A stretch of DNA of 64,000 nucleotides, from NCBI RefSeq assembly GCF_902459645.1, contig NZ_CABPSK010000004.1, forward strand, positions 248,001 through 312,000, in the 5' to 3' direction. The DNA comes from Pandoraea pneumonica. GTDB taxonomy: Bacteria > Pseudomonadota > Gammaproteobacteria > Burkholderiales > Burkholderiaceae. Shown piece by piece: positions 1 through 64,000 of this stretch. The stretch's first letter is position 1, and every line of letters begins with the position of its first letter. Below the pieces are notes generated by a model. It did no database searches. It saw nothing but the letters and a program-made list of their open reading frames with translations, and was not told the origin of the DNA. The position numbers and the translations under genes are program-made.

Positions 1-546
1 AGCCTGCCGTGGTGGCGTGAAGCCGCACCGGCCGTCAAGCCGTACCTGAGCGCCGCCGAGCTCGCGCTGCTGGAAAGCGAAATGGCGCATCAGGAAGCGT
101 TTTTTGCCTCCGGCGACTATCGCGCCATGCAGGCCGGTCCGTGCCACTGCGATCTGTTTCGCGACAACGTGCTGTTCGACAAGGACGAAGACGGTGCGCC
201 CCGTTTGGGCGGTTTCTTCGACTTCTACTTTGCCGGCTGCGACAAGTGGTTGTTCGACCTTGCGGTGACCGTGAACGACTGGTGCTGCGACCTGAGCACC
301 GGCGTACTCGACGACGCCCGCGTGCACGCGATGCTGCGTGCGTATGAGACAGTACGTCCGCTGACCGACATCGAGGCGTCGCACTGGCGCGACATGCTCA
401 GAGCCGGCGCGCTGCGCTTCTGGCTCTCGCGCCTGTATGATTTTCATTTGCCGCGCGCGGCCGAAATGCTCAAACCGCACGATCCGGGGCATTTCGAACG
501 AATCCTGCGCCAACGCATCGAAGCCGTTTCCATTCCCTGGCTGTGA
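1..546 (+). CDS. thrB: Homoserine kinase, C-terminal part (5' end outside window)
   Basis: The frame is open from base 1 to the TGA at 544-546, so about 181 C-terminal residues are present and the start lies outside the window. The fragment shows the choline/aminoglycoside-kinase-type catalytic loop [11 protein letters not shown] (fragment residues 49-59), with the catalytic Asp and Mg-binding Asn, followed by a second acidic stretch [15 protein letters not shown]. This is the form typical of the ThrB type that phosphorylates homoserine in threonine synthesis, in the cytoplasm. The assignment to homoserine kinase rather than another member of the phosphotransferase fold rests on this loop and on the usual linkage in Burkholderiaceae to a BPSS1780 protein and uvrD. 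The N-terminal nucleotide-binding half cannot be checked here. Confidence 0.85.
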
Positions 547-577
547 CCCGACGCCCAATCGGAGCAAATCGAACCTT

Positions 578-1387
578 ATGCAATTGCTTGAAGTCCCGCC
601 GAAGAGTGGTTATGTGTGGCTGCGCCAAGGAATCTGGCTCTTCCGCAAGAACCCGCTCGCCATTCTGACGCTGCTCTTCGCCTACTTGTTCGGCGTGATG
701 CTGCTCTCGATCCTGCCGGTCGTGGGCGCGTTTTTGCCGCTCCTGTTCATTCCCGGCCTGTCGGTCGGCTTTATGGCGGCGTGTCGCGACATCATCAAGA
801 ACAAGCCCGTCTTGCCGCCCGTGCTGCTCGACGGTTTCCGCGGTCACGGCAAGGATGTCGCGCGCCGGTTGCTCGCGTTGGGCGGTTACTACATCGCGGC
901 GATGATCGTGGTGTTTCTGTTCTCGGCGCTCTTCGACGGCGGCGATCTGCTGAACAAGATGCTGTTCGGCACGCGCATCGACGAAGATTCGCTCACGGGC
1001 GGCACGATGCCGCAAGCCATGCTGGCCGCAGGCATCGCCTATGTGCCGGTGGCGATGGCCTTCTGGTTCGCGCCGGTACTCGTGGCCTGGCACGACATCT
1101 CGCCTGTCAAGGCATTGTTCTTTAGCTGGACGGCTTGCGTGCGCAACATGCGCGCATTCGTCGTCTACGGCATTTGCACTGCGCTTGTCGCGACGGTACT
1201 GCCGGTGATCATTGCGCTCGTGATGACGGTGGTCGGCGCAGGCAAATACGCCATGATCGTGCTGATGCCGTACTCGATCCTGTTCACCGCCGTGCTGTAT
1301 TGCTCGTTCTACGCGAGCTATCGCGGCTGCTTCGGTGTGCAGGAGATTGGCGCGATCGATCCGAACGTGGCGCCGCCGGAAGCGTAA
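578..1387 (+). CDS. BPSS1780-family integral membrane protein
   Basis: This protein of 269 residues begins 31 bases after the thrB stop, probably in the same transcript. The ATG at 578 is chosen because the product then begins MQLLEVPPKSGYVWLRQGI, the start usual in this family. An upstream ATG at 437 would overlap thrB by more than 100 bases. Four to six hydrophobic segments are visible, for example around residues 27-62, 105-121, 150-172 and 192-250, with a conserved charged loop carrying the CRDI motif after the first pair. The protein is therefore an inner-membrane protein of unknown function. It is widespread in Burkholderiaceae next to thrB, which suggests a housekeeping rather than an acquired role, but no activity can be read from it. 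Confidence 0.8.
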   Translation: MQLLEVPPKSGYVWLRQGIWLFRKNPLAILTLLFAYLFGVMLLSILPVVGAFLPLLFIPGLSVGFMAACRDIIKNKPVLPPVLLDGFRGHGKDVARRLLALGGYYIAAMIVVFLFSALFDGGDLLNKMLFGTRIDEDSLTGGTMPQAMLAAGIAYVPVAMAFWFAPVLVAWHDISPVKALFFSWTACVRNMRAFVVYGICTALVATVLPVIIALVMTVVGAGKYAMIVLMPYSILFTAVLYCSFYASYRGCFGVQEIGAIDPNVAPPEA

Positions 1388-1402
1388 GCATCCAGCGCTG
1401 CC

Positions 1403-1435
1403 AAAAAAAAGGGCACCCTCGGGTGCCCTTTTTAC
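1403..1435. terminator. Bidirectional intrinsic terminator between BPSS1780 gene and uvrD
   Basis: An 8-bp GC-rich perfect stem, GGGCACCC/GGGTGCCC (1411-1428), is flanked by eight A residues on the left and five T residues on the right. It can therefore end transcription from the membrane-protein gene on the plus strand and from uvrD on the minus strand. Confidence 0.9.
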
Positions 1436-1457
1436 ATCTTGGCGATCAGCGAACCGA

Positions 1458-3779
1458 TTATTCGATCGGTTGCAGCTTCGCGACAGCCAGCGCCAGCCAC
1501 TTTTCGCCGTGCCGTCCGAACTTCACGTGCGCGCGCGCTTCGTCACCGGCCCCTTCCAACCCGATGATCTTGCCCTCACCGAACTTGGTGTGGAACACGC
1601 CCTGCCCGACCTTGAAGCCAGTACCCGCCGAGCGGGAACGGTCGGCGAGCGCCTGCTCCGACTTCGTCGCGGCCCACTCTTCCTGACGCGGCGCACTGAC
1701 CTGCGGGCGCGAAAACCAATCGCGCCCCCATGCTGGCTCGGCTTGAGCGAGTCGCGCACCCGGCTGGGCACGCGGCGTCAGAAACTTCAGCACTTCCTCG
1801 GGAATTTCTTCGAAGAAACGCGAGCGCACGTTGTAACGCGTCTGGCCATGCAGCATGCGGCTTTGCGTGAACGAGAGGTACAGTCGCTCCTTCGCACGCG
1901 TAATCGCCACGTACATCAGGCGCCGCTCTTCTTCGAGCCCATCGAGCTCCTGCGCACTGTTTTCGTGCGGGAACAGCCCTTCCTCAAGCCCGGTCACGAA
2001 GACTGCCGTGAACTCCAGGCCCTTGGCCGCGTGCACCGTCATCAGTTGCACTGCGTCCTGCCCGGCCTCGGCCTGATTGTCACCGGCTTCGAGCGACGCA
2101 TGCGATAGGAAGCCTGCGAGCGGCGTCATCTCGACCGGCGTGTCGGCATCGACTACGCCGTCGGGCGATGCCAGCACATCGGGTGCGCCCGGCAACGCGG
2201 GCCGCATGGCGATCAGGCGGGCCGGGGCGTCCAGACCGTAGCCCTCTTCCGCAATGAAGGCCGTCGCGGCGTGTACCAATTCCTGCAAGTTCTCGATGCG
2301 GTCCTGACCTTCTTTTTCCGTCTGGTAATGCGTAATCAACCCACTCGCATCGACGACGTGCGTCACCACTTCCGGCAACGTCAGACGCTCCGTGTCACGG
2401 CGCATTTGCTCGATCATGCGGACAAATGCCGTCAGATTGGTGCCCGCCTTGCCCGTCATATAGGGCACGGCAGCGTACATCGAGCAGTTGTAAAGGCGCG
2501 CCGCATCGGCGAGTTGTTCGAGCGAGCGCGCCCCGATGCCGCGCGTCGGGAAGTTGACCACCCGCGCAAACGCCGTGTCGTCGTTCGGATTCTCGATCAG
2601 CCGCAGGTACGCAAGGGCGTGCTTGACTTCCTGACGCTCGAAAAAGCGCAGTCCGCCATAAACCCGATAGGCAATACCGGCCCCGACCAGGGCGTGTTCC
2701 ATCACCCGCGACTGGGCGTTGCTTCGATAAAGAATGGCGACGTCCTGCCGCGACAGCCCTTGGCCCACGAGCGCCTTGATCTCTTCGACCAGCCAGCTCG
2801 CTTCCTGAAGATCGGTCGCCGCCTCGTAGACGCGAATCGGCTCGCCGTGCCCGGCATCGGTGCGCAGGTTCTTGCCCAGACGGCGGGCGTTGTTCGAAAT
2901 GAGCGCGTTGGCCGCGTCCAGAATATTGCCGTGCGAGCGGTAGTTCTGTTCCAGCTTAATCAGGTGGCGGACGCGGAATTCGCGCTCGAAGTCAGCCATG
3001 TTGCCGACGTTGGCACCACGAAACGCGTAAATACTCTGATCGTCGTCACCCACGGCAAACACGGCGCTGTTGCCGCCCGCGAGCATCTTCAGCCACGCGT
3101 ATTGCAGCTTGTTCGTGTCCTGAAACTCGTCGACGAGAATGTGCCGGAAGCGCGTCTGGTAGTGCACGCGCAGCGGCTCGTTGTGTTTGAGCAACTCGAA
3201 GCAGCGCAGCAGCAGTTCGGCGAAATCGACCACACCTTCGCGCTGGCATTGCTCTTGATACGAGGCGTATAGCTCGACAAACTTCTGGTTGAACGCGTCG
3301 TTGGCCTCGACTTCGTGCGGTCGCAGGCCCTGTTCCTTGGCGTTATTGATGAAATATTGAAGATTTTTCGGCGGAAACTTCTCATCGTCGACATTGGCGG
3401 CCTTCATCATCCGCTTGATCGCGGAGAGCTGGTCGGCCTGATCGAGAATCTGGAAGCTTTGCGGCAGCCCGGCGTCCCGAAAATGGGCACGCAACATCCG
3501 GTTGCACAGCCCGTGGAAGGTGCCGATCCACATGGCCCGGGTGCTGATCGGGAGCATGGCGCCCAGACGCGCCTGCATTTCCTTGGCGGCCTTGTTCGTA
3601 AAAGTCACGGCCAGAATACCGGCCGGACCCACGTGGCCCTGCTGGATCAGCCAGGCGATGCGCGTCGTCAGCACGCGCGTTTTGCCGGAACCCGCACCCG
3701 CGAGAATCAGGGCAGGCTCGTCGGGCAGGGTCACGGCGGCCAGTTGTTCCGGGTTCAGATTGGCGAGCAAATCGGGCAT
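1458..3779 (-). CDS. uvrD: UvrD/PcrA-family superfamily 1 DNA helicase
   Basis: The 773-residue product is an ATP-dependent 3'-5' DNA helicase used in nucleotide-excision and mismatch repair. The SF1A motifs appear in order: Walker A GAGSGKT (residues 28-34), TFTNKAAKEM (motif Ia), Walker B DEFQD (217-221), GDDDQSIYAFRGA (motif III), QNYRSH (motif IV) and TVHAAKGLEF (motif V). The last ~45 residues (GQGVFHTKFGEGKIIGLEG...) form the Tudor-like C-terminal domain that binds RNA polymerase in UvrD and PcrA, which argues against Rep. Length is slightly above that of E. coli UvrD. The gene is convergent with the BPSS1780 gene and divergent from valS, with a good -10 box between the two starts. Confidence 0.92.
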   Translation of the reverse strand: MPDLLANLNPEQLAAVTLPDEPALILAGAGSGKTRVLTTRIAWLIQQGHVGPAGILAVTFTNKAAKEMQARLGAMLPISTRAMWIGTFHGLCNRMLRAHFRDAGLPQSFQILDQADQLSAIKRMMKAANVDDEKFPPKNLQYFINNAKEQGLRPHEVEANDAFNQKFVELYASYQEQCQREGVVDFAELLLRCFELLKHNEPLRVHYQTRFRHILVDEFQDTNKLQYAWLKMLAGGNSAVFAVGDDDQSIYAFRGANVGNMADFEREFRVRHLIKLEQNYRSHGNILDAANALISNNARRLGKNLRTDAGHGEPIRVYEAATDLQEASWLVEEIKALVGQGLSRQDVAILYRSNAQSRVMEHALVGAGIAYRVYGGLRFFERQEVKHALAYLRLIENPNDDTAFARVVNFPTRGIGARSLEQLADAARLYNCSMYAAVPYMTGKAGTNLTAFVRMIEQMRRDTERLTLPEVVTHVVDASGLITHYQTEKEGQDRIENLQELVHAATAFIAEEGYGLDAPARLIAMRPALPGAPDVLASPDGVVDADTPVEMTPLAGFLSHASLEAGDNQAEAGQDAVQLMTVHAAKGLEFTAVFVTGLEEGLFPHENSAQELDGLEEERRLMYVAITRAKERLYLSFTQSRMLHGQTRYNVRSRFFEEIPEEVLKFLTPRAQPGARLAQAEPAWGRDWFSRPQVSAPRQEEWAATKSEQALADRSRSAGTGFKVGQGVFHTKFGEGKIIGLEGAGDEARAHVKFGRHGEKWLALAVAKLQPIE

Positions 3780-3807
3780 GTCGGGAAGGATTTTCGAGTG
3801 AAGCCCG

Positions 3808-3813
3808 ATTATA
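3808..3813 (-). promoter_or_regulatory. -10 box of the uvrD promoter
   Basis: TATAAT reads on the minus strand about 30 bases upstream of the uvrD ATG. A hexamer GTTTTC lies 17 bases further upstream and is only a weak -35. Confidence 0.5.
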
Positions 3814-3849
3814 AATCCTGCTGCGGCGCGGAAAACGCCCCGAATCTTT

Positions 3850-3855
3850 TATAAT
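3850..3855 (+). promoter_or_regulatory. -10 box of the valS promoter
   Basis: A perfect TATAAT lies 35 bases before the valS ATG, divergent from the uvrD -10 box. No convincing -35 hexamer is present at the usual spacing. Confidence 0.55.
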
Positions 3856-3890
3856 TCAGGGTTTCACGCATTACACGGTCCATCCAATCC

Positions 3891-6752
3891 ATGAGCGACA
3901 GCGACAATACGCTTGCCAAGAGCTTCGAGCCGCAGGACGTCGAAGCCCACTGGGGCCCCGAATGGGAACGCCGCGGCTATGCCCGGCCGACGTTCGACGA
4001 CGCCCGCGAAGATTTCAGCATCCAGTTGCCGCCGCCGAACGTTACCGGCACGCTGCACATGGGTCACGCGTTCAACCAGACGATCATGGATGGTCTGACG
4101 CGTTATCACCGCATGAAGGGCGCCAATACCCTCTGGGTACCGGGCACCGACCATGCGGGCATTGCCACGCAGATCGTCGTCGAGCGCCAGCTCGACGCGC
4201 AGAAAGTCTCGCGCCACGACCTCGGCCGCGAGAAGTTCGTCGAGCGCGTGTGGGAATGGAAAGAAAAGTCGGGCAACACCATCACGGGCCAGGTGCGCCG
4301 TCTCGGTGCCTCCATCGACTGGAGCCGCGAATACTTCACGATGGACGAGAAGATGTCCAAAGCCGTGCGCGACGTTTTCGTCACGCTGCACGAGCAAGGG
4401 CTGATCTATCGTGGCAAGCGTCTCGTGAACTGGGAATCGACCCTGCTCACCGCCGTGTCCGATCTGGAAGTGGTGAGCGAGGAAGAAGAAGGCTGGCTGT
4501 GGCACATCCGCTATCCGCTGGCTGACGGTTCGGGCTCGCTCACGGTCGCGACGACGCGTCCGGAAACGATGCTCGGCGACGTCGCGCTGATGGTTCACCC
4601 GGAAGACGAGCGCTACAAGCATCTGATCGGCCAAATGGCCAAGCTGCCGCTCTCGGACCGCGAAATCCCGATCATTGCCGACGACTATGTCGATCGCGAA
4701 TTCGGCACGGGCGTGGTGAAGGTCACGCCGGCGCACGACTTCAACGACTACGCCGTCGGTCAGCGTCACAACCTGCCGCAAATCAGCATTCTCACGCTCG
4801 ACGCGAAGATCAACGAGAACGGCCCGGAGAAATACCGTGGCCTCGACCGCTTCGACGCGCGCAAGCAAATCGTGGCCGATCTGGACGCGCAGGGCCTGCT
4901 CGAATCGGTCAAGGCGCACAAGCTGATGGTGCCGCGCAGCGACCGCACGGGCACTGTCATCGAGCCGATGCTCACCGACCAGTGGTTCGTGGCGATGAGC
5001 AAGCCGGCACCGGAAGGCACGTTCCACCCGGGCAAGTCGATCACCGAAACCGCACTCGACGTGGTGCGTAGCGGCGAGATCAAGTTCGTGCCCGAGAACT
5101 GGACGAACACGTACAACCAGTGGCTGGAGAACATTCAGGACTGGTGTATTTCGCGCCAGCTTTGGTGGGGCCATCAAATTCCGGCGTGGTACGACGATGC
5201 GGGCAACGTCTACGTCGCTCGTTCGGAAGAAGAAGCCATCGCAAAGGCGAGCGCTGCCGGTTACACGGGCGCGCTCAAGCGTGACGAAGACGTGCTCGAC
5301 ACGTGGTTCTCGTCGGCGCTGGTGCCGTTCTCGTCGCTGGGCTGGCCGCAAGAAACGCCGGAACTCAAGCACTTCCTGCCGTCGTCGGTCCTCGTGACCG
5401 GTTTCGACATCATCTTCTTCTGGGTGGCGCGCATGGTCATGATGACCACGCACTTCACCGGCAAGGTGCCGTTCAAGACGGTGTATGTGCACGGTCTGGT
5501 GCGCGATGCCGAAGGCCAGAAGATGTCCAAGTCGAAGGGCAACACGCTCGATCCGATCGACATCGTCGACGGCGTGACGCTCGACACCCTGCTCGCCAAG
5601 CGCACGACCGGGTTGATGAACCCGAAGCAAGCCGCGACCATCGAGAAGAAGACCCGCAAGGAATTCCCGGAAGGTATTGCACCGTTCGGCACCGACGCCC
5701 TGCGCTTCACGTTCGCGTCGATGGCCACCCTGGGCCGCAACATCAACTTCGATCTGGCGCGCTGCGAAGGCTATCGCAACTTCTGCAACAAGCTCTGGAA
5801 CGCCACGCGTTTCGTGCTGATGAACTGCGAAGGCCACGACTGCGGCATGGCGCCGTGCGTGGGCGATTGCGGCCCGGACGGTCAACTCGACTTCTCGCGC
5901 GCCGACCGCTGGATCGTGTCGCTGTTGCAGCGCGTGGAAGCCGACATCGAAAAGGGCTTCGCCGACTACCGTTTCGACAACATCGCCACGGCGATCTATA
6001 AGTTCGTGTGGGACGAGTACTGCGACTGGTACCTCGAACTGGCCAAGTGGCAGTTGCAGAACGGTACGCCTGCGCAACAGCGCGCCACGCGCCGCACCTT
6101 GCTGCGCGTGCTGGAAACCGTGCTGCGTCTGGCCCACCCGGTCATTCCGTTCATCACCGAAGCCCTGTGGCAGAAGGTGGCACCGATTGCTGGCCGTTAT
6201 CCGGCCGACAAGGCGCCGGGCGAAGCCAGCATCATGATGCAGCCGTACCCGGTGGCCGATGCCGGCAAGATCGACGAGAGCGACGAAGCGTGGATGCAGC
6301 AGTTGAAGGCTGCCGTCGACGCCTGCCGTAACCTGCGCGGCGAGATGAACTTGTCGCCCGCACAACGCGTGCCGCTGCTGGTCGCGGGCGATGTCGACTT
6401 CCTCAAGTCGATTGCGCCGTATCTGCAAACGCTGGCCAAGCTCTCCGAAGTGCAGGTGCTCGACGATGAAGCCGCGCTCGATGCGCAAGCCGCAGGTGCA
6501 CCGCTGGCCATCGTCGGCGCGAACAAGCTGGCGTTAAAGGTGGAAATCGACGTGGCGGCCGAGCGCGAACGCCTCGGCAAGGAAGTCAAACGCCTTGAAG
6601 GTGAGATCGCCAAGTGCCACGGCAAGCTGTCCAACGAGAGCTTCGTGGCACGCGCGCCGGCAAACGTGGTGGAACTCGAGAAGCAACGATTGGTCGACTT
6701 TGAAGCGGTTCTCGGTAAATTGCAGGCTCAGCTCGCCCGCCTGCCCGCCTGA
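3891..6752 (+). CDS. valS: Valyl-tRNA synthetase
   Basis: This 953-residue class I aminoacyl-tRNA synthetase charges tRNA-Val in the cytoplasm. The signature HMGH (residues 56-59, in [17 protein letters not shown]) and the KMSKS loop (about residue 543, in [11 protein letters not shown]) are intact. The editing (CP1) domain with [10 protein letters not shown] lies between them, as does the tryptophan-rich [17 protein letters not shown] block. The C-terminal ~70 residues form the predicted tRNA-binding coiled coil ([23 protein letters not shown]). Length matches bacterial ValRS. The ATG at 3891 has no obvious Shine-Dalgarno sequence, but the product begins at the usual place. It is followed 29 bases later by galU. 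Confidence 0.97.
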
Positions 6753-6781
6753 GCACCGCACAAACCAGAAGGGAGATACCA

Positions 6782-7666
6782 ATGAAAACAGTGGTAACCA
6801 AGGCCGTTTTCCCCGTTGCGGGTCTCGGCACTCGATTCCTCCCGGCGACCAAGGCGAGCCCGAAGGAAATGCTGCCGGTCGTCGACAAGCCGTTGATTCA
6901 GTACGCCGTGGAAGAAGCGGCTGCGGCCGGTATCACCGAGATGATTTTCGTCACGGGCCGTAACAAGCGCGCGATCGAAGATCACTTCGACACGGCCTTC
7001 GAGCTCGAAGCTGAACTCGAAGCCAAGAACAAGCAAGCGCTGCTCGACGTGGTGCATTCGATCAAGCCCCCGCATATCGACTGCTTCTACGTGCGTCAGC
7101 CCAAGGCACTCGGTCTGGGTCACGCGGTGCTGTGTGCAGAAAAGCTCGTGGGCGACGAGCCGTTCGCAGTCATCCTCGCGGACGACTTGCTCGACGGCCA
7201 GCCGCCCGTGCTCAAGCAGATGGTCGATCTGTACAACCAGTATCACAACTCGATCATCGGCGTCGAAGAGATCCCCATCGAGCAAAGCCGCTCGTACGGG
7301 ATCGTCGCGGGCAACGAGTGGGGCGAGACCGACATCGTCAAGCTGACGAATATCGTCGAGAAGCCGGCGCCGGAAAACGCACCGTCGAATCTGGGTGTCG
7401 TTGGCCGCTATGTGCTGCGTCCGCGCATTTTCGATTGCATCCGCGAGATCGATCCGGGCTCGGGCGGCGAGATTCAACTGACCGACGCCATTCAGAAGCT
7501 GATGCAAGACGAAGTCGTGCTGGCCTATCGCTACAAGGGCAAGCGCTTCGATTGCGGCAGCAAACTGGGGTATTTGAAGGCGACGGTGGAATTTGCGCTG
7601 CGCCACCCGGAACTGAAGGATGCGTTCCGCGAGTACCTGCGTGAGTCGCACGGCGATCTCATCTAA
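6782..7666 (+). CDS. galU: UTP-glucose-1-phosphate uridylyltransferase
   Basis: This 294-residue GalU makes UDP-glucose from UTP and glucose-1-phosphate for lipopolysaccharide, exopolysaccharide and osmoprotectant synthesis. The N-terminal nucleotide-binding signature [20 protein letters not shown] is intact (about residues 13-32), as are the later [11 protein letters not shown] and [12 protein letters not shown] motifs. A clear ribosome-binding site (AAGGGAGA) precedes the ATG by seven bases. The gene follows valS by 29 bases with no terminator between, so it is probably co-transcribed, and it ends in a strong terminator. Length and sequence are fully typical. Confidence 0.96.
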
Positions 7667-7683
7667 CGACGAGACTGCCCCAA

Positions 7684-7719
7684 TGAAAAAAGCCGACGGC
7701 ATGTCCGTCGGCTTTTTTT
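7684..7719. terminator. Bidirectional terminator after galU
   Basis: A 9-bp perfect stem, AGCCGACGG/CCGTCGGCT (7691-7712), is followed by a run of T on the plus strand and preceded by a run of A. It serves galU and the convergent tusA-like gene. Confidence 0.9.
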
Positions 7720-7740
7720 ATCTTCGAGGCCCGCAGCGAC

Positions 7741-7968
7741 TTAACGGCGGCGCATCAGGAAGTAAAAGGTCTTCTCTTCTTCACGCGATTCGAGCAATTC
7801 GTTGCCGGTTTGCTTAGCGAAGGCAGCGAAGTCACGCGCCGAACCCGGGTCGGTCGCCACGATACGAAGCACTTCTCCGCTTTGCATGTCGGCGAGTGCT
7901 TTCTTGGCGCGCAGAATCGGCAGCGGGCAATTCAGGCCGCGGGCGTCGACTTCTTTCTGAAATTCCAT
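7741..7968 (-). CDS. TusA/SirA-family sulfur carrier protein
   Basis: This small protein of 75 residues belongs to the TusA family. The hallmark CPxP motif is present in ARGLNCPLPILRAKKAL, with the sulfur-carrying Cys at residue 14. Family members pass persulfide sulfur between cytoplasmic proteins, for example towards tRNA thiolation or molybdenum-cofactor enzymes; which partner is served here cannot be told. Two in-frame ATGs lie close together (7974 and 7968). The GAGGG ribosome-binding site is only two bases from the first but eight from the second, so 7968 is preferred. A longer frame upstream has no family similarity and is treated as leader. Confidence 0.85.
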   Translation of the reverse strand: MEFQKEVDARGLNCPLPILRAKKALADMQSGEVLRIVATDPGSARDFAAFAKQTGNELLESREEEKTFYFLMRRR

Positions 7969-8126
7969 GCTCATGTCCCTCGTGTGAGTCTCATTCGTAT
8001 TGTCTACCGGACTTCGCCCGGAAACGAAGATTCTACCGTAGTCGTCGCGCGCGCATCCTGAGTTGCCCATCCCATTCGAGCATCGCGCACGCTGACTTGG
8101 CCCTGACGTGCCCCTGACGCGTCCAC

Positions 8127-8657
8127 CTACCCGGCGATCGACAATCGCGCCGACTCCACGTATTCGACCGGCAAATTCCGCCGACGCAGCCATTCTGCTA
8201 CGGCGTGCCCCGTGCCTGCCGGCCATGGGCGCACGTGCTCGGGCTTCACCAGGCGAAACTCTGCGAGTTCCTCCGAGAGCAGAATGTCGCCATCGCACAC
8301 GGCGTGGTAAGCGATGATCAACTCGTTCTTTCGCATGAATTCATAGACACCGAGCAGCGAGATCGCATCGGTTTCGAGATTGGTCTCTTCCTTGATCTCG
8401 CGGCGGATACCGTCTTCGGGCGTCTCATCGCGCTCGAGAAAGCCGGTGATCAGGGCAAACATGCCTTCCGTCCAAGCGGCGTTGCGCGCGAGCAGAATTT
8501 GTCCGCGATACTCGACAAGTCCCGCGACGACGGGCAGCGGATTGTCCCAGTGGACGAAACCACAAGCAGCGTCGGGGCACGCCCGGCGAATACGCCCGGC
8601 AACGTCACGCGAATCAAGCGGGGAGGCACAGCGGGGACAAAAAATGAGTTCGTTCAT
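8127..8657 (-). CDS. Nudix hydrolase with N-terminal zinc ribbon
   Basis: The 176-residue protein has two parts. Residues 1-40 hold four cysteines (C7, C10, C27, C32), spaced as in a zinc ribbon. A Nudix domain follows, whose box GFLERDETPEDGIRREIKEETNL (from residue 72) contains the expected REIKEE metal-binding core. This layout resembles the NudC/YfcD-like ADP-ribose or NADH pyrophosphatases. It is too short for NudC, so the substrate is left open. It probably hydrolyses a nucleoside diphosphate linked to another moiety in the cytoplasm. It sits upstream of the tusA-like gene on the same strand, with 158 bases between, and is divergent from the ClC antiporter gene. Confidence 0.82.
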   Translation of the reverse strand: MNELIFCPRCASPLDSRDVAGRIRRACPDAACGFVHWDNPLPVVAGLVEYRGQILLARNAAWTEGMFALITGFLERDETPEDGIRREIKEETNLETDAISLLGVYEFMRKNELIIAYHAVCDGDILLSEELAEFRLVKPEHVRPWPAGTGHAVAEWLRRRNLPVEYVESARLSIAG

Positions 8658-8761
8658 GATCGTTCTTCGGCGAATGCGAATATCTTAATTGAACTCATGA
8701 CGCGCTGCACATTCGGTAATTTCCGGGACGCCCGGGGGCCGGTGTCCCGAAATCCGAAGCG

Positions 8762-8767
8762 TATAAT
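8762..8767 (+). promoter_or_regulatory. -10 box of the clcA-like gene
   Basis: TATAAT lies 31 bases before the GTG start at 8799. There is no good -35 at the expected distance. Confidence 0.5.
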
Positions 8768-8798
8768 CGACCGACGTCTTTCAACAATACTGCGCCCC

Positions 8799-10196
8799 GT
8801 GTCAGACACTACGCCCCCCTCCTCGTCTGCACCCCCTCCCGAATCCGAAGCGCCGCCACCGAAGCTGGCCGCTACGCCCAACGCCTCGCTACCCGCACGC
8901 ATTGCCCGCACCAGCGCGCATCGCTCGCGCCGCTTATGGCGTAACTACGGCGTGTTCTGGCTGGGTGCCGTGCTCGTCGGCCTGGTGTCGGTGGCGTATG
9001 CGAAGTTCATCGATTTCGGCTTCGAGCTATTTCAGCGCATGTTGGCGCACGGCTTTTGGGTGCCGCTCATCATCACGCCGCTGGGCGCAGCGCTCGCTAT
9101 TTGGCTGACGCAGACCTTTTTCCGCGGCTCGGAAGGCAGCGGTATTCCGCAAGTCATCGCCACGCTTCAGGACGGCCGTCTCTCGAAGTCGCTGCTCACG
9201 CTGCGCATCATGTTCGGCAAGATCGCGATGTCGTTTCTCGGCATCCTGTGCGGCTTCACGATCGGACGCGAAGGTCCGACGGTACAAATCGGCGCGTCGC
9301 TCATGTATGCGATGCGGCGTGGCTACGGCCGCAGCAGTGCGCATATCGAGCGCCAATTGACGCTGGCCGGTGCGGCAGCCGGGCTGGCCGCCGCCTTCAA
9401 CACGCCGCTCGCCGGTGTGGTGTTCGCCATCGAGGAATTGAGCCGCAGCTTCGTGGCGCGCAACAGCGGCACGTTGATTACCGCGATCATCTTCTCCGGC
9501 GTGGTCGCACTGGGCTTGCAGGGCAACTATCTCTACTTTGGGCAGATTAAAGCGCTTAGCGAATTCCACTGGGCGATCATCCCCGTGTTGATCGCCGCGA
9601 GCGTGCTGACCGGCATCTCCGGTGGCCTTTTCTGCTGGCTGATGATCAATGTGCCGCGCTGGATGCCCGGCGGGCTCGTGAACCTGCGACGCGGCCATCC
9701 GGTGCGTTTCGCGTTCCTGTGCGGTTTGGCGATTGCCGTGATCGGCATCGTATCGGGCGGCACGACCTTCGGCAGCGGATATGCCGAAGCGCGCGGCTTG
9801 CTCGAGTCGCAACAGGCGCTCTCCCCGTTCTACGCGCTGTTGAAATTCGCCGCGCTGTCGGTGTCGTACCTGTCGGGCATTCCGGGGGGCATCTTCGCGC
9901 CGTCGCTGGCGATCGGCGCGGGGCTGGGCAACGTGTTGTCGCATATCACGTCTGTGGTGCCGCTACCGGCCATGGCCGCGCTGTGCATGGTGGGCTATCT
10001 GGCCGCTGTGACCCAATCGCCGATCACGTCGTTCGTGATCGTCATGGAGATGATCGACGGCCACCAGATGGTGATTCCTCTCATGGCCGTCGCACTGCTC
10101 GCGACGCAAGTCTCGAAAGCCTTCTCGCCGTCGTTCTATCACACGCTCGCCCACCGTTTTCTCCCGTCGGAGACGGCAGCGCCAAAGCAGGCGTGA
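8799..10196 (+). CDS. clcA: ClC-type chloride/proton antiporter
   Basis: This inner-membrane protein of 465 residues belongs to the ClC family. All selectivity motifs are present: GSGIPQ, GREGPTVQIGA (holding the external gating Glu) and GGIFAPSLAIGAG. The AIEEL stretch keeps the second, internal glutamate that marks proton-coupled exchangers rather than channels. The first ~45 residues are proline- and serine-rich and should be cytoplasmic; about ten or more hydrophobic helices follow. No CBS domain is present. A GTG at 8799 is chosen because it follows a TATAAT box by 31 bases and is the first start after it; longer frames would run into the Nudix gene on the other strand. The stop is only four bases from the convergent threonine aldolase gene. 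A role in acid resistance is known for E. coli ClcA and is inferred here. Confidence 0.88.
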   Translation: MSDTTPPSSSAPPPESEAPPPKLAATPNASLPARIARTSAHRSRRLWRNYGVFWLGAVLVGLVSVAYAKFIDFGFELFQRMLAHGFWVPLIITPLGAALAIWLTQTFFRGSEGSGIPQVIATLQDGRLSKSLLTLRIMFGKIAMSFLGILCGFTIGREGPTVQIGASLMYAMRRGYGRSSAHIERQLTLAGAAAGLAAAFNTPLAGVVFAIEELSRSFVARNSGTLITAIIFSGVVALGLQGNYLYFGQIKALSEFHWAIIPVLIAASVLTGISGGLFCWLMINVPRWMPGGLVNLRRGHPVRFAFLCGLAIAVIGIVSGGTTFGSGYAEARGLLESQQALSPFYALLKFAALSVSYLSGIPGGIFAPSLAIGAGLGNVLSHITSVVPLPAMAALCMVGYLAAVTQSPITSFVIVMEMIDGHQMVIPLMAVALLATQVSKAFSPSFYHTLAHRFLPSETAAPKQA

Positions 10197-10200
10197 ACGG

Positions 10201-11346
10201 TTAGCCTTTCACACTCAGTTCGCGACTCAGTTCACGAATATCGGCCGCGAGACGCTCGACCGTCTCCGGCCGCGTATCCCACGCGCACATGAAGCGGCAG
10301 CCGCCCGCGCCAATGAACGTGTAGAACTTCCAGCCCTTCGCGCGCAGTGCCTCGATCACGTGCAGCGGCAACTCGGCAAACACCGCGTTGGCTTGCGTCT
10401 CGAACATGATCGACACACCGGGCACGTCGCGAATGCGCTGCGCCAGCAACTGCGCCATCGCGTTCGCATGGCGCGCATTGCGCAGCCAGACATCGTTCTC
10501 GAGCATGCCCAGCCACGGCGCGGAAATGAAGCGCATCTTCGACGCCAACTGCCCGGCCTGCTTCACGCGATACGCAAAATCTTCCGCCAGCGCACGGTTG
10601 AAAAACACCACCGCCTCGCCCACCGGCAGCCCGTTCTTGGTGCCGCCGAAACACAGCATGTCCACACCGGCGCGCCACGTCACATCGCCCGGATGGCAGC
10701 CCAGCGTTGCCACCGCATTCGCGAAGCGCGCGCCATCCATATGCACGCGCAGATTGCGCCGCTTGGCGACAGCGGTAATCGCCTTCACTTCGTCTACGGA
10801 ATACACCGTGCCAACTTCCGTGGCCTGCGTGAGCGTGACCACCTTGGGCTTGGGGAAGTGAATATCTGAACGGCGGCTAATCACCGACTCGACGGCGTCC
10901 GGCGTGAGCTTGCCGTTGTTCTCGCGTCCACGCGCAGTGAGCAGCTTGGCGCCATTGGAAAAGAACTCGGGGCCGCCGCACTCGTCCGTCTCGACGTGCG
11001 CCAGTTCATGACAAATCACCGAGTGGTACGACTGCGAGAGCGAGGCGAGCGCCAGCGAATTGGCTGCTGTGCCGTTGAACACGAAGAAGACTTCGCAATC
11101 GGTATCGAACAGCGTGCGCACGCCATCGCAAACGCGCTGCGTCCAGGTGTCGTCGCCGTAGGCCACTTCATGACCGCTGGCATTCGCTTCGGTGAGATAG
11201 TGCAGCGCTTCGGGGCAAATGCCTGCGTAGTTATCTGAGGCGAAGTGTTGCGGCACATCTGCCTGCGGCTGTGCTGAAGCACTGACAGACGCAGCCGATG
11301 CAGATGAAGCAGATGAATGGGAAGAATTGGCGGGGTGTTGCGACAT
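10201..11346 (-). CDS. ltaE: Low-specificity L-threonine aldolase (PLP enzyme)
   Basis: The 381-residue product belongs to the beta-eliminating-lyase fold of threonine aldolases, which split threonine or allo-threonine into glycine and acetaldehyde. The internal aldimine lysine is in CFGGTKNGLPVG, and the upstream HMDGARFANA carries the PLP-pairing Asp. The catalytic-region HELAHVETDECGG is also intact. The first ~33 residues are a Ser/Ala/Gln-rich, low-complexity extension not needed for the fold. The ATG at 11346 has a fitting AGAGG site five bases upstream, so the extension is probably real. It is the last gene of a minus-strand unit with the tautomerase, aldolase and MFS genes. Confidence 0.88.
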   Translation of the reverse strand: MSQHPANSSHSSASSASAASVSASAQPQADVPQHFASDNYAGICPEALHYLTEANASGHEVAYGDDTWTQRVCDGVRTLFDTDCEVFFVFNGTAANSLALASLSQSYHSVICHELAHVETDECGGPEFFSNGAKLLTARGRENNGKLTPDAVESVISRRSDIHFPKPKVVTLTQATEVGTVYSVDEVKAITAVAKRRNLRVHMDGARFANAVATLGCHPGDVTWRAGVDMLCFGGTKNGLPVGEAVVFFNRALAEDFAYRVKQAGQLASKMRFISAPWLGMLENDVWLRNARHANAMAQLLAQRIRDVPGVSIMFETQANAVFAELPLHVIEALRAKGWKFYTFIGAGGCRFMCAWDTRPETVERLAADIRELSRELSVKG

Positions 11347-11409
11347 GACGACCTCTTCAGTACAACGGGGATCGCCCGTCGATCCCCGACCTTGGCCTTG
11401 TTGGCCCGC

Positions 11410-11604
11410 TTACTCGGGACGCGGATCCGACCAGAGCGTGCCGCCCGTGGCCCAGTTTTCGCGTTTGGTATCGGTGATGATGATGTCGACCGACTCCGGC
11501 GTGCAACCGAGGGTCTCGACCGCTGCGGCGGTCACGGCCTTCACGAAAGCGCGCTTTTGATCGACCGTACGGCCCTCGAACAACTCGACGTGAAACGTTG
11601 GCAT
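11410..11604 (-). CDS. Small 4-oxalocrotonate-tautomerase-family enzyme
   Basis: This 64-residue protein begins Met-Pro-Thr-Phe; removal of Met would expose the catalytic N-terminal proline of the tautomerase superfamily. The spacing to the TPESVDIIITD block and overall length match 4-oxalocrotonate tautomerase subunits, which assemble as hexamers. The start at 11604 is supported by a strong AAGGAG ribosome-binding site ten bases upstream; the longer frame has no family support. The substrate is unknown. It lies between a class II aldolase and a threonine aldolase gene in one operon, so isomerisation of an oxo or enol acid is a reasonable inference. Confidence 0.85.
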   Translation of the reverse strand: MPTFHVELFEGRTVDQKRAFVKAVTAAAVETLGCTPESVDIIITDTKRENWATGGTLWSDPRPE

Positions 11605-11645
11605 TGCTATCTCTCTCCTTGTGTTGTTGTCATCGCCCGCGGCAA

Positions 11646-12416
11646 TCAATCGCGAAACGAGCCGTCCATTCTATCGAGTTTGCGCAGCAACGCGGGCCAT
11701 TCCAGTTCCCCCTCGATGGCACCACCGTCTTCGAGTTGCACGGCAGTCTTGTCTTGTACCGCAGCGCTGGGCAGGTAAGGCGGCGCACCGCCCACGAGCG
11801 CCTGCAATTGAATCTCGCAGGCTTTGATGAGTGTGGCCATCAGCACGAAGGCTTCGGCGACCGTGCGCCCGACGGTCAGCGTGCCGTGATTGCGCAGGAG
11901 CATCGCCGGATACGCACCTAACGACGCCACCAGCCGCTCGCCTTCCGACGGCGAAAACGACAGCCCTTCATAGTCGTGATAGCCGATGCGTTCATGAAAA
12001 CGCAGCGCGTGCTGCGAGATCGGCAGCAAACCATGCGGTTGAATCGAGACGGCGATGCCCGCTGTGTTGTGCAGATGCATGACGCAAACCGCATCCGGTC
12101 GCGCGGCATGCACCGCGCCGTGCAGCGCAAAACCGGTGACATTCACCGGATATTCGCTCTCGCCGACAATCTCGCCGTCCATCGTGATCTTCACGAGATT
12201 GGACGCCGTCACTTCGTCGAATGCCAGCCCAAACGGATTGATCAGAAAGTGCCCCGGCTCGCCCGGCACCATGGCCGAGATGTGGGTGTAGATGAGGTCG
12301 TCCCAGCCGTGCATCGCCGCGAGCCGATAGCATGCCGCGAGATCGACACGCATGCGCCGCTCGGCGTCGCTCGTGCCCGTGGCAGCCTTGCGGCCCGCCT
12401 GCAATGTGAAAGCCAT
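11646..12416 (-). CDS. Class II aldolase/adducin-family protein
   Basis: The 256-residue product has the class II aldolase/adducin fold. Zinc-ligand histidines are visible in MHLHNTAG and in LLRNHGTLTVG, and YTHISAMVPG matches the family's N-terminal phosphate- or substrate-binding loop. Such enzymes cleave or decarboxylate sugar acids and phosphorylated ketoses in the cytoplasm. Without a kinase or sugar-acid dehydrogenase next to it, the substrate cannot be named. A GGAG site lies eight bases before the ATG. It starts 24 bases after the MFS gene and is followed 41 bases later by the tautomerase gene, so transport and metabolism are probably linked. Confidence 0.82.
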   Translation of the reverse strand: MAFTLQAGRKAATGTSDAERRMRVDLAACYRLAAMHGWDDLIYTHISAMVPGEPGHFLINPFGLAFDEVTASNLVKITMDGEIVGESEYPVNVTGFALHGAVHAARPDAVCVMHLHNTAGIAVSIQPHGLLPISQHALRFHERIGYHDYEGLSFSPSEGERLVASLGAYPAMLLRNHGTLTVGRTVAEAFVLMATLIKACEIQLQALVGGAPPYLPSAAVQDKTAVQLEDGGAIEGELEWPALLRKLDRMDGSFRD

Positions 12417-12440
12417 GTGAAATGCTCCGCGGAGAAAGAA

Positions 12441-13679
12441 TCAGGGGGCGCGATCCAGCGAGCGCCGCCAGTCCCAGACGAAGCCCACGGCACCCAGCAC
12501 CAGCACCGCTGTCGCGCACAACAGCGCCGCCGTGAAGCTGCCGGTCGACTCGACCAACGGGGCGGCGACCAGCGGCCCCACGATCTGCCCGATGCCATAG
12601 GATGCCGTCACCAGCCCGATCAGGCCATTGGCATTGTCCCCACGCAGCCGACGACACTCGCGCACCGCATAGACGGTAATCGCCGTGAACGGCAAGCCGA
12701 CGAGCACACTGCCCAGCGCAAAGCCGACCACATTCGGCAGCACGATCCCAATGCCCACGCCAATGCCCTGCATCACGTAACAAGCGGCGAGCAACAGCCG
12801 GTTATCCCATGTGATAGGGGCACGCGCGCCGATGATCGCGCCGGGAATCACCATCAGGCCGAGCAGCGGGAAAAACAGATCGGGCCACGGCGAGCCGGGC
12901 AAGGCGTGGCGCGCGATCACTGGCAGGAAGGTGGCGGTGATGATGTAACCGAAGCCAGCAAAACTGTAGAACACCGTGATCGGAATGACGTTCTCACCAC
13001 TGCCGTGATTAACAGCGTGCGGTGCGGCATGCGTTGCCGCATCCCCGTCCGGTTTGGCTGCGACCGGCGCATCGGCCGCGAACGTGCGCCAGATGACCGC
13101 AAGCAACACGAGCGCGAGCACGCCGCACAACAACCAGCCGCCACGTGCTGGCCAGCCGATCGCCGTGTTCAAACTGGCGAGCAAACCCGTCACCACAATA
13201 CCTGCGCCCGGCCCCGCGAAAATCACGCCGCCCAGACTCGGCATGCGCAACTCGCCCAGCTTGCGAAAGCCCCAGCCTGCCGAGAACACCATGGCCCAAG
13301 CGCTCATCACGCCCGCGAGCGTGCGCACGATCGCCCACACGACGAACGACTCCAGCAGCCCCATCGCGAGCGTAAGCACCACCGTCGCGGCCAGCGCGAA
13401 GCGAATCAGAAACGTGGGGGTGAAGCGCAGCCACATGCACGAGAGTGCGCCGACGAAATAGCCTGCGTAGTTAAGCGAGGCGAGCCAGCTACCGTGTTGA
13501 ATGTCGACCAGTTGCTCATGCAGCATGAGCGGCAACATTGGCGTGAACGCAAAGCGCCCGATGCCCATGGCAATCGACAAGGCAAGCATGCACGACAGCG
13601 CGATGCGCCACGCGGCACGCTCAGGTGACGGCTGACGCGATGAGGCAGTACGAGCGGAATCGGCGAGAGTGGCTGACAT
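12441..13679 (-). CDS. YbfB/YjiJ-family MFS transporter
   Basis: This 412-residue membrane protein has twelve likely transmembrane helices and the features of the YbfB/YjiJ family of the major facilitator superfamily, including the N-terminal GIGRFAFTPMLPLM motif and the LNYAGYFVGAL segment of helix 2. It is the first gene of a minus-strand operon with a class II aldolase, a tautomerase and a threonine aldolase. This suggests import or export of a metabolite handled by these enzymes. No specificity is known for the family. Confidence 0.82.
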   Translation of the reverse strand: MSATLADSARTASSRQPSPERAAWRIALSCMLALSIAMGIGRFAFTPMLPLMLHEQLVDIQHGSWLASLNYAGYFVGALSCMWLRFTPTFLIRFALAATVVLTLAMGLLESFVVWAIVRTLAGVMSAWAMVFSAGWGFRKLGELRMPSLGGVIFAGPGAGIVVTGLLASLNTAIGWPARGGWLLCGVLALVLLAVIWRTFAADAPVAAKPDGDAATHAAPHAVNHGSGENVIPITVFYSFAGFGYIITATFLPVIARHALPGSPWPDLFFPLLGLMVIPGAIIGARAPITWDNRLLLAACYVMQGIGVGIGIVLPNVVGFALGSVLVGLPFTAITVYAVRECRRLRGDNANGLIGLVTASYGIGQIVGPLVAAPLVESTGSFTAALLCATAVLVLGAVGFVWDWRRSLDRAP

Positions 13680-13870
13680 GGCGTTGGCTGACCCGCGAAC
13701 GGGTGTATCGGATAAACGCGCAAACCAGTGCCGCGATGCGCGTGCTGTCGTGGCGAATACTTTACATGGAAAACATCACGCCATGCGATGGTTCCCCTGC
13801 AAGGCGAGGGGCAATTGAAAACCCACGGGCGACGAGACCTAAACAGGACTGCCGCAAATCCGGCGCCACC

Positions 13871-13901
13871 ATGCAAAACGCGCGCCGAAGCGCGCGTTTG
13901 C
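13871..13901 (-). terminator. Terminator of alaS
   Basis: A 9-bp stem AAACGCGCG/CGCGCGTTT with a six-base loop (13876-13899) is followed on the minus strand by TTTTGC. It lies 22 bases after the alaS stop. The T-run is short. Confidence 0.6.
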
Positions 13902-13923
13902 AAAAACTACCGGCTGAGGAGAA

Positions 13924-16548
<2,625 letters not shown>

Positions 16549-16611
16549 AGCGTGCTTGAGAGCGTGGGGGCCGGGCCGGCTGCGCCTGGCGGGATATTTT
16601 GCAAACTTTTG

Positions 16612-16617
16612 ATTATA
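16612..16617 (-). promoter_or_regulatory. -10 box of the alaS promoter
   Basis: A perfect TATAAT on the minus strand, about 64 bases before the alaS ATG. The -35 region is poor. Confidence 0.5.
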
Positions 16618-16722
16618 CGGGAAATCGGCACCCACACAGCGTTGGCGCGCCAACCGCAGTGCGAAACGGCGCTAGTCAGACGCGGTTTCTCCGCCATAGA
16701 CTCTTCGCCACAAGTTCCGCAT

Positions 16723-16741
16723 TGCAAAACAATGTTTCGCA
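16723..16741. promoter_or_regulatory. Candidate operator upstream of the CoA-transferase gene
   Basis: An imperfect dyad of two 8-base arms, TGCAAAAC and GTTTCGCA, is separated by three bases and has one mismatch. It lies about 50 bases before the ATG at 16793. The arm sequence recurs as GTGCGAAAC at 16659-16667. The binding protein is unknown. Confidence 0.35.
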
Positions 16742-16792
16742 CGCGACGTACAACGCCGTCGCGGTGCGAAGCGATCAAGGAGAGAGATCACG

Positions 16793-18016
16793 ATGGGCGC
16801 GCTGAGTCATATCCGGGTACTGGACCTTTCACGTGTGCTGGCCGGGCCGTGGGCCACGCAGAATCTGGCCGATCTGGGTGCGGACGTGATCAAGGTCGAG
16901 CGCCCCGGTGTGGGCGACGACACCCGCAGTTGGGGCCCGCCCTACCAGCGCGACGCCGACGGCAACGACACGGCCGAAGCCGCGTACTACCTTGCGGCGA
17001 ATCGCAACAAGCGCTCGCTGACGCTCGACATCTCGCGCCCCGAAGGGCAGGCCATCGTGCGTGCGCTGGCCGCGCAAAGCGATGTCGTCGTCGAGAACTA
17101 CAAAGTGGGCCAGCTCGCGAAATACGGTCTGGACTATGCGTCGCTCAAAGCCGTCAAACCCGATCTCGTCTATTGCTCCGTCACCGGCTTCGGCCAAAAC
17201 GGCCCGCATGCCTCGCGTGCCGGATACGACTTCATCATCCAAGGCATCGGCGGCTTCATGAGCATCACGGGCGAGCGCGACGGCCTGCCCGGCGGCGGTC
17301 CGCAAAAGGCCGGTGTGGCCATTGCCGACCTGATGACCGGCATGTACGCCAGCCTCGCGATCATGGCCGCCCTCACCCACCGCGACCGCACCGGCGTCGG
17401 TCAGTACATCGACATGGCGCTGCTCGACACGCAAGTCGCCATGCTCGCCAACATGAACACCAACTATCTCGCCAGCGAGAAGGCCCCCGTGCGCTGGGGC
17501 AATGCGCATCCGAACATCGTGCCGTATCAGACGTTCCAGACGGGAGACGACGGCTGGATCATCGTCGCCGTGGGCAACGACGGTCAGTTCCGCAAGTTCG
17601 TGGAAGCCGGTGGCGAAGCGGCGCTTGCCGACGACGCCCGGTTTGCGACCAATCCGTCGCGCGTGCGCCATCGCGAAGTGTTGGTGCCGATCCTCGCGGA
17701 GATGGTGCGCAAGTTCGGCAAAGACGTTTGGATCGACAAGCTCGAAGCCGCAGGCGTGCCGTGCGGGCCGATCAATACGCTGCCTGAAGTGTTTGCGCAC
17801 CCGCAGGTCGTCGCACGCGAGATGGCCGTCGAGTTGCCGCACCCGTCGGGGGGTGTCGCGCGCCTCGTTGCCAGCCCGATGAAGATGAGCGAAACCCCGC
17901 CGGTCGCCCGCACCGCACCGCCCACGCTCGGACAGCACAGCGACGACATCCTGCGCGAACGCCTGGGCTTCGACGACGCGGAGATTGCCGCCCTGCGCGA
18001 GAGCGGCATCGTCTGA
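16793..18016 (+). CDS. CaiB/BaiF-family (type III) CoA-transferase
   Basis: The 407-residue product belongs to the class III CoA-transferases, which move CoA between carboxylic acids (formyl-CoA:oxalate, carnitine, succinyl-CoA:itaconate or mesaconate types). The N-terminal LDLSRVLAGPWATQNLADLGADVIKVE block is typical, and the catalytic Asp should be in AIADLMTGMYA. An AAGGAGAG ribosome-binding site supports the ATG. The gene stands alone on the plus strand, its stop about 125 bases from the end of a long catabolic operon on the other strand. An acid made by that operon could be its substrate, but this is only inferred. Plain succinyl-CoA:dicarboxylate transfer is equally possible. Confidence 0.85.
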   Translation: MGALSHIRVLDLSRVLAGPWATQNLADLGADVIKVERPGVGDDTRSWGPPYQRDADGNDTAEAAYYLAANRNKRSLTLDISRPEGQAIVRALAAQSDVVVENYKVGQLAKYGLDYASLKAVKPDLVYCSVTGFGQNGPHASRAGYDFIIQGIGGFMSITGERDGLPGGGPQKAGVAIADLMTGMYASLAIMAALTHRDRTGVGQYIDMALLDTQVAMLANMNTNYLASEKAPVRWGNAHPNIVPYQTFQTGDDGWIIVAVGNDGQFRKFVEAGGEAALADDARFATNPSRVRHREVLVPILAEMVRKFGKDVWIDKLEAAGVPCGPINTLPEVFAHPQVVAREMAVELPHPSGGVARLVASPMKMSETPPVARTAPPTLGQHSDDILRERLGFDDAEIAALRESGIV

Positions 18017-18020
18017 TGTG

Positions 18021-18055
18021 AAAAAGGCCCGTCGCGAAGTCATCCGCGACGGGCC
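18021..18055 (-). terminator. Terminator of the 13-gene catabolic operon
   Basis: An 11-bp stem GGCCCGTCGCG/CGCGACGGGCC (18026-18055) is followed on the minus strand by TTTTT (18025-18021). It lies 86 bases after the lyase stop. On the plus strand it lacks a T-run, so it serves the minus operon. Confidence 0.8.
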
Positions 18056-18141
18056 CGCCCACCAACGCGACCCACGTCACGCGCCGATACTTTCAGTGCC
18101 GCGCCCGCATCGATGCCTCGCGAGCGCCCCACACATTCCGC

Positions 18142-19005
18142 TTACTCGTACCGCTTCCCCTCTGCGAGCAATTCCGGCGTGCCGATCACAGCATTGAGTC
18201 CGTCGAAATCGAGCATGCGCTCACGCCATGCTGCCGTCGTGCCTTGCGTATGCAAATTGGCGTAATAGCCCTGCAACGTGTGCGCCACGGCACGCGCCGT
18301 GCCGCCCGGGAAGATGACGATCCGAAAGCCGATATCCGCCAACACCTGCGCACTTTGCACCGGGGTTTTGCCGCCCTCCACCATGTTGGCGAGCAACGGC
18401 ACACGTCCGGCGAAGCGTTTGCACGCCGCTTCCATCTGCTCCGTCGTGCGCAGCGCTTCGATAAACAACGCGTCCGCACCGGCTTCCAGATACTGCTCGG
18501 CGCGATCGAGCGCGGCGTCGAGACCTTCGACGGCCACCGCGTCGGTGCGCGCGAGAATGAGCGTCCGGGCATCGTGACGCGCATCTACGGCAGCGCGCAC
18601 TTTGCCCGTCATCTCCTGCACACTCACCACACCTTTGCCATCCAGATGCCCGCAACGTTTCGGGAACGTCTGGTCTTCCAGTTGAATCATCGCGGCCCCC
18701 GCGCGCTCGAAGCCGCGCACGGTGCGCTTGACGTTGAGCGCGTTGCCGAAGCCCGTATCGGCGTCGACGATCACCGGCACGGACACACGTTCCGCGATGC
18801 GCGCGAGTGTGTCTTCCACTTCCGGATATGTCGTCAGACCGATGTCCGAGCGACCCAGCCGGGTATAGGCAATCGACGCGCCCGAAAGATAAAGCGCTTC
18901 GAAACCGGCTTGTTCTGCGATCAGCGCCGACAAGGCGTCGTACACGCCCGGCGCGAGCAGCACGCCTTCGCCCAGCCGGTGTTTGAGAGATGACGACAGC
19001 GTCAT
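18142..19005 (-). CDS. Isocitrate lyase/PEP mutase-family C-C lyase
   Basis: This cytoplasmic enzyme of 287 residues has the isocitrate lyase/PEP mutase fold. The Mg-binding DADTGFG (residues 81-87) and the catalytic loop KRCGH (116-120) are present; the loop with its Cys marks lyases (isocitrate, methylisocitrate or dimethylmalate lyase) rather than PEP mutase. Family members split 2-hydroxy tricarboxylates or dialkylmalates into an oxoacid plus a smaller acid. Short length argues against isocitrate lyase itself. Its ATG overlaps the stop of the FAD-enzyme gene (ATGA), and it is the last gene of the operon, fitting the last, C-C cleaving step. The exact substrate is not known. Confidence 0.85.
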   Translation of the reverse strand: MTLSSSLKHRLGEGVLLAPGVYDALSALIAEQAGFEALYLSGASIAYTRLGRSDIGLTTYPEVEDTLARIAERVSVPVIVDADTGFGNALNVKRTVRGFERAGAAMIQLEDQTFPKRCGHLDGKGVVSVQEMTGKVRAAVDARHDARTLILARTDAVAVEGLDAALDRAEQYLEAGADALFIEALRTTEQMEAACKRFAGRVPLLANMVEGGKTPVQSAQVLADIGFRIVIFPGGTARAVAHTLQGYYANLHTQGTTAAWRERMLDFDGLNAVIGTPELLAEGKRYE

Positions 19006-20435
19006 TCGGAAATCTCCTTTGAATGGGGTACGGCAGTCACGCCGGACAACGCATCGATGGCCGTCTTCGCCGCGAGGTAACCGCCCGCGACCGCCGAGAG
19101 CAGCCCGTTACCGGACAAATAGCCCCACACGGCATTCCCTGACACGCCGCGTGCGGCCCCGCCTGCGGCGAGCAAATTCGGGAACGGCGTGCCGTCCGGG
19201 TGCAATACGCGGCATTGGGCATCGATATCGAGGCCGCCCTGCGTGTGAAACAGCGCGCCGGTGACTTTTACGGCGTAATACGGCGCATCCAGCGTGCGGG
19301 AAAAACGACGGCCGTCATTAGCAGTGACATCCGGTGCAATGCCCGCCAACGTCGCACGCAACGTCTGCACGTCGCATCCGATGAGGGCGGCAAGTGCATC
19401 GATATCGGCACATGTTTTGAGCGCACCTACGGCCTCGGCCTCTTGGAAATCGGGGAACGTGCGCGCCAGCGCCAGCGTCTGCGCATCGAACACATTCCAC
19501 GCGACACCCCCCGGCTGTGCCAGCACATTCACCGCCGCTTCGGAATAGCCGTGCGTTTCGTCGTGAAAGCGTTTGCCGTCGCGATTGATCTGTACGCCGC
19601 CATCCATGATGACGGCCCACGAAATCAGCACGCCGTGCGGCGATGCCCACGAACCATGCCCCTGATAACCGCCAAGGTCAGCCTGTGCCGCCCCCAGCGC
19701 TTGGCCCCAAAGGAGCGCGCTGCCGTCGTTGCCGTCGTGACCGCCGTAGACGGCTTGCGCCATTTCGGGCAGCAATTCGCCTCTCAGCGCGGCGTTACCG
19801 CCGAAGCCGTTGCAAGCGAGCAGCAGCATGTCACAGCCCAAATACTCCATCGCGCCGTCCGGGCGCACACCGCCCACGGCGCTCACGCGGCCGTCGTCGT
19901 CCACCCAGAGCTCGCGCACCAAGGTTCGCGTCAGCACCGGCGCATCGGTGGCCTGCACGGCGCGCTCAAGCGCGGCCATCAGCGCCGCGCCGGTACGCTC
20001 CGGCAGGCTATGCATGCGACGCACGCTATGCCCCGGGTACAAAAACCCGTCGAGAATTTCGAACTTCAGACCGTGGCGCGCCAAGGCGTCCATCGCTGGT
20101 CCTGACGCCCGCGCGTAGGCGTTCACCAGATGCGCGGCCGCCGTGCCTTCCGTCTTGCGCAAGATGTCGTGCGCGAACTGTGCCGGACTATCGTCGATAG
20201 CCGCCGCCCGTTGCGCCTCGCTGCCCGCCGCCGGGATAAAGCCCGACGACAGTGCTGTCGACCCGCTCGGCACGGCGTCGCGCTCCAGCAGCACGCAGTC
20301 GATTCCGGCGTCCTGCAAGACAAGAGCGGCCGTCAGCCCGCAAGCCCCCGCCCCCACGATCACCACGCTTAGCTGCGGCAAGTCGTCGACGGGCGGGCGT
20401 CCCTTGCGAATCACGGGTGCGAGCGGCGCGCTCAT
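19002..20435 (-). CDS. FAD-dependent oxidoreductase of the fumarate reductase/KstD/TcuA type
   Basis: The 477-residue product has an N-terminal FAD-binding motif, VGAGACGLTAALVLQDAG (GxGxxG at residues 28-33). It also has the succinate dehydrogenase/fumarate reductase-type substrate domain: GKRFHDE in the middle and ALFHTQGGLDID plus AAGGAARGVSGNAVWGY near the C-terminus. Relatives add or remove hydrogens across a C-C bond (fumarate reductase, 3-ketosteroid dehydrogenase, tricarballylate dehydrogenase TcuA). No signal peptide is seen, so it should be cytoplasmic. It overlaps its neighbours by four bases at both ends (ATGA), which indicates translational coupling with the isochorismatase-like and lyase genes. 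The substrate is unknown. Confidence 0.82.
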   Translation of the reverse strand: MSAPLAPVIRKGRPPVDDLPQLSVVIVGAGACGLTAALVLQDAGIDCVLLERDAVPSGSTALSSGFIPAAGSEAQRAAAIDDSPAQFAHDILRKTEGTAAAHLVNAYARASGPAMDALARHGLKFEILDGFLYPGHSVRRMHSLPERTGAALMAALERAVQATDAPVLTRTLVRELWVDDDGRVSAVGGVRPDGAMEYLGCDMLLLACNGFGGNAALRGELLPEMAQAVYGGHDGNDGSALLWGQALGAAQADLGGYQGHGSWASPHGVLISWAVIMDGGVQINRDGKRFHDETHGYSEAAVNVLAQPGGVAWNVFDAQTLALARTFPDFQEAEAVGALKTCADIDALAALIGCDVQTLRATLAGIAPDVTANDGRRFSRTLDAPYYAVKVTGALFHTQGGLDIDAQCRVLHPDGTPFPNLLAAGGAARGVSGNAVWGYLSGNGLLSAVAGGYLAAKTAIDALSGVTAVPHSKEISE

Positions 20436-21049
20436 GCTGCGATCCGGCCCGCGAAGGCCTCACAAGTGACGATCTCACCGACCGTGCGCAGATCGGCCAG
20501 CGCCGCGTCGTGTGCCGCCGGCGTCGGCGCGGCACAGCCGTCTGAGAGCACCAGCACGCGATAGTCGCGCATGTGTGCATCGCGCGCGGTGCTGGCCACG
20601 CCGCCGTTGGTCACGATGCCGCAGACCGCGACCGTTTCGATGCCCGCACGGCGCAACACCCAGTCGAGTTGCGTGTTGAAAAACGCCGAATACGCGACCT
20701 TCCACACCGAGACATCCACGTGTTCAGCGAGCGATGCGACCGTCGCGTGGCCCGTCGACCCGGCCACAAAATCGCCGCGCCGCAAAAACGGCCGCAGTTG
20801 TTTCAAATGGGGCGAGATCATCGGCTCGCCCTGCGCATCGGGCCAGAGAGTGAACTGGCTCGCGGCGACAAAACCGCCTGCCGACTTGAGCGAGCGTGCA
20901 ATTGGCGCAATACGCGCAGGCAGCGCCTGTGCCTGCGCCGTGGCAGCGCCGCCCCGGTCGTAAGCGCCGCCGGGGGTAATGAAATCGTTCTGCAAATCGA
21001 CGATGACGAGCGCGGTACGCGCGACATCGAGGGCGTTGGCTTGGCTCAT
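20432..21049 (-). CDS. Isochorismatase-fold protein lacking the nucleophilic Cys
   Basis: The 205-residue protein has the isochorismatase-like hydrolase fold, with the catalytic Asp18 in VIVDLQNDF and Lys117 in WKVAYSAFF. The third catalytic position, which is Cys in nicotinamidase, N-carbamoylsarcosine amidase and maleamate amidase (T-x-x-C-V), reads CGIVTNGGVASTARD, with Gly150 in place of Cys. True isochorismatases (EntB, PhzD) also lack this Cys. So the usual amidase chemistry cannot simply be assumed, and a vinyl-ether or other hydrolysis is possible. The start at 21049 is supported by a GGAG site seven bases upstream. It lies between hyuA and the FAD-enzyme gene in the operon. Confidence 0.82.
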   Translation of the reverse strand: MSQANALDVARTALVIVDLQNDFITPGGAYDRGGAATAQAQALPARIAPIARSLKSAGGFVAASQFTLWPDAQGEPMISPHLKQLRPFLRRGDFVAGSTGHATVASLAEHVDVSVWKVAYSAFFNTQLDWVLRRAGIETVAVCGIVTNGGVASTARDAHMRDYRVLVLSDGCAAPTPAAHDAALADLRTVGEIVTCEAFAGRIAA

Positions 21050-21077
21050 GACGTAGCTCCCGTGACTCGCATGGCGT

Positions 21078-23147
21078 TCACGCTTCGCGCGTGATGAGGA
21101 GGTTGCCCAGCGCGTCCACACGCCCCGAGAACCCCGGTTCGAGCCAAATCGTCGTGTCCGACTGCTCGAGAATCGCCGGACCGGCGACGCTTGCGCCCAC
21201 CGGCAAATCGAGACGGGCAAAACGTGCCGCGTCCCACCACTGCCCAGCGTGATAAACGCGCTGCGTGCCGAGCGACGACGGCATCTCAACGGCTTGCGGC
21301 GCCAGCACCCCGAGATCGAACTTCGGGCGCACACCGATGCGGGCATAGCGCAGATTCATGATGCGCACGGCAATGCCGTCGAGCGCGCGGCCAAAGGCTT
21401 CGCGATACGCGGTCTCGAACGCTTGCGCGATGCCCTCGCGATGCAGCGCCTCGCGCGCCACCGGCACACGCACCGTGTGGCTCTGGCCGACATAAAGCAT
21501 GTCGAGTTCGATGATTTCGCGCACGGCGTCGAAGCGCACGCCTGCCGAGTCGAGGCGTTGCTGACACGCGACCTGCAACGCTTCGACGCGCGCCACGAGG
21601 TCGTCCATATCGAGCGCCGCCAGCGGCTGGTTGAGCGTCTGCACGCTGTCGTGACGCATATCGGCAATCACGCAACCCAGCGCCGACGTCACGCCCGGAT
21701 AGCGCGGCACGATGCCGGTGGTGGTGCCCACTTCGCGCATCATTGCGCACACGTGCAGCGCGCCACCGCCGCCAAACGGCATATAGGCGAACTGGCGCGG
21801 ATCGTGGCCACGCTCGATCGACACCAGACGAATCGCCCCGGCCATCTTCGCGTTGGCAACCGTGAGAATCGCTTCGGCGGCCGCGTAGGCATCGATGCCC
21901 AGCGGTTCGGCCACGTGCTTACCGATGGCTTGTGCCGAAAGCCCGCTGTCGAGCTTGCCCAGCAAGCCGCCGCCCAGCGGACGGTCGGCAGCGATACGGC
22001 CGAGCAGCACATTGGCGTCGGTCACCGTGGGGCGAAGGTTGCCGCGCCCGTAGCACGCCGGCCCCGGAATGCTGCCCGCCGATTCCGGGCCAACTTGCAG
22101 CAGACCGCCTGCATCGACCGACGCAATCGAGCCGCCGCCCGCACCAATCGTTTCGATCTGAATCATCGGCGAGCGCACGACCATGCCGAACTCGATCGAC
22201 GTTTGCGCCGAGAGCGACGCCTCACCACCGGCCACCAGCGACACATCGAACGACGTGCCACCCATATCGCCCGTCACCACATTCGGAAAGCCCGCGGCGC
22301 GTGCGATGGCTGCACAAGCGATCACCCCTGCCGCTGGGCCGGAGAGTGCGGTGCGAACCGGTACATCGCTCGCCGTCTCGCGCGACATGATGCCGCCGTT
22401 GCTTTGCACGACCAGCAGTTCGCCGTCGAAACCTTGCGTCTGCAAATCACGCGCCAGACGCGTGAGATAGCCGCCGACCACCGGTTGCAGCGATGCATTG
22501 AGGGTCGCCGTCGAGCAGCGCTCGAACTCACGAATTTCGGGCAGCACTTCGGTCGCCGCCGTCACGTTGCCGTTGGGCCAGATCGCGCGCACTGCCGCCA
22601 CGGCGCGTTGCTCGTTGACGGGGTTAGCGTATGCATTCACGAAAAACACACAAACAGCTTCGCAACCAGCGGCAAGCAGTGCGCGGGCGGCCGCTTCCAC
22701 TTGTGCGATGTCGACGTCGGTGTGAATCGAGCCGTCGGCCAACACGCGCTCGTCGACTTCCAGACGCAGATCGCGCGGCACGATGGGGGTGAAGTTGCCG
22801 CGCAGCCCCCATGTGGCTGGCCGGTCGCGGCGGCGCATTTCCAGCACGTCGCGAAAGCCGGTCGTCGTGATGATGCCGGTGCGGGCCACCTTGCGCTCCA
22901 GCAGCGCGTTGGTGCCCACCGTGGTGCCGTGCACGATGGTGGCAATGGCTGCCGCACCGCCACGACCGGCCGATTCAACACGTTCGATACCGTTCATAAA
23001 ACCGCGTGCCTCTTCGCCACGCGTGGACGGCACTTTGACGATGCGCGCGACACCCGCCGCTTCATCGAGCACGAACAGATCGGTAAACGTCCCGCCGACG
23101 TCGACACCGACGACCAGCGAGGGGTTCGGGGTAGCTGCTGCGCTCAT
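21078..23147 (-). CDS. hyuA: Hydantoinase/oxoprolinase subunit A (ATP-dependent)
   Basis: This 689-residue protein is the ATP-binding subunit of hydantoinase/5-oxoprolinase enzymes, which use ATP to open cyclic imides, ureides or lactams, or in related forms carboxylate ketones. The actin/hexokinase-like signatures GVDVGGTFTDLFVLDE at the N-terminus and TGDMGGTSFDVSLV in the middle are intact, as is the NATLNAS-type STATLNASLQPVV segment. It overlaps hyuB by four bases (ATGA), so both subunits are made together, as is usual for the heteromer. The isochorismatase-like gene follows 28 bases later. N-methylhydantoinase or 5-oxoprolinase labels would go beyond the evidence. Confidence 0.88.
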   Translation of the reverse strand: MSAAATPNPSLVVGVDVGGTFTDLFVLDEAAGVARIVKVPSTRGEEARGFMNGIERVESAGRGGAAAIATIVHGTTVGTNALLERKVARTGIITTTGFRDVLEMRRRDRPATWGLRGNFTPIVPRDLRLEVDERVLADGSIHTDVDIAQVEAAARALLAAGCEAVCVFFVNAYANPVNEQRAVAAVRAIWPNGNVTAATEVLPEIREFERCSTATLNASLQPVVGGYLTRLARDLQTQGFDGELLVVQSNGGIMSRETASDVPVRTALSGPAAGVIACAAIARAAGFPNVVTGDMGGTSFDVSLVAGGEASLSAQTSIEFGMVVRSPMIQIETIGAGGGSIASVDAGGLLQVGPESAGSIPGPACYGRGNLRPTVTDANVLLGRIAADRPLGGGLLGKLDSGLSAQAIGKHVAEPLGIDAYAAAEAILTVANAKMAGAIRLVSIERGHDPRQFAYMPFGGGGALHVCAMMREVGTTTGIVPRYPGVTSALGCVIADMRHDSVQTLNQPLAALDMDDLVARVEALQVACQQRLDSAGVRFDAVREIIELDMLYVGQSHTVRVPVAREALHREGIAQAFETAYREAFGRALDGIAVRIMNLRYARIGVRPKFDLGVLAPQAVEMPSSLGTQRVYHAGQWWDAARFARLDLPVGASVAGPAILEQSDTTIWLEPGFSGRVDALGNLLITREA

Positions 23148-24859
23148 GCCTGTTGCTCCTTCGTTGCGTTGCCGGTGGTGGCTTGCTTGCCCACACCTGC
23201 GCTTTTCACCGCGTTTGTCACATACCCCATTGCCTGATCGTGTGCCCGTGCCTGCGCATCACGGCGGGCCGGGTCGCCGTACCCACCGCCGCCCGGCGTT
23301 TCAAGGCGAACGCGTTCACCACGTGCGAGCTTGATGCCGAGCATCTTCGAGGCCATCGGCGGCGTATGCCACTCGCCTTCGTTCTGATACTGAAAGACGT
23401 TCGGCACCGACGCTTCGCCACCGGCAATGCCCTGCGGGGCCGAGCGTCCGCGCTCGCCAAAGACGAAAGCTTCCGCGCTGTCTTCCAGCAGTTCGATTTC
23501 GTAAATAGCGCCTAAGCCGCCGCGATGCTCGCCGTCGCCCGCCGAATCGGGGCGCAGGGCCCATTGGGTAAATCGCACCGGATACGCGGCTTCCAGAATC
23601 TCGACCGGCGGAATCGTCGCCGTCGAAATCGGCGCGTTGCCGTGCGAGAGGCCATCGCCGTCGCTATGCCCGCCGTGGCCGCCGCCGAAGAAGCTGAACA
23701 TCACCCAACGCTGGCCTTTGCGCGCGGCGTCTGTGCGATAGCCCGCAATCGACAACGCGTTGATCGTGCCGTAGGCCTGCGCCATCGCCCGCTCGGGTGC
23801 GGCTTGCGCCATCGCGCAGAAGATCACGTCGATCATGCGCAGAATGGTTTCGGTGTAGCCGCCGACCGGACGCGGGCGTTGCGCCGAGATCAGCAGACCT
23901 TCGGGCAGTTCGAACTTCACGGCATCGAGCACACCGGCATTGGCCGGGACATCGGGGAACAGATGCTTGAGCGCGACATAGCACGCCGCAATCGCCGTGG
24001 CGCGCGAGATGTTGACGGGCCCCATGCAAGCCGGGGACGTGCCGGTGAAGTCCAGCGTCAACGTGTCGCCCGCCACGCGCATGCGTAGCGCAATGGTCAG
24101 CGGCACGTCACGCACGCCGTCGTTGTCGAGCGTGTCGCGATAGGTGTATTCGCCGTCGGGCAGCGCCGTCACATGGGCGCGCATGAGTTTCACGGCACGT
24201 TCGCGAAGCTGCGCCAGCGCGTCTTGCACGGTGCTGTCGCCATACTCGTCGAGCAGGTCGGCAAGGCGTCGTGCGCCGAGTTCCAGCGCCGCCAACTGCC
24301 CGTTCAGATCGCCCCAGAGGCTATCGGGCAAGCGGGTGTTCGCTTTGAGAATGGCCAACACGTCGGCATCGAGTTCACCGCGCCGGAGAATACGCACCGG
24401 CGGAATTTGCACGGCTTCTTGCCAGCATTCGGTCGCCGCCGGGTTGTAGTTACCCGGCACGGCACCGCCCACGTCGTGCCAATGTGCCGCCGATGCCAAG
24501 AAGCAATACAGCTCGCCGTTGCGAAACACAGGACGCACCAGCTTGAAGTCGTTGGCGTGGGTGCCGCCTTCGTACGGATCGTTGAAGAGCCACACGTCGC
24601 CCTCGACCATGCCGCCGCGCTCGGCAGCCGCGCGGGCCGCCGCCTGCACGGCGAAGGCCATGGCGCCGACGAAGACCGGCAGGCCCGACTTGCCTTGCAC
24701 GAGCGTGGCGCCGGTGGCGGCGTCGTAGATGCCGTGGCAGGCGTCGTGCGCTTCGGCAATGATCGGGTTGAAAGCACTGCGGTAGAGCGTCGCGTCCATT
24801 TCGTCGGCGATCTGCTCCAGCCGGCCCTTGAGGACCGCCAGGGTGACGGGATCTAGCAT
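23144..24859 (-). CDS. hyuB: Hydantoinase/oxoprolinase subunit B
   Basis: The 571-residue product matches the hydantoinase B/oxoprolinase family, with VTLAVLKGRLEQIADEMDATLYRSAFNPIIAE at the N-terminus (given here in part: LEQIADEMDATLYRSAF), the metal-region NDPYEGGTHANDF, and a C-terminal glycine-rich TPGGGGYGDP end. It forms the active enzyme with HyuA, encoded immediately downstream with a four-base overlap. The aconitase-like small-subunit gene ends at 24853, so these two genes overlap by seven bases. Nothing is missing compared with the family. The substrate is unknown. Confidence 0.88.
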   Translation of the reverse strand: MLDPVTLAVLKGRLEQIADEMDATLYRSAFNPIIAEAHDACHGIYDAATGATLVQGKSGLPVFVGAMAFAVQAAARAAAERGGMVEGDVWLFNDPYEGGTHANDFKLVRPVFRNGELYCFLASAAHWHDVGGAVPGNYNPAATECWQEAVQIPPVRILRRGELDADVLAILKANTRLPDSLWGDLNGQLAALELGARRLADLLDEYGDSTVQDALAQLRERAVKLMRAHVTALPDGEYTYRDTLDNDGVRDVPLTIALRMRVAGDTLTLDFTGTSPACMGPVNISRATAIAACYVALKHLFPDVPANAGVLDAVKFELPEGLLISAQRPRPVGGYTETILRMIDVIFCAMAQAAPERAMAQAYGTINALSIAGYRTDAARKGQRWVMFSFFGGGHGGHSDGDGLSHGNAPISTATIPPVEILEAAYPVRFTQWALRPDSAGDGEHRGGLGAIYEIELLEDSAEAFVFGERGRSAPQGIAGGEASVPNVFQYQNEGEWHTPPMASKMLGIKLARGERVRLETPGGGGYGDPARRDAQARAHDQAMGYVTNAVKSAGVGKQATTGNATKEQQA

Positions 24860-25461
24860 GAAGAAACTCCGTTAGGTGTCGCGTGAGATGTCGAACTGCG
24901 CTGCTTGAGCAGATTGAGCAGGCCGCCTGCGTCGACCATGTCGAGCAGGAAGCCGGGCACGTTCTCGCAAGCGAGGCGGCTGCCGTCGGCGCGTTCGATA
25001 AAGCCGTCGCGAGGTGCCAGCCGCAGGGTTTCGCCCTCGGCGATGCACTGCGCGTCGGCGCAGGTAAGCAGCAACAGCCCCACGTTGAAGGCGTTGCGGA
25101 AATAAAGACCGTTGAACGACGGCGCGATGACCGCGCGCACGCCCAGATGCACGAGCGCGGCGGCCGCCTGTTCGCGCGACGAGCCGATGCCGAAGTTCGG
25201 CCCGGCCACGAGGACGTCGCCCGGCTGGACCTGCGCGGCGAATTCGGGGCGCACGCGATGCAGGCAATGGCGGGCGATTTCATCGATGCCGAATTTCATA
25301 TAGGCACCCGGGGCGAGCGCATCGGTGTCGATGTCTGCGCCCACCACCCACGTGCGATGGACGGCGGCAAGTGCGTCGGAAGAAGACGTTGGCAATGTCA
25401 TGAGTGGGGTTGAAGAATCGGGTTCAAGCGCGGGTTCAGGCGCAAGTTCAGGCGAGGACAT
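24853..25461 (-). CDS. Aconitase-family hydro-lyase, small subunit (LeuD/DmdB-like)
   Basis: The protein of about 202 residues has the LeuD-like swivelling domain of two-subunit aconitase-family hydro-lyases: VVGADIDTDALAPG, then GPNFGIGSSREQAAAAL with the substrate-binding GSSR, and APSFNGLYFRNAFNVGL. The ATG at 25461 overlaps the large-subunit stop and gives a Glu/Pro/Ala-rich N-terminus made of short repeats. An ATG at 25401 would remove this extension and give 182 residues, closer to the family. Neither has a good ribosome-binding site. It pairs with the large subunit upstream to hydrate or dehydrate a small acid. Confidence 0.82.
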   Translation of the reverse strand: MSSPELAPEPALEPDSSTPLMTLPTSSSDALAAVHRTWVVGADIDTDALAPGAYMKFGIDEIARHCLHRVRPEFAAQVQPGDVLVAGPNFGIGSSREQAAAALVHLGVRAVIAPSFNGLYFRNAFNVGLLLLTCADAQCIAEGETLRLAPRDGFIERADGSRLACENVPGFLLDMVDAGGLLNLLKQRSSTSHATPNGVSSC

Positions 25462-26710
25462 CGCGCGGATCGGCAATGCGGCCCGTGAGCGCGGCAGCGG
25501 CCACCGCATAGGGCGAACCGAGGTAAACCTGCGCGGTCTCGGCGCCCATGCGCCCCTTGAAGTTGCGCGCGGTGCTCGACATCACAGTGGCCCCCTCGGG
25601 GATCGAGCCGCCATAGCCCGCGCAAGCGCCGCACGTATTAGCCAGCACTTGGGCACCAGCGGCCACCAGCACGTCCATCACGCCTTCGCGCGCGGCCTGT
25701 GCCTGATCGCGCGCCGAGGCCGGTGCCACGACGAAGCGCATACCGTCCGCAACGCGACGCCCCTTGAGCACTCGCGCCGCCGCGCGCAAATCTTCCAGCT
25801 TCGCGCCGGTGCATGCGCCCAGATACGCCACGTCGACGGGGATATCGGCAAAGGCATCGATCGAGCGCGTATTGGCAGGGCTATGCGGCGCGGCAACCTG
25901 CGGCGCGAGCGTACTGGCATCGAACGTGTGCACTTCGGCCTCGGCACCGGCGTCGCTCTGCCAGCGCTCGACGTCGATGGCGTCGGTAACACCGACCGAG
26001 CGCAAATAGTCGACGGTCGTCGCATCCGGCGCGACGAGGCCCACTTGCGAACCCAGTTCGGCGCTCATGTTCGAGAGCGTCATCCGCTCTTGCATCGACA
26101 GCGCGCGCACGGCTTCGCCGCAGAACTCGATGGCCTGATAGCGGCCGCCGTTCATGCCGAAGCGGCCGATCATGTGCAGCATCATGTCCTTGGCCGTCAC
26201 ACCGTCGGTCAAGCGCCCGTCCCAGCGCATTTGAATCGTCGAGGGCACCTTGACCCAGATTTCGCCCGACACCGCCACGCCCAGCATTTCCGTACTGCCG
26301 ATACCGAACATATAGGCACCGAACGCACCGCCGGTCGGCGAATGCGAATCGCCACCCACGCAGAACATGCCCGGGCGAAGATGCCCGTGTTCGGGCACAA
26401 CTACGTGGCAAATACCGACCGAGTCGTACACATTGGGCAGCGCCTGCGCTTGGGCCCAATCGCGGGCGATACGCACGATGCGACGCGATTCGTCGTCGGA
26501 TTCCGGCACGTAGTGGTCGATGACCAGCACGACCTTCGATTTGTCCCACAGTTGCGCGCCGAGCGATTCGAGCATCGGTTGCAGACGGCGCGGGCCGCTG
26601 GAGTCGTGAAACATCGCGAGATCGACCCGGCAGGTCACGATCTCGCCTACCGCTACTTCGGCCCGCCCGCAGGCGGCGGCAAGCAGCTTTTGCGTCAGAG
26701 TTTGCGCCAC
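25448..26710 (-). CDS. Aconitase-family hydro-lyase, large subunit (LeuC/DmdA-like)
   Basis: The 420-residue protein is the iron-sulfur subunit of a two-subunit hydro-lyase of the isopropylmalate isomerase, homoaconitase and dimethylmaleate hydratase group. The three cluster cysteines are present: C300 in LGACTGAKLEDL, and C360 and C363 in NTCGACAGYGG. The VGGDSHSPTGGAFGAYMFGIG block carries the substrate-site residues. A GTG at 26710 is chosen because it lies six bases after AGGGA and ten bases after the livF stop. Its place next to hyuBA and an isocitrate-lyase-like gene suggests a dedicated catabolic hydratase rather than leucine synthesis, since no leuA or leuB is nearby. Confidence 0.85.
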   Translation of the reverse strand: MAQTLTQKLLAAACGRAEVAVGEIVTCRVDLAMFHDSSGPRRLQPMLESLGAQLWDKSKVVLVIDHYVPESDDESRRIVRIARDWAQAQALPNVYDSVGICHVVVPEHGHLRPGMFCVGGDSHSPTGGAFGAYMFGIGSTEMLGVAVSGEIWVKVPSTIQMRWDGRLTDGVTAKDMMLHMIGRFGMNGGRYQAIEFCGEAVRALSMQERMTLSNMSAELGSQVGLVAPDATTVDYLRSVGVTDAIDVERWQSDAGAEAEVHTFDASTLAPQVAAPHSPANTRSIDAFADIPVDVAYLGACTGAKLEDLRAAARVLKGRRVADGMRFVVAPASARDQAQAAREGVMDVLVAAGAQVLANTCGACAGYGGSIPEGATVMSSTARNFKGRMGAETAQVYLGSPYAVAAAALTGRIADPRDVLA

Positions 26711-26720
26711 GGTAAGTCCC

Positions 26721-27431
26721 TTACATTCCGAGATAAGCACGGCGCAGCTCGCTGCTCGCGAGCAACTGCGCGCACGTGCCGCTGTGACGGATCGAGCCGT
26801 TCTCCAGCACGTAGCCACGCTGGCCGGTTTCGAGCGACTGCCCCACGTTTTGCTCGACGAGCAAGATCGACAGGCCATCGCGTTGCAAACGTGCGATCAG
26901 GGCGAACAGCTCTTCGACCATGAGCGGCGAGAGGCCCAGCGACGGCTCGTCGAGAATCAGCAGTCGCGGCTCGGCCATCAGCCCGCGTCCGATGGCGAGC
27001 ATTTGTTGTTCGCCGCCGGACATCGTCCCAGCAGGCTGTGCGATGCGCTCGCGCAGACGCGGGAACAGGTCGAGCATGCGTTCCAGACTGCGCTCGCGAT
27101 CGGCACGGCCTCGTGCGAACGCGCCCAGCGCCAGGTTTTCACGCACGCTCAAGTTCGGGAAAATGCGGCGTCCCTCGGGCACCTGAATCAACCCGGCCTT
27201 GACCACCTCGCGGTAGTGGCGGCCGGTCAGGTCGTGACCGTCGAAGCGCACGCGCCCCGCCCAGACCGGATTGATGCCCGAGAGCGTGTTGTTCAGCGTC
27301 GACTTGCCCGCACCGTTGCTGCCGAGCAGCACCACGATCTCGCCCTCACCCACCGTCAGGTCGACACCGCGCAGCACCTCCACGCGGCCATAGCCCGTGC
27401 GCAGGCCTTCGACTTCGAGCAAATGGCTCAT
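26721..27431 (-). CDS. livF: Branched-chain-type ABC importer, ATPase LivF
   Basis: The 236-residue ATPase has Walker A GSNGAGKST (residues 37-45), signature MSGGEQQML and Walker B LLILDEPSLGL. It belongs to the LivF subgroup of ATPases in importers for branched-chain amino acids, amides, aromatic acids and similar solutes. The ATG at 27431 overlaps the livG stop by four bases (ATGA); a longer upstream frame would lie within livG. It is the last of five importer genes and is followed after ten bases by the hydro-lyase large subunit, so transport and catabolism are in one transcript. Confidence 0.9.
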   Translation of the reverse strand: MSHLLEVEGLRTGYGRVEVLRGVDLTVGEGEIVVLLGSNGAGKSTLNNTLSGINPVWAGRVRFDGHDLTGRHYREVVKAGLIQVPEGRRIFPNLSVRENLALGAFARGRADRERSLERMLDLFPRLRERIAQPAGTMSGGEQQMLAIGRGLMAEPRLLILDEPSLGLSPLMVEELFALIARLQRDGLSILLVEQNVGQSLETGQRGYVLENGSIRHSGTCAQLLASSELRRAYLGM

Positions 27432-28213
27432 TGGGCACCTCCGGCCTGTGCAGCCTGTGCCGCATTTGCCGCCTGTGCAGCGAGCCGAGCCGCCGTGCCG
27501 TGGCCCAGATAGGCTTCGACCACGGCCGGATCGGACGTCACTTCCTGCGGCGTGCCCGCCGCGATCAGCTTGCCCTGCGCTAGCACCCACACGTGTTCGG
27601 CCAGACTCATCACGGCGCGCATCACGTGCTCGATCATGAGCACCGTCACACCGCTTGCCGCGATCTCGCGCACCACGGGAATCATTTCGTCGATCTCACT
27701 CGGGTTCAGCCCGGCGAGCACTTCGTCGAGCAACAACAAGCGCGGCCGGGTGGCCAGCGCACGCGCGAGTTCCAGACGTTTGCGCCCGCACACGGTGAGG
27801 TCTGCGGCCGGTTTGTCCAACTGCGCTTGCAGATTCGTTTGAACGGCGATCGCCTCGGCTTCGCGCAACGCTGCACGGCGATTGCCCTGATGGAGATGCG
27901 CGCCCACGGCGATGTTCTCGCGCACGGTTTGCGCGCCGAACGGCTGCACGATCTGGAAGGTGCGCGTGAGCCCCTGACGCGCCGTCACGAATGGCGCCTG
28001 CCCGGTGATGTCGCGCCCTTGAAACTCGACGCGTCCGGCCGTCGGCGTCAGAAACCCCGAGAGCAAACCGAACAGCGTGGTTTTCCCGGCACCGTTCGGC
28101 CCTACGAGCGCGGTGAGCGTGCCCGGCCGAATGCTCAGGCTGACATCCTGCACGGCCTTCAGGCCGCCGAACGTGATCGATAAACCCTCGGCTTTCAACA
28201 AGGCGTCAGACAC
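27428..28213 (-). CDS. livG: Branched-chain-type ABC importer, ATPase LivG
   Basis: The 261-residue ATPase has Walker A GPNGAGKTT (38-46) and Walker B LLLLDEVLAGLNPSE. The signature region reads LTVCGRKRLELARAL, a variant seen in many LivG proteins of Proteobacteria. A GTG start at 28213 is well supported by AAGGAG eight bases upstream, and it overlaps the livM stop by eight bases. The C-terminus carries an extra Ala/Gln-rich tail. It pairs with LivF to energise the importer. Confidence 0.88.
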   Translation of the reverse strand: MSDALLKAEGLSITFGGLKAVQDVSLSIRPGTLTALVGPNGAGKTTLFGLLSGFLTPTAGRVEFQGRDITGQAPFVTARQGLTRTFQIVQPFGAQTVRENIAVGAHLHQGNRRAALREAEAIAVQTNLQAQLDKPAADLTVCGRKRLELARALATRPRLLLLDEVLAGLNPSEIDEMIPVVREIAASGVTVLMIEHVMRAVMSLAEHVWVLAQGKLIAAGTPQEVTSDPAVVEAYLGHGTAARLAAQAANAAQAAQAGGAQ

Positions 28214-29255
28214 GGGCCTTCTCCTTACTTGCTGCGACGCTGCCGACGCTGTTGTCGCTTGCGCGGAACGTGCCGTCTGCGGGCGACTTGGCGCTGCCCT
28301 CTTTCCCCATCCCCAGCGCACGGCGCACCGAAGCCCCGGCGCCGGTAATGCCGCGCGGCAGGAACATCACGATCAGAATCAGCACCGCGCCGTAGATCAC
28401 CATCGAGAGGCCGGGCAACTCGCCGAACAGGTTGCGCGTGAGTTCGCCGAGCGTGTAAAGCGCAGCCGCGCCCAGCACCGGCCCCCACAACGTGCCCAGA
28501 CCGCCGACGATCACGCCCACCAGCGCCTCGACCGAAATGGTCGAACCGAACGCGATGCCCGCGTCGATGTACTGGAACATCTGCACATAGCAAACGCCTG
28601 CCGCACTCATGAACGCCCCCGACAACGCGATGGCACCGAGCTTCACGCGCAGCGGATTGACACCAACCGCACGCGCCGCGCTTTCGTTGTCACGCACGGC
28701 CTGCAACCACGCGCCAAAACGCGAATGGCGCAGCCATGCGGTGACCAGCAAGGCGCCCATCACGAACGTCAGCAACACGAACGCGTAGCCGCGCGGCGAT
28801 GCAAATTGCAGATTCCCGGCGCTTTGATGCAGCGGCACCATCAAGCCGACGCCCGCACCGGTGAACGGCAGCGAGACGGCGAGAATGCGAAACACCTCGG
28901 CAAACGCCAGCGTCACCAGCGCGAAGTACGAGCCTTTGAGGCCGTAGCGGAACGTCACGGCACCGACGACCACAGCGACGAGCGTGCCCATCGCAATCGC
29001 GAACGGCATCGCGAGCCACGGGTTCCATCCCCATTGCAGTTGCGCAATGGCCTGCGCGTAGGCCCCCACGCCGAAGAACAACGCGTGCCCGAACGACAGT
29101 TGCCCGCCAAAACCGCCCAGAATGTTCCACGACTGGGAGAGCAGCACGGTGTAGAGCGTCATCATCAGAAACGACAGCCAAACGCCCGACTGCAACGTCA
29201 CGAGCAACCCCGCGACGACGACACCGAACAGCACAATTAATCGAAGATCCTTCAT
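28206..29255 (-). CDS. livM: Branched-chain-type ABC importer, permease LivM
   Basis: The 349-residue inner-membrane permease has about nine to ten hydrophobic helices and the LivM hallmarks SWNILGGFGGQLSFGHALFFGVGAY near the N-terminus (in part: GGQLSFGHALFFGVGAY) and the cytoplasmic EAA-type loop VRDNESAARAVGVNPLRVK. The ATG at 29255 has GGAG six bases upstream and is preferred to a GTG five codons earlier. About 50 residues at the C-terminus are hydrophilic and rich in Ser and Ala, and are not usual for the family. The gene follows livH by about 30 bases. Confidence 0.88.
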   Translation of the reverse strand: MKDLRLIVLFGVVVAGLLVTLQSGVWLSFLMMTLYTVLLSQSWNILGGFGGQLSFGHALFFGVGAYAQAIAQLQWGWNPWLAMPFAIAMGTLVAVVVGAVTFRYGLKGSYFALVTLAFAEVFRILAVSLPFTGAGVGLMVPLHQSAGNLQFASPRGYAFVLLTFVMGALLVTAWLRHSRFGAWLQAVRDNESAARAVGVNPLRVKLGAIALSGAFMSAAGVCYVQMFQYIDAGIAFGSTISVEALVGVIVGGLGTLWGPVLGAAALYTLGELTRNLFGELPGLSMVIYGAVLILIVMFLPRGITGAGASVRRALGMGKEGSAKSPADGTFRASDNSVGSVAASKEKARV

Positions 29256-29285
29256 CGTTTGCTCCTGCACATGTCTGTAGGCTCC

Positions 29286-30158
29286 TTAGGCGCGCGCACC
29301 GAACAGCCCCTGCGGACGCAGCAGCACGACGATGATGAAAATGGCGAAGATGCCCATTTGGCCGAGCGAATCGCCGAGCCACAGGCCGCCGAGCGACTCG
29401 ACCACGCCGATGAGCAATCCGCCGACGAGGGCGCCGGTGAAGCTGCCCATGCCGCCGAGCACGACGATCGTGAATGCCACCAGCACGAAGCCGCCGCCGA
29501 CTTGCGGGTTGACGTAGTACGTCGGCAGCAGGAAGCACGCCGCCGCGCCCACGCAAGCCATGCCGATGCCGAACGACACCGCATACACGCGCTCCACGTC
29601 GATGCCCATGAGCTTCGCGCCGTGCTTTTCTTTGGCGACCGCACGAATCGCACGGCCGAGGTCGGTGGCTTGCATGATCCAGAACAGGATGGCGGCCGTG
29701 GCCAGCGCACCGCCGAAGGCAATCAGCTTCGGCACCGCCAACATGACCGGACCGATATCGACGGTGGCGAGCGTGTACGGCGTGTCGATGGTGTGGGTGT
29801 CCGACTTGAACCACACGAGCGCGAGATTCTCCAGCACGATGGCCAAGCCGAGCGTGACGAGCAGAATGTTCTCGTCCTTGCCGTGGCTCGCCCGCTCGAT
29901 CACCACGCGCTGCAACGCGTAACCGAGGGCAAACATGCCGAGTGTGACGAACGGCAGCGCCACGTAGGGGTCGATGCCCAGCTTCTCGCGCAGCAGCCAG
30001 ACGGCGTACAGCGCCACCATGAGCGCTGCGCCGTGGGCGAAGTTGATGATGTGCAGCACGCCGTAGACCAGCGTGAGACCGAGCGCGATGAGGGCATACA
30101 CCGCGCCGGTCGTCAGCCCGTTGAGCAGGGCCGAGAGCAGAATGACCGGGTCGAGCAT
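29286..30158 (-). CDS. livH: Branched-chain-type ABC importer, permease LivH
   Basis: The 290-residue permease shows the typical LivH start, LLSALLNGLTTGAVYALIALGL (in part: GLTTGAVYALIALGL), the NFAHGAALMVALY motif, and the EAA-like loop AIRAVAKEKHGAKLMGID. Eight hydrophobic helices are likely. It lies only four bases after the binding-protein gene and forms the transmembrane pore with LivM. Confidence 0.9.
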   Translation of the reverse strand: MLDPVILLSALLNGLTTGAVYALIALGLTLVYGVLHIINFAHGAALMVALYAVWLLREKLGIDPYVALPFVTLGMFALGYALQRVVIERASHGKDENILLVTLGLAIVLENLALVWFKSDTHTIDTPYTLATVDIGPVMLAVPKLIAFGGALATAAILFWIMQATDLGRAIRAVAKEKHGAKLMGIDVERVYAVSFGIGMACVGAAACFLLPTYYVNPQVGGGFVLVAFTIVVLGGMGSFTGALVGGLLIGVVESLGGLWLGDSLGQMGIFAIFIIVVLLRPQGLFGARA

Positions 30159-30162
30159 CGCG

Positions 30163-31374
30163 TCAGGCCTTGAGCGGGAAGACCGGGGCGACCTGGCGGT
30201 AGCTGTCCGGCAGAATCACCTTGATGTCGCCGCCTGAGACTTGCGTGAGCAGCGGCTGTGCGCCCGTGTTCTGACCGTTCACGAATTTCGTCGGGCCGTA
30301 GGGCATCAGGTGATCTTTGAACGTGCTTGCCGAGAGCGCTGCGGTGATCGCGGCGCGATCGACCGATTTGGCGTGCTCGATGGCGTCGGCCAGCAGCATC
30401 ATCGCCGTGTACGTCATGAAGACTTCGTAGCTGAAGAATGCGCCCTTGGCTTCCGTGCGCTTCTTGAGCGAGGCCACGCGGGCATCTTTCGGATTGAACC
30501 AGTGGTTGCAATCGATGATGCCGTCGGCAATGTCAGGGAATTCCTTCAAGAACTTGTAGCTCGATGCGGCACCGCCCAGCACCGAGTAAATCGCTTTCGG
30601 GCGGATTTTCTGTTGCTTCATCGCGCGCAGCAGCAGCGCGTACTCGTTGTAGTAGTTCGCCGGAATCACGATGTCCGGGTTCACCGAGCGCATACGCAGC
30701 ACGATGTTGTTGAAGTCGCGCGTCGGGTTGGCGTGCTTGATGACCTCTTTGACTTCGAAGCCACGTGCCGGCAGTTCCTTTTGCAGCAAAGCCGCCGTGC
30801 CCGTGCCGAAGAGCGACTCTTCGTGCACGATCATCACGGTTTTGGCGGGCTTGCCAGCGGCGTCGTTGAGCGCCGCCAGGTCGTCGACCGCGCGCATCGA
30901 GCACATGCGATATCCCGGGCCGAAGCGGAACGTATTCGTGAGACCGCGCTCGACGATCTGATCGGCGACGCCCACATCCACCACGTGCGGCAGGCCGTAT
31001 TTCGCCGCCGTTTGCGTCGTCGCGAGACAAATGGCCGACGCGTACGCGCCGACGATCGCCGAGACGCCCGCTTCGTTCATCTTCTCCACTTCGGCCGACC
31101 CGGCTTCCGGACGCGACTGTGCGTCGCCGAGCACGGCTTCGATCGGCGCGCCGCCGAGCGACTTGATGCCACCGGCGGCGTTGATATCTTCGATGGCGAG
31201 CAACGCACCGAGGCGGCACTGCTGGCCCGAATAGGCGAGCGCACCGGTGACCGGGTGCAGCACGCCGATCTTGATCGGCTTACCGGCGGCGCGCGCGGCC
31301 CAAGGCGCGGTGGTGGCGGCGGCAAGCGCGGCCAGGGCGGTGGACTGACGCAGGAACGTGCGACGCGAACTCAT
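30163..31374 (-). CDS. livK: ABC importer periplasmic binding protein with Tat-like signal
   Basis: The 403-residue product is a type I periplasmic binding protein of the Leu/Ile/Val-amide family. The N-terminus SSRRTFLRQSTALAALAAA carries a twin-arginine motif (SRRTFLR) and a hydrophobic stretch ending at ARA, so export by the Tat route is likely; the mature protein begins near GKPIKIGVLHPVTGALAYSG. The ATG at 31374 has GGAG about eight bases upstream. It is followed by livH and preceded by gntR. The family takes up amino acids but also amides, urea, aromatic acids and dicarboxylates, so ligand identity is open. Confidence 0.88.
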   Translation of the reverse strand: MSSRRTFLRQSTALAALAAATTAPWAARAAGKPIKIGVLHPVTGALAYSGQQCRLGALLAIEDINAAGGIKSLGGAPIEAVLGDAQSRPEAGSAEVEKMNEAGVSAIVGAYASAICLATTQTAAKYGLPHVVDVGVADQIVERGLTNTFRFGPGYRMCSMRAVDDLAALNDAAGKPAKTVMIVHEESLFGTGTAALLQKELPARGFEVKEVIKHANPTRDFNNIVLRMRSVNPDIVIPANYYNEYALLLRAMKQQKIRPKAIYSVLGGAASSYKFLKEFPDIADGIIDCNHWFNPKDARVASLKKRTEAKGAFFSYEVFMTYTAMMLLADAIEHAKSVDRAAITAALSASTFKDHLMPYGPTKFVNGQNTGAQPLLTQVSGGDIKVILPDSYRQVAPVFPLKA

Positions 31375-31441
31375 GGACGATTCTCCGGGCTTAACAAGGG
31401 TCGGCAAGGGTCAGCAGGGGAAAGCAAGGGCAAGCAGTGAA

Positions 31442-32239
31442 TCAGTGGAATTGCGCGGATAGTTCTTCGCTGACCCAGACCTTGGCGTCGATGTCGCCAA
31501 CGCGCGAGAGCTGAAGCTGGTACTGGTAGCGATCGGGGCGATACAGGCCTTGCAGCAGTTGCACCGGGCGGTCGGCAACGTCGCGCACGAGGCGCGTGAC
31601 CGCGAGCAACGCGGAGCCGACGGCAATGTCGAGATGGCGCGCTACGACGGCATCGGCCAGACGCGCAGAAATGGTTTGGGTCGCGCCGCCGAGCTCGACA
31701 CCGGCCTCTTCGAGGAGCATGAGCAGCGGCTTGCGCTCGAGTTCTTCGCGATTGATTTGGGCAATGCCCTCGGGCACGTGCGTCGTGATGTACGAGAGCG
31801 GTCCGGCCTGCGTGCTGCGCACACGAATGCTCTTGTAGACCGGCGCGCCTGGGGCGAGCGCGAGGGCGTCGGCCACGGCGTCGCTGGCCCCGACCAGTGA
31901 CGATTCCAGCACCGACACGGTGGTGCGCAAACCCATATTGACGATGTTCTCGAGCAGGCCCGTGAGGTGTGCCTTTTCGCGCGAGATGCCTGCCATGGCA
32001 CCGCCGGTGCGTTGCCCGGCATGCAAGGGCCAGGTGCCTAGCCCCGGGCGCCGGATCACGAGTCCGTCAGCCACGAGCATTTCCATGGCCTTGCGAATCG
32101 TGATGCGTGCGACACCGAACTGATCGGCCAGAAGATGTTCGCCCGGCACACCGTCCCGGTCGAAACGCCCCTCCTGCAATTGTTCGCGCAGCACGAGGTA
32201 GATCTGGTGGTACTTCGGAAGCGGTAGTGGGGTATCCAT
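31442..32239 (-). CDS. GntR/HutC-family transcriptional regulator
   Basis: The 265-residue protein has an N-terminal winged helix of the GntR type (about residues 8-75, with DQFGVARITIRKAMEMLVADG as the recognition region, in part: GVARITIRKAMEMLV). A UTRA ligand-binding domain follows (from about residue 95), as in HutC and PhnF. It is the first gene of the operon; livK follows 67 bases later on the same strand. Family members usually repress their own operon and are released by its substrate or a pathway intermediate. The ATG has no visible ribosome-binding site and lies only six bases from a possible -10 box, so a leaderless message is possible. Confidence 0.86.
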   Translation of the reverse strand: MDTPLPLPKYHQIYLVLREQLQEGRFDRDGVPGEHLLADQFGVARITIRKAMEMLVADGLVIRRPGLGTWPLHAGQRTGGAMAGISREKAHLTGLLENIVNMGLRTTVSVLESSLVGASDAVADALALAPGAPVYKSIRVRSTQAGPLSYITTHVPEGIAQINREELERKPLLMLLEEAGVELGGATQTISARLADAVVARHLDIAVGSALLAVTRLVRDVADRPVQLLQGLYRPDRYQYQLQLSRVGDIDAKVWVSEELSAQFH

Positions 32240-32245
32240 GCGGCG

Positions 32246-32274
32246 ATTCTGGAAGTGTCATAATGTCCGGTCAA
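32246..32274 (-). promoter_or_regulatory. Candidate promoter of the gntR-liv-catabolic operon
   Basis: TTGACC (32274-32269) and CAGAAT (32251-32246) are spaced by 17 bases and face gntR. The start of transcription would fall at or next to the ATG. The -35 is contiguous with the 31-bp dyad. Confidence 0.45.
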
Positions 32275-32304
32275 TAGAACAAATGGACAGACAAAATGTC
32301 CTAT
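32274..32304. promoter_or_regulatory. 31-bp dyad, copy A (operator at the gntR promoter)
   Basis: Arms ATAGAACAA and ATGTCCTAT are separated by 13 bases; seven of nine positions pair. The same layout, with flanking GTCA on the left and CGGGAAA on the right, recurs at 33936-33966. The copy abuts the -35 hexamer of gntR, the place expected of a repressor site. Confidence 0.6.
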
Positions 32305-32376
32305 CGGGAAAACACCTAAGCTATTTCGGAATCTCTACGCGAACGCGGCAAACGCAGGCACAGCAAGGGGTTTCAT

Positions 32377-32411
32377 CATGCGGCGCAGCATTTTCGATGC
32401 TGCGCCGCATG
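32377..32411 (-). terminator. Strong hairpin after the porin gene
   Basis: A perfect 15-bp stem with a five-base loop (32377-32391 with 32397-32411) lies 15 bases after the porin stop. It lacks a T-run on the minus strand, but four T follow it on the plus strand. It is a likely transcript end or 3' stabiliser for the porin message. Confidence 0.55.
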
Positions 32412-32425
32412 CGTTTTCTGGGCCA

Positions 32426-33592
32426 TCAGAAGCGATGACGCAGCCCGACGTAATAGCTCATCTGGTTGTCGTAGCCGTTGAGCTTCACCCCGTTACCGCC
32501 GGTCCAGTTCGTCGTTGTCGTGCCGAAGAGGCCGGACCAGCCGCCGTCGACCCGCTCATACGCTGTCGCGAAGTACACGTCGGTGCGTTTCGAGAAGAAG
32601 TAGTCGACCACCCCGTAGACCGTCTGGCGTTTGCCGCTGAAGTTCACGGCGCTCGTGTTGTCCTGCATGTACGCCACGATGAATTGCCACGATGGATTGA
32701 GCAGATAGCTCGCCCCGAGCGTGAAGAATTGATCGCGACGCGCGGCGGAGAACACCGAGCCGATGGCAGCGACAGTCGTGGGCGTGGCCGCGGTACTCAT
32801 GTTGGTGATCGAGGCGTAGTCGACGCCGCCGTTGGTGACGTCGAAGCCCGGATCGCGTTGGCTTTGCAGATAATCAGCGTGGAATTTCCACTGGCCGTAG
32901 CTCACCTTTGCGCCGAGCGACCAGGTTTTCGCCGTGCGGCTTTGCGAGTCGTGCGTTTGCTGCAACTGGCCGGTGAAGACATTGCCGTTCTGCTCCCACG
33001 ACAGACCGCCCGATGCCGACGAGCGCGCCGAGGCCTGCCCTGCGATGCCGCCTAGCGCGTATTGCAGGTTCACGCCGAAGGGGCCGAATTTCTTCGTCCA
33101 GGTCAGTGCGTTGTTGAAGCGCTGGCCGGTGAGATAGACGAGCCACGAGTTGGTGGGCGGCGCGCCGATGAAAATCGGATCGACCATCGAGATGGCGACG
33201 ACTGCGCCGGTGTATTGGCGTCCCAGTGCGACTTCGCCCCACACGCCTTGCAAGGCGACGAACGCCTGACGGCCGAACAGTTGCCCTTGTTGATCGAAGG
33301 TACCGGCCTGTGAGTTGAAGCCGTTTTCGAGCACGAAGCGCGCCTTCGTTCCGCCGCCGAGGTCTTCGATGCCTTGTAGGCCGAAACGGCTTGCCGACAG
33401 GAAGCCTTCGCCGGCTTGGTTGACCGAGACGACACGGCCGCCTGTCGGGCTGGCGTGATTTTGTGACACGATGGCGGCTTCGATCACCCCGTAGAGCGTG
33501 ACGCTCGATTGGGCGAAGGCGGGTGCTGCGGATGTCGCGAGAAGCAGTGCGGCGCTGGCGAGCGGCAGCGTTTTGCGTGTGATGTGCGTCAT
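32426..33592 (-). CDS. Gram-negative porin (OmpC-like family, Burkholderia type)
   Basis: The 388-residue product has a signal peptide (hydrophobic core SAALLLATSAAPAFAQ, cleavage after AFA) and begins its mature part QSSVTLYGVIEAAIV, the start of the trimeric general porins of Burkholderiales. It ends in YYVGLRHRF, with the C-terminal Phe required for outer-membrane insertion. It should form a 16-stranded diffusion channel. The gene lies 187 bases upstream of gntR, on the same strand, and the dyad shared with the gntR promoter is found upstream of it. A role in letting the operon's substrate through the outer membrane is therefore likely. Confidence 0.88.
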   Translation of the reverse strand: MTHITRKTLPLASAALLLATSAAPAFAQSSVTLYGVIEAAIVSQNHASPTGGRVVSVNQAGEGFLSASRFGLQGIEDLGGGTKARFVLENGFNSQAGTFDQQGQLFGRQAFVALQGVWGEVALGRQYTGAVVAISMVDPIFIGAPPTNSWLVYLTGQRFNNALTWTKKFGPFGVNLQYALGGIAGQASARSSASGGLSWEQNGNVFTGQLQQTHDSQSRTAKTWSLGAKVSYGQWKFHADYLQSQRDPGFDVTNGGVDYASITNMSTAATPTTVAAIGSVFSAARRDQFFTLGASYLLNPSWQFIVAYMQDNTSAVNFSGKRQTVYGVVDYFFSKRTDVYFATAYERVDGGWSGLFGTTTTNWTGGNGVKLNGYDNQMSYYVGLRHRF

Positions 33593-33907
33593 GAGGCTTG
33601 GCGTCTTTCTTTTGTTGAAGAAAACAGTGCCCCACGACGCCGTGCGTCAGCCGTCACCGAAAGCCATCATCGCTCGGTGGCAGGCAAACGTCAGGGCGCA
33701 CGAGGCCGCGCCGTGCGCGAATAACGCACGTCGATCGGCAAGGGGCGGTGTAGGTGTCCGCACACTCACATGAGAGAGAGCGATCGATTGATCGCGGTGT
33801 GAAATGTGCGACGGAGAGTGGCGGCTTATTCGCGCAGGACGCGATACGTCGCGCGCCGGAAGGCGGACGCTTTCATGAGCGGGTTCGGTCGAGTCATCAT
33901 GGCCCCG

Positions 33908-33936
33908 ACTCTAGGAGCGCCAATTTGTAGCGTCAA
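33908..33936 (-). promoter_or_regulatory. Candidate promoter facing the porin gene
   Basis: TTGACG (33936-33931) and TAGAGT (33913-33908) are spaced by 17 bases on the minus strand, and the -35 overlaps dyad copy B just as at gntR. The sequence down to the next ATG resembles the gntR promoter. Confidence 0.4.
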
Positions 33937-33966
33937 TGGAACAAATGGCGCGCGCAGTTGTTCTAT
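33936..33966. promoter_or_regulatory. 31-bp dyad, copy B
   Basis: Arms ATGGAACAA and TTGTTCTAT are separated by 13 bases, with eight of nine positions pairing. Arm length, spacer length and flanks equal those of copy A at 32274-32304. Confidence 0.6.
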
Positions 33967-33980
33967 CGGGAAATTCCCGA
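33966..33980. promoter_or_regulatory. Perfect palindrome before the HTH regulator gene
   Basis: TCGGGAAATTCCCGA is a perfect dyad, seven bases per arm around a central A, ending 24 bases before the regulator ATG. It may be the regulator's own operator. Only its left half is present at copy A. Confidence 0.45.
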
Positions 33981-34004
33981 GGTCAGTGTTGCAGGAGAAA
34001 CATC

Positions 34005-34553
34005 ATGGAGCATCGCGTTAAGACAACGCCCGGTGCGACGTTGCGACGGTGGCGCGTCTTGCGTCGGATGAAGCAGGCACACGCGGCCGAGTGGCTCGGC
34101 GTGTCGCAATCGACGGTATCGCGCTGGGAGGCGGGGACGCTGCCGGTGACGAGCGAGGCACTCGCGCGCATCGAAGCGTTGTATGCGGCACGGCTAGATT
34201 CGGCGGCGGACAGTGCGTTGCAGCGCTTGGTCACACATGATTCGCGTGCGGTGCATCTCGTGTGCGATCACACGCATCGTCTGCTCGCGTGTTCCGCGTC
34301 GCGTGCGGCGGAGTTTTCGTCGCCGTTATCGGTGTTGATGGGCGTCTCGTTGTGGCCCTTTGCTACCGAGGCGATCGTGGCACGCGAAGCGTCGTTGCGC
34401 GATGCCGGATGGTATGAGCAGCGTGCGCCGTCGATTGAATTCGATACGGGGAGCAACGACTCGTCAGCGGTGCCGATTCGCGCAAGCCGCTGCCGATGGA
34501 CGCGCATCATGCTTGGCGATGGCACCGTCGCACGGCTAGTCGAGACACTGTGA
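34005..34553 (+). CDS. XRE-type helix-turn-helix regulator
   Basis: The 182-residue protein has an N-terminal XRE-like helix-turn-helix (about residues 10-58: LRRWRVLRRMKQAHAAEWLG followed by VSQSTVSRWEAGTLPVTSE). The remaining ~115 residues have no recognised domain; they contain VHLVCDHTHRLLACSASRA and could be a PAS-like ligand or signal domain. The ATG at 34005 has GGAG eight bases upstream. The gene is divergent from the porin and near two dyad elements, so it may control the porin, itself or the neighbouring operon. The target is not shown by sequence alone. Confidence 0.75.
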   Translation: MEHRVKTTPGATLRRWRVLRRMKQAHAAEWLGVSQSTVSRWEAGTLPVTSEALARIEALYAARLDSAADSALQRLVTHDSRAVHLVCDHTHRLLACSASRAAEFSSPLSVLMGVSLWPFATEAIVAREASLRDAGWYEQRAPSIEFDTGSNDSSAVPIRASRCRWTRIMLGDGTVARLVETL

Positions 34554-34653
34554 TGTCGCGGTGCATGCGCTATGCATAATTTATGCGTGGCACTCGCGGA
34601 TTACCCACCGTAAGCTGCCAAGTCGGTAGCGAATTGAACGAATGGTGGCTGAC

Positions 34654-35235
34654 ATGACACGTGAACAGATCGAAGACAGGCTCAACTTTTTGCGCACGTG
34701 CGAGCGGTTGAAAGATGTGTTGCGCAGTGGATATACGGCGTCGGGACGCCGGGAAAGTACGGCCGAGCATAGTTGGCGGCTGAGTCTAATGGCGCTGGTG
34801 TTTATGGATCAGTTGGGCGAGGTCGACCGCGCGAAGGTACTGGCGCTATGTCTGGTGCACGATCTGGGCGAGGCGCTGGGTGGCGATGTCCCAGCACCGG
34901 CGCAGATGGCGAGTGTCGGCAAAGACGACATCGAGCGCCGTGATCTGCTGACGATATGCGAACCGCTCGATGCGCAGATGCGCGATCAAATCGTGGGCTG
35001 GTGGGATGAGTATGCGCAAGCCGCAACGCCCGAAGCTCGCGCGGTAAAGGCGCTCGATAAGCTCGAGACGATGCTGCAACACACGCAGGGCAAGAATCCG
35101 CCGGACTTCGACTACACGTTCAACTTGTCGTATGGCAGGCGGTACACGGACGCGTCACCGATATTCAGCGCAATTCGCGAGCCGATCGATGAAGCGACGC
35201 GTGCGCGGGCTACGCAAGCGGCAAAAGACACCTAG
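34654..35235 (+). CDS. HD-domain phosphohydrolase (YfbR-like)
   Basis: The 193-residue protein has an HD fold of the HD_3/YfbR group: H39 in STAEHSWRLSL, and H69-D70 in LCLVHDLGEALGGDVPAP, with a later Asp in ALDKLETMLQH completing the metal site. Such enzymes remove phosphate from deoxynucleoside monophosphates or related small molecules in the cytoplasm. The ATG at 34654 is chosen for a GGTGG ribosome-binding site five bases upstream; an ATG at 34642 would add four residues. It stands alone, followed by tRNA-Arg. Confidence 0.8.
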   Translation: MTREQIEDRLNFLRTCERLKDVLRSGYTASGRRESTAEHSWRLSLMALVFMDQLGEVDRAKVLALCLVHDLGEALGGDVPAPAQMASVGKDDIERRDLLTICEPLDAQMRDQIVGWWDEYAQAATPEARAVKALDKLETMLQHTQGKNPPDFDYTFNLSYGRRYTDASPIFSAIREPIDEATRARATQAAKDT

Positions 35236-35289
35236 CCAGGCAAAATCCCGCGCATCGCACATCACCCACGGCGTGAAATAGCTTTTTGA

Positions 35290-35295
35290 TATACT
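35290..35295 (+). promoter_or_regulatory. -10 box of tRNA-Arg
   Basis: TATACT lies 28 bases before the mature tRNA 5' end, followed by a G/C-rich stretch. No clear -35 is present. Confidence 0.4.
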
Positions 35296-35323
35296 CTTGC
35301 GCTCGCGAGACCCGTATCTCGCC

Positions 35324-35398
35324 CTCCCTGTAGTTCAATGGATAGAACGAGTGCCTCCTAAGCGCTAGATACAGGTTCGATTCCTGTCGGGGGGACCA
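35324..35398 (+). tRNA. tRNA-Arg (anticodon CCU)
   Basis: A cloverleaf can be drawn: acceptor CTCCCTG with CGGGGGG (two G-U pairs), D-stem GTTC/GAAC, anticodon stem AGTGC/GCGCT with loop CTCCTAA (anticodon CCT), T-arm ACAGG-TTCGATT-CCTGT, discriminator A and encoded CCA. It reads AGG codons. The body closely resembles E. coli tRNA-Arg(CCU). Confidence 0.92.
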
Positions 35399-35480
35399 GT
35401 CACATAAGGCGCTCAGCGTTCGGGCAGACGTCCGACGGCCCACTTCCCATCGCAAAGTCGTTCCTCCCCCAGCCAGTCCC

Positions 35481-36344
35481 TCACGATTCCGTTGCGGCGA
35501 ATTGTGTCCGCGAGACGCGATAGGCTGACAACTTCGCAAGTAATACCCCTAGCAAGGCCACGACTGCCGTGAGGATTACGCTGTCTAGTTCGACAGTCAG
35601 CGGAAATGTCCCGGGTTGACTGGTGTTGACGTACACGGTGACGAGTAGGAACCGACAAGCCAGAAACAGCGCCGTGGATAGCAAAACCGTTGCGGCATTG
35701 CGGCAAGCCGACGTGATGTCCCAGCGAATGACCATTCCCAGCAGAAGCGCGGGGAATGAAAGAAACGCGAGCACCGCAGCAGTCGTTAGCAGTCCGACCT
35801 GGCTAGCAAAGCGATCCTTCAGGATCAAGGCTGTGTTCACGGCACAAAAAGCAAACGTGGCGCCTGCGACGAAATTGCGTAACGAGAACGATCGGTTTGC
35901 ATCTCGCGGACGGCCGAAATAGGCACGCGCCGACGGTGTAAAGAAAAGCAATGCAATAAGTGCCGCACCCATGAGCAAGGTGAGTGCGTACAAATAGACG
36001 CCCTGGGCACTCTGCGTGGGAATAGTGAACGCCGCCGTCGCGACAACCATCGCCGCGAGCAACCACCGCGCCCATTTTTTACCCAGAACAAGGCCTATTC
36101 CAACGACGACGGTAACCGGCAACAGAATGGCCAAGTAAGTCCATTGCGTGTGCACCGAGAATGGGGAACCGATATACAACGGGATTCGATTGGTATAAGA
36201 ACCGTCGAACGCCTTGAGGATGTGTAACGCGCTCAGCAATTGAACGTATGCGATGCCAGTAACGATGGACGGCCGGTGCATTGTATTTTTTGTGCGGTTT
36301 GGACGGTTGATTGTATGAGATGACGAATTCACCGTCATCCGCAT
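35481..36344 (-). CDS. Hypothetical multi-pass membrane protein
   Basis: This protein of up to 287 residues shows seven to eight hydrophobic helices (for example ILLPVTVVVGIGLVLG, WLLAAMVVATAAFTIP, LYALTLLMGAALIALLFF) and no recognised motif. The first ~20 residues are polar and may not be translated: an ATG 21 codons downstream (36281) gives MHRPSIVTGIAYVQLL, which goes straight into a membrane segment. Neither start has a clear ribosome-binding site. Base composition is lower in GC than that of the neighbours, in keeping with transferred DNA next to the tRNA. Function is unknown. Confidence 0.55.
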   Translation of the reverse strand: MRMTVNSSSHTINRPNRTKNTMHRPSIVTGIAYVQLLSALHILKAFDGSYTNRIPLYIGSPFSVHTQWTYLAILLPVTVVVGIGLVLGKKWARWLLAAMVVATAAFTIPTQSAQGVYLYALTLLMGAALIALLFFTPSARAYFGRPRDANRSFSLRNFVAGATFAFCAVNTALILKDRFASQVGLLTTAAVLAFLSFPALLLGMVIRWDITSACRNAATVLLSTALFLACRFLLVTVYVNTSQPGTFPLTVELDSVILTAVVALLGVLLAKLSAYRVSRTQFAATES

Positions 36345-36404
36345 ACGACCGGTTAACCGATGCGCTTCACTCGACCGTCACTAACCGCGGGATGTGGCCG
36401 ACGA

Positions 36405-36779
36405 TTAGTTAGCCAATGTTCGATACGCCCGCGTTTTCGGACTTCCGACGTCGACGGGTTGTGAGCATCCTGCCAATTCGGGACGGGAACAACGTCCGTT
36501 CTGGCACGCCTCTTGATAGGTGACACGTCTCGCCGTGAGATCCGGGCCTTCGATCACGTAAGCGCTTTTGTCAGTCCACGCCCCCGCCTTCGCCCTATCG
36601 CTTCCCCACAGCAGACAAGTCCCCGTCTGACCGTTCTCCGTGCATCGCCATGCCGTAATGATTGCCGTACGGCCATTGCAGATGCCACCCGCCGCGTAAG
36701 CCTGCGTCGCACCTGACGCCATCATCAAAACGCCTGCAACCCCTGCCATTGCCATCCAGCCGTTGACTCGCCGTGCCAT
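36405..36779 (-). CDS. Hypothetical small secreted cysteine-rich protein
   Basis: The 124-residue product has a clear signal peptide (hydrophobic core MAMAGVAGVLMMASG, cleavage after AYA) and a mature part of about 95 residues with six cysteines, as expected of a small disulfide-bonded periplasmic or secreted protein. AGGAG lies eight bases before the ATG. No domain was recognised. It is on the minus strand near the hypothetical membrane protein, with 60 bases between, and could be co-transcribed with it. Confidence 0.6.
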   Translation of the reverse strand: MARRVNGWMAMAGVAGVLMMASGATQAYAAGGICNGRTAIITAWRCTENGQTGTCLLWGSDRAKAGAWTDKSAYVIEGPDLTARRVTYQEACQNGRCSRPELAGCSQPVDVGSPKTRAYRTLAN

Positions 36780-37429
36780 TCTGTCGCGCTCCTAATTTCC
36801 ATGTCGGTGACATTCCCCCGGGGGACATTCGAGCGCTTTGATGAGCACTTCATTTATCGCTGCTTTCGCACCCTTCTTTTACTTATCTTGCAGATCGAGC
36901 GTTCGCAAAGACTAACAAATTCACTGTTGCGCATTTATTAATGTCGGCAAATTAGTGTGCATCGCAACAACGCACACACAAGCAAACACCCCGCAAACCC
37001 TTGCCAGCATTGGTGCCCACCAGCATCGAATTATCGAATAATGGATTACCCTTAATCCTTTCTTAATACCCAGGAACAAGTGCCCTAACCCATTCGCAAT
37101 CCCTGTGATTTTCAATAGGATTGCCACCTATTTCCACGTGTCAGCATGCGGCAGCGACACTGACTCGTATAACGACGACGTCTCCCGCGATGTCGCCTAC
37201 CGTTTTGACTTAAGCATCGCTCGTACTGACACGACAAATATTTTGCCCGCAGGCAAACGAATCGGGCGTCTCGGCAAAGGCTCGCGACCATGGGGTAGTA
37301 CGCGCTCCCCTATCATTTCTTACGAGCCTGCCAGGCCTTATGCAGGCATCACGCTGCCGCCGTCGCCCGCCGCCTGGCATCCGACGCGGCTCCTTCGCCG
37401 CATTGCCCATTCTCGATGCCGGGATTCGC
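36780..37429. other. AT-richer intergenic region, no gene seen
   Basis: These 650 bases separate the divergently transcribed secreted-protein and glycosyltransferase-like genes. Composition is clearly richer in A and T than in the rest of the window, especially 36,840-37,150. No frame with coding character, RNA gene or terminator was recognised. It should contain promoters for both flanking genes. Confidence 0.5.
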
Positions 37430-38362
37430 ATGACGAAGCCTTCGCCACGCACATCATCGACCTGCCCACTCACGGCAGAGAACACCCCGCCCTCCGACAC
37501 CAGCCAAACGATCGCCCACGCATGGGCACAGGTCGGTGCCGCGCTCAGCCCGTACCCTGACTGCCCGTTGCCGAGCTGGACAGGCGGCGGCGATACGCTG
37601 CACCAGCATCTGATCGTGATCGCCAGCGCGCATGAGGCTGACATCGTGGGCCATTTACGCCATCTGGAGACGGCAGCCGCCCGGTTCGGCAAAGTGGGGT
37701 TCGTGGGACCCGCCAGCGTGCGACGGCTCGTGGAATGGTCGCTGGGAGACCGCGTCGTAGTGCTCTCTCGCATGCCGCGCGATGTTTCCGACTGGGATCT
37801 GCGCTGCACGCTCGGCGGGCTGGCTCGCGCGCTCGGGCCGCACGCGGCCGCGGCGCACGCCGGTATGCCCCATCTGCGCGTGGCCGCAACGAGCGCGCGG
37901 CATTGGCGCGACCGATTGGCGGCTTCGGCACAGCACGGGCTTTGCGTCGGCATTGCATGGCCGGGCGCTTCGGGGCTCGCATCGGTGACGCCGCTACTCT
38001 GCGTGCCGGGGGTGTCTTGGGTGCCGCTCGGTGCCCACGCTCACATGAGCGCCGACCCGACGCCTGCGTCGTGCATCGACTGGATCGATTGGCGTGCAGA
38101 CTGCGACGACCTCGCGGATGAAGCCGCACTCGTCGACAATCTCGATCTCGTGATTTCGTTGGATATTGCCCGCACCCACCTTGCAGGCGGGCTGGGCGTG
38201 CCGGTTTGGCACGTGGATATTGCGGCACAACCGGCTGTCGCCGGGTATGCCCAGATGCGCTTATTCTGCGCGGCGGCACGCAACGACTGGCACGGTGCCG
38301 TCGAGGCGGCGGCGCAAGCGTTGCACTCGCTATCCGCCGAATTTCAAGGCTGGTCGAGGTAG
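37430..38362 (+). CDS. Glycosyltransferase-like (GT-B C-terminal domain) protein, degenerate
   Basis: The protein of about 310 residues ends with NLDLVISLDIARTHLAGGLG followed by VPVWHVDI. This resembles the end of the heptosyltransferase-like/TPR-glycosyltransferase domain (usual form: D-L-V-I-S-V-D-T-A-x-A-H-L-A-G-A-L-G-x-P-V-W). The usual TPR repeats and the downstream W-R-W/Y-P segment are absent. A middle segment LCVGIAWPGASG matches the start of the same domain. So it is a short, perhaps non-catalytic relative. The start is uncertain: ATG 37430 has a GGGA six bases before it; an ATG at 37340 is possible. Function unknown. Confidence 0.55.
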   Translation: MTKPSPRTSSTCPLTAENTPPSDTSQTIAHAWAQVGAALSPYPDCPLPSWTGGGDTLHQHLIVIASAHEADIVGHLRHLETAAARFGKVGFVGPASVRRLVEWSLGDRVVVLSRMPRDVSDWDLRCTLGGLARALGPHAAAAHAGMPHLRVAATSARHWRDRLAASAQHGLCVGIAWPGASGLASVTPLLCVPGVSWVPLGAHAHMSADPTPASCIDWIDWRADCDDLADEAALVDNLDLVISLDIARTHLAGGLGVPVWHVDIAAQPAVAGYAQMRLFCAAARNDWHGAVEAAAQALHSLSAEFQGWSR

Positions 38363-38409
38363 ACCGAAGGTCTGCCGACCAGCCCTGCCGCCCAAGCCGC
38401 CTATATCGC

Positions 38410-38883
38410 TTATGCCGTCCAGCGATCGCCGACCTGTGCCGTCTTTACCCACGCCATGAAGGCCGTGGCTTCCGGAGTATCGGCCGGTGCCGACCAGCTC
38501 GCATAGTCCGCTTCGACAAACGGTCGGTACGGGCCGTGCTTCGCCTCGAAAATCACAGCACCCGGGTCCAGCGAAAGCACCGTGTGATGCACGTTGATCG
38601 GCGACTCGATCACGAGCGTGTCTTCGCCGAGCACCTTGCGGTCGGTAACGGCACCGGCCTCATCGAACGTCAGCACGACAAAGCGGCCGCGCAACGCGGT
38701 AAGCAATTCCCACGTGTGGCGATGCAAATGCGGACGAATATAAGTCGCCGGCTCCATGGCAATGGCCAGGCGCTGAATCGGATCTTCCAGCGTGTCGTGC
38801 AGATTCTGGTTCATGCGCAAACGCGGCGACTGCTCGGCTTGCTGGGTCAGCGCGTCGAGCGCTTCGGTAGACAACGTTTTCAT
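38410..38883 (-). CDS. WbuC-family cupin-fold metalloprotein
   Basis: The 157-residue product is a small cupin. The metal-site block YIRPHLHRHTWELLTALRGRF (in part: RPHLHRHTWELL) and the later SPINVHHTVLSLDPGAVIFEAKHGPY region carry the ligand histidines and glutamate. The N-terminus MKTLSTEALDALTQQAEQSP matches the WbuC family, which is often found near O-antigen genes and whose reaction is not known. The ATG at 38883 is chosen for this reason; a longer frame to 38958 has no family match. Ribosome-binding site is poor. Confidence 0.75.
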   Translation of the reverse strand: MKTLSTEALDALTQQAEQSPRLRMNQNLHDTLEDPIQRLAIAMEPATYIRPHLHRHTWELLTALRGRFVVLTFDEAGAVTDRKVLGEDTLVIESPINVHHTVLSLDPGAVIFEAKHGPYRPFVEADYASWSAPADTPEATAFMAWVKTAQVGDRWTA

Positions 38884-39003
38884 ATCGGAATCGTGGGGAA
38901 ATATCGCGCTTATTGAAAGTTGCACGGGTTGCAAGGGTTTCGGTGCGCTGAGGGGCAAAGTGTATCAAACCACCGTTGCAAACCGCGGTTTCAGGCCACC
39001 CAT

Positions 39004-39031
39004 AAAAAAACCCGCCTTGCGGCGGGTTTTT
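39004..39031 (-). terminator. Terminator of rpsU
   Basis: Stem CCCGCC/GGCGGG with loop TTGC (39011-39026), preceded by seven A (T-run on the minus strand) and followed by five T. It can work in both directions. Confidence 0.85.
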
Positions 39032-39073
39032 CAACTTCGCACTCCTTTGCGCCAAGGTGGCGCAACGGCATGC

Positions 39074-39286
39074 TTAGTACATCTTCTTCTTCAGGGTCTG
39101 GCTGCGCAGACGCTTACGCAGACGGGCCACGGCAGCAGCCTTCTTGCGCTTGCGCTCAGCCGTCGGCTTTTCGTAAGCCGCACGTGCCTTAACTTCCTTG
39201 ATCAGGCCCGTGCCATCGATGGCGCGGCGGAAACGACGCAGTGCGACTTCAACGGGTTCACCGTCTTTGATAACGATCTTGGTCAT
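39074..39286 (-). CDS. rpsU: 30S ribosomal protein S21
   Basis: The 70-residue basic protein begins [20 protein letters not shown] and ends in a Lys/Arg-rich tail, [14 protein letters not shown], as S21 does. It is needed for initiation on the 30S subunit. The gene is alone, not followed by dnaG/rpoD as in enterics; that is normal for Burkholderiaceae. Confidence 0.95.
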
Positions 39287-39812
39287 GCAATAACTCGTAT
39301 AGTGAATCGGCTCAGAGAGCCGGAATATTAACTACCGCGCAAAGATACCCTTCACCGCCCTGCCGGAGATTCCTCCTGCCAGGCGCGACGAACGGACTTG
39401 CCACGGACTGCACTACACCACATCTGGCGGGACCGCGACTCACCTCCTCGGCGATCTCCCGATTGGCATTTGATGTCCAAATTCGCTGCGAGCACCATTG
39501 CGCTTGCCTCGAACCGCACACCCCGCCTTCCAGACTGGCTGAATGGGTTGACTGATGGTGAAACCGCGCGCTTCGTTCGTCACTGAGCGCGATTTCCCCG
39601 CGATGCCCAAAATTTGGACAAGGTCGGGATTATACACACAAAGTGCGTGAATTGCACCCGTTTTGCGGCCCCACGAGACAAATGGGCTCCGGCGGCTGGC
39701 GACGGAGCCCATTCAGGCGGGGAAAGGCGGGAAAAACGCGGCGAAGCAGAACAAACAGTCTCATCGCCCCGCCGTCTCCCTTCAGGCCAAAACCGGCCTC
39801 AGCCTTTGATGC
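39287..39812. other. Intergenic region before rpsU, no gene seen
   Basis: 526 bases between rpsU and the second porin. Short frames are present on both strands but none has a ribosome-binding site or similarity. A TATAAT facing rpsU lies at 39634-39629. Confidence 0.45.
39629..39657 (-). promoter_or_regulatory. Candidate rpsU promoter
   Basis: TATAAT (39634-39629) on the minus strand with GTGCAA 17 bases upstream. The leader to rpsU would be about 335 bases. Confidence 0.35.
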
Positions 39813-40994
39813 TTAGAACTTGTGACGCAGGCCAGCGGTAACAGCGATTTGCGACTGTGCGCCGGTGCCCGTCGGGCCGCCCACGTTGTCGATCGCTGCC
39901 ACGATGGCGTCGCCCGTCGCGCGCTGATAGACCGCGGCGATGTACGTTTCCGTGCGCTTGCTGAACGAGTACACGCCACCGGCGTTGACTTGGAACCAAC
40001 GCGGCTTCGTGCCCTTCGTGATGCCGGTCAGGGCGGTGGCACCGCTCACGCTGCCGTCGCTGTACACGAACGCCAGGCCGCCCAACAGGTTCGGCGTGAT
40101 CTGGTACTTGCCGTTCAGTTCGAACGTGTTCACGCGAATCGACGACTGGTTGACGTAGTTGACCTTGGCGTAGCTGTACACGAAGCCGACGGTCGCTGCC
40201 TGGATCTGGTACGACACACCTGCCGCTGCGATGTCGTGCTTGTCGACGGCGCTGGTGTAGAAGATGTCGGTTGCGCTCGAGTAGTCGTTGGTCACGGCGC
40301 CGTTGCCGTTGGCCGTGCCCGGGCCAGCCAGGTGCATGTAGCCCGCAGCTGCCATCAACGGACCATTGGCGTACGAAGCGCCCAAGCTCCAGGCGTTGTT
40401 GTTCGCGAAGCCCGTGCCGTTACCCGTGTTCGGTTGGTTGCTGAAGCCGTACAGTGCGCCGAACGAGAACCCGTTGTAGTTCACGCTCGTGTACTTGACC
40501 GAGTTGTTCACGCGGAACGAGTTGTACAGGTTGTCGATATCGCCGACGTGGGCACCGTATTGCGTGGCCCACTGTTTAGCCGACGTGAGCGGGCTCACGT
40601 AGTCGACCACGGAGTCGTACTGACGACCGATCGTGACCGTACCGGCTTGCGTGCTTGCCAGACCGACATACGCTTGACGGCCGAACATACGGCTGTTTTG
40701 CGACATCGTGCCGTTGGTCAGGCTGAAGCCGTTTTCCAACACGAACACAGCCTTCAAGCCGCCACCCAGATCTTCCGAACCCTTCAGGCCCCAGCGGTTG
40801 CCCTGACCGATGCCGCTCACTGCCTGGATGTTGTGCGCGCCCTTGACGTTAGCACCCACGCCGCTGGCGACATTGTTCACGTAGCCAATGCCGGCGTCGA
40901 TCACACCGTAGAGCGTCACGTTGCTTTGGGCCATCGCCGGAGCGGCCACTGCGAAGCTGGCGAGGGCCAGTGCCGTAAGTTGGAAGCGCTTCAT
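39813..40994 (-). CDS. Gram-negative porin (OmpC-like family)
   Basis: The 393-residue outer-membrane porin has a signal peptide (MKRFQLTALALASFAVAAPA, cleavage after AMA), mature start QSNVTLYGVIDAGIGYV and C-terminus VTAGLRHKF. Internal motifs such as NRWGLKGSEDLGGGLKAVF (in part: RWGLKGSEDLGGGLKAVF) and RMFGRQAYVGL are those of the general porins of Burkholderiales. GAGGA lies seven bases before the ATG. It differs clearly from the porin at 32426-33592 and stands alone, so it is more likely a general porin. Confidence 0.9.
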   Translation of the reverse strand: MKRFQLTALALASFAVAAPAMAQSNVTLYGVIDAGIGYVNNVASGVGANVKGAHNIQAVSGIGQGNRWGLKGSEDLGGGLKAVFVLENGFSLTNGTMSQNSRMFGRQAYVGLASTQAGTVTIGRQYDSVVDYVSPLTSAKQWATQYGAHVGDIDNLYNSFRVNNSVKYTSVNYNGFSFGALYGFSNQPNTGNGTGFANNNAWSLGASYANGPLMAAAGYMHLAGPGTANGNGAVTNDYSSATDIFYTSAVDKHDIAAAGVSYQIQAATVGFVYSYAKVNYVNQSSIRVNTFELNGKYQITPNLLGGLAFVYSDGSVSGATALTGITKGTKPRWFQVNAGGVYSFSKRTETYIAAVYQRATGDAIVAAIDNVGGPTGTGAQSQIAVTAGLRHKF

Positions 40995-41513
40995 TCTTAT
41001 CCTCTTTGATAATGATTTTTAGAATTCTTGTCCGCTGTGCGGATCTCTCCTGCCGTTGACGGCTGCCACGTGCCCCGTGACACGGATTGCTGCAACCGCA
41101 TATGCAATGGAGTACTCACCAAATAACTTGCGGTGCTTTCCTTATGAGGGACAAGCACCGCCGGTCATTCGCAAGCGGGTGCATTCTGACACGAGAAAGC
41201 CGCGTTTCGCACGCAAGTGGTGCGATTGCAACACTCGTAATTCACGACATATGCGAACTGATTCACATTGCTTCGGTGAGCGTGATATCCGCTATTCGGA
41301 TGATCGAATGAGGCGTTGCAAGTGGGTGTAGCGTGACGATAACGTGCGCGATGTCGTGCGCGATCACGGCGCTAGAAAAACGAAAACGGCGCGTCGCCAG
41401 TGAGGCGCGCGCCGTTTATTTGGAGCAGCGATTTAACGCAGTGTTGAGCGCGACTGAATCTGAAATTCGTGCGTCGTGCGCTTCGGTTTCAGTCGAAACC
41501 GCAAACCGACCGT
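40995..41513. other. Intergenic region upstream of the second porin
   Basis: 519 bases with no gene recognised. It should hold the porin promoter on its left side and contains the terminator of the basic-tail protein gene at 41,374-41,417. Confidence 0.45.
41374..41417 (-). terminator. Terminator of the basic-tail protein gene
   Basis: A 10-bp stem AAACGGCGCG/CGCGCCGTTT (41384-41393 with 41408-41417) extends inward by four more pairs. On the minus strand it is followed by TTCGTTTTTC. Confidence 0.75.
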
Positions 41514-41984
41514 TTAGGCCGCGCCGCTCGTCGAAGCGGTTTTGACTGCCTTGGGGGCTTTCGCAGGCTTAGCGGCTTTCACGGGTTTGGCAGGCTTAGC
41601 AGGTTTCGCCAGCTTGGCGGGCTTGGCGGCCTTCGGCGCCTTATCCGACGACTTCGCGGGCAACTTCGCGGACGACTTAGCGGACTTCACCGACTTCGTC
41701 GCGGCCGACACGACCTTGGCTTTGGCGGCGGCGTTGCGCGCTGCGGCAGCGAGTTCAAGGTCAATGGTGTGCTTGAGGCCAGCGATGACGGGTTCTGCGA
41801 GATCGTCTGCAAAGTGATCGAACCAGCGCTTCGCTTGCAGGAGCTTTTTGCCGCCGAGGCGTTGCTTGTGGCCTTCGTCATCCGCCAGCACTTTGGCGGA
41901 CAGGCGCGCACGGCCTTTCGAGAGCCGCTCGAGAACGGTGATGATGGTGAACCCGCGATGCGACGTCTTCTGCTCGGCAGACAT
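41514..41984 (-). CDS. Basic protein with histone H1-like Lys/Ala/Pro tail
   Basis: The 156-residue product has a folded-looking N-terminal ~85 residues (HRGFTIITVLERLSKGRARL...) and a C-terminal tail of ~70 residues composed almost only of Lys, Ala, Pro and Ser, with repeated KAAKPAK/PAKPAK units. Such tails occur in histone H1-like nucleoid proteins of bacteria and would bind DNA or RNA. The ATG at 41984 has an excellent AGGAGG site seven bases upstream; the longer frame is dropped. A nucleoid role is inferred from composition only; the N-terminal domain is not recognised. Confidence 0.7.
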   Translation of the reverse strand: MSAEQKTSHRGFTIITVLERLSKGRARLSAKVLADDEGHKQRLGGKKLLQAKRWFDHFADDLAEPVIAGLKHTIDLELAAAARNAAAKAKVVSAATKSVKSAKSSAKLPAKSSDKAPKAAKPAKLAKPAKPAKPVKAAKPAKAPKAVKTASTSGAA

Positions 41985-42177
41985 ACTGGCCTCCTGATGT
42001 GTTCGCCTGAGGGCGAGCCCGGATCGGATAAATGCCACGACTACGTTCACGTGGATGGAAGGATCGTATCACGCCGAAAACGACGCGATATCAGTGACCT
42101 TGCCGAGCAAAGCTTCAGTGGGAAAACACAGGAGCGCGCAGTAGAACGCGGGAAAGCGATATGCGAGACGCGTACAA

Positions 42178-42202
42178 ACGAAAAACGCCCCAATAGGGGC
42201 GT
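42178..42202 (-). terminator. Terminator of tRNA-Pro
   Basis: Stem ACGCCCC/GGGGCGT with a four-base loop (42185-42202); on the minus strand TTTTTCG follows. Confidence 0.75.
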
Positions 42203-42233
42203 CTCGCAAACCGCTTGTACAGCAGGGAATTTC

Positions 42234-42310
42234 TGGTCGGAGCGATAGGATTCGAACCTACGACCCTCTGATCCCAAATCAGATGCGCTACCAGGCTGCG
42301 CTACGCTCCG
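42234..42310 (-). tRNA. tRNA-Pro (anticodon UGG)
   Basis: The minus strand folds into a 77-base cloverleaf: acceptor CGGAGCG/CGCTCCG, D-loop with GGTAG, anticodon stem CTGAT/ATCAG with loop TTTGGGA (anticodon TGG), T-arm with GTTCGAATC, discriminator A, and encoded CCA. Confidence 0.95.
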
Positions 42311-42514
42311 ACGAAGAGGGCGAATTGTAGAGGGTTCTTGGCGCTGCGTCAAATAGACGCGCACATTCTGCGTGTTTTCCTGCCAAGGGCTGGCACAATG
42401 CCCTTGCTGCGACCTGCGTATTCCCCTGCCGCTTCCCCCTCACGCTCACGTCGCATCAGTCTCGCCGACGGTCACGCCGCCGCCACGAAAACCCGCCATA
42501 GTGGGAGGTTCAAC

Positions 42515-43009
42515 ATGTCCGAACCCGTGTCGATGAACCTGATTCTCTGGCGTCACGCCGACGCCGAAAACCTGCCCGCCACCCTCGCCCTCAGCGCACA
42601 AGCCGACCTCGCCCGCGAACTCACCGAGCGTGGACGCAAACAAGCCGAAAAATCCGCCCAGTGGCTGCGCGCCCGGCTGCCCGAAGACACCCTCATCCTC
42701 TCCAGCCCCGCCGTACGCGCCGTCCAAACCGCTCAGGCACTCACCCCCAGCCCGCGTATCGTGCGCGATCTCGCCCCCGGCGCCAACGCCATGACGCTGC
42801 TCGGCGCCATCGACTGGCCCGGCACCGCTCAGAACGTTGTGATCGTCGGCCACCAACCCGCCCTCGGCCAACTCGCCAGCTTGCTCCTGAGCGGCCAGGA
42901 AGCCTACTGGACGATCAAGAAATCCGGCATCTGGTGGCTCGCCTCGCGACGCCGCGAAGACGAAAGTCAGGTCGTCGTGCGCGCCGTCATCAATCCCGAT
43001 TTGCTTTGA
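42515..43009 (+). CDS. SixA-like phosphohistidine phosphatase (histidine phosphatase family)
   Basis: The 164-residue protein belongs to the histidine phosphatase superfamily. The catalytic His14 is in ILWRHADAE, the second conserved Arg in SSPAVRAVQTAQAL, and the second His in VIVGHQPALG, as in SixA. E. coli SixA removes phosphate from histidine phosphotransfer proteins; a comparable role here is inferred. The ATG at 42515 has GGGAGG seven bases upstream; a longer frame upstream would overlap tRNA-Pro's flank and has no support. Confidence 0.8.
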   Translation: MSEPVSMNLILWRHADAENLPATLALSAQADLARELTERGRKQAEKSAQWLRARLPEDTLILSSPAVRAVQTAQALTPSPRIVRDLAPGANAMTLLGAIDWPGTAQNVVIVGHQPALGQLASLLLSGQEAYWTIKKSGIWWLASRRREDESQVVVRAVINPDLL

Positions 43010-43189
43010 TTTCAACTGCGTCCGATTGCCGCATGAAAGCCCGTGAAATGGCCTATCCACGGCCTTCCGCTTGGGACCTGCTGCGTGACAACTCGCGTTT
43101 TGTCATAGAATTGTCGCCTCCCGTTCACGGAATCGACATTGATGCTTTTTAAAGTACGTCGCAACGCGACCGTCACAAAAAGGGCCTTT

Positions 43190-44023
43190 ATGCGCGACCT
43201 GCCGAACCCCACCATGCCGCTCTCTTCGCTGACCCCTCCGTCGCGGAGGCGTCTTCCTCGCCCTGAAACACCTGTCAAACCGAATCTGGCAGTGGCGTGG
43301 GCACGCGACGAAAGCGAACTTCGGGAAGCCCAACGCCTGAGATATCAGGTCTTCGCCGAAGAAATGGGCGCATCGGTCAAAGGCCCGGCAGGCCTGGACG
43401 TCGACGAATACGACCAATACTGCGATCACCTGCTCGTACGCGATCAGGATTCGCTCAAGGTTGTCGGCACCTACCGCGTATTGCCCCCCGACCAGGCCAA
43501 GCGCCTCGGCCGTCTTTACTCCGAGGGCGAATTCGACCTCTCGCGTCTCGACCATCTGCGCCCCAAGATGCTCGAAACCGGTCGCTCGTGCGTGCACCAC
43601 GACTACCGCAACGGCGCCGTCATCATGGCCCTCTGGAGCGGTCTCGCAGAGTACATGGTGCGCAACGGCCTCGAGACGATGCTCGGCTGCGCCAGCGTGC
43701 CCATGGCCGACGGCGGTCACTACGCCGCAAGCCTCTATCGCAAACTGCAAGACAGCGAAGGCGCCATGGCCCCGGCGGAATACCACGCCGTACCGCGTAT
43801 CGCATTGCCGATCAACGAGTTGCAATCGGGCCTCGATGTCGAGCCGCCCGCGCTGGTCAAAGGCTACCTGCGCCTCGGCGCCCGCATCTGCGGCGCACCG
43901 GCCTGGGACCCCGACTTCAACACCGCAGACTTTCTGACGATGTTCCGCCTATCCGACATGAACCCGCGCTACGCGCGCCACTTCCTCGGCCCGGAACTGC
44001 TCAGCAAACTCAAAAGCGCCTAA
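43190..44023 (+). CDS. olsB: OlsB-like GNAT acyltransferase
   Basis: The product of about 277 residues matches the L-ornithine N-alpha-acyltransferase (OlsB) type, which uses acyl-ACP to make lyso-ornithine lipid, a phosphorus-free membrane lipid. Typical features are LREAQRLRYQVFAEEMGA, VGTYRVLPP, and the LETGRSCVHHDYRNGAVI block. The ATG at 43190 has AAAGGG five bases upstream; an ATG at 43142 would add 16 residues. No olsA is adjacent. In other bacteria olsB is induced under phosphate starvation; here it lies just before the ppx/ppk/pst/pho block, which fits. Other GNAT hemolysin-like acyltransferases are related. Confidence 0.78.
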   Translation: MRDLPNPTMPLSSLTPPSRRRLPRPETPVKPNLAVAWARDESELREAQRLRYQVFAEEMGASVKGPAGLDVDEYDQYCDHLLVRDQDSLKVVGTYRVLPPDQAKRLGRLYSEGEFDLSRLDHLRPKMLETGRSCVHHDYRNGAVIMALWSGLAEYMVRNGLETMLGCASVPMADGGHYAASLYRKLQDSEGAMAPAEYHAVPRIALPINELQSGLDVEPPALVKGYLRLGARICGAPAWDPDFNTADFLTMFRLSDMNPRYARHFLGPELLSKLKSA

Positions 44024-44085
44024 AAAAAGCGCCTGATAAGGCCAACACATCCCCCCAACCGATTCAGCCCCCTTCAAAAAGGGAC

Positions 44086-44118
44086 AAAAAAAAGCCCGGC
44101 AACTGCCGGGCTTTTTTA
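44086..44118. terminator. Bidirectional terminator between olsB and ppx
   Basis: Stem AGCCCGGC/GCCGGGCT with loop AACT (44093-44112), T-run on the right and A-run on the left. Confidence 0.9.
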
Positions 44119-44151
44119 CTGGGACGAACGAAAGGCGTTTCAGGAATCCAG

Positions 44152-44195
44152 ACGCCAGCGTGGCTTCAAGCCTACACGCCAGCGTGGCTTCAAGC
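44152..44195. repeat. Two-copy tandem repeat over the ppx 3' end
   Basis: A 20-base unit occurs at 44152-44171 and 44176-44195, a 24-base period. The second copy contains the ppx stop codon, so a duplication has occurred at the gene end. Confidence 0.8.
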
Positions 44196-45710
44196 GTAAA
44201 CCACCTTGTAGCGTTGCCCGATCTTCTCCCACTCCTGCGCTTCACGCTGCAAACTGTAATCCGTCAGCGGGTTGGCATCGATCCACGTACGCGGCACCGA
44301 TACCTCAAAGCCGTCGTCCAGGCGATTGACCTCGATACGCTCAGGCAAAGCATCGATACGGCGGCGACAAAACAACACCGCCAATCGCAGACAGAACAGC
44401 AACTGCCAATCGACCTGCTGCGCCTGCGATGCCAGCTTGCCCAACTTGCCCACGTGGCCCAGCAGCAACTCGGCAAGACGCGCCTGATCGGGCCGCGAGA
44501 ACCCAGGCATGTCGGCGTTGCTGCCGATGTAGGCGGAATGCTTGTGATACGCGCTGTGCGAAATCGACAGCCCCATCTCGTGCAGCGACGACGCCCAGCT
44601 GAGCAGCGCTTCGTCCTCCTCACGCCCATCGTCTTCGCCTGCCGCTTCCGCCACCACCGGCAACTGCCGATACAGCGCGATCGCCAGATGCCCGACACGC
44701 TCCGCCTGCGCCCGATCCACGCCATAACGGCGTACAAACTGCTCGACCGTCACCGCACGCATATCCTGATGCTGTGTGCGCCCCAGCAAGTCGTACATCA
44801 CGCCCAATCGCAGCGCGGCATCGGTGGTCTCCATGTGATCGACTTCAAGCTCATTGAAGACCGACAACATGATCGACAAACCACCCGGCAGCACCGGAAT
44901 GCGGTCCTGCTTCAACCCGGCCAACTTCAATCGATTGGCGTTCTCGGCCTTGATGAGCGCCCGCTTGAGCCGCTCGAGGCCGCCGCGCGTGAGACCGTGC
45001 ACCCCGCCGTCATTGAAGCCGTTGGCCTCCAGCAATTCGGCCAGCGCACGGGCCGTGCCCGACGAGCCGATCGCCTGCGACCACCCGGCCTCCCGAAACG
45101 CGGCGGAAATGATCTGAATTTCGCGGCGCGCAGCAAGCTCGGCCTGCTTCATCGCATATTCGTCGACATTGCCGCTCGGAAAGAACTGCCGGCTGTGACT
45201 GACGCAGCCGATATACAGACTCTCCATAATCAGCGGTTCGTAGTCCTGACCGATAATGAATTCCGTCGAACCGCCGCCGATATCCACGACGAGCCGATTG
45301 CCCGGACACGTCGGCACCGAATGCGCCGCTCCCGCATAAATCAGGCGTGCTTCTTCGCGCCCGGCAATCACTTCGATGGGAAACCCGAGCGCGCGCTGCG
45401 CTTCACCGAGAAAATCTTGCGCGTTCTTCGCGACGCGCAGCGTGTTGGTCGCCACCGCGCGCACTTGATCGGGATGAAAGCCCCGCAGCCGCTCGCCAAA
45501 GCGCTTGAGCACGTCCCAGCCGCGTTGCTGCGATGGGTGATCGAGGTACTTTTCCGCATTCAGGCCAGCCGCGAGGCGCACCGGTTCGCGCAGCGCATCG
45601 ACCTGATAGATCTGCGTGCCGGCAGAGGTTTCCTCTACCCGGCCGATGATCAGGCGAAAACTGTTCGAGCCGAGATCGACGGCCGCTAATAAAGGCGAGG
45701 GGGTACTCAT
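44190..45710 (-). CDS. ppx: Exopolyphosphatase (Ppx/GppA family)
   Basis: The 506-residue protein releases phosphate from polyphosphate ends, or hydrolyses pppGpp in the GppA form. The actin-fold phosphate loops AAVDLGSNSFRLIIGR and LVVDIGGGSTEFIIG are intact, with GSSGTARALAEL later. The C-terminal HD-like helical domain (from about residue 320) is present, so it is the long two-domain type. The ATG is divergent from ppk. Ppx is preferred over GppA because of its place next to ppk. One Pho-box-like site faces it. Confidence 0.9.
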   Translation of the reverse strand: MSTPSPLLAAVDLGSNSFRLIIGRVEETSAGTQIYQVDALREPVRLAAGLNAEKYLDHPSQQRGWDVLKRFGERLRGFHPDQVRAVATNTLRVAKNAQDFLGEAQRALGFPIEVIAGREEARLIYAGAAHSVPTCPGNRLVVDIGGGSTEFIIGQDYEPLIMESLYIGCVSHSRQFFPSGNVDEYAMKQAELAARREIQIISAAFREAGWSQAIGSSGTARALAELLEANGFNDGGVHGLTRGGLERLKRALIKAENANRLKLAGLKQDRIPVLPGGLSIMLSVFNELEVDHMETTDAALRLGVMYDLLGRTQHQDMRAVTVEQFVRRYGVDRAQAERVGHLAIALYRQLPVVAEAAGEDDGREEDEALLSWASSLHEMGLSISHSAYHKHSAYIGSNADMPGFSRPDQARLAELLLGHVGKLGKLASQAQQVDWQLLFCLRLAVLFCRRRIDALPERIEVNRLDDGFEVSVPRTWIDANPLTDYSLQREAQEWEKIGQRYKVVYA

Positions 45711-45813
45711 GTGGGGGTGCGCCTAGGCGATGAGGGTCGAAATACGCTTTGTTGCACACGAAAAGCGTGACGCGCACTCGACAGATAAATGACGAATACG
45801 TTACAAAGTGAAT

Positions 45814-45831
45814 ATGACACGTCGTTGACAA
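45814..45831 (-). promoter_or_regulatory. Pho-box-like site facing ppx
   Basis: On the minus strand TTGTCAA-CGAC-GTGTCAT, two heptamers four bases apart, fits the PhoB pattern CTGTCAT-N4-CTGTCAT at 5/7 and 6/7. Confidence 0.45.
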
Positions 45832-45837
45832 ATGTGA

Positions 45838-45855
45838 ATGTCATATAACTGTAAC
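45838..45855 (+). promoter_or_regulatory. Pho-box-like site facing ppk
   Basis: ATGTCAT-ATAA-CTGTAAC: two heptamers four bases apart with an A/T spacer, matching the PhoB consensus at 6/7 and 5/7. It lies about 50 bases before the preferred ppk start. Confidence 0.55.
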
Positions 45856-45904
45856 AATACGGATGAAGAATTCACGCCAATCCCATGTCTTTCGCACGTT
45901 CAAT

Positions 45905-47977
45905 ATGAATTATCCGCTGCTCAATCGCGAGCTAGGCATCCTTGCGTTCAATGAACGCGTGCTCGCCCAGGCAGCCGATCCGGCCACGCCACTGCTCGAA
46001 CGCCTGCGTTTTGTCTGTATCGTCAGTAGCAATCTGGATGAATTCTTCGAGATCCGCGTCGCCGGGCTCAAGGAGCAGATGCGCGAAAATCCGGGCATGC
46101 TCACGCCCGACGGCATGACTTTTCAGCAAGTTTACACGCAAGTCTGTTCCCGGGCACAGGCGCTCGTGGAAAAGCAGTACGCCATGTTCGGCAGCCTGAT
46201 GCCCGCGCTCGAAGCCGAAGGCATCGCCTTTCACCCCTCCGGCCAGTGGAACGACGCCCAAGTCGAATGGGCGCGCGACTACTTCATGCGCGAACTGGTG
46301 CCGGTGCTCACGCCCATCGGGCTCGATCCGGCACACCCCTTCCCCCGTGTGCTCAACAAGAGCCTGAACTTCGCCGTCGAACTCGAAGGGAAAGACGCCT
46401 TCGGACGCGATGCCGAGCTCGCCATCGTGCAAGCCCCGCGCGCCCTGCCCCGTCTGGTCCCCATGCCCGCGCCGCTCGCGCCGTTGCCCAACAGCTTCGT
46501 GCTGCTCAGCTCGCTCATGCTGCGCTTTGCCAGCGAACTGTTCCCGGGCCTCACCGCCAAGGGCTGCCACCAGTTCCGCGTCACCCGCAACAGCGACCTG
46601 TTCGTCGACGAAGACGAAATCACGAACCTGCGCACCGCGCTGCAAGGCGAACTGCCTGCGCGCCACCTCGGTGACGCCGTGCGTCTGGAAGTCGACGCCG
46701 GGGCGCCTGCGCGGCTTGTGCGCCGCCTGCAAACGGAATGCGGCCTGACCGACTCGGACTGCTATCGCGTGAAGGGTCCCGTGAATCTCGTGCGTCTGAT
46801 GCCGCTGCCCGAGATGGTCGACCGTCCCGACCTGAAGTTCGCACCGTTCGTCCCGGCACTCCCCAAACGCATGATCGCGTCGCCCGCCATGTTCGATCTC
46901 ATCGATCAGGGCGATGTGCTGTTGCACCACCCCTACGACAGCTTCCAGCCCGTGCTGGAACTGCTGCTACAAGCGGCACGCGACCCTGACGTCGTGGCCA
47001 TCAAGCAGACCATCTACCGCACCGGTAACGAGTCGTCGCTGATGGACGCGCTCATGGAAGCCGCGCGCAACGGCAAAGAAGTGACGGTGGTCGTGGAACT
47101 GCTTGCACGTTTCGACGAAGAAACGAACATCAACTGGGCCGCACGCCTCGAAGCCGTGGGTGCGCACGTCGTGTATGGCGTGGTCGGCCACAAGTGCCAC
47201 GCGAAGATGCTGCTGGTCGTGCGCCGCACACATCAGGGCAAGAAGACGTTCCTCAAGCGCTACGTTCACTTGGGCACGGGGAATTACCACCCGCGCACGG
47301 CTCGCCTGTACACCGACTTCGGCTTGATGACGGCCGACGAGAAGCTCTGCGCCGACGTGCATGTGGTCTTCCAGCAGCTCACCGGCATCGGGCGGCAGAC
47401 GCAGTTGCATGGCCTCTGGCAGTCGCCATTCACCATGCACACGCACTTGCTCGAAGCGATCCGCCGAGAGACGGAGGCGGCCACCGCTGGCAAGAAGGCC
47501 CGCATCATCGCGAAGATGAACGCGCTGCTCGAACCGACCATCATCGCCGAGTTGTACAAGGCGTCGCGCGCGGGCGTGAAGATCGATCTCATCGTGCGCG
47601 GCGTGTGTTCGTTGCGCGCAGGCGTGCCGGGGCTCTCGGAGAACATCACCGTGCGCTCGATCGTCGGACGTTTTCTCGAGCACCATCGCATCTACTACTT
47701 CTATTCGCACGGTGACGAGCAGGTCATGCTCTCGAGCGCCGACTGGATGGAGCGCAACTTCTTCCGTCGCGTGGAAGTCGCGTTCCCGGTGCACGACAAG
47801 CGGCTCAAGGCGCGCGTGATTCGCGAAGGTTTGATGGTGCACCTGCGTGACAACACCGCCGCGTGGCTGATGCGCCCGGACGGCAGCTATCTGCGCCGTC
47901 GGGCAGGCAAGAAGCCCTTCAACAGCCAATTGGCGCTGATGCAGGAACTCACGCAGTACGTGCAGACGGGGAACTGA
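45905..47977 (+). CDS. ppk: Polyphosphate kinase 1
   Basis: The 690-residue enzyme makes polyphosphate from ATP. The N-terminal domain begins NYPLLNRELGILAFNERVLAQA (in part: LNRELGILAFNERVL), and the catalytic phospholipase-D-like domains carry YVHLGTGNYHPRTARLYTDFG (in part: VHLGTGNYHPRTA) with the autophosphorylated His. SSADWMERN and RRVEVAFPV near the end are also typical. The ATG at 45905 gives the standard start; an ATG at 45863 would add 14 residues. Neither has a clear ribosome-binding site. It is divergent from ppx and convergent with phoR. Confidence 0.95.
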   Translation: MNYPLLNRELGILAFNERVLAQAADPATPLLERLRFVCIVSSNLDEFFEIRVAGLKEQMRENPGMLTPDGMTFQQVYTQVCSRAQALVEKQYAMFGSLMPALEAEGIAFHPSGQWNDAQVEWARDYFMRELVPVLTPIGLDPAHPFPRVLNKSLNFAVELEGKDAFGRDAELAIVQAPRALPRLVPMPAPLAPLPNSFVLLSSLMLRFASELFPGLTAKGCHQFRVTRNSDLFVDEDEITNLRTALQGELPARHLGDAVRLEVDAGAPARLVRRLQTECGLTDSDCYRVKGPVNLVRLMPLPEMVDRPDLKFAPFVPALPKRMIASPAMFDLIDQGDVLLHHPYDSFQPVLELLLQAARDPDVVAIKQTIYRTGNESSLMDALMEAARNGKEVTVVVELLARFDEETNINWAARLEAVGAHVVYGVVGHKCHAKMLLVVRRTHQGKKTFLKRYVHLGTGNYHPRTARLYTDFGLMTADEKLCADVHVVFQQLTGIGRQTQLHGLWQSPFTMHTHLLEAIRRETEAATAGKKARIIAKMNALLEPTIIAELYKASRAGVKIDLIVRGVCSLRAGVPGLSENITVRSIVGRFLEHHRIYYFYSHGDEQVMLSSADWMERNFFRRVEVAFPVHDKRLKARVIREGLMVHLRDNTAAWLMRPDGSYLRRRAGKKPFNSQLALMQELTQYVQTGN

Positions 47978-47992
47978 TCCTGCGAGCACAAC

Positions 47993-48030
47993 AAAAAAGG
48001 CGTCTGACCATCCAGTCAGACGCCTTTTTT
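47993..48030. terminator. Bidirectional terminator between ppk and phoR
   Basis: Stem GGCGTCTGAC/GTCAGACGCC with a six-base loop (47999-48024), six A on the left and six T on the right. Confidence 0.92.
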
Positions 48031-48054
48031 ACATGGCTCGATGGCCAGCGATGC

Positions 48055-49407
48055 TCAGCCGTTAGCCGCCACATTCGGTGTCGCAGCCACCGGCATATCC
48101 ACCGGTGCCCGGTGGACAACCCGCGACGGCGGGAAGTGGATGCTGAACGTGCTGCCACGCCCTTCCTCGCTCGTCACCTTCAGGTCGGCCTGATGGCGCG
48201 TGAGCACGTGCTTGACGATCGCCAGCCCGAGCCCAGTGCCGCCCGTGTCGCGCGAACGGCTGCGGTCGATACGATAAAACCGCTCGGTCAGACGCGGGAT
48301 ATGCTCCGGCGGGATGCCCAGCCCCGAATCGATGACCGTGAAGCGCGCACCACCATCGTCGGTCGCGCTCCAGTCGATGCAAATCTTGCCGCCCTGCGGC
48401 GTATAACGCACCGCGTTGCTCACCAGATTGATAAACGCGCTGTGCAGCTCGCCTTCCGCGCCGCGCACGTCCAGCCCTTCCGCATGCGTGACTTCGATCG
48501 AGTGCTGCCCCTGCGAGAGCCCCTCGGCGTCGCTGCGCAGGGTGCGCATCTGCACCCCCATATCGATGCGCTCGTCAGACGGCGGCTTGCCGCTGCCTTC
48601 AAGCTTGGCGAGCGTGAGCAGGTCGTTCACGATGCTTTGCATGCGTGACGCCTGCAACCGCATGATCTCGACGTAACGCTGAATCTCGTCGGCCGACAGC
48701 GGCAGTTCACCCACTGTTTCCAGAAAGCCTGAGAGCACCGTCAGCGGCGTTTTCAACTCGTGCGAGACGTTGGCCACGAAGTCGCGACGCATGGCGTCCG
48801 TGCGCTCCAGATCGGTCACGTCCAGCGAGATGATCAGCTTGCGATTGTCGCCATACGGAAACACCTGCATCGAGAGCACGTTGTTCCGCTTCACGCCCAT
48901 GTGCTGCATGATCAGCGCCTCGTCGTAACGCTCCGACGAGAGGTAGTGCACAAAGGCCGGCGTGCGCAGCAGATGCGTGATTTGCTGACGCAGATCGCGC
49001 TTGGCGTCGATGCCGAAATGCGTCTCGGCAATCGCGTTGCACCATTCGATCTGGTTATGCTCGTCGAGCATGATCACGCCGTTGGGAGACGCCTGAATAG
49101 CTTGAATAAAGCGCGCGTGCTGCTGCTCAACCTGCTTGACCTGGTTGTGCCAGCGCTTGGCGAGCTTGTGCAGCCGGTAATAGATTTCGCCCCACAGCCC
49201 GAGTGCGCTCGGCACTTCGCCGTAGACAGGAGCATCGAGCAAACGCCAGAGACGTTGCGCGTGATAGACGTTGAAGAAAAGCTGAACCACCAGCAGAACG
49301 ATGGCGGTGATATAACCTGCGCGCGCGCCGAGAAGCCAGCCCACGCCCACGGAGATGGCCGCTTGCAGAATCAGGAACGCCAGCGCACGGGCCCAAATGA
49401 TATTCAT
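48055..49407 (-). CDS. phoR: Phosphate-sensor histidine kinase PhoR
   Basis: The 450-residue kinase has two N-terminal transmembrane helices (about residues 7-50), a short PhoR-type cytoplasmic linker, a PAS domain (about 100-200), the dimerisation/phosphoacceptor motif VANVSHELKTPLTVL with His216, and the ATPase domain (N box FINLVSNAVRYTP, G boxes DSGLGIP and GGTGLGLAIVKHV). It phosphorylates PhoB when phosphate is low, with PstSCAB-PhoU as the sensor input. It is last in the pst-pho operon, 176 bases after phoB. Nothing essential is missing. Confidence 0.94.
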   Translation of the reverse strand: MNIIWARALAFLILQAAISVGVGWLLGARAGYITAIVLLVVQLFFNVYHAQRLWRLLDAPVYGEVPSALGLWGEIYYRLHKLAKRWHNQVKQVEQQHARFIQAIQASPNGVIMLDEHNQIEWCNAIAETHFGIDAKRDLRQQITHLLRTPAFVHYLSSERYDEALIMQHMGVKRNNVLSMQVFPYGDNRKLIISLDVTDLERTDAMRRDFVANVSHELKTPLTVLSGFLETVGELPLSADEIQRYVEIMRLQASRMQSIVNDLLTLAKLEGSGKPPSDERIDMGVQMRTLRSDAEGLSQGQHSIEVTHAEGLDVRGAEGELHSAFINLVSNAVRYTPQGGKICIDWSATDDGGARFTVIDSGLGIPPEHIPRLTERFYRIDRSRSRDTGGTGLGLAIVKHVLTRHQADLKVTSEEGRGSTFSIHFPPSRVVHRAPVDMPVAATPNVAANG

Positions 49408-49583
49408 AGACGATGCACAGGGGTTTGCCGCCGCGTTTGCCGGGACTGGCAGGGCCGATACGACGCCCCAGCGTCATGCCAAGCCATGCAAGCCACGGTG
49501 AAAACGGCGGCTGACGGCGCCGACGGCGCACGTCAGGGGTCACTTCTTAGCGCTTTCGGCGCCTTATGCCACCTTATGGCACC

Positions 49584-50285
49584 TTAAACCGACTTCGTGA
49601 GACGGTAGCCGCTGCCGCGTACGGTCTCGATCATAGCATCGTGGCCCGCCGGCTTGAGCGCGGCGCGAAGACGCTTGATATGCACGTCGACCGTGCGCTC
49701 TTCGACAAACACGTGGTCGCCCCACACCTGATCGAGCAGTTGCGAACGGCTATGCACGCGCTCCGGGTGGGTCATGAAGAAGTGCAGCAAACGGAATTCC
49801 GTCGGCCCCAGATCGAGCTTGATGTCGCCGCTCGTCTGATGGCTCGTCACACGATGCGTCGCCGGGTCGAGCTTCAGACCGTTCACGCTCACCACGTCTT
49901 CCGTCAACTGCGGCGCGCGGCGGCGCAACACCGCCTTGATGCGCGCCATCAGTTCCTTCGGCGAGAACGGCTTGGTGACATAGTCGTCGGCACCGATCTC
50001 CAGCCCCATCACCTTGTCCTGCTCTTCGCTGCGCGCGGTGAGCATGATGATGGGCACGTGCTTGGTGCGCTCGTTCGCTCGCAATTCGCGCGCGAACGTC
50101 ACACCGGACTTGCCGGGCAACATCCAGTCGAGCAGAACGAGATCCGGCAGGACGTCGCTAATCAGCGTAAGCGCCTGCTCGGCGTTGTACGCCCGGATCG
50201 GATAGTGACCCGCATGTTGCAGATTAACGGAGATCAGCTCGGAAATCGCCGGCTCGTCTTCCACGATCAGAATGCTGCTGGGCAT
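49584..50285 (-). CDS. phoB: Phosphate-regulon response regulator PhoB
   Basis: The 233-residue regulator has a receiver domain with the acidic pair E9/D10, phosphoacceptor Asp53 (LVLLDWMLPG) and Lys105 (VTKPF). A winged-helix OmpR-type DNA-binding domain follows (VFVEERTVDVHIKRLRAAL and GYRL). It binds Pho boxes; candidates are seen upstream of ppx, ppk and pstS. It lies between phoU and phoR in the same operon. Confidence 0.95.
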   Translation of the reverse strand: MPSSILIVEDEPAISELISVNLQHAGHYPIRAYNAEQALTLISDVLPDLVLLDWMLPGKSGVTFARELRANERTKHVPIIMLTARSEEQDKVMGLEIGADDYVTKPFSPKELMARIKAVLRRRAPQLTEDVVSVNGLKLDPATHRVTSHQTSGDIKLDLGPTEFRLLHFFMTHPERVHSRSQLLDQVWGDHVFVEERTVDVHIKRLRAALKPAGHDAMIETVRGSGYRLTKSV

Positions 50286-50321
50286 CGGTTGCCTCTCAAA
50301 CCTTCAGTAATGTCGAGCTTG

Positions 50322-51029
50322 TTATTCGCCTTGCACTTTGCGCTGCAAATCTTCGCGCGAAATGTGCCGGACGTCGGTGCCCTTGACGATGTAAATGATG
50401 AATTCTGCAATGTTCTTCGCGTGGTCGCCGATACGCTCGATGGCCTTGGCGATGAACAGGAAGTCCAAACCCGCCGAGATGGTGCGCGGGTCTTCCATCA
50501 TGTACGTGACCAATTTTCGCACGAAGCCACGGAATTCATTGTCGATGGCCTTGTCGTCGCGCACGATTTCGGCCGCGGCCACGATGTCCAGACGCGCAAA
50601 GGCGTCCAGCGTACGACGCAGCAACTGCGCCGCCATCTCGCCCGAGAGCTTGATTTCGGCGAAATTCACGCTCTGTGCCGCACCGTCTTCAAGCAGGTGA
50701 CGCGTGCGCTTGGCAATCTTCTCGGCCTCGTCGCCAGCGCGCTCGAGGTTGGTGATGGTCTTCGAGATCGAGAGCAGCAGGCGCAGGTCGCGCGCGGTCG
50801 GCTGACGGCGCGCAATGATCTTGCTGCACTCTTCGTCGATCTCGACTTCCATCGTGTTGAGACGATGCTCGTTGGCGATCACTTCGTCGACCAGACCGCG
50901 ATCGAACCCGATGAGGCCCTGCATGGCCGTCACGATCTGCGATTCGACCAAGCCGCCCATCTCGAGGACGCGCGAGCAAACCTGATTCAGGTCGGAATCG
51001 AACTGGCTGGAAAGATGTTTATCGTTCAT
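50322..51029 (-). CDS. phoU: Phosphate-signalling protein PhoU
   Basis: The 235-residue all-helical protein shows two PhoU repeats; the conserved LERAGDEAEKIAKR and IERIGDHAKNIAEF motifs hold the E/D-x-x-D-x-x-x-N-type metal sites. It links the Pst transporter to PhoR and keeps the regulon off when phosphate is plentiful. The ATG at 51029, 22 bases after pstB, gives the usual N-terminus (MNDKHLSSQFDSDLNQV). Confidence 0.94.
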   Translation of the reverse strand: MNDKHLSSQFDSDLNQVCSRVLEMGGLVESQIVTAMQGLIGFDRGLVDEVIANEHRLNTMEVEIDEECSKIIARRQPTARDLRLLLSISKTITNLERAGDEAEKIAKRTRHLLEDGAAQSVNFAEIKLSGEMAAQLLRRTLDAFARLDIVAAAEIVRDDKAIDNEFRGFVRKLVTYMMEDPRTISAGLDFLFIAKAIERIGDHAKNIAEFIIYIVKGTDVRHISREDLQRKVQGE

Positions 51030-51051
51030 ATCGCAGGTTTCCTCGTGGAGA

Positions 51052-51834
51052 TCAACCAAAACGGCCGGTGATGTAGTCTTCGGTTTCTTTACGGTCCGGC
51101 TTGATGAAGATCTTCTCGGTTTCGCCGAATTCGATCAGTTCGCCCAGATACATATACGCCGTGTAGTCCGAGCAGCGTGCCGCTTGTTGCATGTTGTGCG
51201 TGACGATCACCACGGTGTAGTCGTCCTTGAGCTCAGCAATCAGCTCTTCGATACGGCCGGTGGAAATCGGGTCGAGCGCCGAGCACGGCTCGTCGAGCAA
51301 CAGCACTTCCGGACGGATGGCAATGCCGCGCGCGATGCACAGACGCTGTTGCTGACCGCCCGACAGGCCGTAGCCCGACTGTTGCAGCTTGTCTTTCACT
51401 TCGCTCCACAGCGCCGCCTTGGTCAGCGCCCACTCCACGCGATCGTCCATTTCCGAGCGTGAGAGCTTCTCGAACAGGCGCACGCCGAACGAGATGTTGT
51501 CGTAAATCGACATCGGGAACGGCGTCGGCTTCTGGAACACCATGCCGACCTTGGCGCGCAGCAGCGCGATGTCCTGCTTCGAAGTCAGCAGGTTTTCGCC
51601 GTCCATGTTGATTTCGCCCTCGGCGCGTTGCTCCGGGTACAGGGCGTACATCTTGTTGAACGTGCGCAGCAGCGTCGACTTGCCGCAGCCCGACGGGCCG
51701 ATAAAGGCCGTGACCTTGCGATCGGGAATGCGCAGGTTGATGTTCTTGAGCGCGTGGTATTTCTCGTAGAAGAAGTTCAGGTTCTTGACTTCGATCTTCG
51801 AGGGCAGCTTGATTTCTTGTGTCGGATTCGTCAT
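51052..51834 (-). CDS. pstB: Phosphate ABC importer ATPase PstB
   Basis: The 260-residue ATPase has Walker [10 protein letters not shown] (46-54), signature LSGGQQQRL, Walker [13 protein letters not shown], and the switch His in [10 protein letters not shown]. It powers high-affinity phosphate uptake with PstC and PstA. It lies 59 bases after pstA in the operon. Confidence 0.96.
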
Positions 51835-51893
51835 GGTCTGTCTCAGCCGTCAGGTATGCGTTGTGTCGTCGCGTAGGGTGTTGTCGCGTTCGT

Positions 51894-52790
51894 TTATTTC
51901 TTCGCGAACAGCGTGCGCGCCAGAATGTTCAGGAACAGCACACCAAGGGTGATGATGAACACGCCCGCCCAAGCGAGCGCCTGCCACTCTGCAAACGGGC
52001 TCATGGCGAATTTGAAGATCGTGACCGGCAGGTTGGCCATCGGCTGATTCAGGTTCATCGACCAGAACTGGTTCGAGAGCGCCGTGAACAGCAGCGGTGC
52101 CGTCTCGCCAGCGATACGTGCCACCGCCAGCAACACGCCCGTCACGATACCGGCCATCGACGCCTTCAACGTGATCTTCACGATAATGCGCCACTTCGGC
52201 GTCCCCAGCGCAAAGGCCGCTTCACGCAGGTTGTTCGGCACGAGCTTGAGCATGTTCTCGGTCGTGCGAATCACGATCGGCACTTGCAGCAGCGCGAGCG
52301 CGATGATGCCCGCCCAGGCCGAGAAGTGGCCCATCTGTGCCACCACCAGCGCGTAGACGAACAGACCGATCACGATCGACGGGGCCGACAGCAGAATGTC
52401 GTTGATGAAACGCGTGATGCTCGCGAGCCACGACTTCTGACCGTATTCCGCCAGATACACACCGGCGAGAATGCCCAGCGGCGTGCCGATGACCGTGGCC
52501 AGGCCAACCATCACCAGACTCCCGGCAATGGCGTTGGCGAGGCCCCCGCCTGCCGTGTTCGGCGGCGGCGTCATTTCAGTGAACAGCGACAGCGACAAGC
52601 CGCCGATGCCCAGCGAGAGCGTGGTGTAGAGAATCCACAGCAGCCAGATCAGGCCGAAGGCCATCGCCGCGAGCGACATTGCGATCGCGAAGATGTTCTT
52701 GCGGCGGCGGTAGGCTTGCAGCCGCACGCGGGTAAAGGCGTCGGTGGGCTTCACGTCTGGCGTTTCCAATTCGAGCGCTTGTTGGGTCAT
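51894..52790 (-). CDS. pstA: Phosphate ABC importer permease PstA
   Basis: The 298-residue permease has six transmembrane helices and the EAA loop [20 protein letters not shown] with [13 protein letters not shown], as in PstA. Its ATG begins the base after the pstC TAA, so translation is coupled. It forms the channel with PstC. Confidence 0.95.
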
Positions 52791-53771
52791 TTATTTACCT
52801 TCGCCCTTTTCGAGGCGCAGCAGCATCAGCTTGGACAGCGCCAGCACCACGAAGGTGATGAAGAACAGAATCAAGCCGAGTTCCATCAGCGCCGAGGTAT
52901 GCAACCCCGGGCCGGCTTCGGCGAATTCGTTGGCGAGCGCCGAGGTAATGCTGTTACCCGGCGAGTACAGCGAAACGTTGTCGAGCAAGTTCGTGTTACC
53001 GATGACGAAAGTGACCGCCATGGTTTCGCCCAGGGCGCGGCCCAGACCGAGCATCACGCCACCGATCACACCCGTCTTGGTGAAGGGCAGCACAACGCGC
53101 CACATCACTTCCCAGGTGGTGCAGCCGATGCCGTAGGCCGACTCTTTGAGCAGCACGGGCGTGACTTCGAACACGTCGCGCATCACCGAGGCGATGTACG
53201 GAATGATCATGATCGCGAGGATCACGCCGGCCGGCAAAATACCGATGCCCAGCGGCGGGCCTTGGAACAGCGCGCCGATCACAGGCACGTTGCCGAGCAG
53301 GCCTTGCAGCGGTTTCTGGAAGTACTGGCTGAAGATCGGTGCGAAAACCAGCAGACCCCACATCCCGTAGACGATGCTCGGAATGGCGGCCAGCAGCTCG
53401 ATGGCGGTGCCCAGCGGGCGACGCAGCCATACGGGCGAGAGTTCAGTGAGGAACAAGGCAATGCCGAAGCTGACCGGCACGGCGATCAGCAGCGCGATGA
53501 CCGACGTAATGATCGTGCCGTAGATCGGCACCAACGCGCCGAACTGTTCTGCGGGAGGATCCCAGTCCTTCGTCCACAGAAAGGCAAAGCCGAACTTCTG
53601 AATGGATGGCAGTGCGCTCACGATGAGCGACACGATAATGCCACCGAGCAGGAGCAATGTGATGACAGCGGCACCGCGGGCGAGCATTGCGAAAAGAATA
53701 TCGCCAGCGGAAGACGGAGCCCGCTGCGTAGCGGTTCCCGGCGTTGCGAGGGGGCTGGTGGCTTCTGCCAT
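52791..53771 (-). CDS. pstC: Phosphate ABC importer permease PstC
   Basis: The 326-residue permease shows six to seven helices and the motifs [32 protein letters not shown] (in part: [14 protein letters not shown]) and [10 protein letters not shown]. The ATG at 53771 ([12 protein letters not shown]) lies about 138 bases downstream of pstS; the longer frame to 53855 is not supported. Confidence 0.94.
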
Positions 53772-53908
53772 GATGTCGTCTCTTTCGTGAGACGCGCCGC
53801 CAGCCGTTGCCGGATCGAACATCAGGCGGCGGCGCGGGCGGCGCGGATAAAGCAATTCTGGAGCCCCGCACTACGCCGTGAGGCGTGGCACGGGGCCGGG
53901 CTGGCGTC

Positions 53909-54943
53909 TTAGATGCCGGCCTTGTTGGCCGAATCGGCCACCTTCGCCTTCCAGCCGGCGCGGATTTGCTTCAGGACGTCTTCCGGCAGCGGAATGTAGT
54001 CCAGTTCCGTGGCGGTCTGGTTGCCGTTCTTGAACGACCAGTCGAAGAACTTCAGCACTTCGGCGCTTTGCGCTTCCTTGCCGCTGTCAGCCTTCTGATG
54101 CAGCAGCACGAACGTGGCTGCCACGATCGGCCACGACTTTTCGCCCGGCTCGTTCGTCAGAATTTGGTAGAACGTCTTCGACCATTCGGCGTGACCGGCA
54201 GCCGTCTTGAACGTTTCGGCGGTCGGCTCGACAACCTTGCCAGCGGCGTTCGTGAGCGACGTGTACGTCAGCTTGTTCTGCTTGGCGTAGGCCGATTCCA
54301 CGTAGCCGATTGCGCCCGGCAGACGTTGCACGAAGGCGGCGACGCCGTCGTTGCCCTTACCGCCCGTACCCGTCGGCCAGTTGACCGTCGTGCCTTCGCC
54401 AACCTTGCTCTTCCACTCGGCATTGACCTTCGAGAGGTAGTTCGTGAACACGAAGCTCGTGCCCGAACCGTCGGCGCGGCGAACCACGGCGATGTCGGTA
54501 TCCGGCAGCTTGACCTTCGGGTTCAGCTTGGCGATGGCCGGATCGTTCCACTTCTTGATCTTGCCCAGGTAGATGTCGCCGAGCAGTTCGCCCGACAGGA
54601 CCAGCTCGCCCGGCTTCACGCCCGGCACGTTGATCACCGGCACGATGCCGCCAACGACCGTCGGGAATTGGAACAGGCCTTGCTTAGCCAGTTCTTCGTC
54701 CGTCAGCGGGGCGTCCGAACCGGCGAAATCGACGGTCTTGGCCTGAATTTGCTTGATGCCGCCCGAGGAACCGATGCCCTGGTAGTTGACCTTGTTCGAG
54801 GTCGCCTTCTGGTATGCGTCGGCCCACTTCGTGTAGATAGGAGCGGCAAACGTGCTACCGGCGCCGGTAATCTCGCCCGCAATCGCGCCCGCGGCGAACA
54901 GTGCGCCAGCCAGGCCGGCAATCGCAGTCTTCATCAGCTTCAT
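53909..54943 (-). CDS. pstS: Phosphate-binding periplasmic protein PstS
   Basis: The 344-residue binding protein has a signal peptide (cleavage after AIA) and the phosphate loops [25 protein letters not shown] and [15 protein letters not shown]. It delivers phosphate to PstCA. The ATG at 54943 has a strong GGAGAGA site. It is first in pstSCAB-phoU-phoBR; many TGTCA motifs upstream suggest PhoB control. Confidence 0.96.
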
Positions 54944-55356
54944 GGATCTCTCCGAGTTGGTGTGTACAGCGTGTGGATGGCTCGAAGAATAGAGTCCGAA
55001 TGTGACAATCATGTGTCATTTCCGGATATTCACAACGAAGCTGTCACATGAGAGACGCGGAAATGTCATATTCCCAGCGAGATTTTCGGTGGGATTTATT
55101 TTTGAGAAAGTGAGTATTGGCGCGGGTTTCGGAGCAATCCCAAGGTCAAACCGCCTGTGTGACAGGGGGCGCGACAGGATGTGTCAATACCGTGACAGTG
55201 TCGGAATTGGTCTTACGACGCTCGGCAGGACTGTCACAAATGTGACAGCGGCTGAGAGGATTCCAAAGATGGGAATGATGGCATTTGTCTCCGCCGGTAC
55301 CGTCTTGGCGCCCCCATCGCCGCCCTCTTAACCTCCCTATCGGTCTGCGTCGCGCA
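54944..55356. promoter_or_regulatory. pstS upstream region with clustered TGTCA/TGACA motifs
   Basis: No gene is visible in this stretch. Nine TGTCA or TGACA pentamers lie between 55003 and 55247, including a perfect palindrome of arms CTGTCACA and TGTGACAG (55231-55248). Two plus-strand copies at 55042 and 55064 are 22 bases (two turns) apart; TGACA at 55003 and TGTCA at 55014 are 11 apart. PhoB binds such pentamers at 11-base spacing, so this is the likely pst control region. Confidence 0.5.
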
Positions 55357-55386
55357 ATAAAAAAGCCACCGGAGCGGTGGCTTTTT
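55357..55386. terminator. Terminator of glmM
   Basis: Stem AGCCACCG/CGGTGGCT with loop GAG (55364-55382), A-run left and T-run right. It ends glmM on the minus strand and can act in both directions. Confidence 0.88.
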
Positions 55387-55409
55387 CAATGGCTTCAGCG
55401 TGCTTTGCC

Positions 55410-56753
55410 TCAGGTGGCCTGCTTCACGATGTTGGCCAGATGCTGCGCAAACGACGTTGCCTGCGACTCGTCGCGCGCCTCGACCATCACGCGCAGCACC
55501 GGCTCCGTGCCTGACGCGCGAATCAACACACGCCCTGTGTCGCCCAGCTTCGCTTCGATGGCCTCGCGCTCGGCAGCCAGACGCGTATCGGCCTGCCAGT
55601 CGTACCCCGGTGCCGTTCGCACATTGATCATATGTTGCGGGAACAGACGCAACCCATCGAGCAGCTTGGCTAGCGGCTGGTTATCGGCGCGGCGAATGGC
55701 GGCGAGCACTTGCAGTGCCGAGACGATGCCGTCGCCGGTCGTGTGCTTGTCCAGACAAAGGATGTGGCCGGAGCCCTCCGCGCCGATTTGCCAGCCGTGC
55801 TTATACAGTTGCTCGAGCACATAACGGTCGCCGACCTTCGCCCGCACGAACGGCACGCCCAAACGCTTGAGCGCCACCTCGACGGCCATATTGGTCATCA
55901 ACGTGCCGACCGCACCCGAAACGCCGCTGTGACTTAGACGATCCTTCACCAGCAGATAGAGCAATTCGTCGCCGTTATACAGGCGGCCAGCCCCATCGAC
56001 GATCTGCAAGCGATCGGCGTCGCCATCAAGTGCCACGCCGAGATCGGCGTGATTCGCTCGCACGGCACGCATCAGCGCGTCGGGCGAGGTGGCGCCGCAG
56101 TCTTCATTGATGTTGAAACCATTCGGCTGATTGCCGATGGCAATGACTTCTGCCCCCAGCTCGTGAAACACGTGCGGAGCGATGTGATAGGCCGCGCCAT
56201 TGGCGCAGTCCACCACGATCTTCATGCCGCGCAAGTCGAATTCGTTCGGGAACGTGCTCTTGCAGAACTCGATGTAGCGCCCAGCGGCATCGTCCAGGCG
56301 ACGGGCCTTGCCCAACTGCTCGGAGCGCACACAGCTCATCGGATTGTCGAGTTCGGCCTCGATCTGCAATTCGGTCTGGTCCGGCAACTTGTTGCCGTTG
56401 GCAGAGAAGAATTTGATGCCGTTGTCGTGATACGGATTATGCGAGGCGCTGATCACCACGCCCGCAGCCAGACGCAGCGCACGCGTCAGGTAAGCAACGG
56501 CAGGCGTAGGCATCGGGCCAGCCATCATCGTATCGACGCCGGCAGCAGCAAAACCGGCTTCGAGCGCCGCCTCAAGCATGTAGCCCGAAACGCGCGTGTC
56601 CTTGCCGATCAGCACGGTGGGACGGCCCATCGTCTGATTGCCCGCCAGCACCCGGCCGGCGGCGTAGCCCAAGCGGAGCACGAACTCCGGTGTAATGGGA
56701 CCCTCGCCCACCGTGCCGCGAATCCCATCGGTGCCAAAATAGCGTCGTTTCAT
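55410..56753 (-). CDS. glmM: Phosphoglucosamine mutase
   Basis: The 447-residue enzyme interconverts glucosamine-6- and glucosamine-1-phosphate for cell-wall and LPS precursors. The catalytic serine loop [16 protein letters not shown] (Ser104), metal loop [11 protein letters not shown] and sugar loop GEGSGH (here AEGSGHILC) are present, as is the C-terminal phosphate-binding [15 protein letters not shown]. Start [13 protein letters not shown] is the standard one. folP lies upstream on the same strand, 224 bases away. Confidence 0.95.
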
Positions 56754-56977
56754 TGTTGCGTCGTTCCCAGGTGATGCGTCGCGCCGATGGAGAGTCCCGG
56801 CGTGCGCTTCATTTGTTATTGCGTTGCGTTATTTCGTTGTGCGTGGATTCTCGCCACCAAGCGATGCCAGCGCCAGCTGACATTTTTGACCGTACGCGTC
56901 CCCAATTCGGCCCACTGCCGGTATCCGCCGATCTGCAAAGCCCTGCACCGACCTGCGTCGAACGGCACGCCGTGAAA

Positions 56978-57898
56978 CTACTCCGCGTTCCGTACGGCTT
57001 GCCAGACTTTGAGCGCGTCGACCGTTTCGGCCACATCGTGCACACGCACGATCGCCGCACCCCGGTCGGCAGCACACATGGCCGCAGCCACACTGGCCAC
57101 ACGACGCTCCATCGGCGTCTGCCGTCCCGTGATTTCACCGAGCATGCGCTTGCGCGACATGCCGACAAGCAGGGGCAAACCATCGCGAGACAACACGCGC
57201 AGGTGCTTAAGCAAGGCGAGATTATGCGCAAGATTCTTGCCAAAGCCGAATCCCGGGTCGAGATATAGACGTTCCGGCGCAACACCTGCCGACAACATCG
57301 CGTCGACACGGCCATCGAGAAATGCCGCGACTTCGGTCACCACATCGGTGTAAATGGGGGCGTCCTGCATCGTTTTCGGGTCGTGCAGCATGTGCATGAT
57401 GCACAGCGCCGCCTCGCTCTCACGCACGGCGTCGACGGCTCCCGGTTGCTGGAAACCCCAGATGTCGTTAATCATGTCCGCGCCGGCAGCCAGTACCGCG
57501 CGCATCACACCCGGCTTATAGGTATCGACGGAAAGCGGAATGCCGCAGTCCCGCAGCGCTTCGACGATCGGCACCACGCGATCCAACTCTTCGGACTCCG
57601 GCAGCGCCTCGGCGCCGGGGCGGGTCGATTCACCGCCGATGTCCAGAATGTCCGCACCATCGGCGATGAGTTGCTCGGCATGGCGAAGCGCGGCGTCACG
57701 AGCGGCAAACTTGCCGCCGTCCGAGAACGAATCAGGGGTGACGTTGAGAATGCCCATGACGTGCACACGCCGTGCATCCAGTCGGAAACGCGCCCCCAGT
57801 GCCAACGTTTCGGGCAACGCTCGCGGCGAAGCGTCGGCGGCGTCGACGAAAGGCACGTCGTCAGGCGAGACTGGGGAGGATGGCAGTTCAGTGGACAT
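56978..57898 (-). CDS. folP: Dihydropteroate synthase
   Basis: The 306-residue enzyme joins p-aminobenzoate to the pterin in folate synthesis and is the target of sulfonamides. Motifs: MGILNVTPDSFSDGG, DIGGESTRPGA, and the late GMSRKRMLGEITG and RVHDVAETVDAL. The first ~35 residues are a Pro/Ser/Asp-rich extension; the family core starts at about residue 37. It lies between ftsH and glmM, the usual order. Confidence 0.94.
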   Translation of the reverse strand: MSTELPSSPVSPDDVPFVDAADASPRALPETLALGARFRLDARRVHVMGILNVTPDSFSDGGKFAARDAALRHAEQLIADGADILDIGGESTRPGAEALPESEELDRVVPIVEALRDCGIPLSVDTYKPGVMRAVLAAGADMINDIWGFQQPGAVDAVRESEAALCIMHMLHDPKTMQDAPIYTDVVTEVAAFLDGRVDAMLSAGVAPERLYLDPGFGFGKNLAHNLALLKHLRVLSRDGLPLLVGMSRKRMLGEITGRQTPMERRVASVAAAMCAADRGAAIVRVHDVAETVDALKVWQAVRNAE

Positions 57899-58105
57899 TC
57901 GAAATTCTTAGCTCGTTAGCTCGGTAAAGCCTGAAATTGGGGTGCCTGAGTGAAGCCCCTCAGAACGCCTTAGCGCCCCTCTACACCACGTATGGCCGTA
58001 ATGTTACCGGATTCACTTCACGTTTCGACCGCGGAAACACTCGGTAACACCGAATTTCGGATTTCGTGAAGCTGGCGGCCTGGCGACAATTTCAGTGCGG
58101 CAATG

Positions 58106-58135
58106 CAAAAAGGCCGGCGATTTGCCGGCCTTTTT
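58106..58135. terminator. Bidirectional terminator after ftsH
   Basis: Stem AGGCCGGC/GCCGGCCT with a five-base loop (58111-58131), flanked by A and T runs. It lies about 60 bases after the ftsH stop. Confidence 0.88.
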
Positions 58136-58196
58136 GCGGGTTACTGCTTGATATTGCTTGAATCGATGTCGTTCAACTCACCGATCGACATCCGAT

Positions 58197-60071
58197 TTAG
58201 ACGGTTGCCGGCGTGTTGCTCGGCTTGAGCGGCGGGTTGCCACCCGACGCGCCGCCACTCGACGGACCATTCTTCGGAGGACGCGGCGGGCGGCCTTCCA
58301 TGATGTCCTTAACTTGCTCGGCGTCGATCGTTTCCCAGTCCATCAGGGCCTGAGTCATCGTTTCGACCTTGTCTCGGTTGTCTTCCAGCAGCTTGCGAGC
58401 CAGTGCGTACTGTTCGTCCAGAATGCGGCGAACTTCTGCGTCGACCTTCTGCTGCGTGGCTTCCGACACCGACTTAGCCGACATGCGGCCGAACATCGAG
58501 TCCTGCTCGGTATCGACGTAGACCATCGGGCCCAACGCGTCCGACATGCCGTAACGGGTCACCATGTCGCGCGCCAGCTTCGTAGCACGCTCGAAGTCGT
58601 TGGAAGCGCCCGTCGACATCTTGTTCAGGAACACTTCTTCGGCTGCACGACCGCCAAACAGCATGGCGATCTGGATGAGCATCGTGTCGCGATACTCGGA
58701 GTACTTGTCGTGCTCCGGCAACTGCATCGTCACGCCCAGCGCCCAGCCGCGCGGAATGATCGTCACCTTGTGCACCGGATCGGCGCCCGGCAGCGACATC
58801 GCCACCACTGCGTGACCCGACTCGTGGTAAGCCGTCGCCTTGCGCTCTTCATCGCGCATGACAGCCGACTTACGCTCCGGACCCATGAAGATCTTGTCCT
58901 TCGCATCTTCGAAGTCGAGCATCTCAACGATGCGCTTGTTGCGACGTGCGGCGAACAGTGCGGCTTCGTTCACGAGGTTCGCAAGATCGGCACCCGACAT
59001 CCCCGGCGTGCCACGCGCGATCACCGAAGCGTCGACGTCGTTGGAGATCGGCACCTTGCGCAGGTGAACCTTCAGAATTTGTTCGCGGCCACGGATATCC
59101 GGCAGACCGACGTAGACCTGACGGTCGAAACGGCCCGGACGCAGCAGCGCCTTGTCCAGCACGTCCGAACGGTTGGTCGCAGCAATCACGATGACGCCCG
59201 AATTAGCTTCGAAACCGTCCATCTCGACGAGCATCTGGTTCAACGTCTGCTCGCGTTCGTCGTTACCGCCGCCCATACCGGCGCCACGATGACGGCCGAC
59301 CGCGTCGATTTCGTCGATGAACACGATACACGGCGACTGCTTCTTGGCGTTTTCGAACATGTCGCGGACGCGGGCAGCACCCACACCGACAAACATTTCA
59401 ACGAAGTCCGAACCGGAAATGCTGAAGAACGGCACCTTCGCTTCGCCAGCAATGGCGCGCGCCAGCAACGTCTTACCGGTCCCCGGCGGGCCGACCAGCA
59501 GCACACCGCGCGGGATACGACCGCCCAACTTTTGGAATTTCTGAGGATCTTTCAAGAAATCGACGATTTCGCCGACTTCATATTTGGCTTCGTCGCAGCC
59601 CGCGACGTCAGCAAATGTGACCGGATTGGCATTCTCGTCGATGAGACGCGCGCGGGATTTGCCGAAGGAGAAGGCACCACCCTTACCGCCGCCCTGCATC
59701 TGCCGCATCATGTAGAACCAGAAGCCGATGATCAGCAGCGTCGGTCCAAGATAGTAGAGCGCGGACATCAGCACGTTCGGCTCGTCGTCGGCCTTACCCG
59801 AGACTTGCACGCCGTACTTCATGAGATCGCCCACCATCCAAATGTCGCCCGGCGACACGATGCTGTATTTCTGGCCGTCGCTCGGCGTCACCTGAAGGCT
59901 ACGCCCTTGCACTATCACGTTCTTGATTTTGCCGTTCTTGGCATCGTCCATGAACTGGGAGTACGTCACGCCCTCCTGGACGTGCGGCTTGTCGAACTGT
60001 TTAAAAACAGTAAACAAGACCAGCGCGATGACTAACCACACCGCCGCTTTGGAAAACATATTATTGTTCAA
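58197..60071 (-). CDS. ftsH: ATP-dependent zinc metalloprotease FtsH
   Basis: The 624-residue membrane protease degrades membrane and short-lived cytoplasmic proteins such as LpxC and sigma-32. Two transmembrane helices (about 8-24 and 102-121) flank a small periplasmic domain. The AAA domain has Walker A GPPGTGKT (194-201), Walker [12 protein letters not shown] and the second-region arginines. The zinc site is HESGH (416-420). A TTG at 60071 is taken as the start because AAGGAG lies seven bases before it; the next ATG four codons in is too far from that site. rlmE lies upstream on the same strand, 119 bases away. Confidence 0.95.
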
Positions 60072-60190
60072 AGCGTTGCTCCTTCATGAAATCGCTTCGC
60101 GCCAGGAATTCATTCTAATCCACTCGCAGGCGCACCGCCATAGTGATTCTTTACCGCCACCATAGCGCCAGTGCGCTGGTTTGACGGGCA

Positions 60191-60841
60191 TCAAGCCGGA
60201 TTTTTCAAACCCCGACCCAGAATGAAAGTTTCGGAAGATTTGTCGCGGGACGCCTTGGGCTTGCGCGGCGCCACGGTTTTGAACTGGCGTTTGAATTTTT
60301 CGACAATTTGGCTATAGCCACTGCCGTGGAAACATTTGACCAGTAACGCCCCTTCCGGTTTCAAGTGCCGTTGAGAGAAATCCAGCGCGAGATCGCAAAT
60401 ATGCTCGATCCGCGCCGCATCTGCCATCGCGACACCTGACAAATTGGGGGCCATGTCCGAAAGTACAAGGTCTACTTTGCGTCCCGCCACAATTTCTTCG
60501 AGCTGCGCGAGCACGCTGTCTTCGCGGAAGTCGCCTTGCAGGAAAGTCACGTCAGCAATCGGGTCCATCGGCAGGATATCCAGCGCGATGATCGTGCCAT
60601 TGATGCCGCCGTCGGCGCGCTTACCCGCCGCAAGCTTGTTGCGGGCGTACTGACTCCAACTGCCCGGGGTTGCCCCCAGGTCGACAATCACCTGACCGGG
60701 CTTGATCAGCCGGTCCTGCTCATCGATCTCCTTGAGTTTGTACGCTGCGCGGGCCCGATAGCCCTCTCGCTGCGCCATTTTGACGTAGGGATCGTTGATG
60801 TGATCGTGCAGCCAAGCGTGGCTGAAACGGTTTTTTGCCAT
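60191..60841 (-). CDS. rlmE: 23S rRNA 2'-O-ribose methyltransferase RlmE (FtsJ)
   Basis: The 216-residue enzyme methylates U2552 of 23S rRNA in E. coli. The SAM motif reads [16 protein letters not shown], with Thr and Ser where E. coli has Ala and Gly. The K-D-K-E tetrad can be traced: Lys in [10 protein letters not shown], Asp in VLSDMAPN, Lys in [10 protein letters not shown] and Glu in SSETFILG. It is divergent from yhbY and upstream of ftsH, the conserved arrangement. Confidence 0.93.
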
Positions 60842-60989
60842 AATTCTTCAAAAACACTGCGAATTTGCAGGATAATACGCCCTTGCGCGCCCAAAATGCT
60901 GAGTCGGACCTGCCCCTGGCAGAAGCTCCGGCACCCGCCATCAGGCGCATTCTTCTTCGTTTGTCTCGTTTGTCTCTCGTCTGTCTTCT

Positions 60990-61490
60990 ATGTCTGCTTT
61001 GACCCTGACCCCGGCGCAACGCGCCGACCTGCGCTCCGCCGCCCATGCGCTGAACCCCGTCGTTCTGATCGGCGCCGACGGCTTGACGCCTGCGGTGCTC
61101 AAGGAAATCGACGGCGCCCTGAAGGCCCACGAACTGATCAAAGTGCGTGTCTTCGGTGACGAACGCGACGCGCGCATCGCCATTTACGAATCCATCTGCG
61201 ACCAACTCGGTGCAGCGCCGGTACAACACATCGGCAAACTGCTCGTGTTGTACCGTCCGACTCCGGACGAAGACGACACCCCGGTGCGCGCACGTACCGG
61301 TGGTACCGGCGCAACGGTCAAGGGCCGCGCACCGCGCACCGTGACGGTCGTCAAGAACAGCCCAAACTCCGGGCGCCGCCCCGCCGTCAAGAAGGTGACC
61401 GTGCGCGGTAACGAGCGCATGACCGCCGGCGGTATCGTCAAGAAAGCCAAGAAGCGTCAGACGAGCGTCAAGCGTCAGCGTAACGACTAA
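60990..61490 (+). CDS. yhbY: YhbY-type CRM-domain RNA-binding protein
   Basis: The 166-residue protein has an N-terminal CRM domain (about residues 3-95: LTPAQRADLRSAAHALNPVV, then LIGADGLTPAVLKEID), which binds pre-50S ribosomal particles. E. coli YhbY is only ~97 residues; here a ~70-residue Lys/Arg/Thr-rich tail follows and would add RNA affinity. Extended YhbY proteins are common in Burkholderiales. Divergent from rlmE, followed by a strong terminator. Confidence 0.9.
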   Translation: MSALTLTPAQRADLRSAAHALNPVVLIGADGLTPAVLKEIDGALKAHELIKVRVFGDERDARIAIYESICDQLGAAPVQHIGKLLVLYRPTPDEDDTPVRARTGGTGATVKGRAPRTVTVVKNSPNSGRRPAVKKVTVRGNERMTAGGIVKKAKKRQTSVKRQRND

Positions 61491-61583
61491 TTCGGACTGA
61501 CGGCGGCCGAAGCACACGCAACACCGCTTCGCCGCAGACTGGGACAGTGGTTCGTTTTCACAATTCCACTCGCCCCTAAAAAC

Positions 61584-61615
61584 AACGCGCCCGCACAATG
61601 TCGGGCGCGTTTTTT
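61584..61615. terminator. Terminator after yhbY
   Basis: Stem AACGCGCCCG/CGGGCGCGTT with an eight-base loop (61584-61611), followed by a T-run on the plus strand. Some A residues on the left may let it act on the convergent DUF4149 gene too. Confidence 0.88.
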
Positions 61616-61672
61616 ATTGGGCAGCGAGGCAAAACAATCGATAGGATTGCCCGCCCTCGCCGCCTGCGGTAT

Positions 61673-62182
61673 TTATCCGCGCACGGGCTGGCGCCAGATC
61701 AACGCCACGCCCAGCAAACTCTGCAACAAATAAATGGCACTGGAAATGCCGTGCAACATGCCGAAGCGCGCGGCAAAAGGCGATTGCCCGATTTCCACGC
61801 CGGAAGCTTCTGCCGCCGCCCGCAATTCCGCCATGAACGGCTGCAATGCGAACCAGCTGATCAGCACGCAAACCATCATCGCCACCGCCAGCCAACGCAG
61901 GCTGCGATAGCGTTTTGCGGCCTGTTCATCGGCGCTGCGCGACACCAGCGCCGTCGCCAGCCAGACCAACAGCACGCCGCAAACGAGGCTCAGCCACGCC
62001 TGCGTGTGAAAAAGTCGGCCCGCGACTGTGCCGGCCATCGTGCGCGATTCCAACACTGCGAACAGCGTCGGCGCGACGATGTAGCCGATAGCCCATTGGC
62101 TGCCGCACCAGAGCGTTGCCACCATCCGGAACAACCGTTCCAGTCTGGGTGCGCCCTGGGTCGACGCCACGGAAGACGTCAT
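61673..62182 (-). CDS. DUF4149-family membrane protein
   Basis: The 169-residue product has four hydrophobic helices (near residues 15-35, 60-80, 95-118, 145-163) and the DUF4149 pattern: WCGSQWAIGYIVAPTLFAVL, then GRLFHTQAWLSL, and a late FGMLHGISSAIYLLQSLLG. Function is unknown. The ATG at 62182 is separated from the greA TGA by one base; one at 62200 would overlap greA. It belongs with greA and carB on the same strand. Confidence 0.85.
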   Translation of the reverse strand: MTSSVASTQGAPRLERLFRMVATLWCGSQWAIGYIVAPTLFAVLESRTMAGTVAGRLFHTQAWLSLVCGVLLVWLATALVSRSADEQAAKRYRSLRWLAVAMMVCVLISWFALQPFMAELRAAAEASGVEIGQSPFAARFGMLHGISSAIYLLQSLLGVALIWRQPVRG

Positions 62183-62183
62183 C

Positions 62184-62660
62184 TCAGACGTAGCGGACAT
62201 CGATGATCTCGTACTCACGCACGCCGCTCGGGGCCTGCACTTCGGCCACATCGCCTGCATGCTTGCCAATGAGCGCACGCGCGATCGGCGAACTCACCGA
62301 AATCTTGCCGTGCTCCAGGTCTGCTTCGTCGTCGCCGACGATTTGATACAGCACCGTGCCGCCGTTATCGAGATCTTCAAGTTCGACGGTCGCGGCGAAG
62401 ACCACGCGGCCTTCGGCATCAAGTGCCGCCGGGTCGATGATCTGCGCAGCCGACAGCTTCGATTCGAGGTCCTGAATGCGACCTTCGATGAAACCCTGCT
62501 TTTCCTTGGCGGCGTCGTATTCGGCATTTTCCGACAGATCGCCTTGCGCACGGGCTTCCGAGATCGCAATGATCACGGCCGGACGCTCAATGGTCTTCAG
62601 GCGGTGCAGCTCATCCTTGAGCAGCTCGGCGCCCCGCTTGGTCAGAGGAATGGTACTCAT
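62184..62660 (-). CDS. greA: Transcription elongation factor GreA
   Basis: The 158-residue factor rescues stalled RNA polymerase by stimulating transcript cleavage. The N-terminal coiled coil starts [20 protein letters not shown] and has the acidic tip [20 protein letters not shown] with the catalytic D/E pair. The C-terminal FKBP-like domain ends in [18 protein letters not shown] and [15 protein letters not shown]. It has its own promoter candidate about 100 bases upstream. Start at ATG 62660 gives the usual length. Confidence 0.96.
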
Positions 62661-62970
62661 GCGCGTTGTTCCGAAAGACAAAAAAATTGCCGCAGCAAAG
62701 CCGCATTCGCACTTTTTGCGAACGCCGCTTGACCGCGGCTGTGACACCTATATGGCGTAAGTGTAGCAGACTTGCCGTAGCTGCCAATCCAGTCACGCGT
62801 CGGGTTTCGACCGGTGACGAATCGCGCGGCAATCCGCCTCACATAATGCATTTGGCGCGTAGGCCAGGGATGGGTTCCCGAGACTACGCGCCATTTTTTG
62901 CGACATCGCCCGATGCGGCCTGAACCGCGCCGGGCTTATCGCCTGTGGCTATCCCGCCACTCCCCGCCGA
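62661..62970. other. carB-greA intergenic region
   Basis: 310 bases without a gene. It contains a promoter for greA; no terminator for carB was found, so read-through from carB is possible. Confidence 0.5.
62760..62787 (-). promoter_or_regulatory. Candidate greA promoter
   Basis: TTGGCA (62787-62782) and TACACT (62765-62760), spaced by 16 bases on the minus strand. The leader to greA would be about 93 bases. Confidence 0.5.
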
Positions 62971-64000
62971 TTACGACTGTGCGGGCAGTTGAGCGTGCAG
63001 GCTTTGCAGGTCGTAGACCTCCAGGTTCTGCAAGTACTTCAGACCTTCCACCGCAGCGCGGGCGCCCGAGATCGTCGTGTAGTACGTGACCTTGTGCGCT
63101 TGCGCCGTCATGCGGATCGAGCGCGAGTCGGCAATCGCCGTACGCGTTTCGTCCACCGTGGTGAACACCAGAGCAATCTCGCCGTTCTTGATCATGTCGA
63201 CAATGTGCGGACGGCCGTCCTTCACCTTGTTGACCACGCGCACCGGGATGCCAGCGGCTTCAATCGCCGCCGCCGTGCCGCGCGTCGCGACAATCGGGTA
63301 ACCCAGCGCGTGCAGCATGCGGGCCACTTCGACCGCGCGCGGCTTGTCCGCGTCCTTGACCGTGAGCAGCACCGTGCCCGACGCAGGCAGACGCGAACCC
63401 GCAGCCAGTTGCGACTTGAAGAGCGCTTCGCCGAATGTACGGCCCACGCCCATCACTTCACCCGTCGAGCGCATTTCCGGTCCAAGCACCGGGTCGACGC
63501 CCGGGAACTTCACGAACGGGAACACGGCTTCCTTCACGCTGAAGTACGGCGGCGAGACTTCGCTCGTCACGCCTTGCTCCTTGAGCGTCTGACCGACCAT
63601 CGCACGTGCGGCGATCTTGGCCAACTGACGGCCGGTGGCCTTCGAGACGTACGGCACCGTACGCGATGCACGCGGGTTCACTTCGAGCACGTAGATCGTG
63701 TCGACGCCGTTGCCTTGTTGAATCGCGAACTGCACGTTCATCAGGCCGACCACGTTCAGCGCGCGCGCCATTGCAGCCGTCTGACGCTTGAGTTCAGCGA
63801 CCGTTTCCGCCGACAGCGAGTACGGCGGCAGCGAGCAGGCCGAGTCGCCCGAGTGCACGCCGGCTTGTTCGATGTGCTCCATCACGCCGCCGATATAGAC
63901 ATCGGTGCCGTCCGAGATGCAGTCGACGTCGCATTCGATCGCGTCGTCGAGGAAGCGGTCGAGCAGCACCGGGCTGTCGTGGCTCACCTTGACGGCTTCG
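62971..64000 (-). CDS. carB: Carbamoyl-phosphate synthase large subunit, C-terminal part (5' end outside window)
   Basis: About 343 C-terminal residues are present; the frame is open to the right edge. The fragment has the end of the second ATP-grasp domain, with FLDDAIECDVD, YVLEVNPRASRTVPYVSKATG (in part: LEVNPRASRTVPYVSKA), and then the ~140-residue methylglyoxal-synthase-like allosteric domain with ARMLHALGYPIVATRGTA. CarAB makes carbamoyl phosphate for arginine and pyrimidine synthesis; the last domain binds UMP and ornithine in E. coli. greA is downstream. Confidence 0.96.
   Translation of the reverse strand, partial: EAVKVSHDSPVLLDRFLDDAIECDVDCISDGTDVYIGGVMEHIEQAGVHSGDSACSLPPYSLSAETVAELKRQTAAMARALNVVGLMNVQFAIQQGNGVDTIYVLEVNPRASRTVPYVSKATGRQLAKIAARAMVGQTLKEQGVTSEVSPPYFSVKEAVFPFVKFPGVDPVLGPEMRSTGEVMGVGRTFGEALFKSQLAAGSRLPASGTVLLTVKDADKPRAVEVARMLHALGYPIVATRGTAAAIEAAGIPVRVVNKVKDGRPHIVDMIKNGEIALVFTTVDETRTAIADSRSIRMTAQAHKVTYYTTISGARAAVEGLKYLQNLEVYDLQSLHAQLPAQS

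Follow-up and report, generated by a model that had tools for sequence, protein, structure and literature searches.

What compound do the thirteen genes at 18142–32239 of the Pandoraea pneumonica window (the whole stretch of 64,000 nucleotides that was analysed) break down? A first-pass annotation had described a one-strand catabolic unit, and all 13 of its genes were confirmed, with the domains it named, on the minus strand. We conclude that they may well form an inducible unit that lets the cell grow on a small cyclic imide, or on a cyclic amide closely related to one, a reading of the sequence to which we give a probability of about 0.52. The reaction order proposed in that annotation is supported as a predicted scheme: a ring is opened, a C=C bond is hydrated, and the hydroxy acid is split into pyruvate (or glyoxylate) and a second acid. 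Literature searches on parts of the gene set, not on the whole combination, found no such pathway. The locus thus outlines a Burkholderiales catabolic system with a fixed core, exchangeable ring-opening modules and one linking operator, of which we met no description in the literature searched.

The first gene encodes a GntR/UTRA regulator (31442–32239, Pfam GntR and UTRA) and is followed by all five parts of the branched-chain-type importer previously called: a LivK-type periplasmic binding protein (30163–31374, Pfam Peripla_BP_6, which may instead start at an upstream TTG, 31407), LivH-type (29286–30158) and LivM-type (28206–29255) permeases, and LivG-type (27428–28213) and LivF-type (26721–27431) ATPases. 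LivH, LivG and LivF were named by sequence and by tblastn conservation rather than by a family scan, and LivM, for which the UrtC and LivM models scored below cut-off, likewise sits in a conserved order. Overlaps of 4–15 bases had been noted at many junctions; the open reading frames give seven overlaps of 4–14 bases (LivM/LivG 8, LivG/LivF 4, LeuC/LeuD 14, LeuD/HyuB 7, HyuB/HyuA 4, isochorismatase/FAD 4 and FAD/lyase 4) and gaps at four junctions (GntR/LivK 34 or 67 by the start chosen, LivK/LivH 4, LivH/LivM 30 and HyuA/isochorismatase 28); uncertainty over the LeuC start leaves the LivF/LeuC junction without a length. The single terminator reported at the operon end is real and strong (minus strand, dG −32.4 kcal/mol, z −6.9, 0/200 shuffles equally stable), but it lies at 18062–18020, beyond the 18142–32239 interval, and was missed by a consensus scan. 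The 13 genes and the neighbouring porin keep an identical order in 7/7 same-genus loci (fetched at 20 kb, with the porin match split into two pieces in locus L033), an agreement that goes beyond chance. Within the genus the hydratase is accessory, matching at 91% identity or more in 15 of 32 genomes (the window's own and 31 others). That the 13 genes form one catabolic unit is supported. Its predicted co-conservation held for hydratase and lyase, found together (LeuC, LeuD and lyase) in 55/55 complete loci, and the isochorismatase-fold protein accompanied HyuAB in 33/33, but HyuAB itself proved exchangeable.

Ring opening would fall to two adjacent genes of the ATP-dependent cyclic-amide hydrolase family, HyuB-type (23144–24859) and HyuA-type (21078–23147), in which the Pfam domains Hydantoinase_B and Hydantoinase_A were found as annotated. 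Domains and gene adjacency are those of HyuAB cyclic-amide hydrolases, and ATP-dependent ring opening is predicted, with the reservation that carboxylase relatives exist: the best PDB matches of HyuA were N-methylhydantoinase and 5-oxoprolinase, followed by acetophenone and acetone carboxylases. Across 80 loci, HyuAB and the isochorismatase-fold protein were present in 33, a PuuE-type cyclic amidohydrolase in 20 (top-scoring curated model allantoinase PuuE, cut-off not reached) and a hydantoinase-like protein in 1, with no ring-opening enzyme found in the stretches covered of the remainder. HyuA and PuuE-type genes never shared a locus (0/80, in the stretches covered). The single hydantoinase-like protein, also allantoinase-like, is the amidohydrolase that replaces HyuAB in locus L080, from a Polaromonas MAG. 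The ring-opening genes are swapped around a fixed core. The LeuC tree was built quickly, has many poorly supported branches and long ones leading to paralogues, and was used only for the module-change count; its labelling is approximate (the distant paralogue L043 carries the label PDA, and truncated loci may wrongly be called core). Relatives' loci also carry MmgE/PrpD, PhyH, SnoaL, SDR and AtuA genes, which the imide reading leaves unexplained. Matches to the query PrpD1 (L036 2873–4234), which has no Pfam match and appears to be a spurious frame, were not used.

The isochorismatase-fold protein (20432–21049, Pfam Isochorismatase) has the fold that had been named but not the catalytic Cys. 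Asp18 and Lys117 are kept, and Gly150 takes the place of the nucleophile; among HyuAB-type loci the Asp and the Lys are each present in 33/33 and the Asp-Lys-Cys triad of cysteine amidohydrolases is incomplete, Cys to Gly, in 33/33. HyuA is always paired with such a Cys-less protein (33/33), which would therefore not be an ordinary amidase. It shares the fold and the triad Asp and Lys with NicF, RutB and BiuH and differs from them in the Gly; a Cys-to-Ser change in the relative BiuH abolishes activity (excerpt of PMC5806882), which we count against the imide reading. Genomes of the PuuE type carry a Cys-bearing isochorismatase-fold amidase in 10/10 searched (of 20 such loci), and its nearest solved relatives are 4l07 (an unnamed hydrolase), N-carbamoylsarcosine amidase and 3ot4/3uao, 3uao being the maleamate amidohydrolase NicF (same excerpt). 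In the Cys-less partner of HyuAB, a familiar fold could be working by a new mechanism.

The fumarate-reductase-like FAD_binding_2 oxidoreductase (FADox, 19002–20435), assigned by family models and alignment to solved structures, had been likened to TcuA. It is an FAD_binding_2 enzyme, and its His260 and His397 align with histidines of flavocytochrome c3, but it falls far below the TcuA NCBIfam equivalog cut-off (119.3 vs 369 bits) and is 24–28% identical to five over-cut-off TcuA proteins. Unlike TcuA and flavocytochrome c3, it has Tyr297 at the place of the catalytic Arg; in the alignment this Tyr falls on the residue changed in 1jrz, Arg402 of flavocytochrome c3. The argument that loss of the fumarate-reductase Arg proves a neutral substrate was dropped, as the TcuA alignment (~25% identity) has no trustworthy columns there. 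With FADox counted as intact at a coverage of at least 85% and remnants excluded, it was present in 38/55 complete loci, namely 38/41 with a ring-opening gene (HyuAB 28/31, PuuE-type 9/9, L080 1/1) and 0/14 without. The three exceptions, all of HyuAB type, hold a remnant only (L054, L056) or no FADox that we could find (L058). FADox is dispensable, which counts against the imide reading; because it accompanies ring-opening genes but is lacking where the core stands alone, it would act on rings.

It is conceivable, though we think it unlikely, that the ring is a ureide. A substituted hydantoin or cyclic ureide would be opened by HyuAB, a PuuE-type or a hydantoinase-type enzyme to an N-carbamoyl acid, from which the isochorismatase-fold protein, as a carbamoylase, would free CO2 and ammonia before FADox oxidised the amino acid and the hydratase–lyase core took over. 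N-methylhydantoinase is the best solved relative of HyuA, PuuE and AllB are ureide enzymes, and the solved structures nearest to the PuuE-type amidase include N-carbamoylsarcosine amidase. A Limnohabitans cluster includes an Asp/Glu/hydantoin-racemase-type gene, which fits hydantoins and is counted against the imide reading, as is the substrate range of HyuAB relatives (hydantoins, lactams and the substrates of carboxylases). Yet the amino acid would have to shed ammonia to yield a C=C bond and no ammonia-lyase is encoded among the 13 genes; the window protein lacks the Cys used by amidases of the same fold; and FADox scores far below the L-aspartate oxidase cut-off (62.6 vs 452.75 bits).

The core itself bears on the substrate. 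Its large subunit (25448–26743, start uncertain) is a LeuC/HacA-like hydro-lyase of the aconitase superfamily (PRK00402, 528.6 bits) that scores below cut-off against equivalog models; Cys 311, 371 and 374 (in this frame) fall at Fe-S ligand places, and all three are present in 82/82 loci examined. With the LeuD/HacB-like small subunit (24853–25461, TIGR02087 over cut-off), the anticipated two-subunit hydro-lyase is in place. It belongs to the same superfamily as archaeal-type homoaconitase and isopropylmalate isomerase and keeps their Fe-S Cys, but the HacA and HacB equivalog cut-offs are not reached (359.4 vs 550 and 126.6 vs 230), and no lysine or leucine synthesis genes occur among the 13. 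A small-subunit loop sets substrate preference (excerpt of PMC7308503). Here the loop is YMKF, with Lys55 (201-aa frame translated from 25458) kept in 80/80 loci with a LeuD match (82 examined); this residue aligns to Arg of the solved homoaconitase 2pkp, whose loop is thus also basic, and to Val of 3vba; in the alignment to 1v7l, which is displaced by one position, Thr stands opposite Lys55.

The ICL-like gene at the operon end was borne out as a PrpB-like lyase (18142–19005). It has the KRCGH loop and the acidic metal-site residues of PrpB (motif and Mg site described in an excerpt of PMC11982470), and the loop Cys is present in 70/70 covered lyases, 3 more having no coverage there. As for PrpB of the methylcitrate cycle, with which it shares the loop and Arg238, pyruvate is the expected product; unlike PrpB proper, it stays under the NCBIfam equivalog cut-off (TIGR02317, 301.6 vs 354.4 bits), and it is 41–43% identical to the over-cut-off PrpB of six genomes. 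Arg238 is present in those six, is Gln in paralogue L226 and is absent from the lyases of L038, L039 and L041, three loci with distant LeuCD pairs, a pattern that suggests a role in binding a third carboxylate. The solved 3fa3, named 2,3-dimethylmalate lyase, scores 162.8 bits vs up to 196 for PrpB. The operon's enzymes did not reach the curated cut-offs of specific known enzymes.

The analogy first drawn was with nicotinate breakdown in Eubacterium barkeri, where the enzymes are the dimethylmaleate hydratase DmdAB and the dimethylmalate lyase Dml. Coupling of a two-subunit aconitase-type hydratase to an ICL-superfamily lyase is common to both (55/55 complete loci), but the ring opening differs and, as compared through solved structures only, the Lys of the window's hydratase loop and the Arg of its lyase point to a substrate with one carboxylate more. 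The invariant Lys and the PrpB-type Arg give a hint of a third carboxylate, which appears likelier than a plain dialkylmaleate, so that dimethylmaleate is disfavoured as substrate. The same residues (the Lys in 80/80 covered loci) weigh against a quite improbable scheme taken from anaerobic nicotinate breakdown, in which an unsaturated lactam would be opened by HyuAB, hydrolysis of the enamine would fall to the Cys-less isochorismatase-fold protein, and the product would be turned into dimethylmaleate, or a related compound, to be used by a core like DmdAB/Dml. A Cys-less isochorismatase fold has a parallel in EntB and PhzD, isochorismatase hydrolysing a vinyl ether; caprolactamase is the top-scoring curated model for HyuA, though below cut-off (CapA, 503 bits vs 1000), and the amidohydrolase in HyuAB's place in L080 would also suit such a scheme. 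However, the 13 genes include no mutase or isomerase to make dimethylmaleate, and the Cys-bearing amidases of the PuuE type suit half-amides better.

On the imide reading, whose steps are deduced from family, pairing and residues, a porin and the ABC importer would take up the cyclic compound, FADox would desaturate reduced (succinimide-type) rings and HyuAB would open the ring with ATP. The isochorismatase-fold protein would then complete ammonia release from a maleamate-type half-amide, or hydrolyse an anhydride formed by the half-amide, after which the two-subunit Fe-S enzyme would hydrate the substituted maleate and the PrpB-like lyase would cleave the hydroxy acid to pyruvate and an acid. 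The isochorismatase-fold step is the most speculative, as the substrate's neighbouring carboxylate would have to stand in for the missing Cys; maleamic acids undergo self-cleavage, which a substrate-assisted deamidase or anhydride hydrolase could use. Imide opening followed by half-amide hydrolysis has a counterpart in nicotinate breakdown by Aspergillus nidulans, with the imidase HxnM and the half-amidase HxnN, but HxnM is of the NodB type found in relatives' loci, not HyuAB, and that route yields 2-hydroxyglutarate without a hydratase–lyase core (excerpt of PMC9304392).

Given the hint of a third carboxylate, the imides of hematinic acid (from haem and chlorophyll rings) and dihydrohematinic acid (from the reduced chlorophyll ring) become bold candidates. 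We regard it as a long shot that the unit completes tetrapyrrole breakdown: it would accept the former imide directly and the latter through the FAD desaturase, the opened triacid methyl-homoaconitate would be hydrated to methyl-homoisocitrate and cleaved by the lyase to pyruvate and glutarate, and the Cys-less protein would be a substrate-assisted deamidase or an anhydride hydrolase. If the substrate is such a tetrapyrrole-derived maleimide, the locus would provide a genetic handle on the return of the last haem and chlorophyll nitrogen rings to central metabolism.

Regulation probably ties the modules together. The predicted operator TGTTCTATTGACCGGACA (32264–32281, minus strand), conserved 22–27 bp before GntR, overlaps a −35-like TTGACC (32274–32269), with a −10-like CAGAAT at 32251–32246, and GntR probably represses through the predicted site TGTYCYATTSANNGRACA. 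These 18 bases are common to HyuAB-type and PuuE-type units: with at most 1 mismatch, they lie upstream of GntR in 32/33 HyuAB-type loci (in the other, L128, the sequence ends before GntR), and they occur in 16/20 PuuE-type loci (missing in 4/20) and upstream of the amidase–imidase operon in 10/10 genomes searched; they are missing in 24/27 other loci, several of them truncated, and the absences weigh against the imide reading. TctC-type binding proteins occur in 12/14 complete loci without ring-opening genes, as expected if such loci import an already-opened acid, and also in 6/31 complete HyuAB loci, which counts against the imide reading. These core-only loci, with Arg238 and Lys55, would fit a core acting on a methylaconitate- or homoaconitate-like acid, with HyuAB and the isochorismatase-fold protein processing an oxoproline-like lactam of that acid in a side reaction, but this is very unlikely, as the window genome already has a separate over-cut-off PrpB (438.1 bits) and the strict HyuA–isochorismatase pairing and the operator common to imidase-type genes argue that ring opening is central where present.

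The Gram-negative porin (32426–33592, minus strand, Pfam Porin_4) is probably a co-regulated neighbour, and its transcript probably ends at a hairpin at 32377–32411, listed on the plus strand and assigned its minus-strand role by us. An operator-like site, TGTTCCATTGACGCTACA (33926–33943, minus strand), precedes the porin start by about 334 bp; it has 1 mismatch to the narrow and 2 to the broad consensus and is identical in 7/7 same-genus loci scanned. At up to 3 mismatches the pattern matched twice in the window (shuffle mean 0.26; 3/100 shuffles reached 2). A scan of 20 genomes at up to 1 mismatch gave 48 sites, 27 of them at the cluster, including all 17 perfect ones (in 15/20 genomes). Outside the cluster there were 21 one-mismatch sites vs 6 for a reversed control pattern, an excess only partly explained, and we claim no distant regulon member. 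Among nine distant sites with loci fetched, six lie inside a reading frame and one, repeated in three genomes, sits in a conserved DNA stretch; the window genome's own distant site precedes a membrane protein that is GGDEF-like as judged by sequence.

The operon comprises thirteen minus-strand genes running from GntR (32239) to the stop codon of the lyase gene (18142), in the order GntR/UTRA, LivK, LivH, LivM, LivG, LivF, the large and small subunits of the aconitase-type hydratase, HyuB, HyuA, an isochorismatase-fold protein, a FAD_binding_2 oxidoreductase (FADox) and a PrpB-like lyase, with a strong terminator (18062–18020, z −6.9) beyond the lyase gene. A promoter-like site with an operator lies directly upstream of GntR. 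As the −10-like CAGAAT ends just 6 bases upstream of the GntR ATG (window 32239–32251), the GntR message may be leaderless. The operon hydratase was found at ≥91% identity in 15 of 32 same-genus genomes (the window's own 5.85-Mb genome and 31 others), and it is 92–96% identical in seven named Pandoraea records among the matches listed. All thirteen genes plus the porin kept their order in each of the 7 same-genus loci compared (20-kb stretches, from 7 of 14 relatives). One 1.2-Mb genome of the genus (G003), rated 100% complete, lacks the operon hydratase and is possibly that of a reduced symbiont.

A profile search of named genomes returned, at an E value of 1e-3 or below, at least 540 relatives (other LeuC-type proteins included), the best 80 of which were surveyed as loci. 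Loci were counted as complete if at least 9.9 kb preceded and 8 kb followed the hydratase gene (55 of the 80; the other 25 were excluded from these counts). Every complete locus carried the LeuD-type subunit and the lyase (55/55 each), while GntR was present in 50, Liv permease in 38, and HyuA, HyuB and the isochorismatase-fold protein in 31 each. Around this core, the ring-opening genes are exchanged. HyuAB with a Cys-less isochorismatase-fold protein occurs in 33 of the 80 loci, in Pandoraea, Paraburkholderia, Achromobacter, Schauerella, Variovorax, Acidovorax and Polaromonas; HyuA and the Cys-less protein were together 33 times and never apart. PuuE/NodB-type proteins occupy 20 loci, in Caballeronia hypogeia, Burkholderia sp. 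SRS-W-2-2016 and numerous freshwater Comamonadaceae, and none of the 80 fetched stretches combined HyuA with a PuuE-type protein. Ten PuuE-type genomes were searched (seven Comamonadaceae, two uncultured betaproteobacteria and C. hypogeia): all ten encode a Cys-bearing isochorismatase-fold amidase 77–81% identical to that of locus L036, and all nine searched for the PuuE-type protein encode one 77–82% identical to L036's. One Polaromonas MAG (L080) has a hydantoinase/allantoinase-like protein instead. No ring-opening gene was found in 14 complete loci, from Bordetella, Advenella, two Caballeronia, Ramlibacter monticola and others, 12 of which contain TctC-type genes. Placing HyuAB presence on a quick LeuC tree required 5 changes, at least 3 of them forced by starred branches. 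Limnohabitans sp. Rim11 has a far larger cluster around the same core (L149 10750–19264 and L150 284–13556), with four PuuE-type, two isochorismatase-fold, racemase-type, PhyH, SnoaL and MmgE/PrpD genes, as well as SDR and AtuA genes named via relatives in the same protein clusters.

Intact FADox was present in 38 of the 55 complete loci and followed the ring-opening genes: 38 of 41 loci with such a gene had it (HyuAB 28/31, PuuE-type 9/9, and L080), as did none of the 14 without, which suggests that FADox acts on the ring form and not on the opened acid. It is not always needed, since it has been lost from three HyuAB loci whose unit is otherwise complete: remnants of 10–13% persist in Pandoraea communis (L054 16285–16428) and Paraburkholderia sp. 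CNPSo 3272 (L056 16253–16435), and FADox was not found in the locus of Paraburkholderia sp. BL9I2N2 (L058). Among 58 members, His260 (56), Tyr297 (57) and His397 (56) are conserved, the remainder being uncovered at these positions. In the alignment, Tyr297 falls at the position of the catalytic Arg in flavocytochrome c3; a Tyr there may be better suited to desaturation than to reduction.

The two main front ends share an operator. With up to one mismatch, TGTYCYATTSANNGRACA occurs 55 times in the best 80 loci (1.48 Mb) vs 0 for the reversed pattern, a control that shows just low background because TGTYCYATTSANNGRACA was derived from some of these loci. It lies 22–27 bp upstream of GntR in 32/33 HyuAB loci (the exception, L128, ends short of GntR) and is found in 16/20 PuuE-type loci, mostly directly upstream of LivK beside a divergent PuuE-type gene, with further matches within the PuuE-type gene of L081 and L092. 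In all ten PuuE-type genomes searched, it also occurs once upstream of the Cys-amidase/PuuE operon. It was absent from 24 of the 27 loci of neither type, several of which are incomplete. This sharing of one operator points to related effectors for the HyuAB and PuuE-type modules. Upstream of the window's porin lies an operator-like site (33926–33943) whose letters are identical in 7/7 same-genus loci scanned. Elsewhere in the window's own genome, a one-mismatch operator-like site (G000:C3:665020-665037; L186 1501–1518) lies ~330 bp upstream of a frame reading like a membrane GGDEF protein. The Paraburkholderia loci L056 and L057 each have two GntR copies, both preceded by an operator-like site in L056, and encode MFS-like proteins of family F35; neither gave a LivKHMGF match.

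The hydratase keeps its three Cys in 82/82 loci. Its GSSRE motif retains Ser and Arg, and its small-subunit recognition loop has a Lys, in 80/80 covered loci each. In homoaconitase, the loop Arg contacts the distal carboxylate of homoaconitate. The loop Lys aligns to this Arg in homoaconitase 2pkp, to Val in 3vba and, with a shift of one, to Thr in 1v7l; one study describes the small-subunit loop as setting substrate preference (PMC7308503). Both KRCGH and Arg238 are present in the lyase and likewise in six PrpB proteins over the cut-off. Together, the loop Lys and these lyase residues suggest a maleate bearing methyl and carboxyalkyl substituents as the substrate. Hematinic acid imide and dihydrohematinic acid imide, both haem and chlorophyll oxidation products, bear a methyl and a carboxyethyl on the imide ring, and the literature includes papers that treat hematinic acid as a product of degradation. 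We consider either an unlikely, long-shot candidate for the operon's substrate; from hematinic-type imides, the end products would be pyruvate and glutarate.

In the HyuAB-type isochorismatase-fold protein, Asp18 and Lys117 are retained, but Gly150 occupies the position of the Cys of RutB-type enzymes (33/33). By analogy with the self-cleavage of maleamic acids, which is faster for dialkyl ones, a maleamate-type substrate could supply the nucleophile to this Cys-less protein. EntB and PhzD, which hydrolyse a vinyl ether and also lack the Cys, provide an alternative parallel. Two papers describe how maleamic acids cleave their own amide via the adjacent carboxyl group (PMC3913492) and, for BiuH, a conserved Asp-Lys-Cys triad in which Cys-to-Ser abolished activity (PMC5806882).

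Among the fetched loci, L102, from a record titled Singulisphaera (Planctomycetota) MAG, has a hydratase gene on a short branch amid Limnohabitans-type ones and is probably a contaminant contig. Five others (L038, L039, L040, L041 and L045) hold distant LeuCD-type pairs, 33–40% identical, accompanied in three by other ICL-superfamily lyases, and look like further uncharacterised hydratase-lyase systems.
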